Assembly: GCF_016724845.1 (NCBI RefSeq)
Contig: NZ_CP068082.1
Coordinates: forward strand, 1,984,001 to 2,048,000
From: Sphingobacterium spiritivorum
GTDB taxonomy: Bacteria; Bacteroidota; Bacteroidia; Sphingobacteriales; Sphingobacteriaceae
Reading direction: 5' to 3'
DNA: 64,000 nt
In this document: positions 1 to 64,000 of the stretch, one piece after another
Numbering within the stretch: position 1 is the stretch's first letter
Layout of the letters: every line of letters begins with the position of its first letter
The notes under the pieces: generated by a model
The model's database searches: none
What the model saw: only the letters and a program-made list of their open reading frames with translations
What the model was told of the DNA's origin: nothing
Translations under genes and position numbers: made by a program

Positions 1-2099
1 CTGTAGGTACTCATTTTGGATTGGAGGTTCCTCTGGCAAGGATCCGGCAAATCTGTCATACCGATAGTAAGGGCACCAATGTTCTGGGCATAATACAGGG
101 GCTACAGAGCATGGGATTCGATGCCAAAGGAGTCAAGGCAACAGTCCGGTCTCTTTCCGGAATACCTCTTCCTGCTATTGCACATCTTATTCTAAAAAAC
201 AAACTCCATCATTATGTCGTCATTTATGAGGTGACTAAAGACAAGGTCTCTGTCATGAATCCTGCTCATGGAAAAATGGAACGGTTCAGCATTCAGGAAT
301 TTGCAGAAATATGGACAGGAGTCCTTATTATGATGGAGCCGAATGAATTTTTCCGGCAAAAGAAGGAGAAGATCAGTAATTATTCCCGGTTCTGGAACCT
401 GATCAAACCACATAAGACAATGGCCATACCAGCGCTGCTTGGCGCACTGGTATATACTATACTTGGTCTTTCCATGTCCATTTATATACAGAAAATAACA
501 GATGAGGTGCTTGTTGACGGAAACCTCCGTTTACTCAACCTGCTCTCCTTAATCATGATTGTGATCCTGTTATTTCAGCTCTTTATAGGTTCCATGAAAA
601 GCATCATGGTACTAAAGACCGGCCAGCGTATAGACCGTTATCTGATTCTGGGGTATTACAAGCATTTGCTGCAGTTGCCTCAGCGTTTTTTTGATACCAT
701 GAAAGTCGGCGAAATTATTTCCCGGGTGAATGATGCGGTCAAAATAAGAACTTTTATCAACGATGTCTCCATTCAGATTGTTGTGAACGTATTTATTATC
801 CTTTTTTCGTTTACACTGATGTTTACCTATTACTGGAAGCTGGCCCTTATTATCATGTTGGTTATTCCTTTATACCTGTTTATTTACTGGATTTCCAATA
901 AACTCAATAAGAAGGTAGAGCGAAGAATGATGGAAGATGCAGCTGATCTGGAATCTCATATGGTAGAATCCTTACACGCCATCAGCACAATCAAACAGTT
1001 TGGAGTAGAGAATTATGCCAATAAGAAAACCGACAGTAACTTCAGTAAACTACTCGGCACCATCTACAACTCTGTGATGAATACCCTGTTCTCTACAAAT
1101 GCTTCAGAGTTTTTATCTAAACTATTTACCATTATACTCCTGTGGATAGGTACGCGATATGTAATAGATCGTTCCATCACACCCGGAGAATTGTTATCAT
1201 TCTATGCTTTGATTGGTTACTTTACAGGGCCTGTATCGCAACTTATCGGCACAAACAAGGCCATACAGAATGCGCTCATTGCTGCAGACAGATTATTCGA
1301 GATCATGGATCTGGAACGGGAAGAGTTAACAGGCAAAACGGACTTGTCCGCAGATTCTATAGGAGATATTAAATTAGAAGAAGTATCCTTTAGCTATGGA
1401 TCTCGCGCGCCTGTTTTCAAGGATTTTTCATGCACATTCAAAAAAGGACAGACAACAGCTGTTGTAGGAGAAAGCGGCTCCGGAAAAACGACTTTAGCAG
1501 CACTGATACAGCATATCTATCCGATCAACAACGGAAAAATATCCATTGGTTCCAGCAATATCAGCCAAATCAGCAGGCATTCACTCCGAAATCTCATTTC
1601 TATAGTTCCACAACAAGTAGATCTCTTTTCCGGAAATGTTATTGAAAATATAGCACTCGGAGAAGATTCTCCGGACCTTAGCCGCATTGTTGATATTACG
1701 ACATCACTGGGTATCCTGCCTTTTATCGAAAAATTACCTGAGGGTTTTGAAACACATCTGGGCGAAAACGGAGCTGTATTATCCGGCGGCCAAAAACAAC
1801 GGATCGCTATAGCGCGGGCACTTTACAAAGATCCTGAAATCCTTATTCTGGATGAGGCTACATCTTCACTGGATACGGAATCCGAACTGCTGATACAACA
1901 GACTCTTACGCAATTCAAAGCACTGGGCAAGACTATGATAGTCATCGCACACCGTCTCAGTACAATTGCCCATGCAGATACAATCATGGTGCTCAAAGAC
2001 GGCAAACTGATCGAAGAAGGAAATCATCAGCAGTTACTCCAGCAAGATAGCACATACCGTTCAATGTGGCAGAAACAAAGCCTGTTCATTCAGAATTAA
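1..2099 (+). CDS. C39-peptidase ABC exporter, 5'-truncated by the window
   Basis: Bacteriocin/peptide-type ABC exporter of the inner membrane: an N-terminal C39 cysteine peptidase domain would trim a double-glycine leader, six membrane segments form the pore and a C-terminal ATPase drives export. The frame is already open at base 3 (VGTHFGLEVPLARIRQ), so the true start and the catalytic Cys lie upstream; the TTG at 21 is not a start. Counting from that TTG, the peptidase His region (HHYVVIYEV) is near residue 63, Walker A GESGSGKT near 483, signature LSGGQKQRIAIARAL near 587, Walker B ILILDEATSSLDTES near 611 and the H-loop VIAHRLST near 643. The site that usually reads DP after the His strand reads MNPAHG here. 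The cargo is unknown; a HlyD-type partner could lie outside the window. The family call is firm. Confidence 0.93.
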   Translation, partial: VGTHFGLEVPLARIRQICHTDSKGTNVLGIIQGLQSMGFDAKGVKATVRSLSGIPLPAIAHLILKNKLHHYVVIYEVTKDKVSVMNPAHGKMERFSIQEFAEIWTGVLIMMEPNEFFRQKKEKISNYSRFWNLIKPHKTMAIPALLGALVYTILGLSMSIYIQKITDEVLVDGNLRLLNLLSLIMIVILLFQLFIGSMKSIMVLKTGQRIDRYLILGYYKHLLQLPQRFFDTMKVGEIISRVNDAVKIRTFINDVSIQIVVNVFIILFSFTLMFTYYWKLALIIMLVIPLYLFIYWISNKLNKKVERRMMEDAADLESHMVESLHAISTIKQFGVENYANKKTDSNFSKLLGTIYNSVMNTLFSTNASEFLSKLFTIILLWIGTRYVIDRSITPGELLSFYALIGYFTGPVSQLIGTNKAIQNALIAADRLFEIMDLEREELTGKTDLSADSIGDIKLEEVSFSYGSRAPVFKDFSCTFKKGQTTAVVGESGSGKTTLAALIQHIYPINNGKISIGSSNISQISRHSLRNLISIVPQQVDLFSGNVIENIALGEDSPDLSRIVDITTSLGILPFIEKLPEGFETHLGENGAVLSGGQKQRIAIARALYKDPEILILDEATSSLDTESELLIQQTLTQFKALGKTMIVIAHRLSTIAHADTIMVLKDGKLIEEGNHQQLLQQDSTYRSMWQKQSLFIQN

Positions 2100-2266
2100 A
2101 GAATATGCATAATCACCGTGCTGCCAAATAACTCTACTCACCTGCGAATCAGATTGTTTAAGCCTAAAAAAATCAGCTTTGAAACCGTTGATAAGATGAA
2201 CAAATATTCTTGTTTCCAAAAAAACCAGATTAAGAAAAAAACAATCAAAACAAAAACCAAAATCAT

Positions 2267-2274
2267 TAGATTTG
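2267..2274 (+). promoter_or_regulatory. -7 element (TAGATTTG) of the AraC gene
   Basis: Exact match to the Bacteroidota -7 consensus TAnnTTTG, 30 nt before the ATG at 2305. It overlaps the TTG at 2272, which makes that TTG unlikely as the start codon. No clear -33 TTG is seen at the right distance. Confidence 0.5.
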
Positions 2275-2304
2275 GAATTGATCAACCAAAATAATACTGA
2301 GGTT

Positions 2305-3174
2305 ATGCTTTCCGATATTTATAGAGAAAAATCGCCATTGTCCGAGCAAGATTGTTTTGTCGTATTTGACCGCAGAAAATCCTCGTTCACATTTCCTGTA
2401 CATATCCATCCGGAATATGAGATTAACTATGTGGAAGGGGCATCAGGAGCATTGCGTATTATCGGAGATTCCATAGAGAATATCGGAGAGAAAGATCTGG
2501 TACTGATTGCCAATCCGGAGCTCAAACATGCCTGGAAAGACGGAGACTGCACATCCACCAATATTCATGAGATTACCATCCAGTTTCATCCCTCCTTAAT
2601 CGAACAATGTCTGGATAAGAAACAATTTCAGAGTATTCAGCAATTGTTTGCCCGTGCGTCGAAAGGGGTTCATTTTGGTGCTGCAACAATAGAAAAAGTC
2701 CTCCCTTTACTTCGGATCATTACAATGGAAAAGGACGGATTTTATGCCGTAATGAAGTTGTTTATTCTTCTTTATGAATTGTCAAAAGGGGACGACCTGC
2801 GCGAACTCTCCAGTGAAACCACTATAGAAATGACAAAAAATGAGATTTTGCTACACAAACTTCAAAACTACGTATCTTCTAATATTGCAGAAGTAATCCG
2901 GCTTCCCGAAGCTGCAGACGCATTGAACATGAGCCGATCCACTTTTGCCCGTTTTATCAAATGCAATACGGCAATGAATTTTACAGATTACCTTCTGGAT
3001 TTCAGAATAAATATGGCAACACGCAAACTAAAGGATGCAGCACCTATATCCGAGGTTGTCAGTCTTTGTGGTTTTAACAGTATTTCTTATTTCTATCGGG
3101 TCTTTAAAAAAGCAAAAGGCATTACACCTGCCGAATTCAGAGACAACAGCAAAAATCAGCAGTTGATTATTTAA
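2305..3174 (+). CDS. AraC-family transcriptional regulator
   Basis: Cytoplasmic DNA-binding regulator of about 289 residues. The first ~110 residues look like the cupin-type sensor of AraC proteins (FPVHIHPEYEINYVEG), followed by a helical linker. The last ~95 residues form the double helix-turn-helix (LPEAADALNMSRSTFARFIK, then ISEVVSLCGFNSISYFYRVF, ending KGITPAEFRDN). I chose the ATG at 2305 because the upstream TTG at 2272 lies inside a -7 box. It is transcribed towards a SusC/SusD operon and most likely controls it; its inducer would be a sugar or oligosaccharide, which is inference. Repeated TTCAAT dyads in the following gap are candidate binding sites. Confidence 0.9.
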   Translation: MLSDIYREKSPLSEQDCFVVFDRRKSSFTFPVHIHPEYEINYVEGASGALRIIGDSIENIGEKDLVLIANPELKHAWKDGDCTSTNIHEITIQFHPSLIEQCLDKKQFQSIQQLFARASKGVHFGAATIEKVLPLLRIITMEKDGFYAVMKLFILLYELSKGDDLRELSSETTIEMTKNEILLHKLQNYVSSNIAEVIRLPEAADALNMSRSTFARFIKCNTAMNFTDYLLDFRINMATRKLKDAAPISEVVSLCGFNSISYFYRVFKKAKGITPAEFRDNSKNQQLII

Positions 3175-3605
3175 ATGCTGCTAAACCTCCGCTATATTTT
3201 TGCATTCGTACAAAACAACCTTCCCATAAGAGTAAATAGTTCAATAAAATTGAGCTAATTGTACAATTATAATCACACAAATGAAGTTTAAAACACTATT
3301 TATCAGAATCTTAAAAGAAATCCAAGTCTTTCAAATACGACAAAAACTTGTCTGCATAAGAACTAATTTTTTGCAGAGATAAGAACTCCTGCTCTCTCTT
3401 TTAACATTTCCCCATCAAATAAAGATTAAAAAGTTCAATCCGATTGAAGCAATAGTTCAATTTACGGAATATGTTTTCCTGTAGTTTAGCTCCGGACAAA
3501 TTCCAAAAACACTCCGGATAGACTAATACACACAGATCATGAAGTCAGTACATCCTCCGGTTGTTTAGGAAAACACAACCATCAACCCAGAAAATTATAA
3601 ACCGT
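3175..3605. promoter_or_regulatory. Regulatory gap before susC with TTCAAT dyads
   Basis: About 430 bases without a gene. It holds a dyad TTCAAT-aaa-ATTGAG (3240-3254), a perfect 14-bp palindrome TAATTGTACAATTA (3256-3269), a second perfect dyad TTCAAT-ccg-ATTGAA (3434-3448) and a lone TTCAAT half-site (3456-3461) 22 bp after the previous one. These are plausible AraC-type operators for the SusC operon. A TATTTTTG motif at 3195-3202 is too far from the gene to call as its promoter. No terminator hairpin was found after the AraC gene. Confidence 0.4.
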
Positions 3606-6600
3606 ATGAGAAGAATTATTTTAATACTCTTGCTTGGAGTCTGTAGTCTATATGCTTGGGCGCAGCAGGCTATCACTGTCAAAGGGACAGTCAGAGACAA
3701 AGAAAACAAGCCTGTAATCGGAGCAACAGTTGCCGTAAAAGGCAGTTCCGAAGGTACAAAAACAGATGTTGACGGAAATTTCACGATCAGCATCCCGCAA
3801 GGCAAAATACTCCAGTTTTCGTATGTAGGTAAGCAAAAATCTGAACTTACCGTCTCAGACGCATCCTTTTTACAGATTACTTTAGAAGAAGATAATCAGC
3901 TGGACGAAGTCGTTGTCGTCGGGTACGGAACAGTCAAAAGACGAGACCTGACCGGCGCCGTAGCTTCCGTGACAGGCAAAGATCTTCAGGCTGATGTTGC
4001 AAAAAGTGCCAGCGGAGCTTTGCAAGGCAGGATCGCCGGTGTCACCGTATCTAATACAGGAGGTCAGCCCGGCTCTGGTATGAGCATCAATGTCCGGGGA
4101 CTTAGTTCCTTAGGAGCCAACACCCCTCTATATGTCATCGATGGTGTATACGGGAATATCAACATGGTAGATCCTGCTGATATTGCGTCTCTGGAAGTAC
4201 TCAAAGATGCTTCTGCGGCTGCTATTTACGGTTCAAGAGCCGCAAATGGTGTAGTGCTCATCACCACCAAAAGCGGCAAAAAGGAAATGGCTCCCACGAT
4301 CAATGTAAACTTCTATTCGGGCGTTCAGCATATTACCAAAAAACTGGGCGTGCTGGATGCACAACAGTGGAAAACGATAATGAAACAATCAGGCTATCTT
4401 CCTCAGGAGGCAGTAGACTATCAGGGTACCGGAACCAACTGGCAGGATGAAGTATACAGAACAGCTCCCGTAACTAAAGCCAATGTTGGTATTACTGGCG
4501 GATCACAACAGGCTACTTACAGCTTATCTGCCGGATATATCAATCAGAAAGGGATTCTGATCAACTCTGGTTACGATGCGTTCAATATCCGGTCTAAAAA
4601 CACCTTTTCCTTTTTTAATGACAACTTCAGATTAGGCAATACCCTATTGCTGAAAACATCTAATAAAGATATCAACAGATTAACGATTACAGATGCACTT
4701 CGTCAAAACCCTCTGATGCCTGTCTATGATGCAGATCAGCTTGGCGGATACGCAGGTATTTCACCATGGATGAAAAACATGGACAATCCTGTAGGTGCCT
4801 CACGTCTGTTTGACAATGAAGTACATAGCACAGAAATATTGTTCAATGCTTATGCAGAGGTGGATCTGTGGCTGAAGGGATTGAAATACAAACTCAACTT
4901 TGGTTATAACAAAGACAATGGACGCAACTATGCTTATAATGCGCCATACGATTTTGGTTCCGGAGCAGTTCAGTCAAAGTTAAACGAATCGGCATTTTTT
5001 GAAAATCAATGGTTGCTGGAACATACCCTGCATTACGACAATACCTTTGAAAAACATACCGTATCTGCACTATTGGGTTATTCTTCCCAGAAAAATTCGA
5101 ATCGCGGATTTGGTGCCGGACGTAGTGATATTCCGTTCGGAACCAACTCCATAGGTGCAGGCTCTACAACACAGCAAACCACTTCAGGTCAGCTTCAGGA
5201 ATATGCCTTGCTGTCTCAGTTTGCCAGAGCAATGTATAGCTATGATTCACGCTATATGTTGACTGCATCTGTACGAAGAGATGGTTCTTCAAGATTTGCA
5301 GACGGCCACAGATATGGAATATTTCCCTCGGTATCAGTCGGCTGGAACATCATGAACGAAAGTTTCTTTGCTCAGGCTAAGAACAAAATCAGCGAACTGA
5401 AACTACGGGCCAGCTACGGAATTCTGGGGAATCAGGAAATCGGAAATTATGCAACACAGAATATCAGCTCCAGCGGCATCAATTACATCCAGGGAGGAAC
5501 ATGGTGGATGGGAAGCAATACCGGCGTGACATGGGTTTCTCCTAAAAACCTGACATGGGAAGAGACTAAAACAAGTAATGTGGGATTGGATGTAAGCATT
5601 CTGAACGGCAAGTTTGGCTTGAATGCGGATTATTATGTCCAGGAGACGAATGATGTGTTGCTGAGCATCGCTATGCCAAGCTCTGCAGGTATGAACGGAA
5701 GCCCCACTATGAATGCGGGCGTAATTCAGAATAAAGGATTTGAACTTTTATTAAATCACAAGAATAATGTCGGTGAAGTACACTACAACATTGCCGTGAA
5801 TGCATCGACCGTAAAAAACAAGGTCAAGGCCGTGACTGTCGGATCCACTCAGGAGTTTGGCGGTTATAATCCTCAGGGAGAAGGCACTATCACCTGGGCA
5901 AAGGTCGGTGATCCAATTGGTGCCTTCTATCTGATAAAAACCAATGGCCTGTTTCAATCTGAGGAAGAAGTAAAAGCCCATACAACTCAGAATGGTCAGC
6001 TTATTCAGCCGGATGCAAAACCGGGAGATATCCGCTTTGTAGATTTCAACGGAGATGGCAAGATCACAGATGATGACCGGCAATATGCGGGAAGTCCGTT
6101 TCCGGATTTCAACTATGGAATCAGAGGAAATGTTTCCTATAAAGGAATTGATCTGGGTATATTTTTCGACGGGATGGCGGGAAATAAAATATATAACTAT
6201 ACCCGGGCACGGATGGAGTCTATGAATGAATTTACCAATTTCGGTTCCAATGTAGAAAATGCATGGACCGAACAGAACAGAGATACGGATGTACCTCGTT
6301 TCACACAGGAGGATAAAAACAAAAATAGCAGGAGAGTCAGTGACCGTTGGTTAGAAAGCGGTTCTTTCTTCAGACTCAAAACACTGGAAATCGGTTATAC
6401 ATTCAATACGCAGTGGGTAAGCAAAGCGAAGTTCAAAAATCTTCGTCTCTTCGCTGCTGCTGACAATCTTTTCACGTCGACCAAATACAAAGGATATACA
6501 CCTGATCTCGGACAGAATGACGATCAGAACGGTGGAGGCTCAAGTACGATGTCCAGAGGCACAGATCATGGACGATTCCCATTAGCCAGAACAATTATGA

Positions 6601-6623
6601 TCGGTCTGCAAGCGAATTTCTAA
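3606..6623 (+). CDS. SusC/RagA-family TonB-dependent outer-membrane transporter
   Basis: Outer-membrane importer of about 1005 residues that forms a pedal-bin complex with SusD and takes up oligosaccharides using TonB energy. The sequence shows a signal peptide (MRRIILILLLGVCSLYAWAQ), a CarboxypepD_reg domain (VKGTVRDKENKPVIGATVAV), a TonB-box-like stretch (LDEVVVVGYGTVKRRDLTGA), the plug (LYVIDGVYGN, AAIYGSRAANGVVLITTKSG) and a long barrel ending in LQANF with the usual C-terminal aromatic residue. I used the ATG at 3606 rather than the TTG at 3561, as it begins the signal peptide directly. SusD follows after 17 bases. The ligand is not readable from sequence; the GH130 neighbour suggests a mannose-containing glycan. 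Confidence 0.96.
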   Translation: MRRIILILLLGVCSLYAWAQQAITVKGTVRDKENKPVIGATVAVKGSSEGTKTDVDGNFTISIPQGKILQFSYVGKQKSELTVSDASFLQITLEEDNQLDEVVVVGYGTVKRRDLTGAVASVTGKDLQADVAKSASGALQGRIAGVTVSNTGGQPGSGMSINVRGLSSLGANTPLYVIDGVYGNINMVDPADIASLEVLKDASAAAIYGSRAANGVVLITTKSGKKEMAPTINVNFYSGVQHITKKLGVLDAQQWKTIMKQSGYLPQEAVDYQGTGTNWQDEVYRTAPVTKANVGITGGSQQATYSLSAGYINQKGILINSGYDAFNIRSKNTFSFFNDNFRLGNTLLLKTSNKDINRLTITDALRQNPLMPVYDADQLGGYAGISPWMKNMDNPVGASRLFDNEVHSTEILFNAYAEVDLWLKGLKYKLNFGYNKDNGRNYAYNAPYDFGSGAVQSKLNESAFFENQWLLEHTLHYDNTFEKHTVSALLGYSSQKNSNRGFGAGRSDIPFGTNSIGAGSTTQQTTSGQLQEYALLSQFARAMYSYDSRYMLTASVRRDGSSRFADGHRYGIFPSVSVGWNIMNESFFAQAKNKISELKLRASYGILGNQEIGNYATQNISSSGINYIQGGTWWMGSNTGVTWVSPKNLTWEETKTSNVGLDVSILNGKFGLNADYYVQETNDVLLSIAMPSSAGMNGSPTMNAGVIQNKGFELLLNHKNNVGEVHYNIAVNASTVKNKVKAVTVGSTQEFGGYNPQGEGTITWAKVGDPIGAFYLIKTNGLFQSEEEVKAHTTQNGQLIQPDAKPGDIRFVDFNGDGKITDDDRQYAGSPFPDFNYGIRGNVSYKGIDLGIFFDGMAGNKIYNYTRARMESMNEFTNFGSNVENAWTEQNRDTDVPRFTQEDKNKNSRRVSDRWLESGSFFRLKTLEIGYTFNTQWVSKAKFKNLRLFAAADNLFTSTKYKGYTPDLGQNDDQNGGGSSTMSRGTDHGRFPLARTIMIGLQANF

Positions 6624-6640
6624 CACTTAAAAAGTAAAAC

Positions 6641-8266
6641 ATGAAAACCACTATATTAAAAAATATATCATTTGCTGCGATAGTCGCACTATCCCTATCG
6701 GGCTGCAAATCAGACTTTTTAGATCTGGTCAATCCAAATCAGGCTGTTGAAGAAACATTCTGGACATCAGAAGCTAATGCACAGGCTGCCTTAGCAACGG
6801 TTTACTCGCCGATACGGGGACAGATGTACGGATATTTTGGCGGATACACCGGATGGCATACCATGAACAGGGCCGATGATGTATGGTTTATATTGGGCGA
6901 AGAAATCCTGAACTGGGAACCGGCTACCTATACCAATACGGCCAATACGGCCGAAAGCGATTTCGGAAGATTATACAATTGTATCAACAGAGCAAATGTC
7001 GTACTCAAAAATATACGGAATGTTCCAATGAGTGAAAATAAGATAAATGAGCTGTATGCAGAAGCCAGTTTTCTGAGAGGTTATGCTTATTTTCTACTTG
7101 CCAGCAACTTTGGGGATGTGCCTATACGCCTGCTCCCTGCAGGCGAGAGCTCTGATGAGATCATGAAAAAATCTTCCCCTGAGGAAGAAGTCTGGAAACA
7201 GGTTGCAGAAGATTTCAAGACCGCAAAAGAATATCTGCCTGTTACAAGGCCGGCTGCAGAAGCAGGGCGTGTGACCAAAGGTGCTGCTATCGCTTACTTA
7301 GGTAAGACTTATCTTTTCATGAAGCGTTATCCGGAAGCGGAAGCGGAGCTGGCAACCATTATGAAAGCTCCGTACAACTACGATCTGGTTGAAAACTTCG
7401 AAGACAACTTTACCGAATATAAGGAACTCAACAAAGAATCCATATTTGAGCTTATCTATGACGGCAGTTTCGGCAGCGGTTCATGGGGATCTGAAGAATC
7501 GACCAGTACGCAAGGTTTTGTGATTGCCAACTTTGTCGGTCCGCAGGGAACAGGAGGGTGGTTCAAGTGGATGCCAACCGCCTCCATTGTCAAAAGCTTC
7601 ACAGCAGAAGAGCGCCCTGCGGGATCAAACTCCCGATTTGACAAACGAATGTACACCAGTCTTTTCTGGAAGCATTCAGACTTCGAATCGACTGTTCCGG
7701 ATGGTGCATGGTTCGGGAATATGTCATTTGACAAAATATGGGAAGCATGTGCAACCAAACGCCTTCGCGGAGAGCCGGATTTCCCAACTATAAATGCTGT
7801 AAAAGGCAGGTTCTTGATTAAAAAGTTTACCAACTTTTATAAAAATGAAGCCGATGCTAACAGCATGTACAATCAACAAAACCAAAATAATAATCTTCGT
7901 GTAATGCGCTATGCCGAGGTCCTGCTGATGCATGCGGAAGCCTGTATCAAGACGGGTAAACTGGGAGACGCAGCAGCGGATCTTACACGTATTCGAAACC
8001 GTGCAGGACTGGCATCAAAGACCTGGGCTAATGCTGATGAATTATGGAAAGAAATGATCCATCAGAACGAACTGGAATTCTTCTTTGAGGGTCACCGCTT
8101 TTTTGACCTGAAACGTTGGTACTCTTACGACCAGATGAAGCAAATCCTTGTAACCAACAAAAAACAAGGGGCAGAGAATTTTCAGGCAAGACACTATTAT
8201 CTTCCTATACCACAGGGAGAGATGAATACAAATACAGCGATCCAGCAACATCCGCTCTGGAGATAA
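6641..8266 (+). CDS. SusD/RagB-family surface lipoprotein
   Basis: Glycan-binding lid of the SusC transporter, 541 residues, anchored in the outer membrane. It has a lipoprotein signal (VALSLSGC, Cys at residue ~22) followed by the typical SusD start (KSDFLDLVNPNQ). The N-terminal helical repeat region (YAEASFLRGYAYFLLASNFGDVPI) and the C-terminal ending with FEGHRFFDLKRW and HYYLPIPQGEMNTN are family hallmarks. It lies 17 bases after SusC, and a hairpin with a short T-run follows its stop. The family is certain; the ligand is not known. Confidence 0.96.
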   Translation: MKTTILKNISFAAIVALSLSGCKSDFLDLVNPNQAVEETFWTSEANAQAALATVYSPIRGQMYGYFGGYTGWHTMNRADDVWFILGEEILNWEPATYTNTANTAESDFGRLYNCINRANVVLKNIRNVPMSENKINELYAEASFLRGYAYFLLASNFGDVPIRLLPAGESSDEIMKKSSPEEEVWKQVAEDFKTAKEYLPVTRPAAEAGRVTKGAAIAYLGKTYLFMKRYPEAEAELATIMKAPYNYDLVENFEDNFTEYKELNKESIFELIYDGSFGSGSWGSEESTSTQGFVIANFVGPQGTGGWFKWMPTASIVKSFTAEERPAGSNSRFDKRMYTSLFWKHSDFESTVPDGAWFGNMSFDKIWEACATKRLRGEPDFPTINAVKGRFLIKKFTNFYKNEADANSMYNQQNQNNNLRVMRYAEVLLMHAEACIKTGKLGDAAADLTRIRNRAGLASKTWANADELWKEMIHQNELEFFFEGHRFFDLKRWYSYDQMKQILVTNKKQGAENFQARHYYLPIPQGEMNTNTAIQQHPLWR

Positions 8267-8297
8267 TAAGAACAAGTACTAATGCAATCATAAAACC

Positions 8298-8331
8298 AGA
8301 CAGGGGGCAGTAAAATGTTCCCTGTCTTTTA
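8298..8331 (+). terminator. Hairpin with short T-run after susD
   Basis: Arms AGACAGGG (8298-8305) and CCCTGTCT (8320-8327) enclose a 14-nt loop and are followed by TTTTA. It looks like a partial intrinsic terminator placed between SusD and the next gene of the same operon, and would lower downstream expression. Confidence 0.55.
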
Positions 8332-8343
8332 TCACAAAACATT

Positions 8344-10161
8344 ATGTCTGGACAATTTTTAAGGAGAAGATTCACTATACAGATGCTGTTCACTATCCTT
8401 TTGCTTTCAGTAAGCTGTAGGGACGATAAGACCGACACAACAAGTACCGATCTTCCCTTTCATGCCGCTCTGGAAGCAATGATAGACAAGGGAGCTCTTC
8501 TCCAAAAGTATTTAAAGGGTGCTGAATATTATGTTTTTTATTTTGAAACAGGAGAGGTCAGTGTACCGGCATCTGTTATCAAAGAGGTCAAAGAAACTCC
8601 CGAACTATGGTCTACACAAATCACCTTTACAGATCAGCAAGCTCTGACTATCCCGTCAAAAGGAACTAAGCTAGACTTTATTGTAAAAGATATCGTCTTG
8701 GATCCTACAGGATATAATCCTCTCGCAGCTATGGTAGATGTCCTATTGCCTGCAACGGGAAGAATTAGAGTCATCGTGAAAGGCAAATCCGGAGAACAAG
8801 GCACCATTACACACTTACTGCAGACACAGACGCCCAGACAGCAGGTACCTGTACTGGGACTATATGCCAATTATAATAATGAGGTCGAACTTGTATTCAC
8901 TGACAAAGATGGTCTTGAACGGGGTCGCACTTCTATATCGATCCGGACAAAACCTCTTGATATAAGTTCTTTTCCCTCTTTTGAAATCATCACTGCTCAA
9001 ACGGCCCGAATGGAACCCGGGGTGAATCTGGTAAGTTATCCGGGAGAGAGCGAACTGGACACTTCCTGTCCCTATATGTTGGACGCCGATGGAGAAATCC
9101 GGTGGATATTGCTTCTCAAAAAGTCCCCGGAACTGCAATACTTAGCAGCTTCTATTGGTCTGAAACGACTTAAAAACGGAAATTTTCTATCAGGAGATAT
9201 GTATCAAAACCGAATTGTCGAACTGGATCTGTTCGGAAAGCTTGTCCGGCAGTGGGATCTCAAAAAGCTAGGATACACCTTCCATCATGAAGTATCGGAA
9301 GCCAAAAACGGAAATTTCCTGATCACAGTGACAAAATCCAGTGCCCGTCTGAATAATGGCAAACCCAGAATCAATGATCATATTATAGAGCTTAATCCCA
9401 CCTCCGGAAGTCTTGTCCATGAATGGGATCTGGTAAGTTTGCTGGACAGCGCACGATATGACACGCCGGATGCTAACACGCCTCAGCAATTTGCCCAGAC
9501 AGCAAGTAACTGGGCCCACAACAACTCTATTGCAGAGCGTGGTAATGATCTTCTGGCCACCTTGCGTTATCAGGGGATTACCAGTTTTAATCCGTCCAAT
9601 AAGCTGAAGTGGATTATTTCGCCACACAAAGGATGGGGCGCAGCCTATCAGCCCTATCTGTTACAGCCTCTGGATAAGCAGGGACAACCGGTTACTGATC
9701 CTAAGGTCATTTCCGGAGAGGTCGCTCATCCTGATTTTGACTGGCCATGGGGCCCACATACTCCTGTAGTAATGCCAAATGGTAATATCCTTGTTTTTGA
9801 TAATGGCTACAACCGCCATTTCAAGCCCAATGACCTAAGCTCCGACCAAAGCTACAGCCGTGTAGTAGAATATGCGGTCGATGAAGTAAGAAAAACTGTA
9901 CAACAAGTATGGGCATATGGACAAAACAGAGGAAGAAGAACCTTTTCACAGGCGCTTTCAGGAGTACAATACCTATCCCAAACCGGAAATATATTATTCT
10001 GTCCGGGAATGGGGACAGTGACCAACAAAGGGAGCGGAGGCCATATTATCGAAATAGATGGCAAAACCAAGGAAGTTATCTATGAACTGGAGATCAGCTC
10101 CCCAAGCTATACCGCTTTTCATAGGGTAACCCGTCTTTCCTTATATCCGGACAATCTATAA
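8344..10161 (+). CDS. Arylsulfotransferase (ASST)-like lipoprotein
   Basis: Lipoprotein of 605 residues (signal LLLSVSC, Cys 25). Residues ~220-600 resemble the six-bladed propeller of aryl-sulfate sulfotransferases, which move a sulfuryl group between phenols through a histidine. Residues that match the known active site by position are His314/His315 (YTFHHEVSEAKNGN), His392 (NWAHNNSI), Arg408 (ATLRYQG) and His472 (GPHTPVVMPNGNILVFDNG). Residues ~40-205 look like an extra beta domain. The gene sits straight after SusD, the usual place for a surface glycan-binding protein, so it may act on or bind the imported glycan at the cell surface; that role is inference. Sulfotransfer was not proven for this branch. 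Confidence 0.75.
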   Translation: MSGQFLRRRFTIQMLFTILLLSVSCRDDKTDTTSTDLPFHAALEAMIDKGALLQKYLKGAEYYVFYFETGEVSVPASVIKEVKETPELWSTQITFTDQQALTIPSKGTKLDFIVKDIVLDPTGYNPLAAMVDVLLPATGRIRVIVKGKSGEQGTITHLLQTQTPRQQVPVLGLYANYNNEVELVFTDKDGLERGRTSISIRTKPLDISSFPSFEIITAQTARMEPGVNLVSYPGESELDTSCPYMLDADGEIRWILLLKKSPELQYLAASIGLKRLKNGNFLSGDMYQNRIVELDLFGKLVRQWDLKKLGYTFHHEVSEAKNGNFLITVTKSSARLNNGKPRINDHIIELNPTSGSLVHEWDLVSLLDSARYDTPDANTPQQFAQTASNWAHNNSIAERGNDLLATLRYQGITSFNPSNKLKWIISPHKGWGAAYQPYLLQPLDKQGQPVTDPKVISGEVAHPDFDWPWGPHTPVVMPNGNILVFDNGYNRHFKPNDLSSDQSYSRVVEYAVDEVRKTVQQVWAYGQNRGRRTFSQALSGVQYLSQTGNILFCPGMGTVTNKGSGGHIIEIDGKTKEVIYELEISSPSYTAFHRVTRLSLYPDNL

Positions 10162-10175
10162 CCTATTGATTACAC

Positions 10176-11381
10176 ATGAGCCAGCAGAACAACATGAGGG
10201 GAGACTTTTTTAAGCAGAGAAGAGCATTACTTTTTGACAGACACGAAGAATTACTGACAAGAACCAATATACCACAATCAGATTTCAATGGTATTATAAA
10301 TCGTTATCAATATCCGGTCATCAGCAAACATCATATTCCGTTAAACTGGCGATATGATCTTAATCCCGAAACGAATCCACATTTTTTAGAACGGATTGCA
10401 GTCAATTCGACCTTAAATGCCGGAGCAATCAAATGGAAGGGGCGATATCTTCTGCTGGTGCGTGTAGAAGGAGTAGACAGAAAATCCTTCTTTGCGATAG
10501 CAGAAAGTCCCAATGGTATTGATAATTTTCGCTTCTGGGAACGGCCCTTATCTTTTCCTGACAATGATGAACAAGAGACGAATGTCTATGATATTCGTCT
10601 TACAGCACATGAAGACGGATGGATCTATGGCATCTTTTGTAGCGAAAAACATGATCCGAAGGCTTCTTCCGGGGATTTGTCTTCTGCTCTCGCCTCGGCA
10701 GGCATTATCCGTACAAAAGATTTTGTGCATTGGGAAAGACTTCCCAATATCAAGGCTGACAGTCAGCAGCGTAATGTCGTCTTGCATCCCGAATTTGTAA
10801 ATGGCAAATATGCGCTGTATACACGTCCTCAGGATGATTTTATCTTAGCCAAAAATGGAGGAGGAATAGGATGGGCACTGACAGAGGACATTTGTCATGC
10901 CGCAATACAAAACGAAATCATCATCAATAAACGTCATTATCATACGATTAAAGAGGTCAAAAACGGAGAAGGACCTTCTCCGCTTAAAACGACCAAAGGC
11001 TGGCTCCATCTGGCTCACGGTGTAAGACATACCGCAGCCGGGCTCCGCTATGTACTCTATCTGTACCTCACAAGTCTGACAAATCCGGAAATACTGATCG
11101 CCGAGCCGGCAGGATATTTAATGGCTCCGGAGCAAGATGAGCGGATTGGTGATGTATCAAATGTGCTGTTTTCCAATGGCTGGATTGCAGATGAAAACGG
11201 AACAGTATATATTTATTACGCATCCAGTGATACACGGATGCATGTAGCCGTTTCTACTATAGATCAATTGCTGGATTATTGTCTTCATACACCGCAAGAC
11301 GGATTAAGAACAATAGAATCTATAAAAAAAATTAATGAACTCATTGACAAAAACAATGTATACAAACAACAGAATGAATAA
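10176..11381 (+). CDS. GH130 phosphorylase, mannosyl-glucose phosphorylase type
   Basis: Cytoplasmic enzyme of 401 residues with no signal peptide. GH130 enzymes phosphorolyse beta-mannosides; this one most resembles 4-O-beta-mannosyl-glucose phosphorylase, which yields mannose-1-phosphate and glucose. Marks are [20 protein letters not shown] (~81-100), the catalytic Asp in NVYDIRLT (Asp139) and [18 protein letters not shown] (~270). It starts 14 bases after the ASST-like gene and overlaps the next short frame by 8 bases. The nearby sodium symporter repeats the GH130-symporter pairing known from Bacteroides mannan clusters. The mannobiose epimerase and endomannanase that normally complete that pathway are not in this window. 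Confidence 0.88.
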
Positions 11382-11481
11382 CAAGATTAGTGTATTCCGC
11401 TTCTTTGTTGCACTGTTATTTACCATCCATCCGTTAACAGGGATGGGACAGCATACAGACATTAAACATTTGATACCGTAA
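11374..11481 (+). pseudogene. 35-codon signal-peptide stub, probable decayed exported protein
   Basis: An ATG at 11374 overlaps the end of the GH130 gene by 8 bases (translational coupling) and opens a 35-codon frame: a basic N-terminus ([11 protein letters not shown]), a hydrophobic core (VALLFTIHPLTG), a likely cleavage site after MGQ, then only about ten residues before TAA at 11479. The overlap and complete signal suggest a former exported enzyme of the operon that has lost its body. The 155 bases that follow are stop-rich in the same frame. A genuine tiny exported peptide is the alternative. Confidence 0.5.
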
Positions 11482-11636
11482 ACTTACTGAGGCTAGTCAG
11501 TTTTCAGAAAAATTTTTGATCATTAACTGGTGAGTATTATATTAACACTCGTAAAGAAATAGAAAAAATGTACCTTTAGCCGCTCCATAAAAAATTATAT
11601 TCCGGTTGATACATACAAAAGGATAGCAGATTTCCA

Positions 11637-13505
11637 ATGAAACTCCAGTTTATAGACATTCTTATTATCGTTGTATATCTCATTACAATGATTGTCATCG
11701 GTTTATTGCTGAAAAAGAAAGCATCTAAAAATCTTGATTCCTATTTTCTGGGTGGCAAATCTCTTCCCTTTTACCTATTGGGTCTCTCCGATGCTTCGGG
11801 AATGTTTGATATTTCAGGCACGATGTGGATGGTTTACCTTGCATTTGTGTATGGATTCAAGAGCCTCTGGATTCCCTGGTTGTGGCCCGTATTTAATCAG
11901 GTTTTTCTTATGATATATCTGTCAGTATGGTTGCGACGTTCCAATGTACTTACAGGAGCCGAATGGATACGGACACGATTTGGCTATGGACGGGGGGCTA
12001 ATCTATCTCATACTATTGTGATACTCTACGCCCTGATGGGTGTACTGGGATTTTTGAGCTATGGATTTATCGGTATCGGCAAGTTTATGGAAGTATTCTT
12101 TCCCTGGGAATTTGTTTCCCAATATATTCCGCTTCATCTTGAAACAGCATCCGTTGCACAGGTCTATGGTATTTTTTTTACAGGAATTGCCACCTTCTAT
12201 GTGATGTTAGGAGGCATGCACAGCATTGTATGGGCTGATGTTGTGCAGTTCAGTATCATGACCATCTCCGGAATTATAATCGCCGTAATCGCGATGAACA
12301 AAGTAAGCCCCGAAATGCTTGCGGCACACACTCCTGTCGGCTGGGATTCTCCTTCTTTTGGATGGACACTTGACCTCGACTGGAGTAACCTCATACCCTC
12401 CATTATGGACAAAATCAACGAAGATCAGTATAGTTTGTTTACCATCTTTGTGATGATGATGCTTTTCAAAGGAATTTTTATGAGCATGGCAGGTCCGGCA
12501 GCCAATTATGATATGCAAAAGATATTAGCCTGCAAAAGCCCTAAAGAAGCAGCCCTCATGAGTGGCTCTGTATCCGTTATCCTGTTAATTCCGCGATATC
12601 TTATGATTATGGGATTCACGGTTCTTGCTCTTGTATTTTTCAGTGAAGATTTTAACAATATGGGTAGTAATATAGATTTTGAGACCATTTTACCCCGAGC
12701 GATTAATGAGTTTGCACATGTGGGTCTGGTCGGTCTATTACTTGCCGGACTTCTTTCTGCATTCATGTCTACATTTGCCTCTACAGTCAATGCCGCACAG
12801 GCTTATCTGGTCAATGATGTATTCCTGAAATATATACATAAAAAAGCTTCGGCCGTAACGCAGATCAGAGTGAGTTATATTGTATCTGCTCTTGTCGTGA
12901 TTATCAGTACCATTATTGGCATGTATGTCAGCAACATTAACTCTGTATTACAGTGGATTGTATCCGCATTATACGGCGGATATATTGCAGCCAATGTGCT
13001 TAAATGGCATTGGTGGCGCTTCAATGGCAATGGTTTCTTCTGGGGGATGCTTTCAGGGATCATAGCAGCCCTTATTGCTCCAATGTTCTTTCCGGACATA
13101 CTTCCTCTCTATTACTTCCCTATACTCATGCTTATATCCGTTACCGGATGTATAGCGGGAACACTGCTATCCAAACCTACAGAAGAAAAAGTATTGATAG
13201 ATTTTTATATCAAAGTCCGTCCCTGGGGATTCTGGAAGCCCGTTATCCAAAAAGCAATGGCACAATACCCGGATCTTAAGCAAAATACCAACTTCAAGCG
13301 TGATATGTTCAATATTGTTATCGGTATTATCTGGCAATGCAGCCTGACCCTCATACCCATGTATATTGTAATCAAGCAAGGCTTTCCGCTGCTTACCAGT
13401 ATGCTGATCTTAGGAATAACCTCGCTTATCCTCAAGAAAAACTGGTATGATAAGATGAATATCGAGGAGAAAGAATACAATGAATTTATGAAGAAAAACT
13501 TTTAA
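11637..13505 (+). CDS. Sodium:solute symporter family transporter
   Basis: Inner-membrane secondary transporter of the SSS family, 622 residues with about 13-14 hydrophobic segments. The N-terminus (IDILIIVVYLITMIVIGLLL, then SYFLGGKSLPFYLLGLSDAS) and the segment LLAGLLSAFMSTFASTVNAA are typical of the family. It lies 155 bases after the signal-peptide stub and is read in the same direction as the GH130 gene, so uptake of a mannose-containing disaccharide or monosaccharide is likely, by analogy with known GH130-symporter clusters. Its stop overlaps the stop of the opposing M19 gene. Confidence 0.9.
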   Translation: MKLQFIDILIIVVYLITMIVIGLLLKKKASKNLDSYFLGGKSLPFYLLGLSDASGMFDISGTMWMVYLAFVYGFKSLWIPWLWPVFNQVFLMIYLSVWLRRSNVLTGAEWIRTRFGYGRGANLSHTIVILYALMGVLGFLSYGFIGIGKFMEVFFPWEFVSQYIPLHLETASVAQVYGIFFTGIATFYVMLGGMHSIVWADVVQFSIMTISGIIIAVIAMNKVSPEMLAAHTPVGWDSPSFGWTLDLDWSNLIPSIMDKINEDQYSLFTIFVMMMLFKGIFMSMAGPAANYDMQKILACKSPKEAALMSGSVSVILLIPRYLMIMGFTVLALVFFSEDFNNMGSNIDFETILPRAINEFAHVGLVGLLLAGLLSAFMSTFASTVNAAQAYLVNDVFLKYIHKKASAVTQIRVSYIVSALVVIISTIIGMYVSNINSVLQWIVSALYGGYIAANVLKWHWWRFNGNGFFWGMLSGIIAALIAPMFFPDILPLYYFPILMLISVTGCIAGTLLSKPTEEKVLIDFYIKVRPWGFWKPVIQKAMAQYPDLKQNTNFKRDMFNIVIGIIWQCSLTLIPMYIVIKQGFPLLTSMLILGITSLILKKNWYDKMNIEEKEYNEFMKKNF

Positions 13506-14671
13506 TGCGCTTCATTTTCACGAAGTAAGCGTAAAAAATTACCGCCCATAATTTTGCCTACATCTTGTTTGGAATATCCCTGCTCCAGAAGTGCCTTTGT
13601 AAACAACGGGAATTTGCTTACATCTTCCAGCTCCCGTGGAGGAGATTCGATTCCATCATAATCGGATCCTATGGCCACATGATCTATACCCACTTTTTTA
13701 ACCAGATAATTGATATGTTCCAACAATCTGGACATAGGGGCATTAGCTTCCTGTTGCAATTTCTTCGGAAGTTTTTCATATTGACGGGTCGGCGATAATT
13801 GATAGTTCCCTTTATCCCCAAAATGCTTTCTGTATAGCTTCTTTACCCGTTCTGTATATGTCGGGTCCAAAAATCCGGAATAAAAGTTTACACCGATTAC
13901 TCCACCATTCTTTTTCAATGCTTCAAGCTGCTCATCTTTCAGATTGCGATAATGAGGCATTAAAGCATATGCGTTACTATGAGATACCAGAATCGGTTTG
14001 GTAGATGTGGCGATAACATCATAAAAAGTCTTTTCGCCTCCATGAGAAAGATCCACCATCATCCCGAGTTCATTCATCCGGCGAATAATGTCCTTTCCAT
14101 GCGCTGTCAGTCCTTTACCTTTATCCGAGCTTGTTTTGACCTCAATAGCAGCAGCTGTGACCCATGGAAGATTATAATTCCAGGTCAATGTAAGGTAACG
14201 CACTCCTCTGTCATATAATTTTTCCAGATTCTCGATTTTGCTTTCAATCATATTCCCGCCTTCGACACCTATCACGGCAGCTATCTTTCCTTTATTCAAA
14301 ATAACATCTATGTCTTTGGAGCTTTTTGCCAGTTCGATCTGATCCGAATTTCCCGAAATCATTTTTTCCAGCGCATCGATCTGATCATTCGCATGTTTAA
14401 AAGCTCCTTTTTTCCAATTCTTATCATCCGACCATACAGCAAAGACCTGTACATCCACCCCACCCTCTTTAAGTCGTGGCAGATCCGTATGACCTGTAGT
14501 CAGCCGCTTAGCAATATCCTTTCCTTTGAAAATGGATTCATAAATCACATCGTTATGACCATCCACCACGATCAGATCCTTATGGATTTGTTTGTAATCC
14601 TGAGCGGATACTGCAGAAAAAGCACTCATAAGTGCAATTCCGAAAGTTAAATGTTTGACCGTTTTAATCAT
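13502..14671 (-). CDS. Peptidase M19 (membrane dipeptidase family)
   Basis: Exported zinc dipeptidase of the renal-dipeptidase family, 389 residues, with a signal peptide (FGIALMSAFSAVSAQ). The metal-binding HxD lies in VVDGHNDV (~36-43); other family blocks are VIGVEGG, MMVDLSHGGEKTFYDV, ILVSHSNAYAL, VIGVNFYSGFL and HVAIGSDYDGI. It would cleave dipeptides in the periplasm. It follows the serine hydrolase gene by 57 bases on the same strand and may be co-transcribed with it; both suggest peptide or cell-wall fragment turnover. Its stop codon overlaps that of the convergent symporter gene. Confidence 0.95.
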   Translation of the reverse strand: MIKTVKHLTFGIALMSAFSAVSAQDYKQIHKDLIVVDGHNDVIYESIFKGKDIAKRLTTGHTDLPRLKEGGVDVQVFAVWSDDKNWKKGAFKHANDQIDALEKMISGNSDQIELAKSSKDIDVILNKGKIAAVIGVEGGNMIESKIENLEKLYDRGVRYLTLTWNYNLPWVTAAAIEVKTSSDKGKGLTAHGKDIIRRMNELGMMVDLSHGGEKTFYDVIATSTKPILVSHSNAYALMPHYRNLKDEQLEALKKNGGVIGVNFYSGFLDPTYTERVKKLYRKHFGDKGNYQLSPTRQYEKLPKKLQQEANAPMSRLLEHINYLVKKVGIDHVAIGSDYDGIESPPRELEDVSKFPLFTKALLEQGYSKQDVGKIMGGNFLRLLRENEAH

Positions 14672-14728
14672 TGGAGTATCTTTTAGTCATTAGAATAAGG
14701 TCTCTGGCCATCGACAGACCGGATGCTG

Positions 14729-16489
14729 TTATTTCTTTACTTCATTCAGTATCTCATATATGGCATCCTGAATCCGGCTGCGAATATTCAGATCCAGCAA
14801 TTTGGATGAAACCTGCGGGTGAACTCTGTTGGATAAGAAAATATAGATAAGCTGATTGGACGGATCTATCCAGATACATGTACCTGTGTAACCAGTATGT
14901 CCATACACCGAACTATTTGCCAGCTTAGAGGGATATTCATTTTTAGGATTCGGATCCCAGCGGTCAAATCCAAGTCCGCGTCTGCTCGTTGCGGATTGTT
15001 TGCTGGTAAACAGATCTACCGTCTCTCCTGTAAAATAGCGGTTTCCGCCATACTCGCCTCTGTTTAAAAGTAACTGGCCATATATGGCTAAGTCATTTGC
15101 AGTAGCAAAAAGCCCGGCATGTCCCGCCACTCCTCCTGCCATTGCAGCCCCCTGATCATGTACATAACCTTGTAATAAGACTTTACGAAAGGAAGTATCG
15201 TTTTCTGTGGGAATAATACTTTCTTTAGCGAAACGGTCTCTTGGTAAATATCCTGCAGTCTTCATCCCCAGCGGCTTATAAAAGTTCTTCTGTACATAAT
15301 CCTGCATAGGCACACCCGTCTGATGCTCTGCTACTTCTTTCATGACATACATACTGATATCACTGTATACATAATTGCCCACCGGCCTGACGGGAGAATT
15401 TAGCATTTCAGGCCACATCACATCTCTGTAGTAATTGTTCAGCAGATAACAGCTATCCGCCACTTTCACCTGGTGACTAGCCGAAAAACGACGTTCCAGA
15501 TCTCCGGGCTTCAGGTTTCTGTAAAATGGAATAAAGGGAGTAAATCCTGCTTCATGCAACATTACACTTCGTAAGGAGATGTTCTTTTTATTGGTAGCCT
15601 GTGCCTGATACAGATAGTCTCCTATGGTACTGTCCAGATTGATCACATGTTGTTCTGTAAGACGCATAATAACAGGCGTTGTACCTGCAATTTTGCTCAC
15701 AGATGCAAGATCAAAAATGTTACCTATAGTCGTGGGAGTCTTTTTGTCATAAGTATGATATCCGTACCCCTTTTCAAAGATAACCTGTCCGTCCTTAATG
15801 ATCATCACGACCGCTCCGGGAGTAGCTTGCTTTGTGATGGCTTCTGCAGCAATCTCATCTATTTTTTTAGTGAGCTTATTCAGATTAAGCGGGCTGCTCT
15901 GACCATCTGTATACTGAAGTCTGGTTTGATTCGTATTGAAACCGGCTCCCTTTTGAAAATAAAAACTATAGGTCTTATCCAGCTTTGCGGTACTGGACAT
16001 ACCACCAAAAATAGTCATTGCCGCATTTTTCTGCGCCTGACTATCTGTATTTGTATTAAACAGAACCGGTAAAGTGATATTGTTCAACTTCGACAATCCG
16101 CTGCCGCTGCCAAAAACAGCCAGAATAATCTTTTTATTGTTTTTACGGGCCTGAATCAGTTGGTAAACTAATTGATCCGTGATATCGGCATCCCGTAGTG
16201 GAATAATAACGGTATTGGCATATTTAATACTCTCATCCAGCTTTTCCACTCCTTTTGTTTCAAATTCGGTGTACCGTCCGGCCTGAGCAATAAAATCTGT
16301 AAACTTATCTGAAGAAGGACTGGCCATAACAATTTTATAATCATCCAGCTTTTTCAGAGGAATGATTCCCTCCTGATTAAGGAGCAACACACTCTCATTT
16401 TTAACAGCGGATTTATACTGTGCATACAGAGGTAGTGTTCCTAAAAAACTACAAACAGTTGCTGCGATTACCCATTTATGGATTTTCAT
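14729..16489 (-). CDS. Serine hydrolase (beta-lactamase-like) with GH3 C-domain remnant
   Basis: Exported protein of 586 residues with a signal peptide (MKIHKWVIAATVCSFLGTLP). Residues ~200-580 form a class-C beta-lactamase/penicillin-binding fold: S263-V-S-K266 nucleophile and lysine, Y375-S-D377 in place of YxN, and H531-T-G533 in place of KTG. Residues ~28-190 begin with KNESVLLLNQEGIIPLKK, which resembles the opening of the GH3 C-terminal domain. Many Bacteroidota have ~1000-residue proteins with a GH3 N-acetylglucosaminidase barrel, this domain and a serine hydrolase; here the barrel is absent. It likely acts on peptidoglycan or its fragments, which is inference. It is divergent from xseA. 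Confidence 0.85.
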   Translation of the reverse strand: MKIHKWVIAATVCSFLGTLPLYAQYKSAVKNESVLLLNQEGIIPLKKLDDYKIVMASPSSDKFTDFIAQAGRYTEFETKGVEKLDESIKYANTVIIPLRDADITDQLVYQLIQARKNNKKIILAVFGSGSGLSKLNNITLPVLFNTNTDSQAQKNAAMTIFGGMSSTAKLDKTYSFYFQKGAGFNTNQTRLQYTDGQSSPLNLNKLTKKIDEIAAEAITKQATPGAVVMIIKDGQVIFEKGYGYHTYDKKTPTTIGNIFDLASVSKIAGTTPVIMRLTEQHVINLDSTIGDYLYQAQATNKKNISLRSVMLHEAGFTPFIPFYRNLKPGDLERRFSASHQVKVADSCYLLNNYYRDVMWPEMLNSPVRPVGNYVYSDISMYVMKEVAEHQTGVPMQDYVQKNFYKPLGMKTAGYLPRDRFAKESIIPTENDTSFRKVLLQGYVHDQGAAMAGGVAGHAGLFATANDLAIYGQLLLNRGEYGGNRYFTGETVDLFTSKQSATSRRGLGFDRWDPNPKNEYPSKLANSSVYGHTGYTGTCIWIDPSNQLIYIFLSNRVHPQVSSKLLDLNIRSRIQDAIYEILNEVKK

Positions 16490-16665
16490 ATGTCTTTAAT
16501 TTAGGGTTTACGATGATAAAAGTAATGAATAAATTCTTTTTTGCTGTAAATTTAAATTTCAAAAATGCACAAACACGCAACCAAATATGGTTTTTATCCC
16601 AATCCAGTAAAAATATTACAGAGAACCTGCTAAAATCGTCACTTTTTTATCAAAGAAAGATTGTC

Positions 16666-16673
16666 TAAGTTTG
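16666..16673 (+). promoter_or_regulatory. -7 element (TAAGTTTG) of xseA
   Basis: Perfect TAnnTTTG only 4 nt before the ATG at 16678, so transcription would begin at or next to the start codon (leaderless message). No good -33 TTG is seen. Confidence 0.55.
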
Positions 16674-16677
16674 TTTA

Positions 16678-17952
16678 ATGCCAGAGGTTATCGACAATAA
16701 AACCATTTTCTCCTTACTGGAAGTAACGAAAAGTATTCAAAAGACTATTGCGGATCGTTACAAGAGTATGTATTGGATTAAAGCGGAGATGAATAAGCTG
16801 AATCATTACACGCATTCCGGACATTGTTATCCCGAACTGGTTGAAAAAAAAGACGGTAAAATTGTCGCCGAGATCCGTTCTATCCTTTGGAAAGCCGACT
16901 ACAACCGGATCAATACAAATTTTATGAAGACGGTACGCGAGCCGCTGCGTGAAGGTATCACCATGCTTTTTCAGGCCAGCATCTCCTACGATCCCATGTA
17001 CGGATTAAGTCTCAAAATTGTAGATATAGATCCGACATTCTCCCTGGGTGAACTGGAAAAAGAGAAACTGGAGAGTATACAACGCCTTAAAGAAGAGGGC
17101 ATTTACGATCTGAACAAGTCTCTCCCCTTTCCTGTAATTCCCAAACGTATTGCTATCATATCCGTAGAAACAAGTAAGGGATTATCGGATTTTTACAAAA
17201 TTATCCACCAGAATCCCTGGGGATACCGGTTCGAATGCACACTATACCCGGCCCTGTTGCAAGGGGATAAATCTGTCCCTTCTATTATTCAACAATTGAG
17301 TATAGTCGCCGAGCATCAGGATAAATATGATGTGATCGCCATAATCCGGGGAGGAGGAGGAGAAGTCGGACTATCCAGCTATAACAATTATCTTCTGGCA
17401 AGAGCTATAGCTATATTTCCGTTGCCTGTCCTCACCGGCATCGGACATTCTACAAACCTCACGGTAAGTGAAATGGTGGCTTATAAAAACGCAATTACGC
17501 CAAGTGAATTAGCTGATTTTCTCCTTCAAAAATTTCATAATTTTGCTATTCCTCTGGATCGCGCCACCGAAACAATCCGAAATTACAGCGGCCTGATATT
17601 TGAACAACAAGCTCAGAAACTGAATGTCTTTGCTACAGATATCAGATGGACTACGCAACATATGGTCGAGATGGCCAAAAACAATATTCATATCCTGGAA
17701 AAGGATCTTAAAGCCGGATTTCAGCAACAGGTAAAAGAACAGTTCTCATTTCTTGAAAACACAGAAAAACTGCTGCAATTAGCCGATCCGGAACATCTGC
17801 TGCAACGTGGATTTTCAATAACAAAAATAAACGGGCAATTACTGACTTCAACGACACAGGTCAAACCGGGAGACAACATCAGCACACGCGTGCAGGACGG
17901 AGAAATCTCCAGTACAGTACATGCCACTAATACCCAACAATATGGAGACTAA
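16678..17952 (+). CDS. xseA: Exodeoxyribonuclease VII large subunit
   Basis: Catalytic subunit of exonuclease VII, which degrades single-stranded DNA to short oligonucleotides in repair; 424 residues. An N-terminal OB fold (HYTHSGHCYPELVEK) is followed by the catalytic domain (PFPVIPKRIAIISVETSKG, IAIIRGGGGEVGLSSYNN, PVLTGIGHSTNLTVSEMVAY), a long helical region and a C-terminal segment PEHLLQRGFSITKINGQLL. The E. coli motif GHETD reads GHSTN here, so the position of a catalytic Asp is Asn. The next gene, xseB, overlaps its end by 11 bases. Confidence 0.95.
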   Translation: MPEVIDNKTIFSLLEVTKSIQKTIADRYKSMYWIKAEMNKLNHYTHSGHCYPELVEKKDGKIVAEIRSILWKADYNRINTNFMKTVREPLREGITMLFQASISYDPMYGLSLKIVDIDPTFSLGELEKEKLESIQRLKEEGIYDLNKSLPFPVIPKRIAIISVETSKGLSDFYKIIHQNPWGYRFECTLYPALLQGDKSVPSIIQQLSIVAEHQDKYDVIAIIRGGGGEVGLSSYNNYLLARAIAIFPLPVLTGIGHSTNLTVSEMVAYKNAITPSELADFLLQKFHNFAIPLDRATETIRNYSGLIFEQQAQKLNVFATDIRWTTQHMVEMAKNNIHILEKDLKAGFQQQVKEQFSFLENTEKLLQLADPEHLLQRGFSITKINGQLLTSTTQVKPGDNISTRVQDGEISSTVHATNTQQYGD

Positions 17953-18169
17953 CTACAGCTACACAGATGCATTCAATGAACTGCAACAAATTGTCAATGA
18001 TATCTCTTCAGGAAGCACGAATATTGATGAATTGTCCGAAAAGATCAAGCGGGCAGCTCTCCTGATCAAAGTCTGTCGCACCAAACTCATTTCTACTGAA
18101 GAAGAAGTAAACCAGCTCCTGGCGAATCTTGCCCCTGCTGAGGCGACTGTTAACCCCGAAGAGGAGTAA
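17942..18169 (+). CDS. xseB: Exodeoxyribonuclease VII small subunit
   Basis: Small helical subunit, about 75 residues, that binds the helical region of XseA. It shows the family pattern YTDAFNELQQIVNDISSG, then IDELSEKIKRAALLIKVCR and LISTEEEVNQLL. I chose the ATG at 17942 over that at 17921, since METNYSYTDAF begins at the conserved domain; it overlaps the xseA stop by 11 bases, pointing to coupled translation. Confidence 0.93.
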   Translation: METNYSYTDAFNELQQIVNDISSGSTNIDELSEKIKRAALLIKVCRTKLISTEEEVNQLLANLAPAEATVNPEEE

Positions 18170-18254
18170 CTGACAGGCATATAACCTAAGTGTAAAGATA
18201 TTGTTGTTTAATTAGTTTCCGTCAATCAGGGTATCATAAGATATTTTAATTCCT

Positions 18255-18262
18255 TAAATTTG
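18255..18262 (+). promoter_or_regulatory. -7 element (TAAATTTG) of uvrA
   Basis: Exact TAnnTTTG match 52 nt before the chosen uvrA start, in the gap after xseB. The -33 box is not clear. Confidence 0.5.
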
Positions 18263-18314
18263 CCATGCTGCTTTCGAAAATTCACTGAAAAACAGCGTGA
18301 TAAGTCACCATTGC

Positions 18315-21119
18315 ATGCAAGATTCTGAAAAAAACAGTCCTAAAACCCATATACTTATTAAAGGAGCACGAGTCAATAACCTGAAAAATATTGATGTCAG
18401 TCTGCCTAAAAACAAACTTGTGGTCATTACCGGAATGTCCGGATCAGGCAAGTCTTCTTTAGCCTTTGACACCCTCTATGCAGAGGGGCAACGCCGTTAT
18501 GTAGAAAGCCTTTCTTCCTATGCCCGTCAGTTTATGGGCAGGATGAACAAGCCTGAAGTAGATTATATAAAAGGCATAGCACCGGCTATTGCTATTGAAC
18601 AACGTGTCATTACCAGTAATCCCAGATCAACAGTAGGAACATCTACAGAGATCTATGATTATCTTAAACTCCTTTTTGCCCGGATAGGCAAGACTTTCTC
18701 TCCTGTTTCAGGAAAGGAAGTGACGAAAGATACCGTATCCAGTGTTGTAGATTTTATTTCGAAAGCACAGGACGATACTACCGTTACCATATTTGCTCCT
18801 TTAATTCCGCTGAACAACAGAAAACTGAAGGAAGAGCTCTCGTTACTATTACAAAAAGGTTTTGTCCGCGTATGGTATCAGGACAAAATGCAAAAGATAG
18901 AGCAGCTTATCGATGATAAAGGTGTTGCTAACAACTCCTTCAAGGATGATGAAGTACAGATTGTTATTGACCGTATCCGGTTAGATCAGGAGGAAGAAAC
19001 GATCAGTCGGCTGGCAGATTCTGTGCAAACTGCTTTTTTCGAAGGAAAAGGAGTCTGTACTGTCGATATAGACGGTGCTAAGCATTTTTTCTCTGATAAA
19101 TTTGAACTGGATGGTATCACATTTGAAGAACCCACTCCCAATTTTTTCAGTTTCAATAACCCATACGGTGCCTGTCGCCGTTGCGAAGGTTACGGAAAAA
19201 TTATAGGTATAGATCCGGATCTGGTAATTCCTGATAAGAGCCGTTCGGTATACGACGGTGCGATCGCACCATGGCGTGGTGAAAAAATGGGCGAATGGCT
19301 GCAGGTGCTTATCAAATCTGCACTCAAATTTGATTTCCCGATACACCGTGCTTATGGAGATCTGACACCTGAACAACAGGAATTGTTATGGACAGGGAAC
19401 TCTTATTTCCGCGGACTGAATGAGTTCTTTCAGGAACTGGAAGAGCAAACCTACAAAATCCAGTACCGTGTCATGCTATCCCGCTACCGGGGTAAAACAG
19501 ATTGTCCGGATTGTAAAGGATCCCGCCTCCGTAAAGATGCAACTTATGTAAAAGTCGCTGATCGTTCGATCACTGATATTGTACTCTTGCCGTTAGATCA
19601 GGCTCTTACTTTTTTCCGGGAAATAAAACTGACAAAAAATGAAGAGATCGTAGCGAAACGTTTATTGGCAGAGATTAACAACAGACTCCAGTTCCTCTGC
19701 GATGTAGGATTGAGTTATCTGACTCTTAACCGCTTATCTAACTCTTTGTCCGGTGGAGAGTCTCAGCGTATCAATCTGGCTACTTCACTAGGAAGCTCAT
19801 TAGTCGGATCGATCTATGTTCTGGATGAACCTTCCATTGGATTACATCCCCGTGATACACAACGCCTTATCGGGGTGCTGAAATCACTGCGGGACATTGG
19901 GAATACCGTGATCGTAGTCGAACATGAACAGGAAATGATGGAAGCTGCGGATTACCTTATTGATATTGGTCCTGAAGCCGGTATCAACGGAGGAGAATTA
20001 GTATTTGCAGGTACCTACTCTCAGATTCTGAAGGATAAGAAAAGCCTTACAGGCCAGTACCTGAGCGGAACACAACAAATTGATATCCCTGCAAAAAGAA
20101 GAAAATGGCATGATAGCATCAAGATTAAAGGTGCACGCGAAAATAACCTCAAAGGCATAGATGTTGCCTTCCCGTTAAATGTATTTACCGTTGTTTCCGG
20201 AGTATCCGGTTCAGGAAAAACCTCTTTGGTGAAAAGAATTTTGTTCCCTGCTTTGCAAAAAGCGATAGGTAACTATTCCGGGGAACAGACAGGTATCTTC
20301 GATGGAATTGAAGGAGATATCAACAGTATTGAGCAAGTAGAAATGGTCGATCAGAATCCGATAGGCCGTTCCTCCCGATCCAACCCGGTGACGTATGTAA
20401 AAGCATGGGATGAAATCCGTGCGCTATACGCCAATCTTCCGGTTGCAAAAGCCGGAGGCTTAAAACCTGCTGCATTCTCATTTAACGTAGAAGGTGGGCG
20501 CTGTGATGTCTGCCAGGGTGAAGGGGAAGTAAAAATCGAAATGCAGTTTATGGCCGATATTGTATTGCCATGTGAAGCTTGCGGAGGCAAACGATTCAAA
20601 CCACATGTCCTGGATGTACAGTTCAAGGACAAAAATGTATCCGATATATTGAGCCTGAGCGTGGATGAGGCTCTTGAGTTTTTCAAGGATCAGGCCAAAA
20701 TCATCTCAAAACTACAACCTCTGCAGGATGTAGGTTTGGGCTATGTAAAACTAGGACAGTCTTCCAGCACCTTATCCGGAGGAGAAGCACAACGAATCAA
20801 ACTTGCCTCCTTTCTGATTAAGGGAAACAACAGCAAAAAGACCCTTTTTATTTTTGACGAACCGACTACAGGTCTGCATTTTCATGATATCAAGAAATTG
20901 CTGAAATCTTTCGATGCTTTGATCGCTTTAGGTAACAGTATCCTGGTGATCGAACACAATATGGAGATGATCAAATCTGCTGACTGGGTCATCGACATCG
21001 GTCCTGAGGGGGGAAATAAAGGCGGTCAGCTGGTTTTTGAAGGAACTCCCGATGAACTCGCCAAATGCAAGGAATCTTATACAGGACAATACCTAAAGAA
21101 TCATTTAAACAACAATTAA
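18315..21119 (+). CDS. uvrA: Excinuclease ABC subunit A
   Basis: DNA damage sensor of nucleotide excision repair, about 934 residues from the ATG at 18315 (a GTG lies in frame at 18297). Two ABC ATPase halves are seen: Walker A GMSGSGKSSLAFDTLYAEGQ near the N-terminus and GVSGSGKTSLVKRILF in the second half, with signatures SLSGGESQRINLATSLG and TLSGGEAQRIKLASF. Zinc-finger cysteines in CRRCEGYG, CPDCKG and the C4 module (CDVCQGEG ... CEACGGKRF) are present, but the first CxxC of zinc finger 1 is missing (FSDKFELDGITFEEPTPN instead), as I recall for other Bacteroidota UvrA. The pafA gene follows by 7 bases. Confidence 0.96.
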   Translation: MQDSEKNSPKTHILIKGARVNNLKNIDVSLPKNKLVVITGMSGSGKSSLAFDTLYAEGQRRYVESLSSYARQFMGRMNKPEVDYIKGIAPAIAIEQRVITSNPRSTVGTSTEIYDYLKLLFARIGKTFSPVSGKEVTKDTVSSVVDFISKAQDDTTVTIFAPLIPLNNRKLKEELSLLLQKGFVRVWYQDKMQKIEQLIDDKGVANNSFKDDEVQIVIDRIRLDQEEETISRLADSVQTAFFEGKGVCTVDIDGAKHFFSDKFELDGITFEEPTPNFFSFNNPYGACRRCEGYGKIIGIDPDLVIPDKSRSVYDGAIAPWRGEKMGEWLQVLIKSALKFDFPIHRAYGDLTPEQQELLWTGNSYFRGLNEFFQELEEQTYKIQYRVMLSRYRGKTDCPDCKGSRLRKDATYVKVADRSITDIVLLPLDQALTFFREIKLTKNEEIVAKRLLAEINNRLQFLCDVGLSYLTLNRLSNSLSGGESQRINLATSLGSSLVGSIYVLDEPSIGLHPRDTQRLIGVLKSLRDIGNTVIVVEHEQEMMEAADYLIDIGPEAGINGGELVFAGTYSQILKDKKSLTGQYLSGTQQIDIPAKRRKWHDSIKIKGARENNLKGIDVAFPLNVFTVVSGVSGSGKTSLVKRILFPALQKAIGNYSGEQTGIFDGIEGDINSIEQVEMVDQNPIGRSSRSNPVTYVKAWDEIRALYANLPVAKAGGLKPAAFSFNVEGGRCDVCQGEGEVKIEMQFMADIVLPCEACGGKRFKPHVLDVQFKDKNVSDILSLSVDEALEFFKDQAKIISKLQPLQDVGLGYVKLGQSSSTLSGGEAQRIKLASFLIKGNNSKKTLFIFDEPTTGLHFHDIKKLLKSFDALIALGNSILVIEHNMEMIKSADWVIDIGPEGGNKGGQLVFEGTPDELAKCKESYTGQYLKNHLNNN

Positions 21120-21126
21120 TATTACT

Positions 21127-22773
21127 ATGAAGCTAAAAAAAGTACTAATATTAGCCACTGTCGGAATACTGGGATTGACTGCCCAGGCACAAAACCAACC
21201 TGAACGACCAAAACTCGTTGTCGGATTAATGGTAGACCAGATGCGCTGGGATTACCTTTACCGATTTGCTGACCGCTACGGCAAAGGTGGTTTCAAACGA
21301 CTGTTAGATGACGGCTTTACCTGCCAGAACACTTACATTAATTATATACCTACCTACACTGCTATCGGACACAGTTCGGTATACACAGGAAGTGTACCTT
21401 CTATTCACGGTATTGCAGGAAATGACTGGATCATGGAACAGACCGGAGAATCTATGTACTGTACACAGGATACAAGCGTAACCGGTGTGGGAACGACTGA
21501 AAAAGAAGGAAAGCAATCTCCACGTAACCTGTTAACATCTACAGTGACAGATCAATTGCGCCTTGCATCTAATTTCAAATCAAAAGTAATCGGTATTGCT
21601 CTCAAAGACAGAGGAGGAATTTTGCCTGCAGGTCATTTTGCAAATGCCGCTTATTGGTTTGAAAGCAAATCAGGTAACTGGATCAGCAGTAATTTCTATA
21701 TGGATCAACTGCCAAAATGGGTACAGGATTTTAACAGTAAGAAACTGGCCGACAAATACCTGAAACAAGACTGGAATACGCTATATGATATTTCAACCTA
21801 TACATCCAGTATTGCTGATGACAATGTATATGAAGGAAAATGGGCCGGCGAGGACAAACCAACCTTCCCTCACCTTACTTCCAAGCTGATGAAGGATGAA
21901 GGTTATGAGCTGATCAAAACTACTCCATATGGTAACCAATTGACTCTGGATCTGGCAAAAGCAGCTATTGAGAATGAGAAGATGGGAAATAATCCGACAA
22001 AAAATACAGACTTTCTTTGTGTAAGCCTTTCCTCCACAGATTATGTCGGCCACCGTTATTCTTTATCTGCTATAGAGATTGAAGATACTTACCTGCGTCT
22101 GGATCAACAGCTGGAAGATTTTCTCAACTATCTGGATAAAACAGTCGGACAGGGTAATTATACTTTATTCCTGACCGCAGATCATGGAGCTTCCTATAAC
22201 TCCCGCTATTTTATGGATATGAAAGGAAATGGAGGCTACTTCTTTTCCCGTCAGGTAATGAAAGATCTGGATGCAGCATTGAACGCAAAATTCGGCGTTA
22301 CGAAGCTGGTCAAAAGCCTGATGAACTATCAGGTTCACCTGAATTACCCACTGATCGAAAAATCTAACCTGGATGTAGATAAGGTAAAAGAAGAGATTAT
22401 CAAAGTATTGAAAAAAGAAGAAGGAATAGCTTATGTGGTAGATGTAGAGAAAGGAGACAATATGGCGATCCCGCAACCTATTCGTGAACGTATCATCAAC
22501 GGATACAACATGAAAAGAAGCGGAGTGATCCAGATTGTACTGGAACCACAATGGTATGACGGATCTCCGCGCTCTACCGGTACGACACACGGTACATGGA
22601 CACCGTATGACTCCCATATTCCACTGATATTTATGGGATGGGGAATCAAACCGGGAGCTTCAAACAGAGTGGTCAACATGACAGATATTGCGCCGACGAT
22701 TTCTTCTTTACTACATATTACAGAACCAAATGGTAATATTGGCAAACCGATACTTGAAGTATTAGGTCAATAA
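21127..22773 (+). CDS. pafA: PafA-type alkaline phosphatase
   Basis: Exported phosphate monoesterase of the alkaline phosphatase superfamily, 548 residues, with a signal peptide (LILATVGILGLTAQAQ). Active-site residues align within one or two positions of Elizabethkingia PafA: Thr78 nucleophile (IPTYTAIGH), Asn99 (HGIAGND), Lys160 and Arg162 (ALKDRGGILPAGH). Metal-ligand motifs are VDQMRWDYLYR, SLSSTDYVGHRYS, FLTADHGAS and TTHGTWTPYDSHIPLIF. It would release phosphate in the periplasm. It starts 7 bases after uvrA and is probably co-transcribed with it. No typical phosphate-response operator was recognised. Confidence 0.93.
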   Translation: MKLKKVLILATVGILGLTAQAQNQPERPKLVVGLMVDQMRWDYLYRFADRYGKGGFKRLLDDGFTCQNTYINYIPTYTAIGHSSVYTGSVPSIHGIAGNDWIMEQTGESMYCTQDTSVTGVGTTEKEGKQSPRNLLTSTVTDQLRLASNFKSKVIGIALKDRGGILPAGHFANAAYWFESKSGNWISSNFYMDQLPKWVQDFNSKKLADKYLKQDWNTLYDISTYTSSIADDNVYEGKWAGEDKPTFPHLTSKLMKDEGYELIKTTPYGNQLTLDLAKAAIENEKMGNNPTKNTDFLCVSLSSTDYVGHRYSLSAIEIEDTYLRLDQQLEDFLNYLDKTVGQGNYTLFLTADHGASYNSRYFMDMKGNGGYFFSRQVMKDLDAALNAKFGVTKLVKSLMNYQVHLNYPLIEKSNLDVDKVKEEIIKVLKKEEGIAYVVDVEKGDNMAIPQPIRERIINGYNMKRSGVIQIVLEPQWYDGSPRSTGTTHGTWTPYDSHIPLIFMGWGIKPGASNRVVNMTDIAPTISSLLHITEPNGNIGKPILEVLGQ

Positions 22774-22836
22774 AACCATCATATGAAAATCGTAATTAAT
22801 TTGCTTATTTTTGTGGATTATCAATGGAGTTAAACT

Positions 22837-23280
22837 ATGCTTTCTAAGAAAACAAAATACGCAATCAAGGCTTTGATGGTTTTGGGACGAAATTACGGAA
22901 AAGAGCCTATGCAAATTGTTAAAATAGCTGATGAAGAAAATATTCCGAAAAAATTTTTGGAACAGATCTTATTAGAAATGCGAAATGCAGGTATCCTATA
23001 CAGCAAAAAAGGTGCTGGCGGCGGATACAGCCTTAACAAAGCTCCGGAAGATGTTTTTCTTTCACAGGTCATGCGCCTTATTGATGGGCCTATTGCATTA
23101 TTACCCTGTGTGAGTCTTAACTTTTATCGCTCCTGTGACGAATGTACGGAAGAACATGTATGTGGTATACGCGATACATTTATCGATGTCCGCAATGCAA
23201 TGCTGCAGATCCTCAATGATACCAGTATAGCACATCTTATCAATAAAGAAAAAGAACTAAATCTGGATATCAGGCCATAA
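22837..23280 (+). CDS. Rrf2-family transcriptional regulator
   Basis: Small winged-helix regulator of 147 residues. The helix-turn-helix lies in MQIVKIADEENIPKKFLEQILLEM (split: recognition region ~25-48), with the wing YSKKGAGGGYSLNKAPEDV. Four cysteines (91, 100, 103, 109) sit where IscR/NsrR-type members hold an iron-sulfur cluster, in the pattern C-x8-C-x2-C-x5-C, so redox or Fe-S sensing is possible. It follows pafA by 63 bases and ends at a strong terminator. Confidence 0.92.
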   Translation: MLSKKTKYAIKALMVLGRNYGKEPMQIVKIADEENIPKKFLEQILLEMRNAGILYSKKGAGGGYSLNKAPEDVFLSQVMRLIDGPIALLPCVSLNFYRSCDECTEEHVCGIRDTFIDVRNAMLQILNDTSIAHLINKEKELNLDIRP

Positions 23281-23302
23281 TTTCTGCCGGAAAGCAAGAT
23301 AT

Positions 23303-23339
23303 AAAAAAGCACATTGCGTTAATGCAATGTGCTTTTTTT
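23303..23339 (+). terminator. Intrinsic terminator after the Rrf2 gene
   Basis: Perfect hairpin: GCACATTGC (23309-23317) and GCAATGTGC (23324-23332), flanked by an A-run and a T-run that extend the stem, with a 6-nt loop. It ends the uvrA-pafA-rrf2 stretch and could also work on the other strand. Confidence 0.85.
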
Positions 23340-23358
23340 GTAGTATTTCCTTTTTATT

Positions 23359-23398
23359 TTAACATTCGTTAACCTTATTTAACATCGTGCTAATTAAC
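23359..23398 (+). promoter_or_regulatory. Phased TTAAC direct repeats upstream of the barrel gene
   Basis: TTAAC begins at 23359, 23369 and 23379, exactly 10 bp apart, with a fourth copy at 23394. Such helically phased repeats suggest binding of a tandem dimeric response regulator. They sit 41-80 bases before the ATG at 23439. Confidence 0.4.
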
Positions 23399-23438
23399 AA
23401 TAACTTATTTTTACTGTACATATTTGAACCGATTAATT

Positions 23439-25829
23439 ATGAAAAATCTCTACCGGTTATTGTTAATAATCCCCTTAATTATAGGCATTTCGCAACACAC
23501 ATTTGCACAGATTAATATTTCCGGTAAAATCCGGAATTCCACTGATTCTCCTGTTTCATCGGCTGTAGTAACGTTGTATCAAGGCAAAGGTGCCGGTAAA
23601 ATGATCACAGCAGGAGCCACAGATGAAAATGGAGAATTCCAGCTTACGTCAGATAAGGGTTCTTATTTGCTGAAAGTTACTTTTTTACAAGACCTTCTTT
23701 ATCAAAAAGAAATAACAGTCGAAAAACAACTTGATCTGGGCCTGATCACAGTCGAAAAAGATGGTAAATCTAAAGAGCTGGCTGAAGTAGAGATCAGAAA
23801 GTACAAACCAACTGTCGTTTTCAGAAACGGGAAATTAGAATTTAGCCCCAGCGTAGTTGAAACGGGTTCGGTACTGGAGATAATGAAGATTGCTCCTACC
23901 GTACAGATACAGGAAGAACAGATCAATCTGCTTGGGAAAACGGGAACAGAAATTCGCATAAACGGCAGAAAAATACATATGAGCGGAGAACAACTGACCT
24001 CTTATCTCGCCACTCTTTCAGCTAATATGCTCGAAAAACTTGAAATTGTGCACAATCCAGGGGCGGAATACGATGCTGATGCCAAAGGAGGAGTTATCAA
24101 TATTGTATTAAAAGAGTTAAAAGAAAAGGGAATTAATGCCTCCACCTATGTGACCCAGACGAAGTCCAAATATGCAAACACTTCATTAGGAGGTAATTTT
24201 AATATGTTAACCGGAAAGTGGCAGACCTGGGGATCTATGGGAGTAGATAAAGGAAAAAACTGGACTTACGGCACCAATGACATTTTCTATACTTCGGGAC
24301 TATGGCAGGACAAAAATGAACAGATAACCCATCAAAAAAGTCTGTCCGCTACTGCCGGAATCGAGTTTGTACCCGATTCCAGTAACGCCATCAATGCCTC
24401 ATTTTCTTATTATAAAGGCCCTTCGACAGGAGAAGAATATAATCAGTCCTTTATCTATAATGTCAAGAAGATACTGGATTCGACCCTACGAACTATAGGA
24501 ACGAATCCTCAGGATTACAGCAACTTTTCCTATAATGTGAATTACGTACATACATTCGGCAAGAGCAACAGAAAACTGACATTTGATTATGCGCAGGTAT
24601 CTACGCTGTTTGACAGGGAGCAGGATTTTACAAATTCGGTTATAAAAGATGGAAACGCTACACAAATGCAACGCTTCTTTTCCGGAAACAATCAAAATGT
24701 GGCTGTTCAGACAGCCAATCTTGCTCTGGATCTACCTAACAATATTGTAAATATGAATGTCGGAGGGAAGCTTATCTTCAACAAAAATCAGAATGAGACT
24801 TCGTTTTATGAGTTTGTAAATAACAACTGGGATGCCAGTAAAGATAAGTTTGACAACTTCAAGTATAAAGAACGTATTCAGGCGCTATACTTTCAGGGAA
24901 ATAAAACTATTGGCAAGTGGGAGTTTCAGGGAGGACTTCGCATGGAAGCTACCCGGACAGAAGGTAGCAGCCTTGCTAACGGACAGATCACAAAAAGGAA
25001 TTATACAAAATTCTTTCCCTCCTTCAGCGCATCATTCAATAAGGATGAGAACAATACGTTCAACCTGTCCTATGGTAAAAAGATCCAGCGGCCAGAGTTT
25101 TCATGGGTCAATCCGTTTGCATGGTATACCAATGCATACGAATATTCACACGGAAACCCTTCTCTGCAACCTTATTTCAGCAATGACCTGACCTTTATGT
25201 ATGTACTCAAGCAAAAGTGGACATTTTATGCCAGCTATTATTCTACACGCAATGTCTATGCTGAATATATGAAAATCGATACTACAACCGGAAAGCGTGA
25301 AAGCAGAGTAGATAATTTTGTAAATCAGGATATTCTCAGTCTGTATGCAAGTACTGATTTTAATCTTTGGAAAAGATGGAAAATGTCCCCGGAGTTAGCT
25401 TTTCAGGCACATAAAAGAGGTTCGGATCTGGCATTGATCGATGATACGAGCGGCTTTAACGTAACTGCCGGTCTGTACCAACAGATTCAGGTATTGCCAG
25501 ACAACAAACTGGTGCTGACTTTAAATTCATCTTACAGCTCGCCCAGCAATGCCAGTGTACTGGAGACCAAAGCCAGATTTGTACAGCATGCAGGCATCAC
25601 GTATCAGGCTGTCAAAGACACCCTGCAGATTTCACTCAACGGGAATGACCTGTTCAAATCCGCAGCTTTCCAGTATGATGCCTACGTGAATGATATTCGC
25701 CGTACACGGTACAAGTATTCCAATAGCCAGCAGGTCAGCATGACTGTCCGCTATAATTTCAAAAAAGGTAAAAAGCGGGAAATAAACAGATCCAATGCAA
25801 ACGATGATGAAATGCGTCGGGCAGGATAA
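23439..25829 (+). CDS. Outer-membrane beta-barrel protein with CarboxypepD_reg domain
   Basis: Protein of about 796 residues with a signal peptide (LLIIPLIIGISQHTFAQ), an N-terminal CarboxypepD_reg-like domain (ISGKIRNSTDSPVSSAVVTL), a plug-like segment (LEIMKIAPTVQIQEE, IRINGRKIHMSGEQLTSYL, VHNPGAEYDADAKGGVINIV) and a C-terminal barrel of the OMP_b-brl_3 type. The ATG at 23439 is used instead of the TTG at 23424. This family is abundant in Bacteroidota and its cargo is mostly unknown; some members may be TonB-linked. It is transcribed alone and ends at a shared palindromic terminator. Confidence 0.88.
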   Translation: MKNLYRLLLIIPLIIGISQHTFAQINISGKIRNSTDSPVSSAVVTLYQGKGAGKMITAGATDENGEFQLTSDKGSYLLKVTFLQDLLYQKEITVEKQLDLGLITVEKDGKSKELAEVEIRKYKPTVVFRNGKLEFSPSVVETGSVLEIMKIAPTVQIQEEQINLLGKTGTEIRINGRKIHMSGEQLTSYLATLSANMLEKLEIVHNPGAEYDADAKGGVINIVLKELKEKGINASTYVTQTKSKYANTSLGGNFNMLTGKWQTWGSMGVDKGKNWTYGTNDIFYTSGLWQDKNEQITHQKSLSATAGIEFVPDSSNAINASFSYYKGPSTGEEYNQSFIYNVKKILDSTLRTIGTNPQDYSNFSYNVNYVHTFGKSNRKLTFDYAQVSTLFDREQDFTNSVIKDGNATQMQRFFSGNNQNVAVQTANLALDLPNNIVNMNVGGKLIFNKNQNETSFYEFVNNNWDASKDKFDNFKYKERIQALYFQGNKTIGKWEFQGGLRMEATRTEGSSLANGQITKRNYTKFFPSFSASFNKDENNTFNLSYGKKIQRPEFSWVNPFAWYTNAYEYSHGNPSLQPYFSNDLTFMYVLKQKWTFYASYYSTRNVYAEYMKIDTTTGKRESRVDNFVNQDILSLYASTDFNLWKRWKMSPELAFQAHKRGSDLALIDDTSGFNVTAGLYQQIQVLPDNKLVLTLNSSYSSPSNASVLETKARFVQHAGITYQAVKDTLQISLNGNDLFKSAAFQYDAYVNDIRRTRYKYSNSQQVSMTVRYNFKKGKKREINRSNANDDEMRRAG

Positions 25830-25870
25830 AACAAAAACGGCCGGAAATATTTCCGGCCGTTTTTGTTTTA
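25827..25870. terminator. Bidirectional terminator: perfect 44-bp palindrome
   Basis: Two perfect 22-base arms (25827-25848 and 25849-25870) with a core CGGCCGGAAATATTTCCGGC, flanked by A- and T-runs on both sides. The stop codons of the barrel gene (25827-25829) and of murF (25868-25870) are the outer ends of the palindrome. It should terminate both convergent genes equally. Confidence 0.9.
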
Positions 25871-27175
25871 TAATACATCCATCAAATGTTCAAATGCCAT
25901 TCCTCTGGACGCTTTTAACAGTATTGTACTATTGATTACCGGCCGGTCAATCAACGCCTGCTTTGCCTCTTCGGAGGTTTCATAAAACTCCGCTTCAAGA
26001 TACGCTTGTTTTTTGAATGCCTTTCCGACAAAAATTAAACGATCTGCTCCAATAGATTTTGCCCGTTGCACCACCTTTTCATGTTCTGCATCAGACTCAT
26101 CCCCCATCTCAAACATATCTCCCAATATGATCACTTTGCGGGAAGCATCAATCACTTCAATATTATCCAGAGCTGCAGCCATACTGCTGGCATTTGCATT
26201 ATAATAATCTGCTATAATGGTATTATGCTCTGTCTTTGTAACCTGCGAACGGTTATTTTTAGGAGTGTAACGCTCAATTCCGGTATTGATTTGCTCCGCA
26301 CTGACACCAAAGTATAGTCCTACAGCTATTGCTGCTAAAAAATTTTCTGTATTATAGGATCCCGTTAATTGTGTGTGGACAGTATAAGAGTCGGGCTTAT
26401 CTTTTTCCTTCCATTCGATCTGCAGAAGCGGGTCCGCTTTTAGCAATTTGCCGATTACATCATTTGTTTCGGCAAATCCATAAGTCACTACTTCGCTTAT
26501 TTTACGCGTCGCAGCCATCTCATTCAGATGTGGGTTATCTGCCTGCAGAAACAACGTACCATTATGGTTCTGCAAATAGTCATACAATTCGCCTTTTGTT
26601 TTCTTTACCCCCTCAAACGAGCCAAAACCTTCCAGATGCGCTTTTCCTACATTGGAGATCAGACCATGTGTCGGCTCTGCAATATCACATAAGAAAGCTA
26701 TTTCTTTGAGGTGATTTGCTCCCATCTCTATTACTGCAATTTGTATAGTCGAATCAACAGATAATAAAGTCAGCGGAACACCGATATGGTTATTCAGATT
26801 GCCTTTTGTCGCATACGTCTTGAATTTCTGCGATAATGTAGCATGCAACAGTTCTTTGGTGGTCGTCTTACCATTTGTTCCTGTCACACCTATAACCGGA
26901 ATACTCAACGTCTTACGATGATGATTAGCAAGCTTCTGGAGACTTTCCAAAACATTATCTACCAAAATATAACGGCCATCTTTGGCATATGAAGCCTCAT
27001 CAATAATCACATAACTCGCTCCGGTTTGTAAGGCCTGATCGGCAAAGCTGTTTCCATTGAAATTAGCTCCTTTAAGCGCAAAAAACAGACTGCCCGGCAA
27101 AATATTACGGGTATCTGTAGATACGTATGGATGTTGTAAATATAAATCGTATAGCGCTTCAATAGTCATGATCAA
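25868..27175 (-). CDS. murF: UDP-MurNAc-tripeptide--D-alanyl-D-alanine ligase
   Basis: Cytoplasmic Mur ligase of 435 residues that joins D-Ala-D-Ala to the peptidoglycan precursor with ATP. The N-terminal substrate domain shows VSTDTRNILPGSLFFALKG, the ATP loop is GVTGTNGKTTTKELL (~96-110), followed by VIEMGANHLKEIAFLCDIA, ITNVGKAH-like ISNVGKAHLEGFG, the linker YNANASSMAAALDNI and ILGDMFEMGDES. It has its own promoter with both elements visible. An internal ATG two codons in (27169) could also be used. Confidence 0.96.
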   Translation of the reverse strand: MIMTIEALYDLYLQHPYVSTDTRNILPGSLFFALKGANFNGNSFADQALQTGASYVIIDEASYAKDGRYILVDNVLESLQKLANHHRKTLSIPVIGVTGTNGKTTTKELLHATLSQKFKTYATKGNLNNHIGVPLTLLSVDSTIQIAVIEMGANHLKEIAFLCDIAEPTHGLISNVGKAHLEGFGSFEGVKKTKGELYDYLQNHNGTLFLQADNPHLNEMAATRKISEVVTYGFAETNDVIGKLLKADPLLQIEWKEKDKPDSYTVHTQLTGSYNTENFLAAIAVGLYFGVSAEQINTGIERYTPKNNRSQVTKTEHNTIIADYYNANASSMAAALDNIEVIDASRKVIILGDMFEMGDESDAEHEKVVQRAKSIGADRLIFVGKAFKKQAYLEAEFYETSEEAKQALIDRPVINSTILLKASRGMAFEHLMDVL

Positions 27176-27187
27176 GAATTTGTTTCA

Positions 27188-27218
27188 CAAACTTAGATAA
27201 ACTTGTAACTATATGCAA
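27188..27218 (-). promoter_or_regulatory. murF promoter
   Basis: On the minus strand, TTG (27218-27216), 20 bases, then TAAGTTTG (27195-27188), a full match to the Bacteroidota -33/-7 pattern. The expected start of transcription is only a few bases before the ATG at 27175. Confidence 0.75.
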
Positions 27219-27299
27219 GAGTCTGTCAACGGTTAACAAATAAGAGCATAATTCTTCCTTATAAAATCAAATTGTATAATCCGTCTGATTTGGAAAATA

Positions 27300-28124
27300 T
27301 TAGTCTAATTGATAGGCAATCACGCTATTGCCATTAAAAGTAGGGATATACACGATTTTTTTTCTGGCGTCATAGCCCAGATCAGCTGTATTAAACTCTC
27401 CTTCTACGTCCAGTAATTTCTCAAAATTTCCGTCTGCCTTCACATAATATACCACTCCCGGCCAACAGGTAACAATATAATCCCCGTTACCTACAGCTTC
27501 TATCCCGTCCCCGCCATGCTCAAATCCTTCTGCGATAATCTGCTTTTCTTTAGTCTGTGTATTTACACTCCACAATTCCGGCCCGGCGAGTACCAAAAGG
27601 TTGTCCCCGACAACCAAAAGCCCGTTTGCACTTTGTACTACCTCCAGAAAAACCTCAGGTTTGTGGTTCGTCAGTTTGAATACTTTTCCTAAACGTGTGT
27701 CAGAAACATATACCGTTCCTTTAGCATCAATTGCGATATCATTTAGAAAAGTAGCATCAGGGACTGGAATTTTTTCTAATAATTTACCGCTTTTAGCATC
27801 CAATACCACCACATGATCAATATCCGCTACATAAAGTTTGTTATTATGCAGTCCTAATCCTTTGGGTGCGTTCATTCCGGTTGCCCAATCTTTATCTTTT
27901 ACTGTCCCATCCGTATGTAATAGGGCAACACCTCCTTTTCCGTCTCTTTCTGATCCGCCTCCGTCTATCAATGACACATACAATTGTTTGTCCGGTACAA
28001 AAAGCACGGATTCCGGAACAGGCATTTCTTCCTGGGTACGCCAGATTTCTTTTAATTGATGTTGTGCCTCCGCCATTGTAACGCACAGAAAGGAAAGGGA
28101 AAGACTTAGAATTGTGTTTTTCAT
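27300..28124 (-). CDS. Exported SMP-30/gluconolactonase-like beta-propeller protein
   Basis: Exported protein of 274 residues with a signal peptide (LSLSFLCVTMAEAQ). Repeated strand patterns such as NAPKGLGLHNNKLYVADIDH, ATFLNDIAIDAKGTVYVSD and SANGLLVVGDNLLVLAG indicate a six-bladed propeller like SMP-30 or NHL proteins. SMP-30 enzymes hydrolyse sugar lactones; the metal ligands cannot be assigned with certainty, so binding rather than catalysis is possible. It follows the LOG-family gene by 39 bases on the same strand. Confidence 0.75.
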   Translation of the reverse strand: MKNTILSLSLSFLCVTMAEAQHQLKEIWRTQEEMPVPESVLFVPDKQLYVSLIDGGGSERDGKGGVALLHTDGTVKDKDWATGMNAPKGLGLHNNKLYVADIDHVVVLDAKSGKLLEKIPVPDATFLNDIAIDAKGTVYVSDTRLGKVFKLTNHKPEVFLEVVQSANGLLVVGDNLLVLAGPELWSVNTQTKEKQIIAEGFEHGGDGIEAVGNGDYIVTCWPGVVYYVKADGNFEKLLDVEGEFNTADLGYDARKKIVYIPTFNGNSVIAYQLD

Positions 28125-28163
28125 AATATAAAGAGCTTATAATCTTAAAGATACGAAAAAAAA

Positions 28164-28745
28164 TTAATTACCGTCCTTCGTCAGCCATTTCGGTCGTAGA
28201 GGGGCCTGATAGTTTTTCATCTTTTCCAACAGATCTTCGATAGTATCACTAACCAATAACATATCCCGATTTTCGGCAGATAAGAGACCTGATTCTACCA
28301 TATGATTTACAAAAAGAATAAGATGATCATAAAATCCATTAACATTTAACAATCCTATAGGTTTGGAATGCAGGCCCAACTGTCCCCAGGTAATCATCTC
28401 GAAGAGTTCCTCCATTGTTCCAAAGCCTCCGGGCAGCGTAATCACGCCATCACTAAGGTCGTTCATCATCTGCTTACGTTCGTGCATACTTTCCACGACA
28501 TGCAGCTGCGTCACTCCTTTATGCCCGATCTCTTTGCTATTGAGAAAATCAGGAATCACACCGATCACTTCGCCTCCCTGAGCCAAAGCACCATTTGCAA
28601 CAGCTCCCATTAATCCTACATGACCGCCTCCATACACAATACGCAAACCTTCATCCGCAAGTTTTTGCCCTGCGAAATAAGCACTGTTCATATAATCCTC
28701 ATCAAATCCCGGACTTGACGCACAAAATATAGCTACACTTTTCAT
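28164..28745 (-). CDS. LOG-family (TIGR00730) nucleotide phosphoribohydrolase
   Basis: Rossmann-fold cytoplasmic protein of 193 residues. LOG enzymes release free bases such as cytokinins from nucleoside 5'-monophosphates. Signatures are FCASSPGFDEDYMNSAYFAG, IVYGGGHVGLMGAVANGAL and the PGGxGTxxE motif in LPGGFGTMEELFEMITWGQL. I chose the ATG at 28745 (MKSVAIFCASS) rather than the in-frame start 36 codons earlier, because it fits the family N-terminus. It is 109 bases after the end of the preceding barrel gene. Confidence 0.92.
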   Translation of the reverse strand: MKSVAIFCASSPGFDEDYMNSAYFAGQKLADEGLRIVYGGGHVGLMGAVANGALAQGGEVIGVIPDFLNSKEIGHKGVTQLHVVESMHERKQMMNDLSDGVITLPGGFGTMEELFEMITWGQLGLHSKPIGLLNVNGFYDHLILFVNHMVESGLLSAENRDMLLVSDTIEDLLEKMKNYQAPLRPKWLTKDGN

Positions 28746-28854
28746 CGTTTTAAAGTTAATGATAATCGTAAAACATTCAGAAGTTGTATCTATAAAAAAA
28801 CCGTAAGTGCGCTTCAGTATCAGATTGCAAAATACAGGGTCATACAGCCACACT

Positions 28855-31647
28855 TTACTCTATAAAACTACCGTCTCCCTTTCTGCCCTTTCCCTTATCA
28901 TATCTACTCTTACCGAATAACTCCGGACGATATGAAAATTGCAGTAAGAAATACCTGCTATTGGTATTAGTTACCATATTACTATACCCCATATTACTGC
29001 TGACATAGTTTGTAACTGCATTTTCGCGGGTGGCATCCATTATAACAAAACTCAATATTCCATTTTTCTTAGGGAACAGCCGCTTCTCTATATTTGCATT
29101 GATTACAAAAGGTGATTTGTTAGTCATCAGATTGGTTGTATTATATACCGCCTGTGAAAGATCAAAGTTGACCGCCCAGTCTTTAGGCAGGTAAAACCCA
29201 AGTTTTGCATTAGCGAAGAAACTGTTGCTGTACGTGCTGCCGTTTGAACTGATCAGACTGTTTTTGTCCCGCAGGCCCTGATATTTAATCTCAGGAGCGA
29301 TATCTAACCATTTTACCGGATTGTATAAAATGGAGGCATGATATGTCTGGCTAAGCGATCTGCGTCCCTCTACCTTACCATTTGCCATATACGGATTATC
29401 ACTTTGCATAACATTTCCTGTCAGCTTCAGCGTAGAATTGAGTTTATTTAAAAATTTGGTTATTGTCAGATGACTCTGAAGCTGGTTTCCGCCAGCCATA
29501 TTCACATAACTGCTTTCTGTGATCAGTATATTCTTGTCGGGTATAATCCGGGCTGTGCGATTTGACGTTATGATTTTTTCATTTTTGGTATACATACCCA
29601 AAAAGGAAATGCTTAATCTCATTTTTCGCAGAAAGACCTCATATCTGATATCCGCAGCATTTCGTATAGTATTTTCCAGTTTTGGATTACCGATCTGTAC
29701 ATCATATGCAGTCAGATAATATGCGGTAGGATTGAGCATATAAATGGAAGGTTGTGTCATAATTTTACTGAGGCCCAGACTCAGACTCCCCGTTTTATTA
29801 TTTCTGAAACCTATTTTGAAACGTGGTGTCAAAAGTAAATCACTGCGTTTAATTGTCTGGCCATTTTGTGTTATTTTTCCAGAAAGTAACTGTACTGACC
29901 CGCCCAGTGAAGGAGACAGAAAAATACCATTTTTTAAGGATATCTCCGGTTCGATGGCAATGGGTAATCCAACATTGGTTTCGGACTGATAATTACTCAA
30001 CTCTGGATTATAAACTTCTGAACTCTGATCATCAATCAAGTAGGACCGAATATTCCGTAACGCATATTTATGTTGCAACCCCAGATTAAACTGATATTTG
30101 ATCAGATCACTTTTCTCCCAGATCAGCGAATTGTTCAGGTTGGTAGACCAGGTACTATTGTTTTGCGGACGTGTTTGATATACCGAGCTATCCGCTTTAG
30201 TCAGATCTGACGGATTATTGTAGATATCATTCTTACTGGTTTCATCCTTTCTTTCTGTATTTAAAGAACTGTAAAGCCCCGTCCGTAAGATTAGCTTCTT
30301 TGTCATCCGGGACTCATTCATTACGTTGAGATTATACTTTAACGTATTTCCCTTCTCGTTTTTCTCCAGTAACTCAAGTCCTTTTACAAGACCTGAGCGC
30401 AGTCCTTGTTCCAAACTGTTTCTGTCGAAGATAGTATAACTGAAATTGAGCGTGCCACTCATATTCAACACGCCCTGTCCGCTATTCGTATTGAACATGG
30501 TCATCAGTTCATGATTCTGATCGAGTTGTTTTTGGGATTGCAGATTCTCCACAGCAATATTACCTTGTTCATAATAGGTTTCACTACGCCTTTCTGTCCC
30601 CTTTTTGATATTATCCAGCTTAAAGTCGTAAGTTGGTGTCAGATTGAATTTACCTATTGCCAGACTTTGACTTATTCCTGCAAATGCATTTGCTGACCGG
30701 CCATAAGATTCGGTTTGTCTGCTTTCCCGGACTACAACGTTTGTTGTCATCCCCGAAATGGACCCGGGAACAGGATCGGATTTGAGACCCATCGGTCTTT
30801 GTGAATAGCCCATCTTATAGCTTCGCTGATCTTTACCATCTATCGTCCTGAGACTGGCTTGTCCTTTATAGTGGTCCTGCGTCCCCCCTTCGAGACTTAT
30901 ATCATACATTTTTCCGGCCGACTTATCTGCTTTTGTGACGACATTCAACACTTTAACACTTTGTTCGGACTTCAATATTTTGGAAGTCAATCCCGATTCG
31001 TCCCGGTCAATTATCTGAATACGCTCTACGATATCGGCCGGTAACTCTTTCATGATTTCCTGAACAGAGCCTTTAAAATATGTCTGATTATTGAACAAAG
31101 CTTTTACAACCCGTTGTCCGTTATAATATACGCTGCCATCCGGATCTATAGTGATCCCTTCCATCCTGCGCAGCAGATCTTCCAGTCGCGCATAGTCCCG
31201 TACAATATAATCTTTGGCCCAAAACTCTGTGGTATCCCCTTTTAGCAAAGGCCCCCGAAGTCCGGAAATGGTCACTTCCTCCAGCTGCGCTTCTTTGATA
31301 CCCAGTCGTATAGGAGGAATATTAAGTTGTGGCTTTATATCACTGTTAAAATATTTTCTGTTATAAGGTTTATGCCCTGTTGCCCGGATACTCAAAAGAA
31401 ATTCCGCAGATTTCACCTCTTTAAATCCATAATAACCAAACTTATTGGTAGCAGTCATTAAGCTGTCTTTGCCGGAGACCAGACTGACAGTTGCACCTTC
31501 GATTGGTTTATCCAAAGAGTCCCGCAGCAGACCGGAGACATTTCTCAAAGGCAGTGCCGTCGTTTTGGTCTGCCCCTCAACAGTATACATACTGCAAAAC
31601 AGCAACAAAACAAAAAAACAGAGATTAAGAATAGGATCTTTTCTCAT
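28855..31647 (-). CDS. TonB-dependent/beta-barrel outer-membrane protein with regulatory domain
   Basis: Outer-membrane protein of 930 residues with a signal peptide (LCFFVLLLFCSMYTVEGQ), a CarboxypepD_reg domain (VSGLLRDSLDKPIEGATVSL), and a plug-like part (LEEVTISGLRGPLLKGDTTE, YARLEDLLRRMEGITIDPDG, VYYNGQRVVKALFNNQTYFK, DIVERIQIIDRDESGLTSKI). The rest is a long barrel-like region with alternating Asn, Ser and Thr-rich strands. The segment that usually ends with a glycine-rich conserved plug tail is less canonical than in transporters, so it may be a non-TonB assembly or surface protein. Substrate unknown. Confidence 0.82.
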   Translation of the reverse strand: MRKDPILNLCFFVLLLFCSMYTVEGQTKTTALPLRNVSGLLRDSLDKPIEGATVSLVSGKDSLMTATNKFGYYGFKEVKSAEFLLSIRATGHKPYNRKYFNSDIKPQLNIPPIRLGIKEAQLEEVTISGLRGPLLKGDTTEFWAKDYIVRDYARLEDLLRRMEGITIDPDGSVYYNGQRVVKALFNNQTYFKGSVQEIMKELPADIVERIQIIDRDESGLTSKILKSEQSVKVLNVVTKADKSAGKMYDISLEGGTQDHYKGQASLRTIDGKDQRSYKMGYSQRPMGLKSDPVPGSISGMTTNVVVRESRQTESYGRSANAFAGISQSLAIGKFNLTPTYDFKLDNIKKGTERRSETYYEQGNIAVENLQSQKQLDQNHELMTMFNTNSGQGVLNMSGTLNFSYTIFDRNSLEQGLRSGLVKGLELLEKNEKGNTLKYNLNVMNESRMTKKLILRTGLYSSLNTERKDETSKNDIYNNPSDLTKADSSVYQTRPQNNSTWSTNLNNSLIWEKSDLIKYQFNLGLQHKYALRNIRSYLIDDQSSEVYNPELSNYQSETNVGLPIAIEPEISLKNGIFLSPSLGGSVQLLSGKITQNGQTIKRSDLLLTPRFKIGFRNNKTGSLSLGLSKIMTQPSIYMLNPTAYYLTAYDVQIGNPKLENTIRNAADIRYEVFLRKMRLSISFLGMYTKNEKIITSNRTARIIPDKNILITESSYVNMAGGNQLQSHLTITKFLNKLNSTLKLTGNVMQSDNPYMANGKVEGRRSLSQTYHASILYNPVKWLDIAPEIKYQGLRDKNSLISSNGSTYSNSFFANAKLGFYLPKDWAVNFDLSQAVYNTTNLMTNKSPFVINANIEKRLFPKKNGILSFVIMDATRENAVTNYVSSNMGYSNMVTNTNSRYFLLQFSYRPELFGKSRYDKGKGRKGDGSFIE

Positions 31648-32186
31648 GATCCTCAGTTAAATAGTAAAGACCAATATTTCAGAAGATTTGTATATGTCCA
31701 AAATTTGCTTTTTAAGTGGTTCTGCGACTGGAGAATTCACATTAAATTTTGACTTTTTAAACCGTCTGTGCTACATATTGATATTTCCCATGAATGAAAA
31801 AAACGATTTGTAAAATACAATCACAACAACAACATTCTCAAAAAACAAACATATTTCAATAAAGTAACAAATTTTTATATCAAAAAACAAAAACAAACAT
31901 TTCACATTCAGATAAAAATATTCTGCATCGCAAACAGAATACTAACAACCATACTCATTAAACAAGCGATTAAAACAGCATATAAAATACATTTACGCTG
32001 TTTAGACCAGATTTTAGACGTTCTCAGCCATAGCTTGCGTCGACACATATAGTCAAAATGCACAGTATTTATTGATAAACAACTAAACCTTTACAACATT
32101 AATAAATATCACACAAATGTAAAAAAATAAATCTAAACAACAATATTGTCGTTAATTCATTTATGTTTGGAGAAAATTATTTACCA
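31648..32186. other. Long AT-rich gap between divergent genes
   Basis: About 540 bases without a convincing gene, noticeably richer in A and T than its surroundings and with many A-runs. An inverted repeat AAACAGC ... GCTGTTT (~31974-32003) has a long loop. Apart from the -7 box at 32162-32169 I see no RNA gene, transposon end or clear operator. It marks the left edge of the run of secreted-protein genes. Confidence 0.4.
32162..32169 (+). promoter_or_regulatory. -7 element (TATGTTTG) of the secreted-protein run
   Basis: Exact TAnnTTTG 17 nt before the ATG at 32187. It overlaps the other in-frame ATG at 32163, which argues for the later start. No -33 TTG lies at the expected distance. Confidence 0.45.
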
Positions 32187-33263
32187 ATGGCTAGCGCAAG
32201 AGTCACCATATTTGTTTTTATTTCTACAATTCTATTGTTTGCGACAGCATGTTTAAATGGCAAGGAAAATAAAGTTAAAAAATATGAATTTGACGACAAC
32301 CACGAAATAGAACAACTTCTTCTTGAAAACACAAAAGCTAAAAATTTTTTGGTCCTAATACTCACCGTTCCAAAATGCCAGTTGTGCTTCAGTATAAAAA
32401 ACATCACAACTCGAACATCCGGATTACCTCCTAATGTAATTTTCAGATCTGTTGATGTCAACAAACCCAGCAACAAATGGATAAGTCAATTGACACGAGA
32501 TTATTCATTTCCAACTACTTTAATCTTTACGCCTGAAAACAAACTAACAGCCTATATTAAGGGTGCTAATATCCCCAACATCAAAGAGGGATTTCAGAAA
32601 GCTTTTAACGGAAGCACCTATTACTTCGATGCGGAATCTCCATTTTTGAATACATATACGATAGCCGGAGACGACAGCCAATCTCTCAAGCTGGATTTTC
32701 TGGACAACCTCATCATTTCTTATTTGACTTTGCAACAAAAGAAAAAGCCAAACGAAAAGCTAATAAATACATTAAAAACCAACAGCAAAAACTATCCTTA
32801 CTTCTTCAATACATATCTCCTGTACAGATTGTCCGGCAATAAAAACTATGTGAATGATCTGACCTACAGCTATAATGACAATATCGATCAGTTTTTGTAC
32901 AGCTCACTAAAGAAAGAGATCGCTGCCCGTGAAGACCCTGACCGTGTCTATATGGCTCCGGGGATTTCACTACGGAAGGATTCTATCGACTTTGGAACCC
33001 GTAGAAGCGGAGAATCCGGGACTGTATCTATCCAAATCCGAAATGTGGGAAAAAGTACGCTCCAACTAACAGATATCGCCCCATCCTGCAACTGTCTTCG
33101 CGTGATATGGAACAAAAAGACAGACCTTGCTCCGGGTGAAGAAACCAATATCGAAACCAAATATTACCTGGATAACAAGGGAAGGTTCGAACATAAAGTA
33201 TTTATTTTCTCGAATGCAATGGATGCCCCGAAAGAGTTCACAATTACCGGAATGGTAAATTAA
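32187..33263 (+). CDS. Lipoprotein with thioredoxin-like and DUF1573 domains
   Basis: Lipoprotein of about 358 residues (signal VTIFVFISTILLFATAC). The N-terminal half is thioredoxin-like: CxxC in LTVPKCQLCFSIKN, then RDYSFPTTLIFTPENKLTAY with the usual cis-Pro-like position. The last ~90 residues form a DUF1573/ASH-type beta domain (LRKDSIDFGTRRSGESGTVS, then IAPSCNCLRVIWNKKTDLAPGE). Such proteins are common at the Bacteroidota cell surface or periplasm, without a set function. I prefer the ATG at 32187 over 32163 because a -7 box covers the latter. It heads a run of six same-strand secreted genes, the next starting 32 bases on. Confidence 0.78.
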   Translation: MASARVTIFVFISTILLFATACLNGKENKVKKYEFDDNHEIEQLLLENTKAKNFLVLILTVPKCQLCFSIKNITTRTSGLPPNVIFRSVDVNKPSNKWISQLTRDYSFPTTLIFTPENKLTAYIKGANIPNIKEGFQKAFNGSTYYFDAESPFLNTYTIAGDDSQSLKLDFLDNLIISYLTLQQKKKPNEKLINTLKTNSKNYPYFFNTYLLYRLSGNKNYVNDLTYSYNDNIDQFLYSSLKKEIAAREDPDRVYMAPGISLRKDSIDFGTRRSGESGTVSIQIRNVGKSTLQLTDIAPSCNCLRVIWNKKTDLAPGEETNIETKYYLDNKGRFEHKVFIFSNAMDAPKEFTITGMVN

Positions 33264-33295
33264 CAAAGTATAACTAATCTTAAATTTTAAAAATT

Positions 33296-33604
33296 ATGAA
33301 AGCAACAATTATCATGTTAACACTGATTCTGATGAATCTTTGTTATCTTAATCCGGCAAAGGCACAAGGTGGCTGGACAATTGATATTAATCTGGACATG
33401 TGCCGCGAAGTAAAACTTGGGTACACTTTTTACCCTAATTATTCGGATTGTCGATGGTTTTATATTTGTGATCAGGGAAATACATATGCAATTCAATGCC
33501 CGGCACCATTGATATGGGATGTAAGAACCAATACCTGTTCCTGGCCGTTCTCATCTTTTAATGTTGCCCTGAATTGTCCTTACCTCAGAGCAGGGGACTT
33601 ATAG
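33296..33604 (+). CDS. Secreted peritrophin-A-like chitin-binding (CBM14) protein
   Basis: Small exported protein, 102 residues: signal peptide MKATIIMLTLILMNLCYLNP ending KAQ, then a single domain with six cysteines (36, 52, 58, 68, 81, 94). Their spacing C-x15-C-x5-C-x9-C-x12-C-x12-C fits the peritrophin-A/CBM14 consensus, and the aromatic pattern also fits (GYTFYPNYSDCRWFYICDQ, CPAPLIWDVRTNTCSWP). CBM14 binds chitin in insects and other animals through three disulfides; it is rare in bacteria. It sits between a thioredoxin-like lipoprotein and four tandem secreted paralogues. Chitin binding is inferred from the fold. Disulfides would form in the periplasm or outside the cell. Confidence 0.78.
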   Translation: MKATIIMLTLILMNLCYLNPAKAQGGWTIDINLDMCREVKLGYTFYPNYSDCRWFYICDQGNTYAIQCPAPLIWDVRTNTCSWPFSSFNVALNCPYLRAGDL

Positions 33605-33645
33605 ATGAGGAATATATATGAACAGTCTTTAAATATTCTAAGCAC

Positions 33646-34281
33646 ATGAAATTGTTCCGCGTTACTTTTTTAATCTTTCTGATACCGCTAGTCATAAAAG
33701 CGCAGACATCTCCTACTGAAGGCATGCAATATGACCCGGAGAATGCGCTTTACTGGAAAATATCCAACGACAGCGAAAATCTCTATATAAAGCTGTATAA
33801 GGATGAGTATGCGCAAAAGATCAGGCAGCCTGGAGGTGTGTGGTTCTTTTTCAATACAAAAGGAGAAAGAGATACTGTAGCTGTACCTACACTACAGTAT
33901 CCTATATTCAAAGACTCAATGAATCTGGATGCAATGGCTATTTATCATTTTAAAGATATACCCAATGGTGAGCTGCCAAAGTACAACGCCTACGGAATAT
34001 TGACGGAAGGAAAATTGGAAGAGAAAAAAGGAACCTTTACTTGGAGCAAAGATCATTTGATTTATTCCTCTTCCATCACTGTACCCCTGCAATATATCCA
34101 AAGCAGCAGTACAAAACTGACTATACAGATCCTGCTCAAGGGACGACGAATAGTTCCGCTTCCTCCGGGTGCGGTATCCCCTATACTCATATCCACAGTA
34201 ATGGGGTCGCAGGAGGTAAAGGATATGTTGTATGCGACAGATATATGGACACATTGCTGGATAGATTATGAAATAATGTAA
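33646..34281 (+). CDS. Secreted protein of unknown family, tandem copy 1
   Basis: Exported protein of 211 residues (signal peptide VTFLIFLIPLVIKAQ). Shared family blocks are ENALYWKISNDSENLYIKLY, GGVWFFFNTKGERDTVAVP, YHFKDIPNGELPKYNAYGIL, PPGAVSPILIST and the C-terminal WTHCWIDYEIM. The strand-rich pattern recalls beta-sandwich DOMON/CBM9-like domains of other Bacteroidota exported proteins, but I do not recognise the family. It has one Cys, near the C-terminus. Its body is nearly identical to copy 4, while its first ~45 bases and upstream sequence differ from those of the other copies. Confidence 0.85.
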   Translation: MKLFRVTFLIFLIPLVIKAQTSPTEGMQYDPENALYWKISNDSENLYIKLYKDEYAQKIRQPGGVWFFFNTKGERDTVAVPTLQYPIFKDSMNLDAMAIYHFKDIPNGELPKYNAYGILTEGKLEEKKGTFTWSKDHLIYSSSITVPLQYIQSSSTKLTIQILLKGRRIVPLPPGAVSPILISTVMGSQEVKDMLYATDIWTHCWIDYEIM

Positions 34282-34330
34282 GGGTCACAATATGCTGTTG
34301 GTATATACAAGATTTTTCAATTCTAAATAC

Positions 34331-34966
34331 ATGAAATTATTCCGCCTTACTTTTCTGATCCTTCTGATGCCGCTAGCCACAAAGGCGCAGACATCACCGA
34401 CTCAGGAGATGCAGTATGATCCGGAGAATGCACTTTACTGGAAAATCTCCAATGACAGCGAAAATCTCTATATAAAGCTGTATAAGGACGAGTATGCGCA
34501 AAAGATCGGGCAACCCGGAGGTGTCTGGTTCTTTTTCAATCCTAAAGGAGAAAAGGATACTGTAGCTGTACCCACACTACAGTATCCCATATATAAAAGA
34601 CCAATGAATCTGGAGGTAATGGCTGTTTATCACTTTAAAGATATACCCGATGGTGAACAGCCCAAATACAACCCCTTTGGCATACTAGCCGAAGGTATAT
34701 TGAAAGAGAGAGAAGATGTATCTATCTGGAGCAAAAACCATACGATATATTCCGCATCTATAACTGTACCCCTGCACTATATCCGGACAACCGGCTCTAA
34801 GCTGGCTATACAGATCCTGCTCAAAGGACGGCGAAAAGTTCCGCTTCCTCCAGGTGCGGTATCACCTATACTGATATCTACATCTACAGCCTCAAAGGAG
34901 GTAGATGATATGCTCTATGCAACAGACATCTGGACACATTGCTGGATAGATTATGAAATAATGTAG
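34331..34966 (+). CDS. Secreted protein of unknown family, tandem copy 2
   Basis: Second paralogue, 211 residues, with signal peptide LTFLILLMPLATKAQ. Compared with copy 1 it has QIGQPGGVWFFFNPKGEKDT-type changes, RPMNLEVMAVYHF, and IWSKNHTIYSASITVPLHYI. The conserved C-terminal end WTHCWIDYEIM is unchanged. An in-frame ATG 13 codons earlier (34292) lies in the repeated spacer; I chose 34331 because it aligns with copy 1 and begins the signal peptide. Function unknown. Confidence 0.85.
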   Translation: MKLFRLTFLILLMPLATKAQTSPTQEMQYDPENALYWKISNDSENLYIKLYKDEYAQKIGQPGGVWFFFNPKGEKDTVAVPTLQYPIYKRPMNLEVMAVYHFKDIPDGEQPKYNPFGILAEGILKEREDVSIWSKNHTIYSASITVPLHYIRTTGSKLAIQILLKGRRKVPLPPGAVSPILISTSTASKEVDDMLYATDIWTHCWIDYEIM

Positions 34967-35009
34967 GGGTGACAATATGCTGTTGGTATATACAAGATTT
35001 TTCAGACAC

Positions 35010-35645
35010 ATGAAATTATTCCACCTTACTTTTTTAACCCTTCTGATACCGCTAACCATAAAAGCGCAGACATCTCCTACTGAAGGTATGCAATATGACC
35101 CGGAGAATGCGCTTTACTGGAAAATAACCAACGACAAAGAAAATCTATATATTCAATTGTACAAGAACGAATATGCACAAAAAGTTAAACAAAAAGGAGG
35201 TATCCGTATCTTTTTCAATCCAAATGGACAAAGGGATACTGTAGCTGTACCCACACTACAGTATCCCATATATAAAAGACCAATGAATCTGGATGTGATG
35301 GCTGTCTATCATTTTAAAGATATACCCGATGGTGAACTGCCAAAATACAACGCCTACGGCATATTGACCGAAGGAAAACTGGAGGAGAATGAGGGCACAA
35401 CAATTTGGAGTAAAGATCAATTTATCTATTCTGCATCTCTCACTGTACCCTTACAATGTATCCGGATAAATGGCTCTAAGCTGGCTATACAGATTCTGCT
35501 CAAAGGTATGCGTACAGTTGCGCTTCCTGCAGGTGCAGTATCCCCCATACTGATATCCACAACAACAGCCCCACAAGAGGCAAAAGATTATATATATGTC
35601 GTGGACACGTGGACACATTGCTGGATAGATTATGAAATAATGTAG
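35010..35645 (+). CDS. Secreted protein of unknown family, tandem copy 3
   Basis: Third paralogue, 211 residues (signal LTFLTLLIPLTIKAQ). It is the most diverged in the middle: NDKENLYIQLYKNEYAQKVK, QKGGIRIFFNPNGQRDTVAV and ALPAGAVSPILISTTTAPQE, and near the end YIYVVDTWTHCWIDYEIM. The core spacing of all blocks is kept, so the fold should be the same and ligand contacts could differ. The start aligns with copy 1; an in-frame ATG at 34977 lies in the spacer. Confidence 0.85.
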   Translation: MKLFHLTFLTLLIPLTIKAQTSPTEGMQYDPENALYWKITNDKENLYIQLYKNEYAQKVKQKGGIRIFFNPNGQRDTVAVPTLQYPIYKRPMNLDVMAVYHFKDIPDGELPKYNAYGILTEGKLEENEGTTIWSKDQFIYSASLTVPLQCIRINGSKLAIQILLKGMRTVALPAGAVSPILISTTTAPQEAKDYIYVVDTWTHCWIDYEIM

Positions 35646-35688
35646 GGGTGACAATATGCTGTTGGTATATACAAGATTTTTCAGACAC

Positions 35689-36327
35689 ATGAAATTATTC
35701 CACCTTACTTTTCTGATCCTTCTGATACCGCTAGTCATAAAAGCGCAGACATCTCCTACTGAAGGCATGCAATATGACCCGGAGAATGCGCTTTACTGGA
35801 AAATATCCAACGACAGCGAAAATCTCTATATAAAGCTGTATAAGGATGAGTATGCGCAAAAGATCAGGCAGCCTGGAGGTGTGTGGTTCTTTTTCAATAC
35901 AAAAGGAGAAAGAGATACTGTAGCTGTACCTACACTACAGTATCCTATATTCAAAGACTCAATGAATCTGGATGCAATGGCTATCTATCATTTTAAAGAT
36001 ATACCTAATGGTGAGCTGCCAAAGTACAACGCCTACGGAATATTGACGGAAGGAAAATTGAAAGAGAAAAAAGGAACCTTCACTTGGAGCAAAGATCATT
36101 TGATTTATTCCTCTTCCATCACTGTACCCCTGCAATATATCCAAAGCAGCACTACAAAACTGACTATACAGATCCTGCTCAAGGGACGACGAATAGTTCC
36201 GCTTCCTCCGGGTGCGGTATCCCCTATACTCATATCCACAGTAATGGGGTCGCAGGAGGTAAAGGATATGTTGTATGCGACAGACATCTGGACACATTGC
36301 TGGATAAATTATGAAATATCCATGTAG
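35689..36327 (+). CDS. Secreted protein of unknown family, tandem copy 4
   Basis: Fourth paralogue, 212 residues. The signal-peptide segment (MKLFHLTFLILLIPL) matches copies 2-3, while from VIKAQ onwards it is nearly the same as copy 1, with only a handful of base differences over ~590 bases. This mosaic points to recombination between copies. The C-terminus reads WINYEISM after a 3-base insertion. The conserved spacer is absent after it. The gene ends facing a terminator of the opposite strand. Confidence 0.85.
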   Translation: MKLFHLTFLILLIPLVIKAQTSPTEGMQYDPENALYWKISNDSENLYIKLYKDEYAQKIRQPGGVWFFFNTKGERDTVAVPTLQYPIFKDSMNLDAMAIYHFKDIPNGELPKYNAYGILTEGKLKEKKGTFTWSKDHLIYSSSITVPLQYIQSSTTKLTIQILLKGRRIVPLPPGAVSPILISTVMGSQEVKDMLYATDIWTHCWINYEISM

Positions 36328-36340
36328 TAAAGACTGCACA

Positions 36341-36373
36341 AAAAAAACCGTAAGTGCCTCGCGCGCTTACGGT
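36341..36373 (-). terminator. Intrinsic terminator of the minus-strand barrel gene
   Basis: Arms ACCGTAAGTGC (36347-36357) and GCGCTTACGGT (36363-36373), one wobble pair, loop of 5. On the minus strand the hairpin is followed by a run of seven T. It lies 30 bases past the stop at 36403. Confidence 0.8.
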
Positions 36374-36402
36374 CATAACTAACTAAACATTGAAACAATC
36401 TT

Positions 36403-38823
36403 TTATTGTGCACGGCTTTTCTCTTCGTTCCCTGTGTCTTTTTTATTGAAATTATTTTTCAGGTTTCCAAATTTATAGGTGTATGTCAATCTGACCACAC
36501 GACGGTCATGTGTCTGACGGATTCTGGTATTGAATTCACCAAAGTTTGTTGACAGATTATGATTACCCGTATTGAATATATCGTTTACGGCCAGTTTGAT
36601 CAGGCTTCTTTGATTCTTAAAGGTCTTGGTAACTCCCAGATCCAGATTCCAGCGAGATTCCAGTTTGTAAATATTATAGGAAAACGGAGACATATAATTC
36701 ACATTTGCCTCAGCAGACAACAAAGAAGAAATCTTAAATGTACTCATGGAATTTCCCTGAAAAAGTACCGTCTGCCGGTTTAATGCATTATTGGCAACCT
36801 CTCCTTCAAACTTCATGTAAACAGCTGTCATGTTATTATACATCGACCAGAATTTTGTTACGGTTACCGGAACATTCAGATTGATGTAAGCCTCTTTATT
36901 TCTTCCCAGATTTTCGCGTGTTACCCAGGTTGTATTTGTTGTTGCATCCTGCCCCATACTCTCCACGATCGCATCTTTCTTGACTGTGTAGCCCATAGCG
37001 ATGTTATATTTCTGTAATAAGGTATAGTTAAACTTATATTCATCTGCATATTGCGGATTCAGATACGGATTTCCTCTCTCTGATGTAAACTTATCAATGA
37101 AATAATCGAACGGATTCAGATACTTATAGTTTGGACGATTGATTCTTCTGGCATATCCTACAGACACAATATGATTAGGGCTGACCGTATAGGTAAGTGT
37201 ACCCGTAGGGAACAGATCCAGATAATCCCGCTTTGAGCGTTTACCCATTGTAATGGAATTACCATCAGACTGTGTATACTCCGCTCTTAGTCCGGTTTTT
37301 AAACCCCACTTGCCAAACTGACCTGAATAATCCACATATCCTGCAGCGATTTGCTCTTTATAGATAAAGTGGTTTGTTCGGGTCGTATCATTTACCCAAT
37401 TATTCCCTTCAAACTGCTCAAATAAAAGGTCGTTATCGGATTTCACATTCGAATATTTCGCTCCCAGATCTATTGTGTGATTTTTATTCAAGGGATGAGA
37501 ATAATCTAATTTTGCTACGTAAATATCAATCCCGACCGGCATATCACTTTGCAGCAATTCTGCTGTACCTATCAGCTGGTTATCAGGACGAAAAGTTCTG
37601 TTATCATAATCCGCTCCTTTGCTGTTTCGGAATCTGCTCCAGTCCAGATCCAGTACCAGCTTACGTCCGGTAGAATCAATCTTAAATTCATTATTAAAAT
37701 TGACAGAATAGTTATTGAAACGCTCTTTATAATCTGAAACTGACCTTACGATCGAATCAACAGGATTATTCACAATCCGCACTTCCGTTGTACTCCCATT
37801 ATCATTCAGTTCATTATTGTTACGACCGATGAATTGCAGTACCATTGTGTTCTTTGCTGATGTTTTCTGCTCTACACCAAATTTGTAACTATGTGTCCTG
37901 TCCCGTGCATCAATCTGACTAATCTGAGAAAAATTAGTATTTATTCCATTATTTGCAATAGTTCTGTCGACGTTGATATCATTGATATAGCGCTCGTTGA
38001 AATAGGAATATGATGTAAACACATTTGTATTGTTCTTTTTATAATTTACAGACAGGGAAGTATTTCCTCTGAATCTGCGCGCCTGAGCGGCAGATATATT
38101 GAAATTTCCGTTGAAGCCTTCAATTTTATTCTTCTTCAGAACGATGTTGATCGTACCTGTAGATCCTTCTGCATCGTCTTTACCGGAAGTGGCCGTAATA
38201 ACTTCTACAGATTTGACCTGATTGCCATCGGTACTCTTTAATAAAGTGGCTAATTGATCTCCAGTCATATAAGTCTGACGACCATCTATTGTAACATTAA
38301 TACCACTCTGCCCCATCAACTGAATATTGTCATTCTGATCTACACTTACACCGGGAGCTCTTTTGATAATTTCCAGTGCATTATTACCTGCAGCCAATGG
38401 TGAGTCTTCTACATTCAGAATTAACTTCCCCTGTTTATTCTCGATCAAAGGCTTCTTTCCCTGTACCTGCACTTCTGCAAGTACGGTTGAAGAATTTTTG
38501 AGAATAAGGTCAGCTACTCTTCTGTTCTGACCATTGATATCCGTGACTGCTGATTTTTCCTTTGCATATCCTACACTGTTTGCTTCAATAATATATTTGC
38601 CCTCCGGAACATTTACAAATTCATATTCTCCCTTTTCATTGGATACTGTCGACTTCAGAAGCACTTGTTTTTCCGCCACATACAGATACATAGTCGCTGC
38701 CGCAACGGGCTGTTGCTTTTCATCCACAATCCTTCCTTTCAGGTTATTATCCTGCGCCAACACATTCAGTTTCCCAACATAGAATACGGCTGTAATAATT
38801 AATAATTGTATTAGTCTTTTCAT
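36403..38823 (-). CDS. Outer-membrane beta-barrel protein (OMP_b-brl_3 type)
   Basis: Protein of 806 residues with a signal peptide (LLIITAVFYVGKLNVLAQ), a CarboxypepD_reg domain (LKGRIVDEKQQPVAAATMYL), a plug-like segment (LEIIKRAPGVSVDQNDNIQL, INVTIDGRQTYMTGDQLATL, VITATSGKDDAEGSTGTINI) and a barrel ending in VRLTYTYKFGNLKNNF. It belongs to the same family as the protein at 23439-25829. Substrate and TonB dependence are unknown. It is read alone and has its own terminator. Confidence 0.88.
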   Translation of the reverse strand: MKRLIQLLIITAVFYVGKLNVLAQDNNLKGRIVDEKQQPVAAATMYLYVAEKQVLLKSTVSNEKGEYEFVNVPEGKYIIEANSVGYAKEKSAVTDINGQNRRVADLILKNSSTVLAEVQVQGKKPLIENKQGKLILNVEDSPLAAGNNALEIIKRAPGVSVDQNDNIQLMGQSGINVTIDGRQTYMTGDQLATLLKSTDGNQVKSVEVITATSGKDDAEGSTGTINIVLKKNKIEGFNGNFNISAAQARRFRGNTSLSVNYKKNNTNVFTSYSYFNERYINDINVDRTIANNGINTNFSQISQIDARDRTHSYKFGVEQKTSAKNTMVLQFIGRNNNELNDNGSTTEVRIVNNPVDSIVRSVSDYKERFNNYSVNFNNEFKIDSTGRKLVLDLDWSRFRNSKGADYDNRTFRPDNQLIGTAELLQSDMPVGIDIYVAKLDYSHPLNKNHTIDLGAKYSNVKSDNDLLFEQFEGNNWVNDTTRTNHFIYKEQIAAGYVDYSGQFGKWGLKTGLRAEYTQSDGNSITMGKRSKRDYLDLFPTGTLTYTVSPNHIVSVGYARRINRPNYKYLNPFDYFIDKFTSERGNPYLNPQYADEYKFNYTLLQKYNIAMGYTVKKDAIVESMGQDATTNTTWVTRENLGRNKEAYINLNVPVTVTKFWSMYNNMTAVYMKFEGEVANNALNRQTVLFQGNSMSTFKISSLLSAEANVNYMSPFSYNIYKLESRWNLDLGVTKTFKNQRSLIKLAVNDIFNTGNHNLSTNFGEFNTRIRQTHDRRVVRLTYTYKFGNLKNNFNKKDTGNEEKSRAQ

Positions 38824-38955
38824 AGATTTTAAAAAATAAGGCTTCCCTGTTCCGGAAAATTCTCTCCGAAATAAGCTGTCACTCCGATATATTGATGATC
38901 AGTTTGTGGCGGTTGGCCTTTTGTTGTTTACTGTTTTATATAGGTTAGACGCTAA

Positions 38956-38985
38956 CGGGAAAGAAAAGGTTGCATTCCTTTCCCG
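38956..38985. other. Hairpin downstream of the PspC gene
   Basis: Eight-base arms CGGGAAAG (38956-38963) and CTTTCCCG (38978-38985), next to a small dyad GTTAG-acg-CTAAC (38944-38956). It lies just after the PspC gene on the minus strand but lacks a T-run there, so it may be a processing or weak termination site. Confidence 0.35.
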
Positions 38986-38995
38986 CTTTCGCTTT

Positions 38996-40732
38996 TTATT
39001 TTTTATCCTTCTGCTTGGTATCTATCCTCACCCCATCTTTCCCGATATTCACCAATGTGTCTTTTGAATTTTTCGTTGTGATCTTGATACCATCTTTAGA
39101 GATATTTACATTTGTCTCATCGTCATTGTGATTAATAGTATCCTGCTCTATAGTAACTTCCTGATTTTCCGGAGTTTCTTCTTTAGGTTCGATAGCACAT
39201 TTCAATCCCAGATCTGTCACGTTCCACTCCGTTTCTTTCACATCCTCTTCATATCTTACTTTACAATCGTAGTAAGAGATATCTCTTAATTTATATTCCA
39301 AAGAGCGGTCAATGATTACTTTAGATCCTACAGGCAGGTAAAGTGTCACTGTTACTTCCTGATCTCTGTACAATTCTTTCTCTCTTAATTTAAAATGACT
39401 GTCAAAATGTATGCCCAGACTATCCTGAGTTACCTGATATCTGATCTGCGAAGCACGGTTGGTAGCCAGCTGATAATTTTTACCTCTTGATGAATATTCA
39501 TATTTGATATACGGAGCTTTCAGAGAGTCTATTTTTTCAACTCTCACCCTGATATTATTTTTCAGAAAATCGCTAAGATCTCTGTCGTCTATCTTGATTG
39601 TTCTTTTGGTATTGCTTTCCTCCACTTTGATCACTCTTACATCACGCTCACTAAGATGATATACTGCCTGTCTCTGAATTGGTTTTTCCTCAACGATTGT
39701 ACTTTCTTCTTTAAAGTCTTTCATCGTATTGACACCATAAGAAATACTCACTCCTGTAGCCAGCAGCCATACAATGAATAGGGAAATGGATACATATTTA
39801 TTCATAGAACCTTTATTGAAAAGCGCCCGTATAATGCTGTAAAAAATAGCTATCATCGGTATTGCGATCGCAAAAGCAGCTGCAATAAGTGCTATATAAG
39901 CCTGATTAGGTTCCATGAAATTGACAGGATACATTATCCCGTTATCGCTGAATCCTGAAATTCCGAAGGCGAAGAAAATTACAGCAATCAAGAGTCCCAG
40001 CAAACTCAGCCCTATTGAAAAAGCGATCACCAGTCCTATTGCTTTTACAAACACAGTCAAGATCTTGACGATAACATCGCCGGCCGAACGAACTCCTTGA
40101 CTAAGAGAATCGCCGGCCCCCGAAAAATTTTCGCGAAACCCACTCATTTCTTCTTCAAAATTTTTCTTAAAATTCTGCAGATTCGGAGCTTCTCCTCTCA
40201 TTTCCATTTTATCTGCGCGGGTGATTGCTACCGGCATAATAATCCAGAGAATCACATAAGCTAATATGCCTGAACCTCCCAGAAGAACAAATAAAACAAA
40301 CAGAAGGCGTACCCAGCGTGCTTCAAGTCCTACATAATGTCCGATCCCGCTACATACACCACTGATGACAGTATCATCCGGATCACGCATCAGCTTTTTA
40401 CCAAAACTAAAAGATTGGTTATTCGTATAATCCTGTTGTGTATATCCTTCGCCATAAGATTCATCCGCAGTATCAAAGTCACTCACTCTCCCCATCTGAG
40501 CGATCACATCATTTACATCTTCGTTATTAATGACTTCTTTACGTCCGCTCTCGATACGCTCGCTGAACATCTCTGCAATCCGGTTTTCGATATCTTCCAG
40601 AATTTCTTTGCTATCCTCCGATTTACCAAAGTGGCGTTTAATGTCGATCATATAAGATCGGAGTGTCTCGTAGGCATCCTCTTCTATGTGGAAGACGATC
40701 CCGTTAATATTGATAATTATTGTCTTATTCAT
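38996..40732 (-). CDS. PspC-domain membrane protein
   Basis: Inner-membrane protein of 578 residues. The N-terminal ~90 residues (IININGIVFHIEEDAYETLR, then ILEDIENRIAEMFSERI) form a soluble helical domain seen in Bacteroidota PspC proteins. The PspC domain follows at ~115-170 (DPDDTVISGVCSGIGHYVGL, VRLLFVLFVLLGGSGILAYV, ILWIIMPVA). Three more hydrophobic regions come next (~220, ~275, ~315) and then a ~230-residue soluble part with a beta-rich end. PspC proteins sense envelope stress. The PadR gene lies 25 bases upstream in the same transcript and probably controls it. Confidence 0.9.
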   Translation of the reverse strand: MNKTIIININGIVFHIEEDAYETLRSYMIDIKRHFGKSEDSKEILEDIENRIAEMFSERIESGRKEVINNEDVNDVIAQMGRVSDFDTADESYGEGYTQQDYTNNQSFSFGKKLMRDPDDTVISGVCSGIGHYVGLEARWVRLLFVLFVLLGGSGILAYVILWIIMPVAITRADKMEMRGEAPNLQNFKKNFEEEMSGFRENFSGAGDSLSQGVRSAGDVIVKILTVFVKAIGLVIAFSIGLSLLGLLIAVIFFAFGISGFSDNGIMYPVNFMEPNQAYIALIAAAFAIAIPMIAIFYSIIRALFNKGSMNKYVSISLFIVWLLATGVSISYGVNTMKDFKEESTIVEEKPIQRQAVYHLSERDVRVIKVEESNTKRTIKIDDRDLSDFLKNNIRVRVEKIDSLKAPYIKYEYSSRGKNYQLATNRASQIRYQVTQDSLGIHFDSHFKLREKELYRDQEVTVTLYLPVGSKVIIDRSLEYKLRDISYYDCKVRYEEDVKETEWNVTDLGLKCAIEPKEETPENQEVTIEQDTINHNDDETNVNISKDGIKITTKNSKDTLVNIGKDGVRIDTKQKDKK

Positions 40733-40757
40733 GATATATGTTTCTAATTGTTAGCCT

Positions 40758-41093
40758 TTAGTTTGTTCTTCCTTCAATTGATGTAGATACTGCAAATACC
40801 AGTTCTTTCCAGGTAACATCTAATTTTTCGAGGACCTGAAGACCTTCTGCAGTGATCTCATAATATTTTCTTGGAGGACCTGAAGTCGATTCCTTCCAAA
40901 TATAACTCAGCAAACCATTGTTCTTAAGTCGAGTAAGTAATGGATATAGGGTACCTTCTACTACCAGTAACTGCGCCTTTTTTAGTTCGCTGATAATATC
41001 TGAGGCATATATCTCCCCTCGGGAAATAATAGAAAGGATACAGTATTCCAGAATCCCTTTCCTCATTTGTGTTTGTGTATTTTCAGCTATCAT
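40758..41093 (-). CDS. PadR-family transcriptional regulator
   Basis: Winged-helix repressor of about 111 residues: MRKGILEYCILSIISRGEIY, SDIISELKKAQLLVVEGTLY and PLLTRLKNNGLLSYIWKES with GPPRKYYEITAEG are typical of PadR. I chose the ATG at 41093, which lies 7 bases after a good promoter, over the in-frame start at 41132 that falls inside that promoter. It pairs with the PspC gene, as in many Bacteroidota, suggesting autoregulation of an envelope-stress unit. Confidence 0.93.
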   Translation of the reverse strand: MIAENTQTQMRKGILEYCILSIISRGEIYASDIISELKKAQLLVVEGTLYPLLTRLKNNGLLSYIWKESTSGPPRKYYEITAEGLQVLEKLDVTWKELVFAVSTSIEGRTN

Positions 41094-41100
41094 AACAATA

Positions 41101-41132
41101 CAAAGATATATGCTTTGTCCTGTACTTTGCAA
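41101..41132 (-). promoter_or_regulatory. padR-pspC promoter
   Basis: On the minus strand, TTG (41132-41130), 21 bases, then TATCTTTG (41108-41101). The -7 box ends 7 bases before the ATG at 41093, so the leader is very short or absent. Confidence 0.7.
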
Positions 41133-41312
41133 TACATAGTACTATATTTTTTAAACATTAACACTCAAAACACTGATAATCAGATAAATAATTTTTTGTG
41201 ATTTTTTTTGATCGCTTTTCAAAAAGTTAAAAAAATCATTATTCCGTTATTTTTCCCTATTTTTAAAACATGGAAGGCATCTTAACCTTCCTTATAATGA
41301 AAGAATATTTTA

Positions 41313-41693
41313 ATGAGATTTTTAATAAACTATTCATGGACGATTTTGTGGTCCATAATCGTTCTTATATTGATTAGCCTTCCGTCCAATGATTTCAATG
41401 GCGTCAGTACGTTCGAAGGATTTGATAAACTGGTACACACAGGTTTCTTTTTTGTGTTTACAGTCTTGTCCTACTTCGGGTCCGTTTTACAATCCAAAAG
41501 AAGGGCAACCAAGCTGAAAACAAGTATTATAATCATACTAATAGCCTTATCATTTGCTTTCCTGACAGAAGGGATACAACTGTATCTTACAACGACAAGA
41601 AGTGCAGACTGGTGGGATATATTTGCAGACACTGTAGGTATAGGAATGGGTGTCTTTGCGTATTCATTACTCTATCACAAAAGAACAATATGA
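41313..41693 (+). CDS. VanZ-like membrane protein
   Basis: Inner-membrane protein of 126 residues with four hydrophobic segments. The VanZ pattern includes FDKLVHTGFFFVFTVLSYFG, FLTEGIQLYLTTTRSADWWD and IFADTVGIGMGVFAYSLL. VanZ proteins give low-level teicoplanin resistance in enterococci, but the role of this wide family in Bacteroidota is unknown. Its stop overlaps the start of a tiny lipoprotein gene (ATGA). Confidence 0.88.
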   Translation: MRFLINYSWTILWSIIVLILISLPSNDFNGVSTFEGFDKLVHTGFFFVFTVLSYFGSVLQSKRRATKLKTSIIIILIALSFAFLTEGIQLYLTTTRSADWWDIFADTVGIGMGVFAYSLLYHKRTI

Positions 41694-41812
41694 AAAGAAA
41701 ATACTGGATTTTTACTATTATGATTGCCCTCACAACGGTATGCATAAGCTCCTGCTCCATCTTTAAGAAAGACTGTGGCTGCCCCTCTGTAAACTCGGGT
41801 AAGCGAAAATAA
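41690..41812 (+). CDS. Tiny lipoprotein coupled to the VanZ gene
   Basis: A 40-residue lipoprotein: MKRKYWIFTIMIALTTVCIS followed by the lipobox Cys (ISSC) and a short tail with three more Cys-rich residues (FKKDCGCPSVNSGKRK). The start codon overlaps the VanZ stop as ATGA, which strongly supports translation. It ends 2 bases before the end of the opposing ComF gene. Function unknown. Confidence 0.72.
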   Translation: MKRKYWIFTIMIALTTVCISSCSIFKKDCGCPSVNSGKRK

Positions 41813-41814
41813 AG

Positions 41815-42507
41815 TCAGGCTCTTGCAAGGGTAGCAATGGACACCCGGACTCCGCTGATGCCTGTTAGTGTACGGGCAGCAGAAGCCAGGGTAGCTCCTG
41901 TTGTCAATACATCATCTACAAGGAGTATATGTTTATCTTTCAGTGCTTCTTTCTGCAAGATGTCAAATATGCCCTCTACATTGTCATACCGATCCAGTCT
42001 GGCATGCATAGTCTGGCTCGAAGTCTCTACAGTCCGAACCATGCTGACACTATCCACCGGTATACTCATCGAGCTTGCGATCCCCTTTGCAAAATATTCT
42101 GCCTGATTATACCCTCTTTTTCTCTGGCGCCTGTGATGTAAGGGAACAGGGACAACAAGTTCTACATCTGCATATTCGCTGGTTCTCTTAAGTACTTCAC
42201 CATATTTCATTCCCAGGAAATAACCGATTTCAGGATGTCCGTTATATTTGAGTTGATAAAGAATACGTTCTACACATGTTCCTTTGGACAGAAACAGCAT
42301 AGCTGTTGCATTCAGAAAATCACATTTTCCTCTTAACTGGCGTGTAGGTTCATTGTTGTTGTCCAGGTGAAAACAGGTCAGCGGCAAATGGTACAGACAT
42401 GTGGTACATAGAAATTTTTCCTGGTAGAGCAGCCCTGCTCCACAGCCAAAACAACATTCCGGAAAAAATAAGGATAGAAAATCTTTCCAAAAGAACAGCA
42501 GCTTCAT
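41815..42507 (-). CDS. ComF-family phosphoribosyltransferase-like protein
   Basis: Protein of 230 residues. It has an N-terminal zinc-ribbon-like cysteine set (FPECCFGCGAGLL and FLCTTCLYHLP) and a PRTase fold with the PRPP motif ILLVDDVLTTGATLASAAR. The block VPVPLHHRRQRKRGYNQAEY is typical of ComF, a protein needed for DNA uptake in competent bacteria. It is monocistronic as far as can be seen; rlmN lies 58 bases upstream. Confidence 0.94.
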   Translation of the reverse strand: MKLLFFWKDFLSLFFPECCFGCGAGLLYQEKFLCTTCLYHLPLTCFHLDNNNEPTRQLRGKCDFLNATAMLFLSKGTCVERILYQLKYNGHPEIGYFLGMKYGEVLKRTSEYADVELVVPVPLHHRRQRKRGYNQAEYFAKGIASSMSIPVDSVSMVRTVETSSQTMHARLDRYDNVEGIFDILQKEALKDKHILLVDDVLTTGATLASAARTLTGISGVRVSIATLARA

Positions 42508-42565
42508 ACATTCAAGTCATTGGTTCCCTTAAAGTTAACCAATGAAAATGAAAACTGAAAACCGG

Positions 42566-43624
42566 CTATACAGCTTCTTCTTCTTTGATCGCTAACTGTC
42601 CGCAGGCAGCATCTATATCTTTACCTCTGCTACGGCGTACATTTGTGATGATGCCCTGACTACGCAGATATTCTGCGAAAACATCTATTTTATCAGCATC
42701 AGCATTGGTAAAATCTGCTAATGATATGGGGTTATACTCAATCAGATTGACTTTGCTGGGGACATGTTTACAAAAACGGGCCAGCTCCTTCGCATCTTCA
42801 AGCTCATCATTAAAATTATTAAAGACAATATACTCAAAGGTGATCGGGCTTTTGGTTTTCAGGTAGAAGTATTTCAGTGCCTCAGCAAGAGCTTTCAGTG
42901 TATTCTGCTCATTTATAGGCATGATTTCATTACGCTTCTGATCATTGGCGGCATGTAAAGATAGTGCCAGATTAAACTTCACACCATCATCACCCAGTTT
43001 TTTGATCATTTTGGCAATACCTGCTGTAGATACAGTGATCCGCTTAGCGGCCATATTCAATCCGTCGGGAGAGGTAATCCGTTCGACAGACTTCATCATA
43101 TTGGCATAGTTAAGCAAAGGCTCGCCCATACCCATATACACAATATTTGTCAGGGGTTGTCCGTATTTTTCTTCAGCCTGTTTGCTGATCAATACAACCT
43201 GATCGTATATTTCATCCGCATTCAGGTTGCGTTTGCGATCCATATATCCGGTTGCGCAAAATTTACAGGTAAGACTACATCCCACCTGAGAACTGACACA
43301 TGCAGTCATACGATCGGTAGTAGGAATAAGTACTCCTTCAATAACATTGTTATCATAAAGCCAGAAAGAGCTTTTTATAGTTCTGTCCGAACTGACCTGT
43401 GATTCTTTGACAGTCACGGCATTAATAGCAAAATTTGCCTTTAATGTGTCTCTCAATGCTTTACTCAGGTTACTCATTTCATCAAAGTCAGTACAGGATT
43501 TCTGCCACAGCCATTCATATATCTGCTTGGCGCGGAATCCCTGCTCTCCCATTTCAACTAACTTTTGCTTCAGCTGATCGAGTGTTAAACTTCTGATGTC
43601 GATGATGTTACTTTTTACTGCCAC
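42566..43624 (-). CDS. rlmN: 23S rRNA/tRNA adenine-C2 methyltransferase
   Basis: Radical-SAM enzyme of 352 residues that methylates A2503 of 23S rRNA and A37 of some tRNAs. The [4Fe-4S] motif is C116-x3-C120-x2-C123 (VGCSLTCKFCATGYMDRKRN). The resolving Cys lies in MTACVSSQ (109) and the methyl-carrying Cys in DIDAACGQLA near the C-terminus. The start is a GTG (43624) placed 4 bases after a -7 box TAACTTTG (43636-43629 on the minus strand), so the message is probably leaderless. Confidence 0.96.
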   Translation of the reverse strand: MAVKSNIIDIRSLTLDQLKQKLVEMGEQGFRAKQIYEWLWQKSCTDFDEMSNLSKALRDTLKANFAINAVTVKESQVSSDRTIKSSFWLYDNNVIEGVLIPTTDRMTACVSSQVGCSLTCKFCATGYMDRKRNLNADEIYDQVVLISKQAEEKYGQPLTNIVYMGMGEPLLNYANMMKSVERITSPDGLNMAAKRITVSTAGIAKMIKKLGDDGVKFNLALSLHAANDQKRNEIMPINEQNTLKALAEALKYFYLKTKSPITFEYIVFNNFNDELEDAKELARFCKHVPSKVNLIEYNPISLADFTNADADKIDVFAEYLRSQGIITNVRRSRGKDIDAACGQLAIKEEEAV

Positions 43625-43628
43625 GGCG

Positions 43629-43636
43629 CAAAGTTA
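43629..43636 (-). promoter_or_regulatory. -7 element (TAACTTTG) of rlmN
   Basis: Exact TAnnTTTG on the minus strand, ending 4 bases before the GTG start. No matching -33 TTG was found. Confidence 0.5.
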
Positions 43637-43681
43637 CGGTTAATTTTGGAAATCCGTCTTTTCTAATGACACAGCAGTATC

Positions 43682-43712
43682 AAAAAAAGGCTGCTCCGTC
43701 TCCGAAGCAGCC
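43682..43712 (-). terminator. Intrinsic terminator of the metalloprotease gene
   Basis: Arms GGCTGCT (43689-43695) and AGCAGCC (43706-43712) with a partly paired loop; on the minus strand a run of seven T follows. It lies 25 bases after the stop at 43737 and before rlmN. Confidence 0.8.
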
Positions 43713-43736
43713 TACTATCAATCACCTGTTTTACTA

Positions 43737-45428
43737 TTAATTCACATATTCTATAAGTACGGAAGATGCCTTATCATTAAATGATGTAATACAACTGTTG
43801 GAGGCATTCAATACATAACTACTGCCTTTAAAGTAGTCCTGATCATACAGTGTCACCCGGATATTCGGAGACAATAACGCTCCTGAAATATCATTATCGG
43901 AGATTCCTTTAGCGATTAATTCTGCTGTTGTATATCCTCCGACCGGCAATTCGACCTCATATCCGCCATAACTGCAATGTTTATAAAATTTGGCTGTACC
44001 CCCGCCACCATAAGGCTCGACAATAACAGAACTGGTCTTATCATTAAAACCATAACTTCCGGCCAGACAATCTGCACTTGTGGTCATCAGAAGCGGAGTT
44101 CCGGCAAAGTTGTCCTGATCGTACAATCTTACCCTGACGCCAGTCATCGGTACTTTTATACCGGAAACATCATTGTTTGCGACACCTAATGCGGACAACT
44201 CTGCTGTGGTATAAGAGCCATATGGAAGTGTAATGTTATATCCTCCGTAAGAACAGTTTTGCGTTACGGTAGTTGTATTGCCTGCAAATTTTGGAACTCC
44301 GTTTACAAAACTGAAAGTATATCCTTTAGCGCTGATGTTCCCGTTTTCAGCAAGCAACCGTATTGTAAAATTATAAGATGTATTACCTAAGGAATGTAAG
44401 TCACTTACAGGCATTTCTATATGAAATGTATTTCCGGAAGGAGCATTCACCCACATGGGAGAGTCATGATCTGTATTCGTCGGACTACTGACCGGATCAA
44501 AGTAGTAAAGGACGTTTGCCAATGTCTGATTACTGGTAAATGTTCCTGAAATAACCATTTTTGATGTTGCTGTATTGTAATACGCTTCTGTAAGAGATAC
44601 ATTTGTAGTCAGACTTCCATATTGTCCAGGAACGACAGACGGCTGAAACAGTTCATTGTGAAATAATATAGCACAATCTCCTTCTGAAAGAAAGGTCTTT
44701 TTGCCTGTCTTACCATAAGTAGAATTTCCGCTCCCCATTAATGAGGTTCCTAATACCGGAGCTTCTGAAACTTTCTCCTTGTTGTGAGGCAGGTTTAGAC
44801 CATGTCCTAACTCGTGAAACAGTCCACCGATATAAGCAGATGTAGTAGTTGGCATAGCTGCCAGGCTGATATTAGGGTTATCTAGGGCAAAACAGTTTCT
44901 TCCAAGGCCGAAGAAAGGCTGCCCACCGCCATCTGTACGTTGAGGCAAAATAATCAGATTGTGATACGTTGTAGAAAACTCCTGTGGATGCGTGGATCTA
45001 TAAGCATTTATTTCACTTATAATGGCATTCGCAGCTGTCGTACTGTATGGGTAATTTGCCTGAGGTTGCGCGCCCTGTATTGTTATAATTTTTACACGAT
45101 TAGTCGTACTGTCCAGCGGAAGTCCTAAAGTTTTGCCTCCATATCCGTTACGGGTCATCTCCGCTGTAATAAATCCCTGAAAATGAATCAGCAGATCACT
45201 CAGCCGCTCTTTATAACCACTTACTGCCGGATTGTCGGACGGAACAAAATAAATGATATTCAGGTTTCTGGCATTTGAAACAAAGCCACCGGCATTCAGC
45301 GGGAGACTGGCAACAGTATTTGTATTGGAAAGTTTTGAATCGGATTGTGTATCCGTTACATTGGGTTTCTGACAAGCGTACAGCATGCCCAATACCCCCA
45401 CCAGTATTAGTGTTTTTAGATTGTTCAT
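43737..45428 (-). CDS. Metzincin-type metalloprotease lipoprotein with two beta/gamma-crystallin domains
   Basis: Lipoprotein of 563 residues (Cys 19 in LGMLYACQKP). Residues ~55-260 carry a metzincin zinc site: H205-E-x2-H209-x2-N-x2-H215 (FHELGHGLNLPHN) with a Met-turn candidate at Met231 (GTSLMGSG). A beta domain follows (~270-380). The C-terminal ~180 residues form two beta/gamma-crystallin modules, each starting CSYGGY and holding calcium-site motifs: NNDVSG and NDKTSS in the first, DNDISG and NDKASS in the second. It would act at the cell surface on an unknown substrate, with calcium likely stabilising the crystallin part. Expressed alone, with a terminator after it. Confidence 0.82.
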   Translation of the reverse strand: MNNLKTLILVGVLGMLYACQKPNVTDTQSDSKLSNTNTVASLPLNAGGFVSNARNLNIIYFVPSDNPAVSGYKERLSDLLIHFQGFITAEMTRNGYGGKTLGLPLDSTTNRVKIITIQGAQPQANYPYSTTAANAIISEINAYRSTHPQEFSTTYHNLIILPQRTDGGGQPFFGLGRNCFALDNPNISLAAMPTTTSAYIGGLFHELGHGLNLPHNKEKVSEAPVLGTSLMGSGNSTYGKTGKKTFLSEGDCAILFHNELFQPSVVPGQYGSLTTNVSLTEAYYNTATSKMVISGTFTSNQTLANVLYYFDPVSSPTNTDHDSPMWVNAPSGNTFHIEMPVSDLHSLGNTSYNFTIRLLAENGNISAKGYTFSFVNGVPKFAGNTTTVTQNCSYGGYNITLPYGSYTTAELSALGVANNDVSGIKVPMTGVRVRLYDQDNFAGTPLLMTTSADCLAGSYGFNDKTSSVIVEPYGGGGTAKFYKHCSYGGYEVELPVGGYTTAELIAKGISDNDISGALLSPNIRVTLYDQDYFKGSSYVLNASNSCITSFNDKASSVLIEYVN

Positions 45429-45454
45429 AAGTAGTTTATTTGATTGGTATCAAC

Positions 45455-45462
45455 CAAATATA
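45455..45462 (-). promoter_or_regulatory. -7 element (TATATTTG) of the metalloprotease gene
   Basis: Exact TAnnTTTG on the minus strand, 26 bases before the ATG at 45428. No matching -33 box at 19-21 bases. Confidence 0.45.
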
Positions 45463-45554
45463 ATGATCTATACGCCTAATATTCTTGCATTTACAACGAA
45501 AAAATTACGAAAACGTTTACGTGTATAAGATACATTTCATCCCATTTTATTATT

Positions 45555-45587
45555 AAAAAATGCCGCTATTTCCAGGTATAGCGGCAT
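45555..45587 (-). terminator. Intrinsic terminator of the DUF4349 gene
   Basis: Arms ATGCCGCTA (45560-45568) and TAGCGGCAT (45579-45587) with a 10-nt loop, followed on the minus strand by a T-run. It lies 28 bases after the stop at 45616. Confidence 0.8.
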
Positions 45588-45615
45588 CATTTCTCACAAA
45601 AGACAGCAGTAAATT

Positions 45616-46464
45616 TTATTGTTTCCTGCGCTTTTTATATTTGCGGATAAATACAAATCCCAATACTCCGATCAGTAAAAACGGCCAGATACGAATCAGG
45701 ATAATAAAAAAGGTTTCCAACGCCGTCCATCCGAAACGAACCGCATCCACCAGCTTGGTGCCAAAGCTGTCTGCCCCGATGGAAATATTGGATTGTTCCT
45801 GATAGAGATAGACAGAAAGCGTACTGTATGCGACCTGTTCATTTAAAGATTTGAGAGAAGCAGCCGTTGCATCAATTTCTTCCTGAATAACCCGTATCTG
45901 CTCCTCAATCTCTAAGATCTCCTTGACATTCCGGGCTTTACTAAGCAGTTCTGTATACCGCTGGAGATAGGCTTTTTTGCTTTTCAGCCGCGAGTCCAGA
46001 TCATAATACTGCCCGGTCATATCCTGAGACTGAATACTCTTACTTGTAATATTGTCCTTCCCACCTTCCAGTTCTGCAATGAATGAATCATAGCCTTGTA
46101 CAGGAATCCGGATATTAAGATTATACGAGGCTATTGAATTTCCTTTTGAAAGTGTCTCTTCTTCATAGAACCCTTTATGTTTGCTGACCAGCGCATCGAG
46201 ATCTTTTTTACTTTTCGCTACATCCCGGGATTCTACAGAAACAGATCCTGTCTTGATGATTTTTTTCTGGGGCACAACCAGACTCACCTTTGCCGCCGCA
46301 TCAACTGCAGCATTCGGTTCACTCAGATCTTCCAGATTCAGCGCCATAGGTTCTGCGGCATCAGGCTCGGACAAAGCGACCTTAGAAGAGTCCGAAAGCT
46401 TATTACACGAAAATAGGACCAGTACTGCTGATCCTATTAACAAGATTCGTTGTACATTTTTCAT
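45616..46464 (-). CDS. DUF4349-type lipoprotein
   Basis: Lipoprotein of 282 residues (Cys 20 in LVLFSCNK). The domain shows KIIKTGSVSVESRDVAKSKK, NIRIPVQGYDSFIAELE and a long coiled-coil region rich in Glu and Lys (VKEILEIEEQIRVIQEEIDA). One hydrophobic helix near the C-terminus (FFIILIRIWPFLLIGVLGFV) is followed by a basic tail, so both ends may be membrane-linked. DUF4349 proteins occur widely with unclear function. Transcribed alone. Confidence 0.88.
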   Translation of the reverse strand: MKNVQRILLIGSAVLVLFSCNKLSDSSKVALSEPDAAEPMALNLEDLSEPNAAVDAAAKVSLVVPQKKIIKTGSVSVESRDVAKSKKDLDALVSKHKGFYEEETLSKGNSIASYNLNIRIPVQGYDSFIAELEGGKDNITSKSIQSQDMTGQYYDLDSRLKSKKAYLQRYTELLSKARNVKEILEIEEQIRVIQEEIDATAASLKSLNEQVAYSTLSVYLYQEQSNISIGADSFGTKLVDAVRFGWTALETFFIILIRIWPFLLIGVLGFVFIRKYKKRRKQ

Positions 46465-46530
46465 TTCTTTTGAATTTTAGACATGATGCAGCATCAGATC
46501 AAATTCCATAAAAGAAAAATGTATCCTTAT

Positions 46531-47583
46531 TTATTCGGCTTTGGCTAATGCTTTTTTAACAGCAGGAGCTATTTTTGTACCGAATATTTCAATGGATTTC
46601 ATCATCATATCGTGATCCGGACTACCGACATCCATATGTGCTGAGAAACGTGTCAAACCAAACATTTCCTGTACATGAAGGATTTTTTCTATGGCTTCAT
46701 TCTCACTTCCTATGATCAGGTGTCCATGGATAGAACGACCAAAATCATATTGTGATCTTTGGTAAGGAGGCCAGTTGCGGCTCTTACCTATTCTGTTCAT
46801 CTGAGCTGCATATACAGGATAGTAGTATTCCGATACTTTTCTGCTGTCTTCACCAAAGAAGGCATGCATGTGTACCCCTACCTGAAATTTACTCATATCA
46901 TGTCCATTATCTTCGTATGCCTGGCGGTACATTTCGAACAAAGGCTGAAACTGTTCAGCAGCTCCTCCGATTATCGCAAACATAACAGGAAGTCCTAATT
47001 TACCGGCACGGATAACAGAAGAAGTCGTACCTCCGACTGCGATCCAGATCGGAAGTTCATTGTGCACAGCTCTCGGAAAAATTTCCTGATTAATGAGGGA
47101 TGGCCTGAACTTACCGGTCCAGTTAACCGTTTGTTGTTTATTGATACGAAGCAATAAGTCTAATTTCTCTTCAAAAAGCTCACTGTAATCTTCTAATTTA
47201 AACCCGAATAATGGAAATGATTCAATAAAAGAACCTCTGCCGGCCATGATTTCGGCACGACCGTTGGAAAGTAAATCTACGGTAGCAAAATCCTGATATA
47301 ACTTAACCGGATCTGCAGAACTTAATACAGAAACTGCACTTCCCAATTTGATATTTTTAGTAACGGATGCTGCCGCCGCTAAAATAATTTCCGGAGCAGC
47401 TACAGCATAATCTGAACGGTGGTGCTCTCCCATTCCGAAGAAATCCAGACCGACTTCATCCATCAGCTTGACCTCTTCAATAATTTGATGTAAACGCTCC
47501 TGTGGAGCCTGTATCTTGCCGGTAGCAGGATCTATTTGAAGATCCCCAAACATTCCTATTCCTAATTCCATAATATTCTCCAT
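46531..47583 (-). CDS. LLM-class flavin-dependent oxidoreductase
   Basis: Luciferase-like monooxygenase, 350 residues, cytoplasmic, using reduced flavin. Family blocks are LGIGMFGDLQ, VGLDFFGMGEHHRSDYAVAA (typical of this LLM group), IKLGSAVSVLSSADPVKLYQ, ATVDLLSNGRAEIMAGRGSF, and LPIWIAVGGTTSSVIRAGKL. The substrate cannot be read. The ATG at 47583 lies 10 bases after a -7 box (TAATTTTG, 47601-47594 on the minus strand); a second ATG at 47571 is possible. Confidence 0.92.
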   Translation of the reverse strand: MENIMELGIGMFGDLQIDPATGKIQAPQERLHQIIEEVKLMDEVGLDFFGMGEHHRSDYAVAAPEIILAAAASVTKNIKLGSAVSVLSSADPVKLYQDFATVDLLSNGRAEIMAGRGSFIESFPLFGFKLEDYSELFEEKLDLLLRINKQQTVNWTGKFRPSLINQEIFPRAVHNELPIWIAVGGTTSSVIRAGKLGLPVMFAIIGGAAEQFQPLFEMYRQAYEDNGHDMSKFQVGVHMHAFFGEDSRKVSEYYYPVYAAQMNRIGKSRNWPPYQRSQYDFGRSIHGHLIIGSENEAIEKILHVQEMFGLTRFSAHMDVGSPDHDMMMKSIEIFGTKIAPAVKKALAKAE

Positions 47584-47669
47584 TTTATATCAACAAAATT
47601 AGATAAGATTGGTTGTTCCTGCATTGATGTATGATAAGAAACGTTTGTTATGAAAATATCTCGTGTAGA

Positions 47670-48251
47670 TTACCCGTGAATAAGCTCTTTGTTGCCGTAA
47701 CTCTGAATCAATTCTCCTTCAAATGTCAGCCACTCCTTCCAACGTTTATCAACATCTACATCTGTAGAATATTTTCTGGCAAAATTCAGAAATGTAGTAT
47801 AATGATTCGCCTCAGAGACCATCAGATCATGGTAGAATCTGGCAAGATCCTGATCCTTGATATTTTGAGATAATACCCTGAACCGTTCACAGCTTCTGGC
47901 TTCTATCATAGCGGCAAAAAGGAGACGATCAATAAAAGCCATATTACGGCTTCCGTCTTTCTTTGAAAACTTCATCAGCTGACCTACGTAGTCATCCTTA
48001 CGCTCTCTTCCCAGCGTATACCCTCTTTCCCGGATAATCTCAATAACCATCTGAAAATGCTGCATTTCTTCAATAGCAATTGCCGTCAATTCATGCACAA
48101 GATCCTCATGTTCAGAGTTATAAGTAATCAGAGAAATAGCATTTGTTGCTGCTTTTTGTTCGCACCAGGCGTGATCTGTAAGAATCTCCTCTAAATTAGA
48201 TTCTGCAATATTTGCCCAACGGGGATCCGTTAATAATTTCAATCCTAACAT
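47670..48251 (-). CDS. miaE: tRNA 2-methylthio-N6-isopentenyladenosine hydroxylase
   Basis: Di-iron ferritin-like enzyme, 193 residues, that hydroxylates the ms2i6A37 base in tRNA. Candidate iron ligands lie in DHAWCEQKAATNAISLI, AIEEMQHFQMV, MIEARSCERFRVL and SEANHYTTF. It is separated by 86 bases from the LLM gene and by ~130 from the VirJ-like gene, so probably transcribed alone. Confidence 0.94.
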   Translation of the reverse strand: MLGLKLLTDPRWANIAESNLEEILTDHAWCEQKAATNAISLITYNSEHEDLVHELTAIAIEEMQHFQMVIEIIRERGYTLGRERKDDYVGQLMKFSKKDGSRNMAFIDRLLFAAMIEARSCERFRVLSQNIKDQDLARFYHDLMVSEANHYTTFLNFARKYSTDVDVDKRWKEWLTFEGELIQSYGNKELIHG

Positions 48252-48380
48252 ATATAAAGTAAAAAGAGTAAATAGTAGAAGCTGTTTAATAATCTGCCGA
48301 TATCAACCTCTTCTTCCTTTCAAAGTATAAAAATAAGGATATTATGCCGCTTTTAGGTACCGGCATTGTCAAATTGATTC

Positions 48381-49061
48381 TTAATGATGCGATGTCAGTT
48401 CGCTGATCACAGCATTCGCCACTTCATCTTCATGTCCGTCAAAATGATGATCCCCTTTCAGTACCTGAATACGTAAGTGTTTTGTGATGAGTTGCGAGGA
48501 AGGAAAATCCCGGGTATCGTTTCCCATCAACAGAAGGGTTTGTGTATTTTCTATTTTATTTATTTCAGCAATGACATTGAGGCTTCTTTTGACATGACTC
48601 CGGCCGACCATATCTGCCAGATGAATCTCCAGATCGGTAGAGGTAGAAGGCTCTATCATTATAGCCCGATACAATTTATTTTTGAGATCTCCAGGAAGTC
48701 TGTTTACAAGAAAGGGAACTGCATCGGCGCCAAAAGAGAATCCCGCAATGACAAACTGTGTATTAGGCCTTTTGTCCAGTATCTTATGGAGATAGATAGT
48801 CATATCAGTGGCAAGCTGCTGGGGGCTCTTCTTATTCCAGAAATACTTTTTGGAATCCACAGCGGAAATGCCATAGCCCTTATTTGCGAATGCACTGCAA
48901 AGATTGCTCGAAAAAGTGTTCAATCCGCCATCTCCGCTAAAAAATAAGATAAACGGAACTTTTGTGTTTCCCTTCCATTCTTTCATAGGAACCGTATTTT
49001 GCTGAGCCTGTACGATCATTAAAATCATCAATGCTGCCAATAAACCCCAATTCTTTTTCAT
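48381..49061 (-). CDS. VirJ/AcvB-family alpha/beta hydrolase
   Basis: Exported protein of 226 residues (signal LLAALMILMIVQAQ). The alpha/beta-hydrolase core has FILFFSGDGGLNTF, a nucleophile elbow GFSFGAD (Ser109) and a late His in LKGDHHFDGHEDEV, as in VirJ and AcvB. In Agrobacterium, AcvB hydrolyses lysyl-phosphatidylglycerol made by an MprF homologue. Here the gene follows mprF by 13 bases on the same strand, so the same pairing is likely and the enzyme would trim aminoacyl-phospholipids in the periplasm. Confidence 0.85.
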   Translation of the reverse strand: MKKNWGLLAALMILMIVQAQQNTVPMKEWKGNTKVPFILFFSGDGGLNTFSSNLCSAFANKGYGISAVDSKKYFWNKKSPQQLATDMTIYLHKILDKRPNTQFVIAGFSFGADAVPFLVNRLPGDLKNKLYRAIMIEPSTSTDLEIHLADMVGRSHVKRSLNVIAEINKIENTQTLLLMGNDTRDFPSSQLITKHLRIQVLKGDHHFDGHEDEVANAVISELTSHH

Positions 49062-49074
49062 ATATAGACCTCTC

Positions 49075-51672
49075 CTACTTTCCAGGCTTCATTACCTTTG
49101 TCAGTGCTACAGGTAATTGTAGTAAATCAAAATCATTACTGAATACAAGGTACTTATTTTCCCATATAGTTGCATACTTCTCCTTGAAACTCCGCAAGGT
49201 CTGATAATGCTTAAAACTACCGACTTTCTCGGATGCAAACTTCATAATCTGCTCTGCCGGATTGTCCGGATTACTGAGTCCGCTCATAGGAATCATACCC
49301 AGATTAAGATAGTTGAGATTTTTTTGCTGTGCGTACCCTATTAATTCAACTATAAGCGCATCCATGCATCCCCCCGGAGCTTCGGCACGTTTACGGATCA
49401 GATCATAGGTACATTCTTCAGGAGCGTAATCCGGAATAATATTTAAAAAAGCCTGTATTTTTTTTTCTTCATCTCTCACGACAATTACATCCTGATATTG
49501 TATTGTTTCGGCTTCAAACATACCCTGTGAAAAGATCATCTCTTTTTTGCCAAATGATACTAACCATTCCTGCGAAACGGACTGCAATTCCTCTACCAGA
49601 TCCGGGCTGTGGGGAGCATACAGCACCTCAGCACTATATCCTCTCTTTGTGAGCGCATTAAGCCCGTTTCGTAAGGACTTCCGGTCTTTTCCGCTAAGGG
49701 AAAAAGAGCGTGTTTCCATGATAGCTTCCTGACCGATTACGATCTTCTGCTTTTTCATATCCATGAAATAGACCAGACTGCTTTCATCTACCCTGTAATA
49801 TGCCGTCTTCAGACCGAGCCCATGACAGTACTCTTCAAATTCGGCAATTACTTCTTCCTTATCTTCTTCTTCACAAACAGGCTCGTCCAGTACTATGGCA
49901 AACTCACTGGCTGCTGCATAGGACACAAATCCATCTGTCAGTGTTGAAAAATAGATCTGCTTATCGGCAGATACTTTGAAATAATCCATTGGGGAATGTC
50001 CGTAGAGCTGCAACAGATTCTTTGCTCTCTCCAGCTCGTGACCTTCCTGAATCTTTTCGGGGTGCACAATCTTCGGACGAAGAATAGTATATAATAATAA
50101 TAACCAGGAACACAGCCCGAGTAACCGGGTGATATTGAGAAAATCGCGACCAAAGTTTGTGCGCGGATTTAATTCATCATCCGAAAACAACAGAAAACTG
50201 CGGATCGTATGGTAAAGCGATTCCTGCCAGGAAAAGTCTTCACCAAAGTGCTTTTTATCTATAAAATAGAAGCTCAGAAATTCGAATAGCCCCACTCCGG
50301 CCAGAACCGTAAAGAATGTTATAAAGCCAATCCGGATCCAATTCAGATTTGTCTTGATATTATACTGTCTTCTGTTGCTCATTAACAGGAAAAGAATGAG
50401 CAAGGCAACTATGGATTCTTCATAGTCAAAGGCTTTTCCAAGATGGCCGAACAACGACAGTACGGTAAAGATAATAGCCGCAACCCAGGCTAATCGAAGT
50501 CCCTTCAGGAGATACGCTGATGTCACCATAAGTGCTATTCCCATGACCAGTACCATCAGCTTGGAAGCATGCATCGCTTCTGCAGGCAGATAAAATCTCT
50601 CCAGTCGCATCCTTTCAGCGAGAGGTGGCGTGGCCACCGAAATCAGGTTGACGAGCCCTAAAAAGAAAATAGATACCGCCGGAAGAATCCGTACAATTAA
50701 TTGCTTTCCCCGCCACAAAAACGAAATTATTCCGGCAAACAAAGGCAACCAGAATTCAAATACCCGATACAGCAATGTAATTCCTAAAGCCTGATCATGC
50801 GCGTATCCATAGGCTGTAAAAATGTACAGCATCGTAAATTCCACAGCTCCCAGTCCTCTTAAAAAAGGAGAAATTATCATCAGTACTACCGAAATCGTAT
50901 AGCCTACCGCAGCCGCTTCGAAAGAGATGTGTACACCTAAGGCATACATACTCACAAAAGCATGCAGAATACCACAGCATTCGATCAGGGTAGAAATAAG
51001 AACGGTATACAACAGATGCTTACGGTTCAGACTACCTGAAAAGACTTCGTCTATCTGATGGATTACTTTTGGAAACCGCCGTTCTACGAGGCCGTAAAGT
51101 TTACCTCGGGTTCTAAAGGACCAGAAAACAGCAAAAGCAATACCCAGAAGCAGACCTAATGCCAGTAAGGCCAGCCAGGCATCATTAAAGGTACGATGAT
51201 CCCATAACGTGTAGATAATAACCGGAACTCCGATAATAAATACCGTCAAGAGGCCGACATAGCCGTAAATCGCCCCCGCCTGATGGATTTGCGTAGCTTT
51301 GAGCTTGCGCCGGCGCAGCTGTGCCGTGGTATAGGCGAGCGAGCTGATTCCTCCTGCCGGAAGAAATACACTTAAAAAATTACGTTTTAAAAAAAGTTCT
51401 ATAGCATCTGAAAGATGCAGAGATGCGCCTATAGTGCGGAAACTCTGGATGTACATCCAGCCCTGAAGAAGAATATACAGTATGGTTATACAGACTCCGC
51501 CAATAAGCCAGGCGGGATCAGCCTGCTGCAATTGCGGAAGAATGGATGCCAGTTCCTTACGTTCACTCCGGAAAAAGAAAAAAGCCAAAAGGATAACGAA
51601 GATAGCTACGATCTCTTTCCAATATGTCTTTGGTGAAAAACTCCTTATTTTTTCTTTGAGCAATGCGTTCAT
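49075..51672 (-). CDS. mprF: Phosphatidylglycerol lysyltransferase/flippase MprF
   Basis: Large inner-membrane protein, 865 residues. The N-terminal ~500 residues hold about 12-14 hydrophobic segments (LPG flippase/YbhN-like, e.g. FLKRNFLSVFLPAGGISSLA and FLRGLGAVEFTMLYIF). The C-terminal DUF2156 domain (~530-840; LLQLYGHSPMDYFKVSADKQ, RSFSLSGKDRKSLRNGLNAL, YLNLGMIPMSGL) transfers an amino acid from tRNA to phosphatidylglycerol, which lowers sensitivity to cationic peptides. The amino acid added cannot be read from sequence. It is followed by a VirJ/AcvB-type hydrolase and has a candidate promoter. Confidence 0.94.
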   Translation of the reverse strand: MNALLKEKIRSFSPKTYWKEIVAIFVILLAFFFFRSERKELASILPQLQQADPAWLIGGVCITILYILLQGWMYIQSFRTIGASLHLSDAIELFLKRNFLSVFLPAGGISSLAYTTAQLRRRKLKATQIHQAGAIYGYVGLLTVFIIGVPVIIYTLWDHRTFNDAWLALLALGLLLGIAFAVFWSFRTRGKLYGLVERRFPKVIHQIDEVFSGSLNRKHLLYTVLISTLIECCGILHAFVSMYALGVHISFEAAAVGYTISVVLMIISPFLRGLGAVEFTMLYIFTAYGYAHDQALGITLLYRVFEFWLPLFAGIISFLWRGKQLIVRILPAVSIFFLGLVNLISVATPPLAERMRLERFYLPAEAMHASKLMVLVMGIALMVTSAYLLKGLRLAWVAAIIFTVLSLFGHLGKAFDYEESIVALLILFLLMSNRRQYNIKTNLNWIRIGFITFFTVLAGVGLFEFLSFYFIDKKHFGEDFSWQESLYHTIRSFLLFSDDELNPRTNFGRDFLNITRLLGLCSWLLLLYTILRPKIVHPEKIQEGHELERAKNLLQLYGHSPMDYFKVSADKQIYFSTLTDGFVSYAAASEFAIVLDEPVCEEEDKEEVIAEFEEYCHGLGLKTAYYRVDESSLVYFMDMKKQKIVIGQEAIMETRSFSLSGKDRKSLRNGLNALTKRGYSAEVLYAPHSPDLVEELQSVSQEWLVSFGKKEMIFSQGMFEAETIQYQDVIVVRDEEKKIQAFLNIIPDYAPEECTYDLIRKRAEAPGGCMDALIVELIGYAQQKNLNYLNLGMIPMSGLSNPDNPAEQIMKFASEKVGSFKHYQTLRSFKEKYATIWENKYLVFSNDFDLLQLPVALTKVMKPGK

Positions 51673-51691
51673 TATAACCTCATTGATGAAA

Positions 51692-51721
51692 CGAATGTAG
51701 TATTATTTATCAATAAAGCAA
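51692..51721 (-). promoter_or_regulatory. mprF promoter
   Basis: On the minus strand, TTG (51721-51719), 19 bases, then TACATTCG (51699-51692), one base from the -7 consensus. About 20 bases separate it from the ATG at 51672. Confidence 0.55.
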
Positions 51722-51757
51722 TGTTAAAAAAAATTAACCTTCGTGTTAAAATTGGCT

Positions 51758-51765
51758 TAACTTTG
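51758..51765 (+). promoter_or_regulatory. -7 element (TAACTTTG) of the glycosyltransferase gene
   Basis: Exact TAnnTTTG 6 nt before the ATG at 51772, so the message may be leaderless. The -33 region is not clear. Confidence 0.5.
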
Positions 51766-51771
51766 GACTTC

Positions 51772-52995
51772 ATGCAACAGCAAAACGTATTAATTATTGG
51801 CCTTGTGTGGCCGGAACCGACATCCTCAGCGGCAGGATTCCGGATGCAGCAACTGATAGAACTTTTCCTTCAACATGATTTACAGGTCGTCTTTGCCTGT
51901 GCTGCTCAAAAGTCTGCATACAGTCTTGATCTTGTTGCCATGGGTGTAGAAGAAGCTCCAATATTGCTTAATGATCCTTCTTTTGATACTTTTATTCAAG
52001 AACTGAATCCTGCTATGGTGGTATTCGACCGCTTTATGATCGAAGAGCAGTATGGATGGAGAGTAACACAACACTGCCCGGATGCGCTAAAGATCCTGGA
52101 CACCGAAGATCTTCATTTTCTCCGCCACGCACGTCAGCAGAATACGACACATGCTGCTCCCGACCTTTACAACGATGTCACCAAACGCGAACTCGCTGCT
52201 ATTCTGCGATCGGACATCAGTCTGATTATCTCAGAGACAGAGATGGATCTACTGACTTCCACATTCCGTATAGACCCTCGTTTACTATATTATCTGCCTT
52301 TTTTGGAACAGGAAATTGATGATGAGAGAGCTGCATCCTGGAAGACATTTGAAGAGAGAAAAGATATGATGTTTATTGGCAATTTTCTGCATGAACCCAA
52401 CTGGCATACCGTACTGAATCTTAAGAAAAACATCTGGCCGCTACTTCGTAAAAAAATGCCTGAAGTCTCTCTTTATATTTATGGTGCTTATCCTTCTCAA
52501 AAAGTCTTACAACTCCATAATCCTAAAGAGCGTTTTTTTATAGCCGGCCGGGCAGAAGATGCCAGAGCAACAATGGCGAACCACAGACTGCTGATCGCAC
52601 CTATCCCTTTCGGAGCAGGTATAAAGGGTAAGTTTATAGATGCCATGCAAACCGGCACACCCTCTGTCACGTCCTCAACAGGAGCCGAATCAATGGCTGA
52701 CAGAGTTAACTGGCCTGGCGCAGTGGAGAATGATATAAACCTGTTTACGGAGCAGGTCACTATCCTTTATCGGGACAGGGAGATCTGGAATGAGGCGCAG
52801 AAAAAAGGCATTTCGATTATCAATAACCGATATTCCAGCAGGAAGTTTGCGGAGACGTTTATACAAAGACTATTTGAGTTACAGCGTTCTCTTGTCTTAC
52901 ACCGGCAAACTCATTTTGTAGGGCAGATCCTGCAACATCACACGTTGCAAAGCACCAGATATATGTCCCTCTGGATTACAGAAAAGAACAAATAA
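51772..52995 (+). CDS. GT-B fold glycosyltransferase
   Basis: Glycosyltransferase of about 407 residues without a signal peptide. The N-terminus VLIIGLVWPEPTSSAAGFRM is typical of group-1/GT4-like transferases, and the C-terminal half shows MMFIGNFLHEPNWHTVLNLK, SLYIYGAYPSQKV, RFFIAGRAEDARATMANHRL and the donor-site loop IPFGAGIKGKFIDAMQTGTP. I chose the ATG at 51772 over 51721, because the latter lies in the mprF promoter and before the -7 box. The acceptor is unknown; a cell-surface glycan is likely. It converges on the GH2 gene. Confidence 0.85.
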   Translation: MQQQNVLIIGLVWPEPTSSAAGFRMQQLIELFLQHDLQVVFACAAQKSAYSLDLVAMGVEEAPILLNDPSFDTFIQELNPAMVVFDRFMIEEQYGWRVTQHCPDALKILDTEDLHFLRHARQQNTTHAAPDLYNDVTKRELAAILRSDISLIISETEMDLLTSTFRIDPRLLYYLPFLEQEIDDERAASWKTFEERKDMMFIGNFLHEPNWHTVLNLKKNIWPLLRKKMPEVSLYIYGAYPSQKVLQLHNPKERFFIAGRAEDARATMANHRLLIAPIPFGAGIKGKFIDAMQTGTPSVTSSTGAESMADRVNWPGAVENDINLFTEQVTILYRDREIWNEAQKKGISIINNRYSSRKFAETFIQRLFELQRSLVLHRQTHFVGQILQHHTLQSTRYMSLWITEKNK

Positions 52996-53030
52996 GAAAA
53001 GCGTCTTCAAAGAGACACCTTTCTTATTAC
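52996..53030. terminator. Imperfect hairpin between convergent genes
   Basis: Arms AAGAAAAGCGTCT and AGACACCTTTCTT pair at 11 of 13 positions around a short loop, directly after the glycosyltransferase stop and before the end of the GH2 gene. Weak candidate terminator for both. Confidence 0.4.
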
Positions 53031-53054
53031 AAAACAATATGTGCTGTAAATCAA

Positions 53055-54947
53055 TTATTTATTATAAAGTTTGCTGTGAATCTTTTTTAATTCGTCTACA
53101 GGAATCTTTATTACTTTTCTGTCATAGGTCATAAGTCCGTTAGTCTCAATCTCCACATCTGTAGTCTGAGTATATACCGCTGCAGAAAGTCCGGCGCGGA
53201 TCAATTCCGGAAGACGCCCTATAAGCTTAGCATACTCAACCAGCAGTTTCTCTTTGTCATCATAGGACTTATAGCCCCAGTTGCCCTTATCCAGCCATAC
53301 ATGATCTTTGACAGGAAGTCCCAATCCTCCAAACTCGCCCAATACCAGAATTTGTTTGCTGCCATATACAGCCGGATCCGGCATAGCGGGTCCCGTATAA
53401 TAATGTAGATCAAGTATCGGACTCAAGCCTACGAAAAAATTACCTCCGCTTGCAGCATTTACCAATCTGCTGGCATCATATTTCATCGTCCATTCCACGA
53501 TATCCTTCGTTTTGAATTGTCCCCAGGCTTCATTAAACGGAACCCAGACAACGATAGACGGATAATTATGGAATTTATCCATGATTGCTTTCCACTCTTT
53601 ACGGAATATCCTTTCTGATTCTGCAGAACGCATCTTATCAAATTTGAGATCTGGTGCCTGCGCTATCAGATCGTGATCGGCATCGACTTTTTCTCCGGCA
53701 GGCATCTTGACCCGAAGGTGCTGAGACCAGTTGTTATCTCCCCTGTCTCCGCTGGGCATATCCTGCCATACCAGCATCCCCAGCTTATCACAGTGATAAT
53801 ACCATCTGGCTGGTTCTACTTTAATATGTTTACGGATCATATTAAATCCCATTTCTTTGGTTTTCAGAATATCAAATACCAGTGCTTCATCAGTCGGAGC
53901 GGTGTATAATCCGTCCGGCCACCAGCCCTGATCCAATGGTCCGTACTGAAATACAAACTCGTTATTCAACATCATGCGCTGTATGCCATTCTGATCCTTA
54001 GCCATGGATATTTTACGCATTCCAAAGTAGCTTCCAACTTCATCTATCACTTTTCCTTTGCGTAGTACCGTTATTTTCAGATCATATAAAAAAGGATTTT
54101 CCGGAGACCACAGTTTTGCATTTGGAATAGATAAAGTCGTCTCTCCGTCTGTCAGCAACTGCTCTGTAACCTTTGCTGATCCGTCCAATGCGGTTACTTT
54201 TATCTCATCACCCGTCTGAAGATTACTTGTCTCTACTGTCAGCTGTAGCTGCGACTTATCAATATCAGGCGTTTGACGGGTTGACAAGATATACGTTTCA
54301 GGAACAGCCTCTACCCATACGGTCTGCCAGATCCCTGTGACTGGTGTATACCAGATAGACTCCGGCTTGTTGACCTGTTTACCGGCAGGCTGCGGCCCTT
54401 CGTCTGTCGGGTCCCAGACCCGAACAGCGATCTTTTGTTTTGTGCCTTTATTCAGTGCAGAGCTGATGTCAAACGAAAACGGATCATATCCTCCTTCATG
54501 TGTTCCAACCTTTGTCCCGTTTACATAGACCTGTGCTGCCCAATCTACCGCTCCAAAATGTAATAACACTTTCCCTTTCCGCAGAGAAGAAGGAATTTCA
54601 ATCTCCCGGTAGTACCAGAGTACACTATCTTTCCCCACGGCTCTGCCCACTCCACTTAATGCGGATTCTACGGCAAAAGGAACTAAAATATCTCCGTCAA
54701 AAGATTCCGGAATTTGCGCATCAGCACCATCAGGCAAAATCGCATATCGCCACAGGCCATTAAGATTTTTCCAGTTATTATTACGTGTTAATTGTGGTCG
54801 CGGATACTCCGCATGGGGAGAAGATGCATTTACTTTTGAAGCCCATTCTGTGGTAATTTTTCCGGGCACTATTTTCCATTCCTTCTGAGCAAAGACCTGA
54901 GCTACAGATAGCCACCCCACCAGTATCAGCAATATTCCTTTTTTCAT
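53055..54947 (-). CDS. Glycoside hydrolase family 2 (beta-galactosidase/glucuronidase-like)
   Basis: Exported enzyme of about 630 residues (signal LLILVGWLSVAQVFAQ). The N-terminal jelly-roll sugar-binding domain includes NLNGLWRYAI, WYYREIEIP and VLLHFGAVDWAAQVYVNG. It is followed by the Ig-like domain and a TIM barrel with the acid/base Asn-Glu in VPFNEAWGQF and a nucleophile Glu in ILVLGEFGGLGLP. KPESIWYTPVTGIWQTVW is a GH2 hallmark. I took the ATG at 54947, which starts the signal peptide. The mutarotase gene lies 41 bases upstream, pointing to a galactose-type substrate, although specificity is not settled. Confidence 0.92.
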   Translation of the reverse strand: MKKGILLILVGWLSVAQVFAQKEWKIVPGKITTEWASKVNASSPHAEYPRPQLTRNNNWKNLNGLWRYAILPDGADAQIPESFDGDILVPFAVESALSGVGRAVGKDSVLWYYREIEIPSSLRKGKVLLHFGAVDWAAQVYVNGTKVGTHEGGYDPFSFDISSALNKGTKQKIAVRVWDPTDEGPQPAGKQVNKPESIWYTPVTGIWQTVWVEAVPETYILSTRQTPDIDKSQLQLTVETSNLQTGDEIKVTALDGSAKVTEQLLTDGETTLSIPNAKLWSPENPFLYDLKITVLRKGKVIDEVGSYFGMRKISMAKDQNGIQRMMLNNEFVFQYGPLDQGWWPDGLYTAPTDEALVFDILKTKEMGFNMIRKHIKVEPARWYYHCDKLGMLVWQDMPSGDRGDNNWSQHLRVKMPAGEKVDADHDLIAQAPDLKFDKMRSAESERIFRKEWKAIMDKFHNYPSIVVWVPFNEAWGQFKTKDIVEWTMKYDASRLVNAASGGNFFVGLSPILDLHYYTGPAMPDPAVYGSKQILVLGEFGGLGLPVKDHVWLDKGNWGYKSYDDKEKLLVEYAKLIGRLPELIRAGLSAAVYTQTTDVEIETNGLMTYDRKVIKIPVDELKKIHSKLYNK

Positions 54948-54988
54948 AATCATTAGTTTGTTTCTTTTTGGTTCCAAACGTTTTTCAG

Positions 54989-56089
54989 TTATTTAACGGT
55001 AGAAAAAGCATAGGTTGATTTTGTATGATATACCTCATCCGGCCGAAGCACAGTTGAAGGAAAGTTAGCATGATTGGGACTATCCGGAAAATGTTGCGTT
55101 TCTAAACAAAATGCGGATCTGTAAATATCATTACCGTTTCTGAGTATGTTTTTTTCCTGCATGAAATTGCCGGAATAAAACTGCAGTCCGGGCTCACTGG
55201 TATAGATTTGCATTTGTATTCCCGAATCTGTACTTTTTACGGTTGCCACCGGGCTCGTAGATTTCTTATTAAGAACGAAGTTATGGTCATACCCTTTCCC
55301 GAAATTCAACTGCTCATTTTTATCATTTATGTCAGCTCCTATTTTCTTTTCCTTTCTGAAATCAAAAGCTGTTCCTCCTACATTTGACAGCTCTCCGGTA
55401 GGAATTAATGAGCTGTCAACAGGTGTATACTGATCCGCATCTATCTGAAGGACATGATTAAGAATACTACCGGATCCGTTCAGATTGAAGAAAGCATGAT
55501 TGGTGAGATTCACGACTGTGGTTTTATCAGTTGTCGCTTCATACTCCATCGTCAGCTCATTATGATTCGTAAGGGTATATATCACTTTGACCGTCAGATT
55601 TCCGGGAAAGCCATTATCCAGATCCGGTGAAACCAGTGTACAGACAAGTGTGCTGTCACCAACTTTTTCGAGGTTCCATTTTTTATACTGAAATCCTGTT
55701 GTACCTCCGTGCAATGTATTCAGACCATTATTGATCGTCAATTGGTAGTCTTTACCCTCAAGTGAAAATTTACCTTTATTAATCCGGTTTCCATACCGGC
55801 CTATTGTTGCTCCGAAATAAGGTTCAGTAGCTGTGTCATAATCTGCAGGATCTTCGAATCCAATCACGACATCTACAGGATTTCCATCTTTATCAGGTAC
55901 CAGCAGACTCATAATTCTTGCACCGTTTTCGCAGAATTTGGCCGTCATCCCTTTATTATTTGTCAGCGTAAACACCTGATATGATGAATCTTGTAAATTC
56001 ACCTGCTCTTTTGTGCGTTTATCTGTTGTGGATTGACAACTTAACAAAGTTCCGATAGTAAGTACAAACAATGTGATGGTGATTTTCAT
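54989..56089 (-). CDS. galM: Aldose 1-epimerase (galactose mutarotase), lipoprotein
   Basis: Lipoprotein of 366 residues (Cys 19 in TIGTLLSCQS), so it would work in the periplasm rather than the cytoplasm. GalM blocks are ARIMSLLVPDKDGNPVDVVI, FGATIGRYGNRINKGKF, LHGGTTGFQYKKW, VNLTNHAFFNLNGSG (catalytic His) and CLETQHFPDSPNHANFP, with GYDHNFVL. It interconverts alpha and beta anomers of sugars. It precedes the exported GH2 enzyme by 41 bases, so the pair probably releases and readies galactose. A hairpin lies at the expected 5' end of its message. Confidence 0.93.
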   Translation of the reverse strand: MKITITLFVLTIGTLLSCQSTTDKRTKEQVNLQDSSYQVFTLTNNKGMTAKFCENGARIMSLLVPDKDGNPVDVVIGFEDPADYDTATEPYFGATIGRYGNRINKGKFSLEGKDYQLTINNGLNTLHGGTTGFQYKKWNLEKVGDSTLVCTLVSPDLDNGFPGNLTVKVIYTLTNHNELTMEYEATTDKTTVVNLTNHAFFNLNGSGSILNHVLQIDADQYTPVDSSLIPTGELSNVGGTAFDFRKEKKIGADINDKNEQLNFGKGYDHNFVLNKKSTSPVATVKSTDSGIQMQIYTSEPGLQFYSGNFMQEKNILRNGNDIYRSAFCLETQHFPDSPNHANFPSTVLRPDEVYHTKSTYAFSTVK

Positions 56090-56115
56090 GGGTTAGCCGT
56101 TTGTATTATCATAAT

Positions 56116-56146
56116 AATATGTATGTCGGTTCCTGACATACATATT
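56116..56146 (-). promoter_or_regulatory. Perfect 12-bp stem-loop in the galM leader
   Basis: Arms AATATGTATGTC (56116-56127) and GACATACATATT (56135-56146) with a 7-nt loop. It lies between a -7 box TACCTTTG (56160-56153, minus strand) and the galM start, so it should form the very 5' end of the message, as a stabilising stem or an operator. Confidence 0.5.
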
Positions 56147-56152
56147 GTTTTT

Positions 56153-56160
56153 CAAAGGTA
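56153..56160 (-). promoter_or_regulatory. -7 element (TACCTTTG) of galM-GH2
   Basis: Exact TAnnTTTG on the minus strand, 63 bases before the galM ATG. No clear -33 TTG. Confidence 0.45.
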
Positions 56161-56225
56161 TCTGTATATAAAAATAGTTCTAAAATTTCTATATACACAC
56201 ATATAGCGTATATCTATTCTGTGAC

Positions 56226-56270
56226 AAATAATCAACTCCCCAACGGAGAAGTCAGTAGAGTTGATTATTT
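56226..56270 (-). terminator. Hairpin after the YiaA/B gene
   Basis: Perfect 13-base arms AAATAATCAACTC (56226-56238) and GAGTTGATTATTT (56258-56270) with a 19-nt loop; the arm ends supply A/T runs on both strands. Lies ~70 bases after the stop at 56341. Confidence 0.6.
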
Positions 56271-56340
56271 TTTATCAGGAAGCATGTTTCAAAATCTATT
56301 CTTTCTCACACGATATATAAGTAAGAATAGGTAGTAATTA

Positions 56341-56760
56341 TTAGAAATTCGGATCCTGATTATCCTGTTTCTTCGCCAGTTGCTGACTGTCTCTTGTATT
56401 TTTTTGTACAGCAATAGCACCAAACAATGCCAGTAAAAAGGAGAAGGCATAAAATCCCTTTTCACTTGGAAGCAGGGTTGCATTCCAAAGCCCGATGGTC
56501 AGTAATACAATGGCCAGAATAGTCGAAAACCAGCTAAGTCCATAATATATATCTGTAACCGGAATATTTTCCAGTCTGTCCCGTACACTCTTCTGAACGG
56601 AGATAACAGCAAAAAGTCCGAACATTAAAACAGTGAAATAATAGCCTTTTTCATTTAACAGCATTTCAGCTCTCCATAGTCCGATAAGAAAGCCGGCAAT
56701 TCCTGCTGCCAGAGCAATCCAGGAAGCAGCAATAAATGCACTTGATGGTTTTTGATTCAT
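56341..56760 (-). CDS. YiaA/YiaB-family inner-membrane protein
   Basis: Small membrane protein, 139 residues, with four hydrophobic helices arranged as two similar halves: [20 protein letters not shown] with [20 protein letters not shown], and [20 protein letters not shown] with [20 protein letters not shown]. The repeated [18 protein letters not shown] pattern is the mark of the YiaA/B domain. Function is unknown; E. coli YiaA/YiaB affect stress and cell shape only loosely. Monocistronic as far as seen. Confidence 0.88.
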
Positions 56761-56891
56761 ATAGTTGTATAATTGATTTGTAGTAAATTTCTAAACAAAG
56801 GGTTTCTTCTTAATTATAAATGGCTGATATATAAACGTCCAATATAAAGAATTTATTTTCTCCCTGCTATTCCTTAAATTCAACTTATAAA

Positions 56892-57470
56892 CTATTTTGC
56901 TCTTTTATTTTCAGTGGCTAAAGAGATTGTTTCTTCGATTCGCCTTTGTCTGGTTTCAGGTCTTTTCGCATTATAGATCCATTTCAAAATTTCTTTTTTT
57001 GATGTTTTTGAAAAGCTTTCCCAATTTTTATATGCTTCTTTATTAATAAGAAAAGCATGTTCCAAATCTGGTGGAATCAACAGGTTCTCCGCATTATCGG
57101 ATGCATCCCACATACCATTTTTCCTGGCTATATCCACCACTTCCATACCAGCATCCGTCATCAGATTCTGCTCAATCAGCAATGCAATTTTATTCTTATT
57201 TACAGCGCTCCAGTTGCTCTTCGCTTTCCTTTTAGAAAAAAACTGAAAGCATCCATCCGGTTCCCGTTTTTTCTTGAGACTGTCAATCCACCCATAACAA
57301 AGCGCCTCTTCCACGGCTTCAGAGTACAGCACACTTTGTACAGCAGACTCTTTTCTGAAAACAACAAGCCACACCGAGTCAGCGGCCTGATGATTATCCG
57401 CAAGCCACTGGCGCCATTCGGCTCTCGATTTAGCGTACAGCACCTTAACTCCATTTCTGGTTTCTTCCAT
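56892..57470 (-). CDS. YdeI/OmpD-associated family protein
   Basis: Cytoplasmic protein of 192 residues. Family blocks are SRAEWRQWLADNH, SVWLVVFRKES, YSEAVEEALCYGWIDSLKKK, FQFFSKRKAKSNWSAVNKNK and the C-terminal SKKEILKWIYNAKRPETRQR. Some relatives are described as protecting against bacteriocins or antimicrobial peptides; the mechanism is unknown. It lies between the YiaA/B gene and the TonB receptor without tight coupling to either. Confidence 0.88.
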   Translation of the reverse strand: MEETRNGVKVLYAKSRAEWRQWLADNHQAADSVWLVVFRKESAVQSVLYSEAVEEALCYGWIDSLKKKREPDGCFQFFSKRKAKSNWSAVNKNKIALLIEQNLMTDAGMEVVDIARKNGMWDASDNAENLLIPPDLEHAFLINKEAYKNWESFSKTSKKEILKWIYNAKRPETRQRRIEETISLATENKRAK

Positions 57471-57582
57471 AGCATCGTATTGTTTATTAAGAACTCAGAA
57501 AGCAAACTACCTTCATTTACAAGATCTAACTAACTTACACAAAAAACCTGCTCTGAACAATCTTTATTCATAAATCCGACTG

Positions 57583-59979
57583 TTACAGAAGCACTTTGAC
57601 GCCCAAAGAGATATTCCGACCCGGAAGAGGGGCAAGATATTTTAAAAAGGAATTTTGTGGTCTGGCTTCTATGTTCAGCAGATTATTACCAAGCGCATAG
57701 CATTCTACTGTCTGTCCCATAAACTTCAATCTATATCCGACCCGTCCCGCAAGCAGAGAATAAGCTGGCATCGGAGGCTCCGGATTTATATTTTTCCCTA
57801 AATAACGTTGTTTCAGATAGCGGTCAAAGGATGCATGAAAAAATATCTTATCCAACTGCAGCGATCCTGCAAGGCCGTATCGGCTGGTGGGAAGATTTGG
57901 CATATAATCTCCTTCAGCCCATTTACGCATATTATCATCTGCTGTGTTTTCATTTTTGACCAGATCAAAGAAAGAGGATATCTCCCACGTTCTGCCCCTA
58001 GTCCAGGAAGCTTTGTAGCTTAGTTCAGCTTCCCAACCTGAAATTTTCGTATCGGAAGCTCTCCATTCCTTGACCAGAAAACCTCCGGATCTGGATATTC
58101 CGGTATGTGCCAGATAAAGGTAATTGTCAAACGTTGTTTCATAATATGTTGCACTCACCTGAAAACCGTACCCCTGCCAGCCGGCTCCGAATTCATAGGT
58201 TTTAGCAACTTCTTTGGGTAATCTGTCATCTCCGTTTTCTTCAATCATAATTGCGAAATGATCATTACCGGCGTATAGTTCGTTTACATCAGGAGCACGT
58301 TCAGCATGATTGTAGGATAATTTAACAAAAGCTGTTTTCAATACGTTCCAGCGTAGATCAGCAGAAAAATGATTCAGATCAAAATTCCGGTCGGAAAGCT
58401 TTCCTCCTGCCATCCCGCGACTCGTTTTATATCCGGCATCATGTTCTGCCCGCCGTACGACCCAATCATGTCTGTACCCCAGATTCAACAGTACGGGTTG
58501 GAAAGTAAATTGCTGCAGCGTAAATGCGCCAACCTCCCGGCTCCAATTATTGGGTAAATATCTTTGTGCCCCCGTTCCATCAATTTTTAAAAAGGAAAAA
58601 TCTGTTCCACTGGTTCCTTTCCAGAATTTTTTAACCTGATGTTCCATATCTGTTCGGAGGGCGTGTCTGGTGCTGTTGAATTTATTGACCTGGTATATTC
58701 CCACCAATTCTCTGTCATCAGATCGCTGCATCATATAATTGAGTTTCCAGGCGGATATAATAGAAGAATCAGCCCGATAAGCTGTTTCAAAAAGTGCACT
58801 GTGAGCCAGAGCCCTTGTATTGATCGGTGCGTAGTCCGGCATTGGCACCACTACATCGTGTGAATGTTTAGGTTTACTTGTCATCGCAAATCCCGGAATT
58901 CCATAATATCCCTCCAATGCACGGTAGCCTAAGCCTATCCGCCACCGATCCTGAATATAACTCGTTCCGATATTTATCGCCCGGCTCTCCGCATGGCTGT
59001 TGGGCATGATCCCTCTGCTCACGGGTGCATAATCCGAAATCCCATGTACTACAGTCGTCGAAAGAGGTGTTTCGGGGTCTTGTCCCGCGATATATTTGTC
59101 ATTGGGAGGATTGAGCACACGCTCAGTACCGATAACAGAATGGGATTCAAAAGTATAAAGATCTGCTTCGGAAAGCCCCCATTTGGGATCATTCAAATGA
59201 TCCAGTACAAACTGGCTTAGGTAAGGATACAGGCTCAGATTACGAATCGTCTCTCTATCCACATTAACCTGTGCCATTGTTTCGGTCAGGTGATCAATCC
59301 GGGGATCATACGCTATCGGAGCTTTGGTATTTCCTGGGATTTTAAGATTATTATTATGCTGATTCATTCCCCCGAAATGCCAGGCCCATTTTTTCCCGAG
59401 ATTACCATTGATATCGACGGCCTGTCTGGTTCCGCTATTCGTACCACCTTCTACCGTGACACGCCCTCCAAAAGACTGTGCAAATAATGTCACTGGAATT
59501 GTGTTATCGTGCATATCCACAGCTCCTCCGATTGCCTTACCGCCATAGAGCACGCTCGCACTACCCTTATACACGTCAATTCCCAGTAAATTATCCATAT
59601 CAACATTGCTGTTCAGATTGGGACTTATACCGGACAGATCATTGTAAGATAATCCGTTAGAAAGGATTTTGACACGGTTTCCACTCATGCTTCTGATCAT
59701 TGGCGCTCCAGAATTCGGGCCGAAGTTCGCATTCTGTACTCCGGGAACACGGCTCAAGGTTTCGCCCAGCGTCTTTGCCTGCAATATATCGAGGTCTTTG
59801 CGACTCAGCTCAGACACATTTCCCTTTGAGGATTTACTGCCTGTTACAATAGCTGTGGGTAAATTGATCTTTTTCAGACTATCAGGAGTGACTTTTTCCT
59901 GCGCCTGAAGACGGGGAACATAAAATATACCTGTGGATAGAATAAGTACTAACGGAATACGATAGTGAAACGATTTCAT
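57583..59979 (-). CDS. TonB-dependent receptor, ZnuD-like
   Basis: Outer-membrane transporter of about 798 residues: signal peptide (VLILSTGIFYVPRLQAQ), TonB box region (INLPTAIVTGSKSSKGNVSE), plug (LGETLSRVPGVQNANFGPNS, PMIRSMSGNRVKILSNGLSY, VYKGSASVLYGGKAIGGAV) and barrel ending with ISLGVKVLL. After YYGIPGFAMTSKP there is a His-bearing loop (KHSHDVVVPMPDY), placed like the His loop of the zinc receptor ZnuD; other His clusters occur (GMNQHNNNL). Start at 59979 because the earlier in-frame start lies upstream of the promoter. A Fur/Zur-like operator controls it and the divergent lipoprotein. Zinc as ligand is inference. Confidence 0.85.
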   Translation of the reverse strand: MKSFHYRIPLVLILSTGIFYVPRLQAQEKVTPDSLKKINLPTAIVTGSKSSKGNVSELSRKDLDILQAKTLGETLSRVPGVQNANFGPNSGAPMIRSMSGNRVKILSNGLSYNDLSGISPNLNSNVDMDNLLGIDVYKGSASVLYGGKAIGGAVDMHDNTIPVTLFAQSFGGRVTVEGGTNSGTRQAVDINGNLGKKWAWHFGGMNQHNNNLKIPGNTKAPIAYDPRIDHLTETMAQVNVDRETIRNLSLYPYLSQFVLDHLNDPKWGLSEADLYTFESHSVIGTERVLNPPNDKYIAGQDPETPLSTTVVHGISDYAPVSRGIMPNSHAESRAINIGTSYIQDRWRIGLGYRALEGYYGIPGFAMTSKPKHSHDVVVPMPDYAPINTRALAHSALFETAYRADSSIISAWKLNYMMQRSDDRELVGIYQVNKFNSTRHALRTDMEHQVKKFWKGTSGTDFSFLKIDGTGAQRYLPNNWSREVGAFTLQQFTFQPVLLNLGYRHDWVVRRAEHDAGYKTSRGMAGGKLSDRNFDLNHFSADLRWNVLKTAFVKLSYNHAERAPDVNELYAGNDHFAIMIEENGDDRLPKEVAKTYEFGAGWQGYGFQVSATYYETTFDNYLYLAHTGISRSGGFLVKEWRASDTKISGWEAELSYKASWTRGRTWEISSFFDLVKNENTADDNMRKWAEGDYMPNLPTSRYGLAGSLQLDKIFFHASFDRYLKQRYLGKNINPEPPMPAYSLLAGRVGYRLKFMGQTVECYALGNNLLNIEARPQNSFLKYLAPLPGRNISLGVKVLL

Positions 59980-60012
59980 ATAGAGTTGAGAAGTAATGTT
60001 TAAATGATGGTG

Positions 60013-60042
60013 CAAAAATATAAAAACAAATTTTAAATGCAA
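60013..60042 (-). promoter_or_regulatory. Promoter of the TonB receptor
   Basis: On the minus strand, TTG (60042-60040), 19 bases, then TATTTTTG (60020-60013), a full match to the Bacteroidota pattern. The -33 TTG is inside the left arm of the operator at 60035-60055. Confidence 0.72.
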
Positions 60043-60055
60043 CATTGTTGCGTTT
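60035..60055. promoter_or_regulatory. Fur/Zur-like palindromic operator
   Basis: Dyad AAATGCAACA-T-TGTTGCGTTT with ten-base arms and one mismatch (60038/60052). Its core GCAACA-T-TGTTGC is perfect. It covers the -33 boxes of both divergent promoters, so one bound repressor could silence both genes. The size and symmetry fit the Fur family; the zinc link rests on the receptor type. Confidence 0.6.
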
Positions 60056-60079
60056 TATTACAATATATTCCTACCTTCG
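60048..60079 (+). promoter_or_regulatory. Promoter of the divergent lipoprotein gene
   Basis: TTG (60048-60050), 21 bases, then TACCTTCG (60072-60079), one base off the -7 consensus, 16 bases before the ATG at 60096. The TTG lies in the right arm of the operator. Confidence 0.6.
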
Positions 60080-60095
60080 TCAAAAAATACATTTT

Positions 60096-61202
60096 ATGAA
60101 ACGCTACAATTACACTAAATCCTTGCTTTTTGCTTGCGCCACAGCCTTGTTGCTGTCTACGTTTTCGGCCTGCAAAAAAGATGAAAAAACACCAGATCCC
60201 CAGATTGAACTTCAATTACCATCACAACTTTCACTCCTGTACGGAGAAGAAAAAGATTTGACGTTGCCCGGCTCCTTAGCAGAACACGGGGATGTCTCCT
60301 TGCGGCTGGAATTCGCTGAAACGGAAAATATTACGATTTCGGGAACAACCAAACTGCACGATAAATTAAGTCAGGCCTTCACCATTCAAAAAAAACAAAA
60401 TAAAATTCACATTAACAGTAATGTTCTATACCCGAATGGAGTCGTTTCTCTAACGAACGGAATCAAAATTCCGGATACTTACAAAGTAACGGTAGTAGCT
60501 ACCGCAGCTAACGGCACTGTCGTGGGCAGACAAACGGTAGGAATCAAAGTTTCTCCGGCTAAAGTGAGCATTAAAGGAGTCCAAAACAACGGCGAAACTC
60601 CCTTTTCCTATGTCTTATACAATGATAAAGGAGCTAGTTTTGAATTGGATGCATTGAAAACACCTACTAACGGTACTTCCTGGTTCTTGCCAAAACCTGC
60701 GGACGGAGATACGGCAGTCAGCATAGACGGTAATCAGATCAAATTTGCCGCTACTGCCGGAGACCCTCAGAAACAAGCTGAAAAAAAATATGATCTTGCA
60801 CCCGCTTTGCTAAAAGATGGATTTCCAGTTGCCTCAACTCCTTTCCAGGTTATATTTATTCCGCAAATCAAATTCTTTTTCGGAATGTATTATCCGGAAC
60901 ACAACCTGACAATCAGACTCAATCTGATTCATATTGGCTTATCTAACGGCTATGTCTCTGCTGCTCCTACTTTATATCCGGATAAATACAAATCTTCATT
61001 CAGTCTTGTTTCGGTAGAGAAGGATGGCAAAGCTTTTACAGATAGCAACAACACTTTTGCTGTCAATCCTGCTACCGGAATTGTAACTGTTAAAAAAGAT
61101 GATGCATTGAAAGCCGGAAGTTATAAGTTTATAATAAAAGCGGTTACCACTACAGGTCTGACCTTTGAAACAGATCTGACATTAGCCATGTCTAGTGAAT
61201 AA
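60096..61202 (+). CDS. Lipoprotein of unknown family, divergent from the TonB receptor
   Basis: Lipoprotein of about 368 residues (signal LLFACATALLLSTFSAC, then KKDEKTPDP). The rest is strand-rich, with several Ig-like or surface-binding-type segments (LPSQLSLLYGEEKDLTLPGS, AGSYKFIIKAVTTTGLTFET). I do not recognise a family. The ATG at 60096 is used; the earlier in-frame start at 60045 lies inside the operator. Sharing an operator with a ZnuD-like receptor suggests a surface partner in uptake of the same ligand, but few His or Cys residues are seen, so direct metal binding is doubtful. Confidence 0.8.
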   Translation: MKRYNYTKSLLFACATALLLSTFSACKKDEKTPDPQIELQLPSQLSLLYGEEKDLTLPGSLAEHGDVSLRLEFAETENITISGTTKLHDKLSQAFTIQKKQNKIHINSNVLYPNGVVSLTNGIKIPDTYKVTVVATAANGTVVGRQTVGIKVSPAKVSIKGVQNNGETPFSYVLYNDKGASFELDALKTPTNGTSWFLPKPADGDTAVSIDGNQIKFAATAGDPQKQAEKKYDLAPALLKDGFPVASTPFQVIFIPQIKFFFGMYYPEHNLTIRLNLIHIGLSNGYVSAAPTLYPDKYKSSFSLVSVEKDGKAFTDSNNTFAVNPATGIVTVKKDDALKAGSYKFIIKAVTTTGLTFETDLTLAMSSE

Positions 61203-61205
61203 TAG

Positions 61206-61346
61206 TTAAGAATTGGGTTCTGGTTGATTTTTAGAAGATGGCGGTATGTGCTTAGTGTCTTGATTACTGACATTAGGCACATCGTCATTTTCAGACCATT
61301 GGATCCACGCTGTTTTGAAAAGCGACCATATCCCGGCAATGATCTT
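61206..61346 (-). other. Protein-like open frame without ATG after the kinase gene
   Basis: A 46-codon frame on the minus strand, 14 bases after the end of the kinase gene: KIIAGIWSLFKTAWIQWSEN at its start and ending KNQPEPNS. It reads like a short membrane-proximal segment plus a polar tail, but has only ATC/ATT/ATA-type starts. It may be a remnant of a lost operon gene or chance. Low confidence. Confidence 0.2.
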
Positions 61347-61360
61347 TTAGAGATAAAATA

Positions 61361-62038
61361 TCAGAGAGTTAAAGTCTCAAAGATGTAAAAACCGACAGAT
61401 ACGGCAAACGGGATCGTGACATTATCATACCCGTCACGGCTCAATGCCTCTGTCAGAGCTGTGATAATGGAAAGCAGTGCTAATACCAGCATCTCCTGTC
61501 CCTGCAAAGGATACCGGAATAAAATGCAGGAAACCAGCATAATCAAATAGGCACTGATAAAAAAGAAAAGGGAACCGACCATTGTCTTGTGTGCTCCCCG
61601 GATCTGATAAGCACCCAATGGCCATCGCTTTCCGCTCAATGCGGCAAGCGGATCACTAATCGCTAATATCAGAACCGGAAGATAGTAGTATATCAACTGA
61701 TTGTTCAGGAAGGTATAACTCAGATAGCAGCCATATACCGCAACCGGATACGCCAGACTGCCAACAGATCTCCGGTCAATAGCATGAATCGACCGGAGTA
61801 AACGAAAATGCACAGAATATATCAGCAGAATAGTAAAAGAAGTACATAAAACTAAAACCCACCAATGATTATCCAGCATCAGTGGAAAAAGCAATGCTAA
61901 TAAGCCTGTACCTGTATGTACGATTTTGCGTGTGAATTCAGCCCTTACTTTACAGCAGTGATATAACAGTTCTGCAACAGCAAACAGCGATAAAAAAAGT
62001 CCTGAAAGTATCAGTGCATTAACTATTCCTGTTTCCAT
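61361..62038 (-). CDS. Polyprenol/diacylglycerol kinase-like membrane protein (CTP-dependent type)
   Basis: Inner-membrane protein of about 225 residues with around seven hydrophobic segments. It resembles the dolichol kinase/phytol kinase/DGK1 group, which phosphorylates lipid alcohols with CTP: RAEFTRKIVHTGTGLLALLF, ILAISDPLAALSGKRWPLGA, HKTMVGSLFFF and TEALSRDGYDNVTIPFAVSV are family blocks. I used the ATG at 62038 rather than the TTG at 62050. It starts 5 bases after the CdsA stop and ends a four-gene operon. The substrate (polyprenol, other lipid alcohol or diacylglycerol) cannot be told. Confidence 0.82.
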   Translation of the reverse strand: METGIVNALILSGLFLSLFAVAELLYHCCKVRAEFTRKIVHTGTGLLALLFPLMLDNHWWVLVLCTSFTILLIYSVHFRLLRSIHAIDRRSVGSLAYPVAVYGCYLSYTFLNNQLIYYYLPVLILAISDPLAALSGKRWPLGAYQIRGAHKTMVGSLFFFISAYLIMLVSCILFRYPLQGQEMLVLALLSIITALTEALSRDGYDNVTIPFAVSVGFYIFETLTL

Positions 62039-62043
62039 ATCTG

Positions 62044-62772
62044 TTAACAAAGTATTCGCCCAAAATGAACTAAACCGATAACCGACCCGGTGAAAATAAA
62101 GCTGTCATAGCGGTCCAGGATACCTCCATGTCCCGGAATCAGCCTGCTGTAATCTTTTGCTGCACAAAGTCGCTTATACCAGGATGCCAGAGCATCTCCT
62201 GCAAAAGCACAGATGCAGATCAATAGCGGTAAAATCAGGCCAAACCCATCAACGGTCTGTGCATGATCAATAATAAGCAGGCCTGTTGTATAGCCTGCAA
62301 TGCTCCCTCCAACTGTGCCTGCAGTAGTTTTGTTCGGGCTGATATTCGGTAATATCTTTCTTTTACCAAACAACTGACCGAAGAGCTGCGAGAAGCCGTC
62401 AAACGTAAAAATAATGGTATAGATATACAGCAACACTTCAGGAGTACTGCTGACAATAAACCTATAAAAGCCTATAGTAATACCGATATAAATAAGGATT
62501 GATACAGCGCCGAAAATTACACCCCGGTTTGAGCACATGCCCACCATAAGAAGCTCCACAAATCCGGCAAAGATGAGTCCCGATGCCAGATAAATCATCA
62601 GCCCGGCCTGAATGCACCCGGCTGTAATAAGGACGATCAGTAAATAAAGAATATACTTAATCCACCGGGATCTTTTCTGCTCCGGATTGCTGTTTTTATT
62701 TAGTATTACAGTAAGCAGGGCACCAATCCCGAAAAATAAAATAACTATATAGATCAGGTTCAAAAACATCAT
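62044..62772 (-). CDS. Phosphatidate cytidylyltransferase (CdsA family)
   Basis: Inner-membrane enzyme of 242 residues that activates phosphatidate or a similar lipid phosphate with CTP to a CDP-lipid. The signature at ~196-223 (ASWYKRLCAAKDYSRLIPGH then GGILDRYDS) is complete, and the upstream block FDGFSQLFGQLFGKRKILPN with ISPNKTTAGTVGG also fits. The start ATG at 62772 overlaps the stop of the preceding phosphatidyltransferase gene as ATGA; a much longer in-frame extension is an antisense/shadow effect of that gene. Whether this is the main CdsA of the cell or a pathway-specific copy is unknown. Confidence 0.93.
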   Translation of the reverse strand: MMFLNLIYIVILFFGIGALLTVILNKNSNPEQKRSRWIKYILYLLIVLITAGCIQAGLMIYLASGLIFAGFVELLMVGMCSNRGVIFGAVSILIYIGITIGFYRFIVSSTPEVLLYIYTIIFTFDGFSQLFGQLFGKRKILPNISPNKTTAGTVGGSIAGYTTGLLIIDHAQTVDGFGLILPLLICICAFAGDALASWYKRLCAAKDYSRLIPGHGGILDRYDSFIFTGSVIGLVHFGRILC

Positions 62773-63350
62773 TTCTTTGATTTGTTCCACACGAATAAAC
62801 TGCTTTTCACATTCGACCGGAGTTCGGGCAGGATTGATACTAAAAGTAATTCTTCCATATAGGCCAGAAAGCTGATGACCAGCATAATATAAAAGTAAAT
62901 CGTACTTACTCCGAATATGAAAAATGTGAATATAAAGACACCCTGCACATATCCCGTTACTTTGTAGGACCAGAGGTGAAAACTCGGAAATCTGCGGAAA
63001 CGGATCAAACTCACTAACTGAGGTAGCAGCCACATCCCGATCAGCAGACTGAATTCTATCCTATGCTCCATAACAAAAGATCTCTCCAGCACAATCATTC
63101 CCGCAAAAGCCATAATATAGGTGCCGATATCGGCCAGAGAATCGAGTCTTGCACCCAATTCCGTTTGTAAGTGAAATAAACGGGCAATAAGCCCATCCAG
63201 GATATCCGTTATCAGATTGACAGACAGAAGTGTAATAAAAAGCGGTTTGTCTCCTACACATATTGCATAGATAATAAAAGGCAAAGCCAGTATTCGGTAT
63301 ATGGATAAGGCATTGGGCACATTCCATATGTTTTCTTTTTTAGTATCCAT
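62769..63350 (-). CDS. CDP-alcohol phosphatidyltransferase
   Basis: Inner-membrane enzyme of 193 residues that joins an alcohol head group to a CDP-activated lipid. The catalytic motif is complete: D49-x2-D52-G53-x2-A56-R57-x8-G66-x3-D70-x3-D74, in ITDILDGLIARLFHLQTELG. Six hydrophobic segments are expected. The head group (glycerol-3-phosphate, serine, inositol or other) cannot be read. It starts 2 bases after the HMG-CoA reductase gene and overlaps the CdsA gene, so it is part of one translation-coupled operon. Confidence 0.92.
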   Translation of the reverse strand: MDTKKENIWNVPNALSIYRILALPFIIYAICVGDKPLFITLLSVNLITDILDGLIARLFHLQTELGARLDSLADIGTYIMAFAGMIVLERSFVMEHRIEFSLLIGMWLLPQLVSLIRFRRFPSFHLWSYKVTGYVQGVFIFTFFIFGVSTIYFYIMLVISFLAYMEELLLVSILPELRSNVKSSLFVWNKSKK

Positions 63351-63352
63351 AG

Positions 63353-64000
63353 CTATACAGATTTCTTACGTCCGAATTTCTGGTGAGCACTTGTAAAATG
63401 CCCTGCAGATAACGCTGCTGCGATAGAGAGTTCGCCAGCCAGCACAAGACCACCACATATTTCAGCAAATTTTCTGGCCTGGCCTGCTCCATAGCAATCC
63501 ATCATTTCCAGACACTCCCGCTGTGTGGACAGATGAGTTCCTCCACCAACTGTTCCAACCATCAGATTAGGTAAAGTCACACTTGCGTACAAGGAACCAT
63601 CCTTATTAAGCTCCATACGTGTTATACCAGTCGCTGCTTCTGCCACGCAGGCAACGTCCTGTCCGGTTGCCAGAAACAAAGCCGCCAACCCATTCGCATA
63701 GTGTCCGTGCGCTCCTATAGCACCACTCTGAATAATACCCATTGTTGAGGAGCGCCAGTATTCTGCCATAAGTTCAGGTGAGGTTTTCAATACCTGCCGG
63801 ACAATAGTCTCCGGAAGCACAATTTCCGCAGTTACCTTTTTGCCGCGGACATTTGTAAAAGATAGAGCAGTTGCTTTTTTATCACCGGAATAATTACCTT
63901 CTACAAACCAGAGCTTAGGCTTTACAGGACTGTGTGATACCAGATACTGGCATATGGCATCTGTACATATCGTGACCATATTCTGCCCTGCCGCATCTCC
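63353..64000 (-). CDS. Hydroxymethylglutaryl-CoA reductase, 5' part beyond the window
   Basis: C-terminal part of HMG-CoA reductase, which makes mevalonate from HMG-CoA. The frame runs to the window edge with GDAAGQNMVTICTDA, the cofactor-binding block; further marks are GNYSGDKKATALSF (catalytic Lys), GAHGHYANGLAALFLATGQD, VACVAEAATGI, and LMVGTVGGGTHLSTQ, with a late His in SAGHFTSAHQKFG. The ATG at 63979 is internal. It heads an operon with a phosphatidyltransferase, CdsA and a lipid-alcohol kinase. It may serve the mevalonate pathway or a special isoprenoid lipid; the rest of the pathway is not visible. Confidence 0.9.
   Translation of the reverse strand, partial: GDAAGQNMVTICTDAICQYLVSHSPVKPKLWFVEGNYSGDKKATALSFTNVRGKKVTAEIVLPETIVRQVLKTSPELMAEYWRSSTMGIIQSGAIGAHGHYANGLAALFLATGQDVACVAEAATGITRMELNKDGSLYASVTLPNLMVGTVGGGTHLSTQRECLEMMDCYGAGQARKFAEICGGLVLAGELSIAAALSAGHFTSAHQKFGRKKSV

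Follow-up and report, generated by a model that had tools for sequence, protein, structure and literature searches.

The window, by which we mean the whole 64,000-nucleotide stretch of DNA that was analysed, carries a cassette in which a small single-domain CBM14 (peritrophin-A) protein is encoded directly behind a lipoprotein that joins a thioredoxin-like domain with a CxxC motif to a C-terminal DUF1573 domain. Comparison with related genomes indicates that the CxxC lipoprotein is constant in such cassettes, whereas the module beside it, small and cysteine-rich, varies and is of a kind known mainly from animals or fungi. Their linkage is most simply explained if the lipoprotein is a disulfide helper dedicated to the module. 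The reading that we favour, tentatively and at close to an even chance, is that the cassette combines a predicted-exported CBM14 chitin binder with a lipoprotein that may well form or correct its three disulfides. We also consider it possible, though short of probable, that this Bacteroidota cassette lets the CxxC lipoprotein capture and fold eukaryotic-type modules, CBM14 for chitin and CBM1 for cellulose, which are swapped in one operon slot, even on the same scaffold, and serve as single-module secreted glycan catchers. No description of the cassette or of the CBM14/CBM1 exchange was found in the open-licence PMC literature.

A single peritrophin-A domain makes up the window protein

PF01607 (CBM_14) was the sole Pfam family matched by the window protein at E-values up to 1, with 39.8 bits against a cut-off of 22.1 (E 5e-10, positions 5-49 of the 53 in the profile), bearing out the peritrophin-A domain proposed in a sequence-only reading of the same DNA. 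A classical signal peptide is predicted by eye at residues 1-24, ending in AKA before a Q (residues 22-25), and is followed by C36, C52, C58, C68, C81 and C94. The resulting gaps of 15-5-9-12-12, as read earlier, recur in the open reading frame (ORF) and fit the six-cysteine spacing rule of peritrophin-A domains. The CBM14 fold claimed in the same reading agrees with the predicted structure (mean pLDDT 74.6), for which the top matches were CBM14-type chains, tachycitin included. A public record already annotates the domain: an 80% identical homologue from S. spiritivorum is labelled 'Chitin binding Peritrophin-A domain' there. The description of the protein as stand-alone holds for the product, a single-domain ORF over the Pfam threshold, but not for the gene, which is not isolated and sits in a conserved neighbourhood; the sequence-only reading was thus right on the domain, incomplete on the system and partly supported overall.

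The window protein shares its sequence, six-cysteine spacing and predicted fold with the CBM14 family (PF01607; chitotriosidase, tachycitin, Der p 23 and fungal Avr4). Unlike these members, it is a stand-alone, predicted secreted bacterial protein without an attached catalytic domain, and its gene is part of an operon-like array that includes a thiol-disulfide lipoprotein. It also has contact positions in common with chitotriosidase: P451, L454 and W465 of the human enzyme, which have been named crucial for chitin binding, align to P69, L72 and W83. The essential residues Trp100 and Asp102 of Avr4 align to T80 and S82 and are not kept. Judged from the family and these contact positions, chitin is most likely the ligand of the window protein. 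Among 16 aligned bacterial relatives, the position of the CHIT1 tryptophan is occupied by W, F or Y in 10 and by none of these in the other 6 (one has His and one a gap), and four have four cysteines instead of six; where W, F and Y are all missing from position 83, chitin is a less sure ligand. An improbable alternative, to which we give the lowest standing of those considered, is that CBM14 serves here as a scaffold with a changed ligand, e.g. polyphenols or another glycan, and it is opposed by the retention of P69, L72 and W83 in the window protein itself and by its best sequence matches among proteins of solved structure, which are chitinases. A chitin-utilisation locus was considered and rejected, because in a search for GH18 only, the sole match over the cut-off in the genome is some 370 kb distant, at 2.388 Mb; the same GH18 search gave no chitinase inside the cassette.

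The CBM14 gene follows a CxxC thioredoxin-DUF1573 lipoprotein

The features of the cassette and its surroundings are collected in Table 1. Only 32 bases separate the lipoprotein stop (33263) from the CBM14 start (33296), with no terminator-like site between them. Across 31600-36500 there were 12 promoter-like sites versus 16.5 in shuffles and 6 terminator-like sites versus 3.0 (sd 1.7), and one terminator-like stem on the + strand falls inside the CBM14 gene.

Table 1. Features of the cassette and flanking genes in the window
Feature	Position	Strand	Remarks
Outer-membrane barrel, N-terminal CarboxypepD_reg	28855..31647	-	Divergent from cassette
Thioredoxin-like lipoprotein with C-terminal DUF1573	32163..33263	+	Lipobox by eye; CxxC is CQLC (residues 72-75)
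Stand-alone CBM14 (peritrophin-A) protein, 102 aa	33296..33604	+	Pfam, predicted structure, ATG start
CBM14 domain, residues 42-86	33419-33553	+	Pfam
Tandem CBM9-like secreted protein, copy 1	33646..34281	+	Predicted fold may resemble CBM9
Tandem CBM9-like secreted protein, copy 2	34292..34966	+	Likely start 34331
Tandem CBM9-like secreted protein, copy 3	34977..35645	+	Likely start 35010
Tandem CBM9-like secreted protein, copy 4	35656..36327	+	Likely start 35689
Second barrel	36403-38823		Scanned against Pfam; not assigned to the cassette

The DUF1573 half of the lipoprotein was called by Pfam at 69.3 bits. As a single sequence the protein gave only insignificant matches for its other half and no Pfam thioredoxin family, and a profile of seven relatives matched chains of the DsbD thioredoxin domain (E 2.7e-4). 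Its CxxC lies within this thioredoxin-like domain, as expected of a DsbD/thioredoxin-type protein, and both cysteines are invariant across the seven aligned proteins. The CxxC and the profile match thus liken it to DsbD-type thiol:disulfide interchange proteins, from which it differs in being fused to DUF1573 and tied to a specific small protein.

Downstream of the CBM14 gene, the tandem paralogues at 33646-36327 may resemble CBM9 in predicted fold, as a CBM9/DOMON-like beta-sandwich; by sequence, none of 19 members of this family matched a CBM9 family, and there were three stray weak matches to other families. Copies 1 and 4 are 97.8% identical in DNA over 630 bases and have been duplicated or converted recently. 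The diverged pairs (dN 0.12-0.15, dS 0.56-0.68, dN/dS about 0.2) point to copies kept by purifying selection. In S. paucimobilis HER1398 (L013, L014 and L015), 32 CBM9-like ORFs or pieces stand in tandem arrays running to the contig ends, several of them cut or split, as a duplicating family without a Pfam entry.

The barrel family of the divergent gene recurs in several CBM14 cassettes of relatives. Like the SusCD-type loci of Bacteroidota, the window locus places a CarboxypepD_reg barrel next to secreted proteins of glycan-binding type, and it differs from them in that no SusD-like lipoprotein or enzyme family was found by Pfam among the eight proteins scanned from 28855 to 38823. Distant from the cassette, an ORF at window positions 21-2099 reads by eye like a peptidase-containing ABC exporter of double-glycine peptides.

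CBM14 is rare and usually adjoins a CxxC thioredoxin-like gene

Within the whole genome (5,275,260 bases, one contig), CBM14 was found at four places in three loci: the window gene is one, a second locus at 2.210 Mb holds two, and the last lies at 2.897 Mb. The 14 control genomes had none. At the level of the genus, 3 of 93 genomes carried CBM14; the family sample gave 6 of 201, the order sample 11 of 400 and the phylum sample 2 of 395. These samples overlap, and the match in G111, which is doubtful, is counted at the family and order levels. CBM14 is therefore rare and patchy in the bacteria surveyed; PF01607 already appears in a 2005 listing for Ralstonia solanacearum (PMC554113). Protein searches with family alignments returned 8 and 10 proteins, from Sphingobacterium, Pedobacter or Chitinophaga where named; as the method depends on five-residue words in common and on comparable length, relatives in eukaryotes are not excluded by it. 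A plasmid origin was rejected, as tblastn gave no match in a plasmid collection.

The neighbourhood is conserved in Sphingobacterium, Pedobacter, Chitinophaga and relatives. Starting from CBM14 in the Bacteroidota surveys, a CxxC thioredoxin-like gene adjoins 13 of 18 loci; the G111 match (22.0 bits, two stop codons) was dropped from these 18 and kept among the 16 genomes with CBM14 or CBM1 discussed below. The 13 include some imperfect cases: a CBM9-like gene stands between the two genes in G621, DUF1573 is missing in G232 and G621, the thioredoxin half is shortened in G136 (C24, with CSIC), and two S. paucimobilis thioredoxin genes are split by frame breaks. In one S. paucimobilis lipoprotein (L013:3856-4836) a late ORF start hides the CxxC, which was read by eye as CSMC. 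The five loci without an adjoining CxxC gene are that at 2.897 Mb in the window's genome (G000), a CBM14-CBM9 fusion in S. paucimobilis, and those of G034, G188 and G238. Two further CBM14 arrays of Chitinophaga solisilvae, of three and four genes, were examined only after the CxxC rule had been formed, and both adjoin a CxxC thioredoxin-DUF1573 gene (CPPC and CSPC).

CBM1 occupies the same slot

PF00734 (CBM1, 'fungal cellulose binding domain') was found at six places in 5 of 400 order genomes, scoring 46.4, 52.3, 39.4, 49.8, 34.9 and 45.0 bits, all over the cut-off of 20.6, and was absent from the 14 control genomes, from three Chitinophaga genomes and from the window's own genome. Four of the five genomes belong to the same genus group as the named Pedobacter genomes. 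The first three scores belong to G256, G122 and G422, where the CBM1 protein is the small gene behind the CxxC lipoprotein, and in all, four of the six places (in four genomes) are directly behind such a lipoprotein. In G360, the gene next to the CxxC gene codes for a CBM1-like protein uncalled by Pfam, the called CBM1 protein (49.8 bits) being 2.9 kb away, and the second CBM1 protein of G422 (294 aa, 45.0 bits) has no CxxC lipoprotein neighbour. In these relatives CBM1, a distinct sequence family, thus takes the place behind this kind of lipoprotein that CBM14 takes in other genomes. Fungal-type CBM1 domains of a coccolithophore are described in PMC5962083 as binding chitin as well as cellulose.

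In G297 the exchange extends to a shared scaffold: behind the CxxC lipoprotein, CBM1 is fused to the C-terminal domain on which CBM14 stands in other genomes. In a small ORF set, a profile built from CBM14-linked members only (G000, G232 and G034) matched this domain at 3e-14, and the gene after the CBM1 protein matched, at 4e-25, the lipoprotein family that accompanies CBM14 elsewhere.

Small secreted CBM1 proteins were seen in Bacteroidota at L104:5824-6009, L105:6217-6396, L106:6198-6668, L113:5957-6172 and L114:6428-6904, all but the L113 one directly behind a CxxC thioredoxin-DUF1573 lipoprotein. An uncharacterised C-terminal domain (L016:6987-7514, L068:7269-7517, L071:6960-7457, L114:6428-6904 and 9149-9535) occurs with CBM14, with CBM1 or without a module, and one lipoprotein family is adjacent in 5 of 5 cases.

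CxxC in the lipoprotein mostly goes with a neighbouring module

The linkage was also counted from the lipoprotein, using a search profile built from CBM14-linked members. Candidates per genome were capped, at five in the order survey, and another of the searches left its weakest matches unlisted. Each listed protein with both halves was counted once, giving 20 two-domain thioredoxin-DUF1573 proteins after rows for the same locus or genome had been merged (L065 with G136:C3, Solitalea agri; L060 with G346, Pedobacter sp. KBW06; L066 with G375; three loci as S. paucimobilis, G042). G136 was entered once among the lipoproteins, with neither CxxC nor module, and once among the CBM14 loci (C24). 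Among the proteins listed, a CBM14 or CBM1 gene is adjacent or one gene away in 16 of 16 CxxC copies and lies beside 1 of 4 copies without CxxC (Fisher's exact P 0.0035, relatedness ignored). The latter are in G077, G026, G136:C3 and one of two neighbouring C. solisilvae copies, of which only that of C. solisilvae adjoins CBM14. At the genome level and for five scored candidates per genome, all 8 order genomes in which a CxxC lipoprotein was found have CBM14 or CBM1 too, versus 16 of 400 overall, and without the five genomes used to train the profile the count is 3 of 3. A 311-aa protein of G359 (L095:931-1866) has CLSC and DUF1573, with a first half unlike that of the cassette lipoprotein, in a genome without CBM14 or CBM1; it was left out of the 20 because the profile did not match this half, and counting it in changes 16 of 16 to 16 of 17.

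These counts bear on another explanation, in which the lipoprotein belongs to a glycan-uptake complex together with the barrel, contributing structure or sensing redox state, and goes with the modules only by co-inheritance. That the lipoprotein also lies near the barrel and the CBM9-like proteins, which are mostly cysteine-poor, would agree with it, as would the persistence of the CxxC-less copies named above, two of which (G077 and G026) adjoin larger proteins with 8 and 10 cysteines, respectively. We regard it as unlikely, given that 16 of the 17 listed copies accompanied by a module have CxxC and none of the 3 listed copies without a module does, and that no lipoprotein of this kind adjoins a G297 paralogue that lacks both CBM and cysteines (one case).

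The proposed disulfide helper would act in the periplasm

If the lipoprotein is a dedicated disulfide helper, both it and the CBM14 protein would enter the periplasm, as the signal peptide and lipobox suggest, with the lipoprotein anchored in the membrane. There it could oxidise or reshuffle the cysteines of the module, as suggested by its CxxC, by its gene linkage to the module and by the DsbD-like match of its profile. The folded CBM14 protein, together with the CBM9-like proteins, might then act at the cell surface or outside, where fungal or arthropod chitin may be caught for foraging or attachment, and the linked barrel could provide an outer-membrane route or anchor. Against this pathway, the analysis identified no signal that would take the protein across the outer membrane. 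Were it correct, it would explain how bacteria can adopt animal-type and fungal-type modules, both of them rare here (CBM14 in 11 and CBM1 in 5 of 400 order genomes), and would represent a new way for Bacteroidota to hold chitin or cellulose as well as a ready-made helper for making CBM1 and CBM14 proteins in bacteria.

That CBM14 is also found in tachycitin, an antimicrobial chitin-binding protein among the structure matches above, raises the question of whether the cassette instead makes antimicrobial or antifungal proteins, in which case CBM14 would bind chitin or a different polymer in a competitor's wall and the duplication of the CBM9-like genes would reflect an arms race. Proteins labelled 'bacteriocin fulvocin C-related' indeed lie near three CBM1 loci (G360, G256 and G122), four matching NF033852 at 64-89 bits and a fifth by a local profile. 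Beside the P. africanus cassette, moreover, a small cysteine-rich peptide (L074:3171-3449) has by eye a leader of double-glycine type, and half of it is CBM14-like at 16.1 bits, under the 22.1 cut-off. Likewise, the window protein shows 20 differences from its S. spiritivorum homologue, 16 of them within residues 39-71, a region picked after looking. By contrast, the local profile picked up fulvocin-related proteins in just 3 of 30 large loci; each of the three had CBM1, and no CBM14 locus was among them. The dN and dS values of the diverged tandem pairs also speak for purifying selection. We consider an antimicrobial role improbable on this balance, and retain the disulfide-helper reading as the preferred one.

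The fulvocin C-related proteins are located at L113:6207-6857 and 6775-7491, L104:2440-3081 and 3100-3813, and L105:2509-3171. Small XRE-type regulators of one family, of which the same profile found no member in the window, stand beside several of the cassettes, at L015:7193-7453, L074:8468-8710, L060:7571-7810, L070:6362-6592 and L071:5939-6199.
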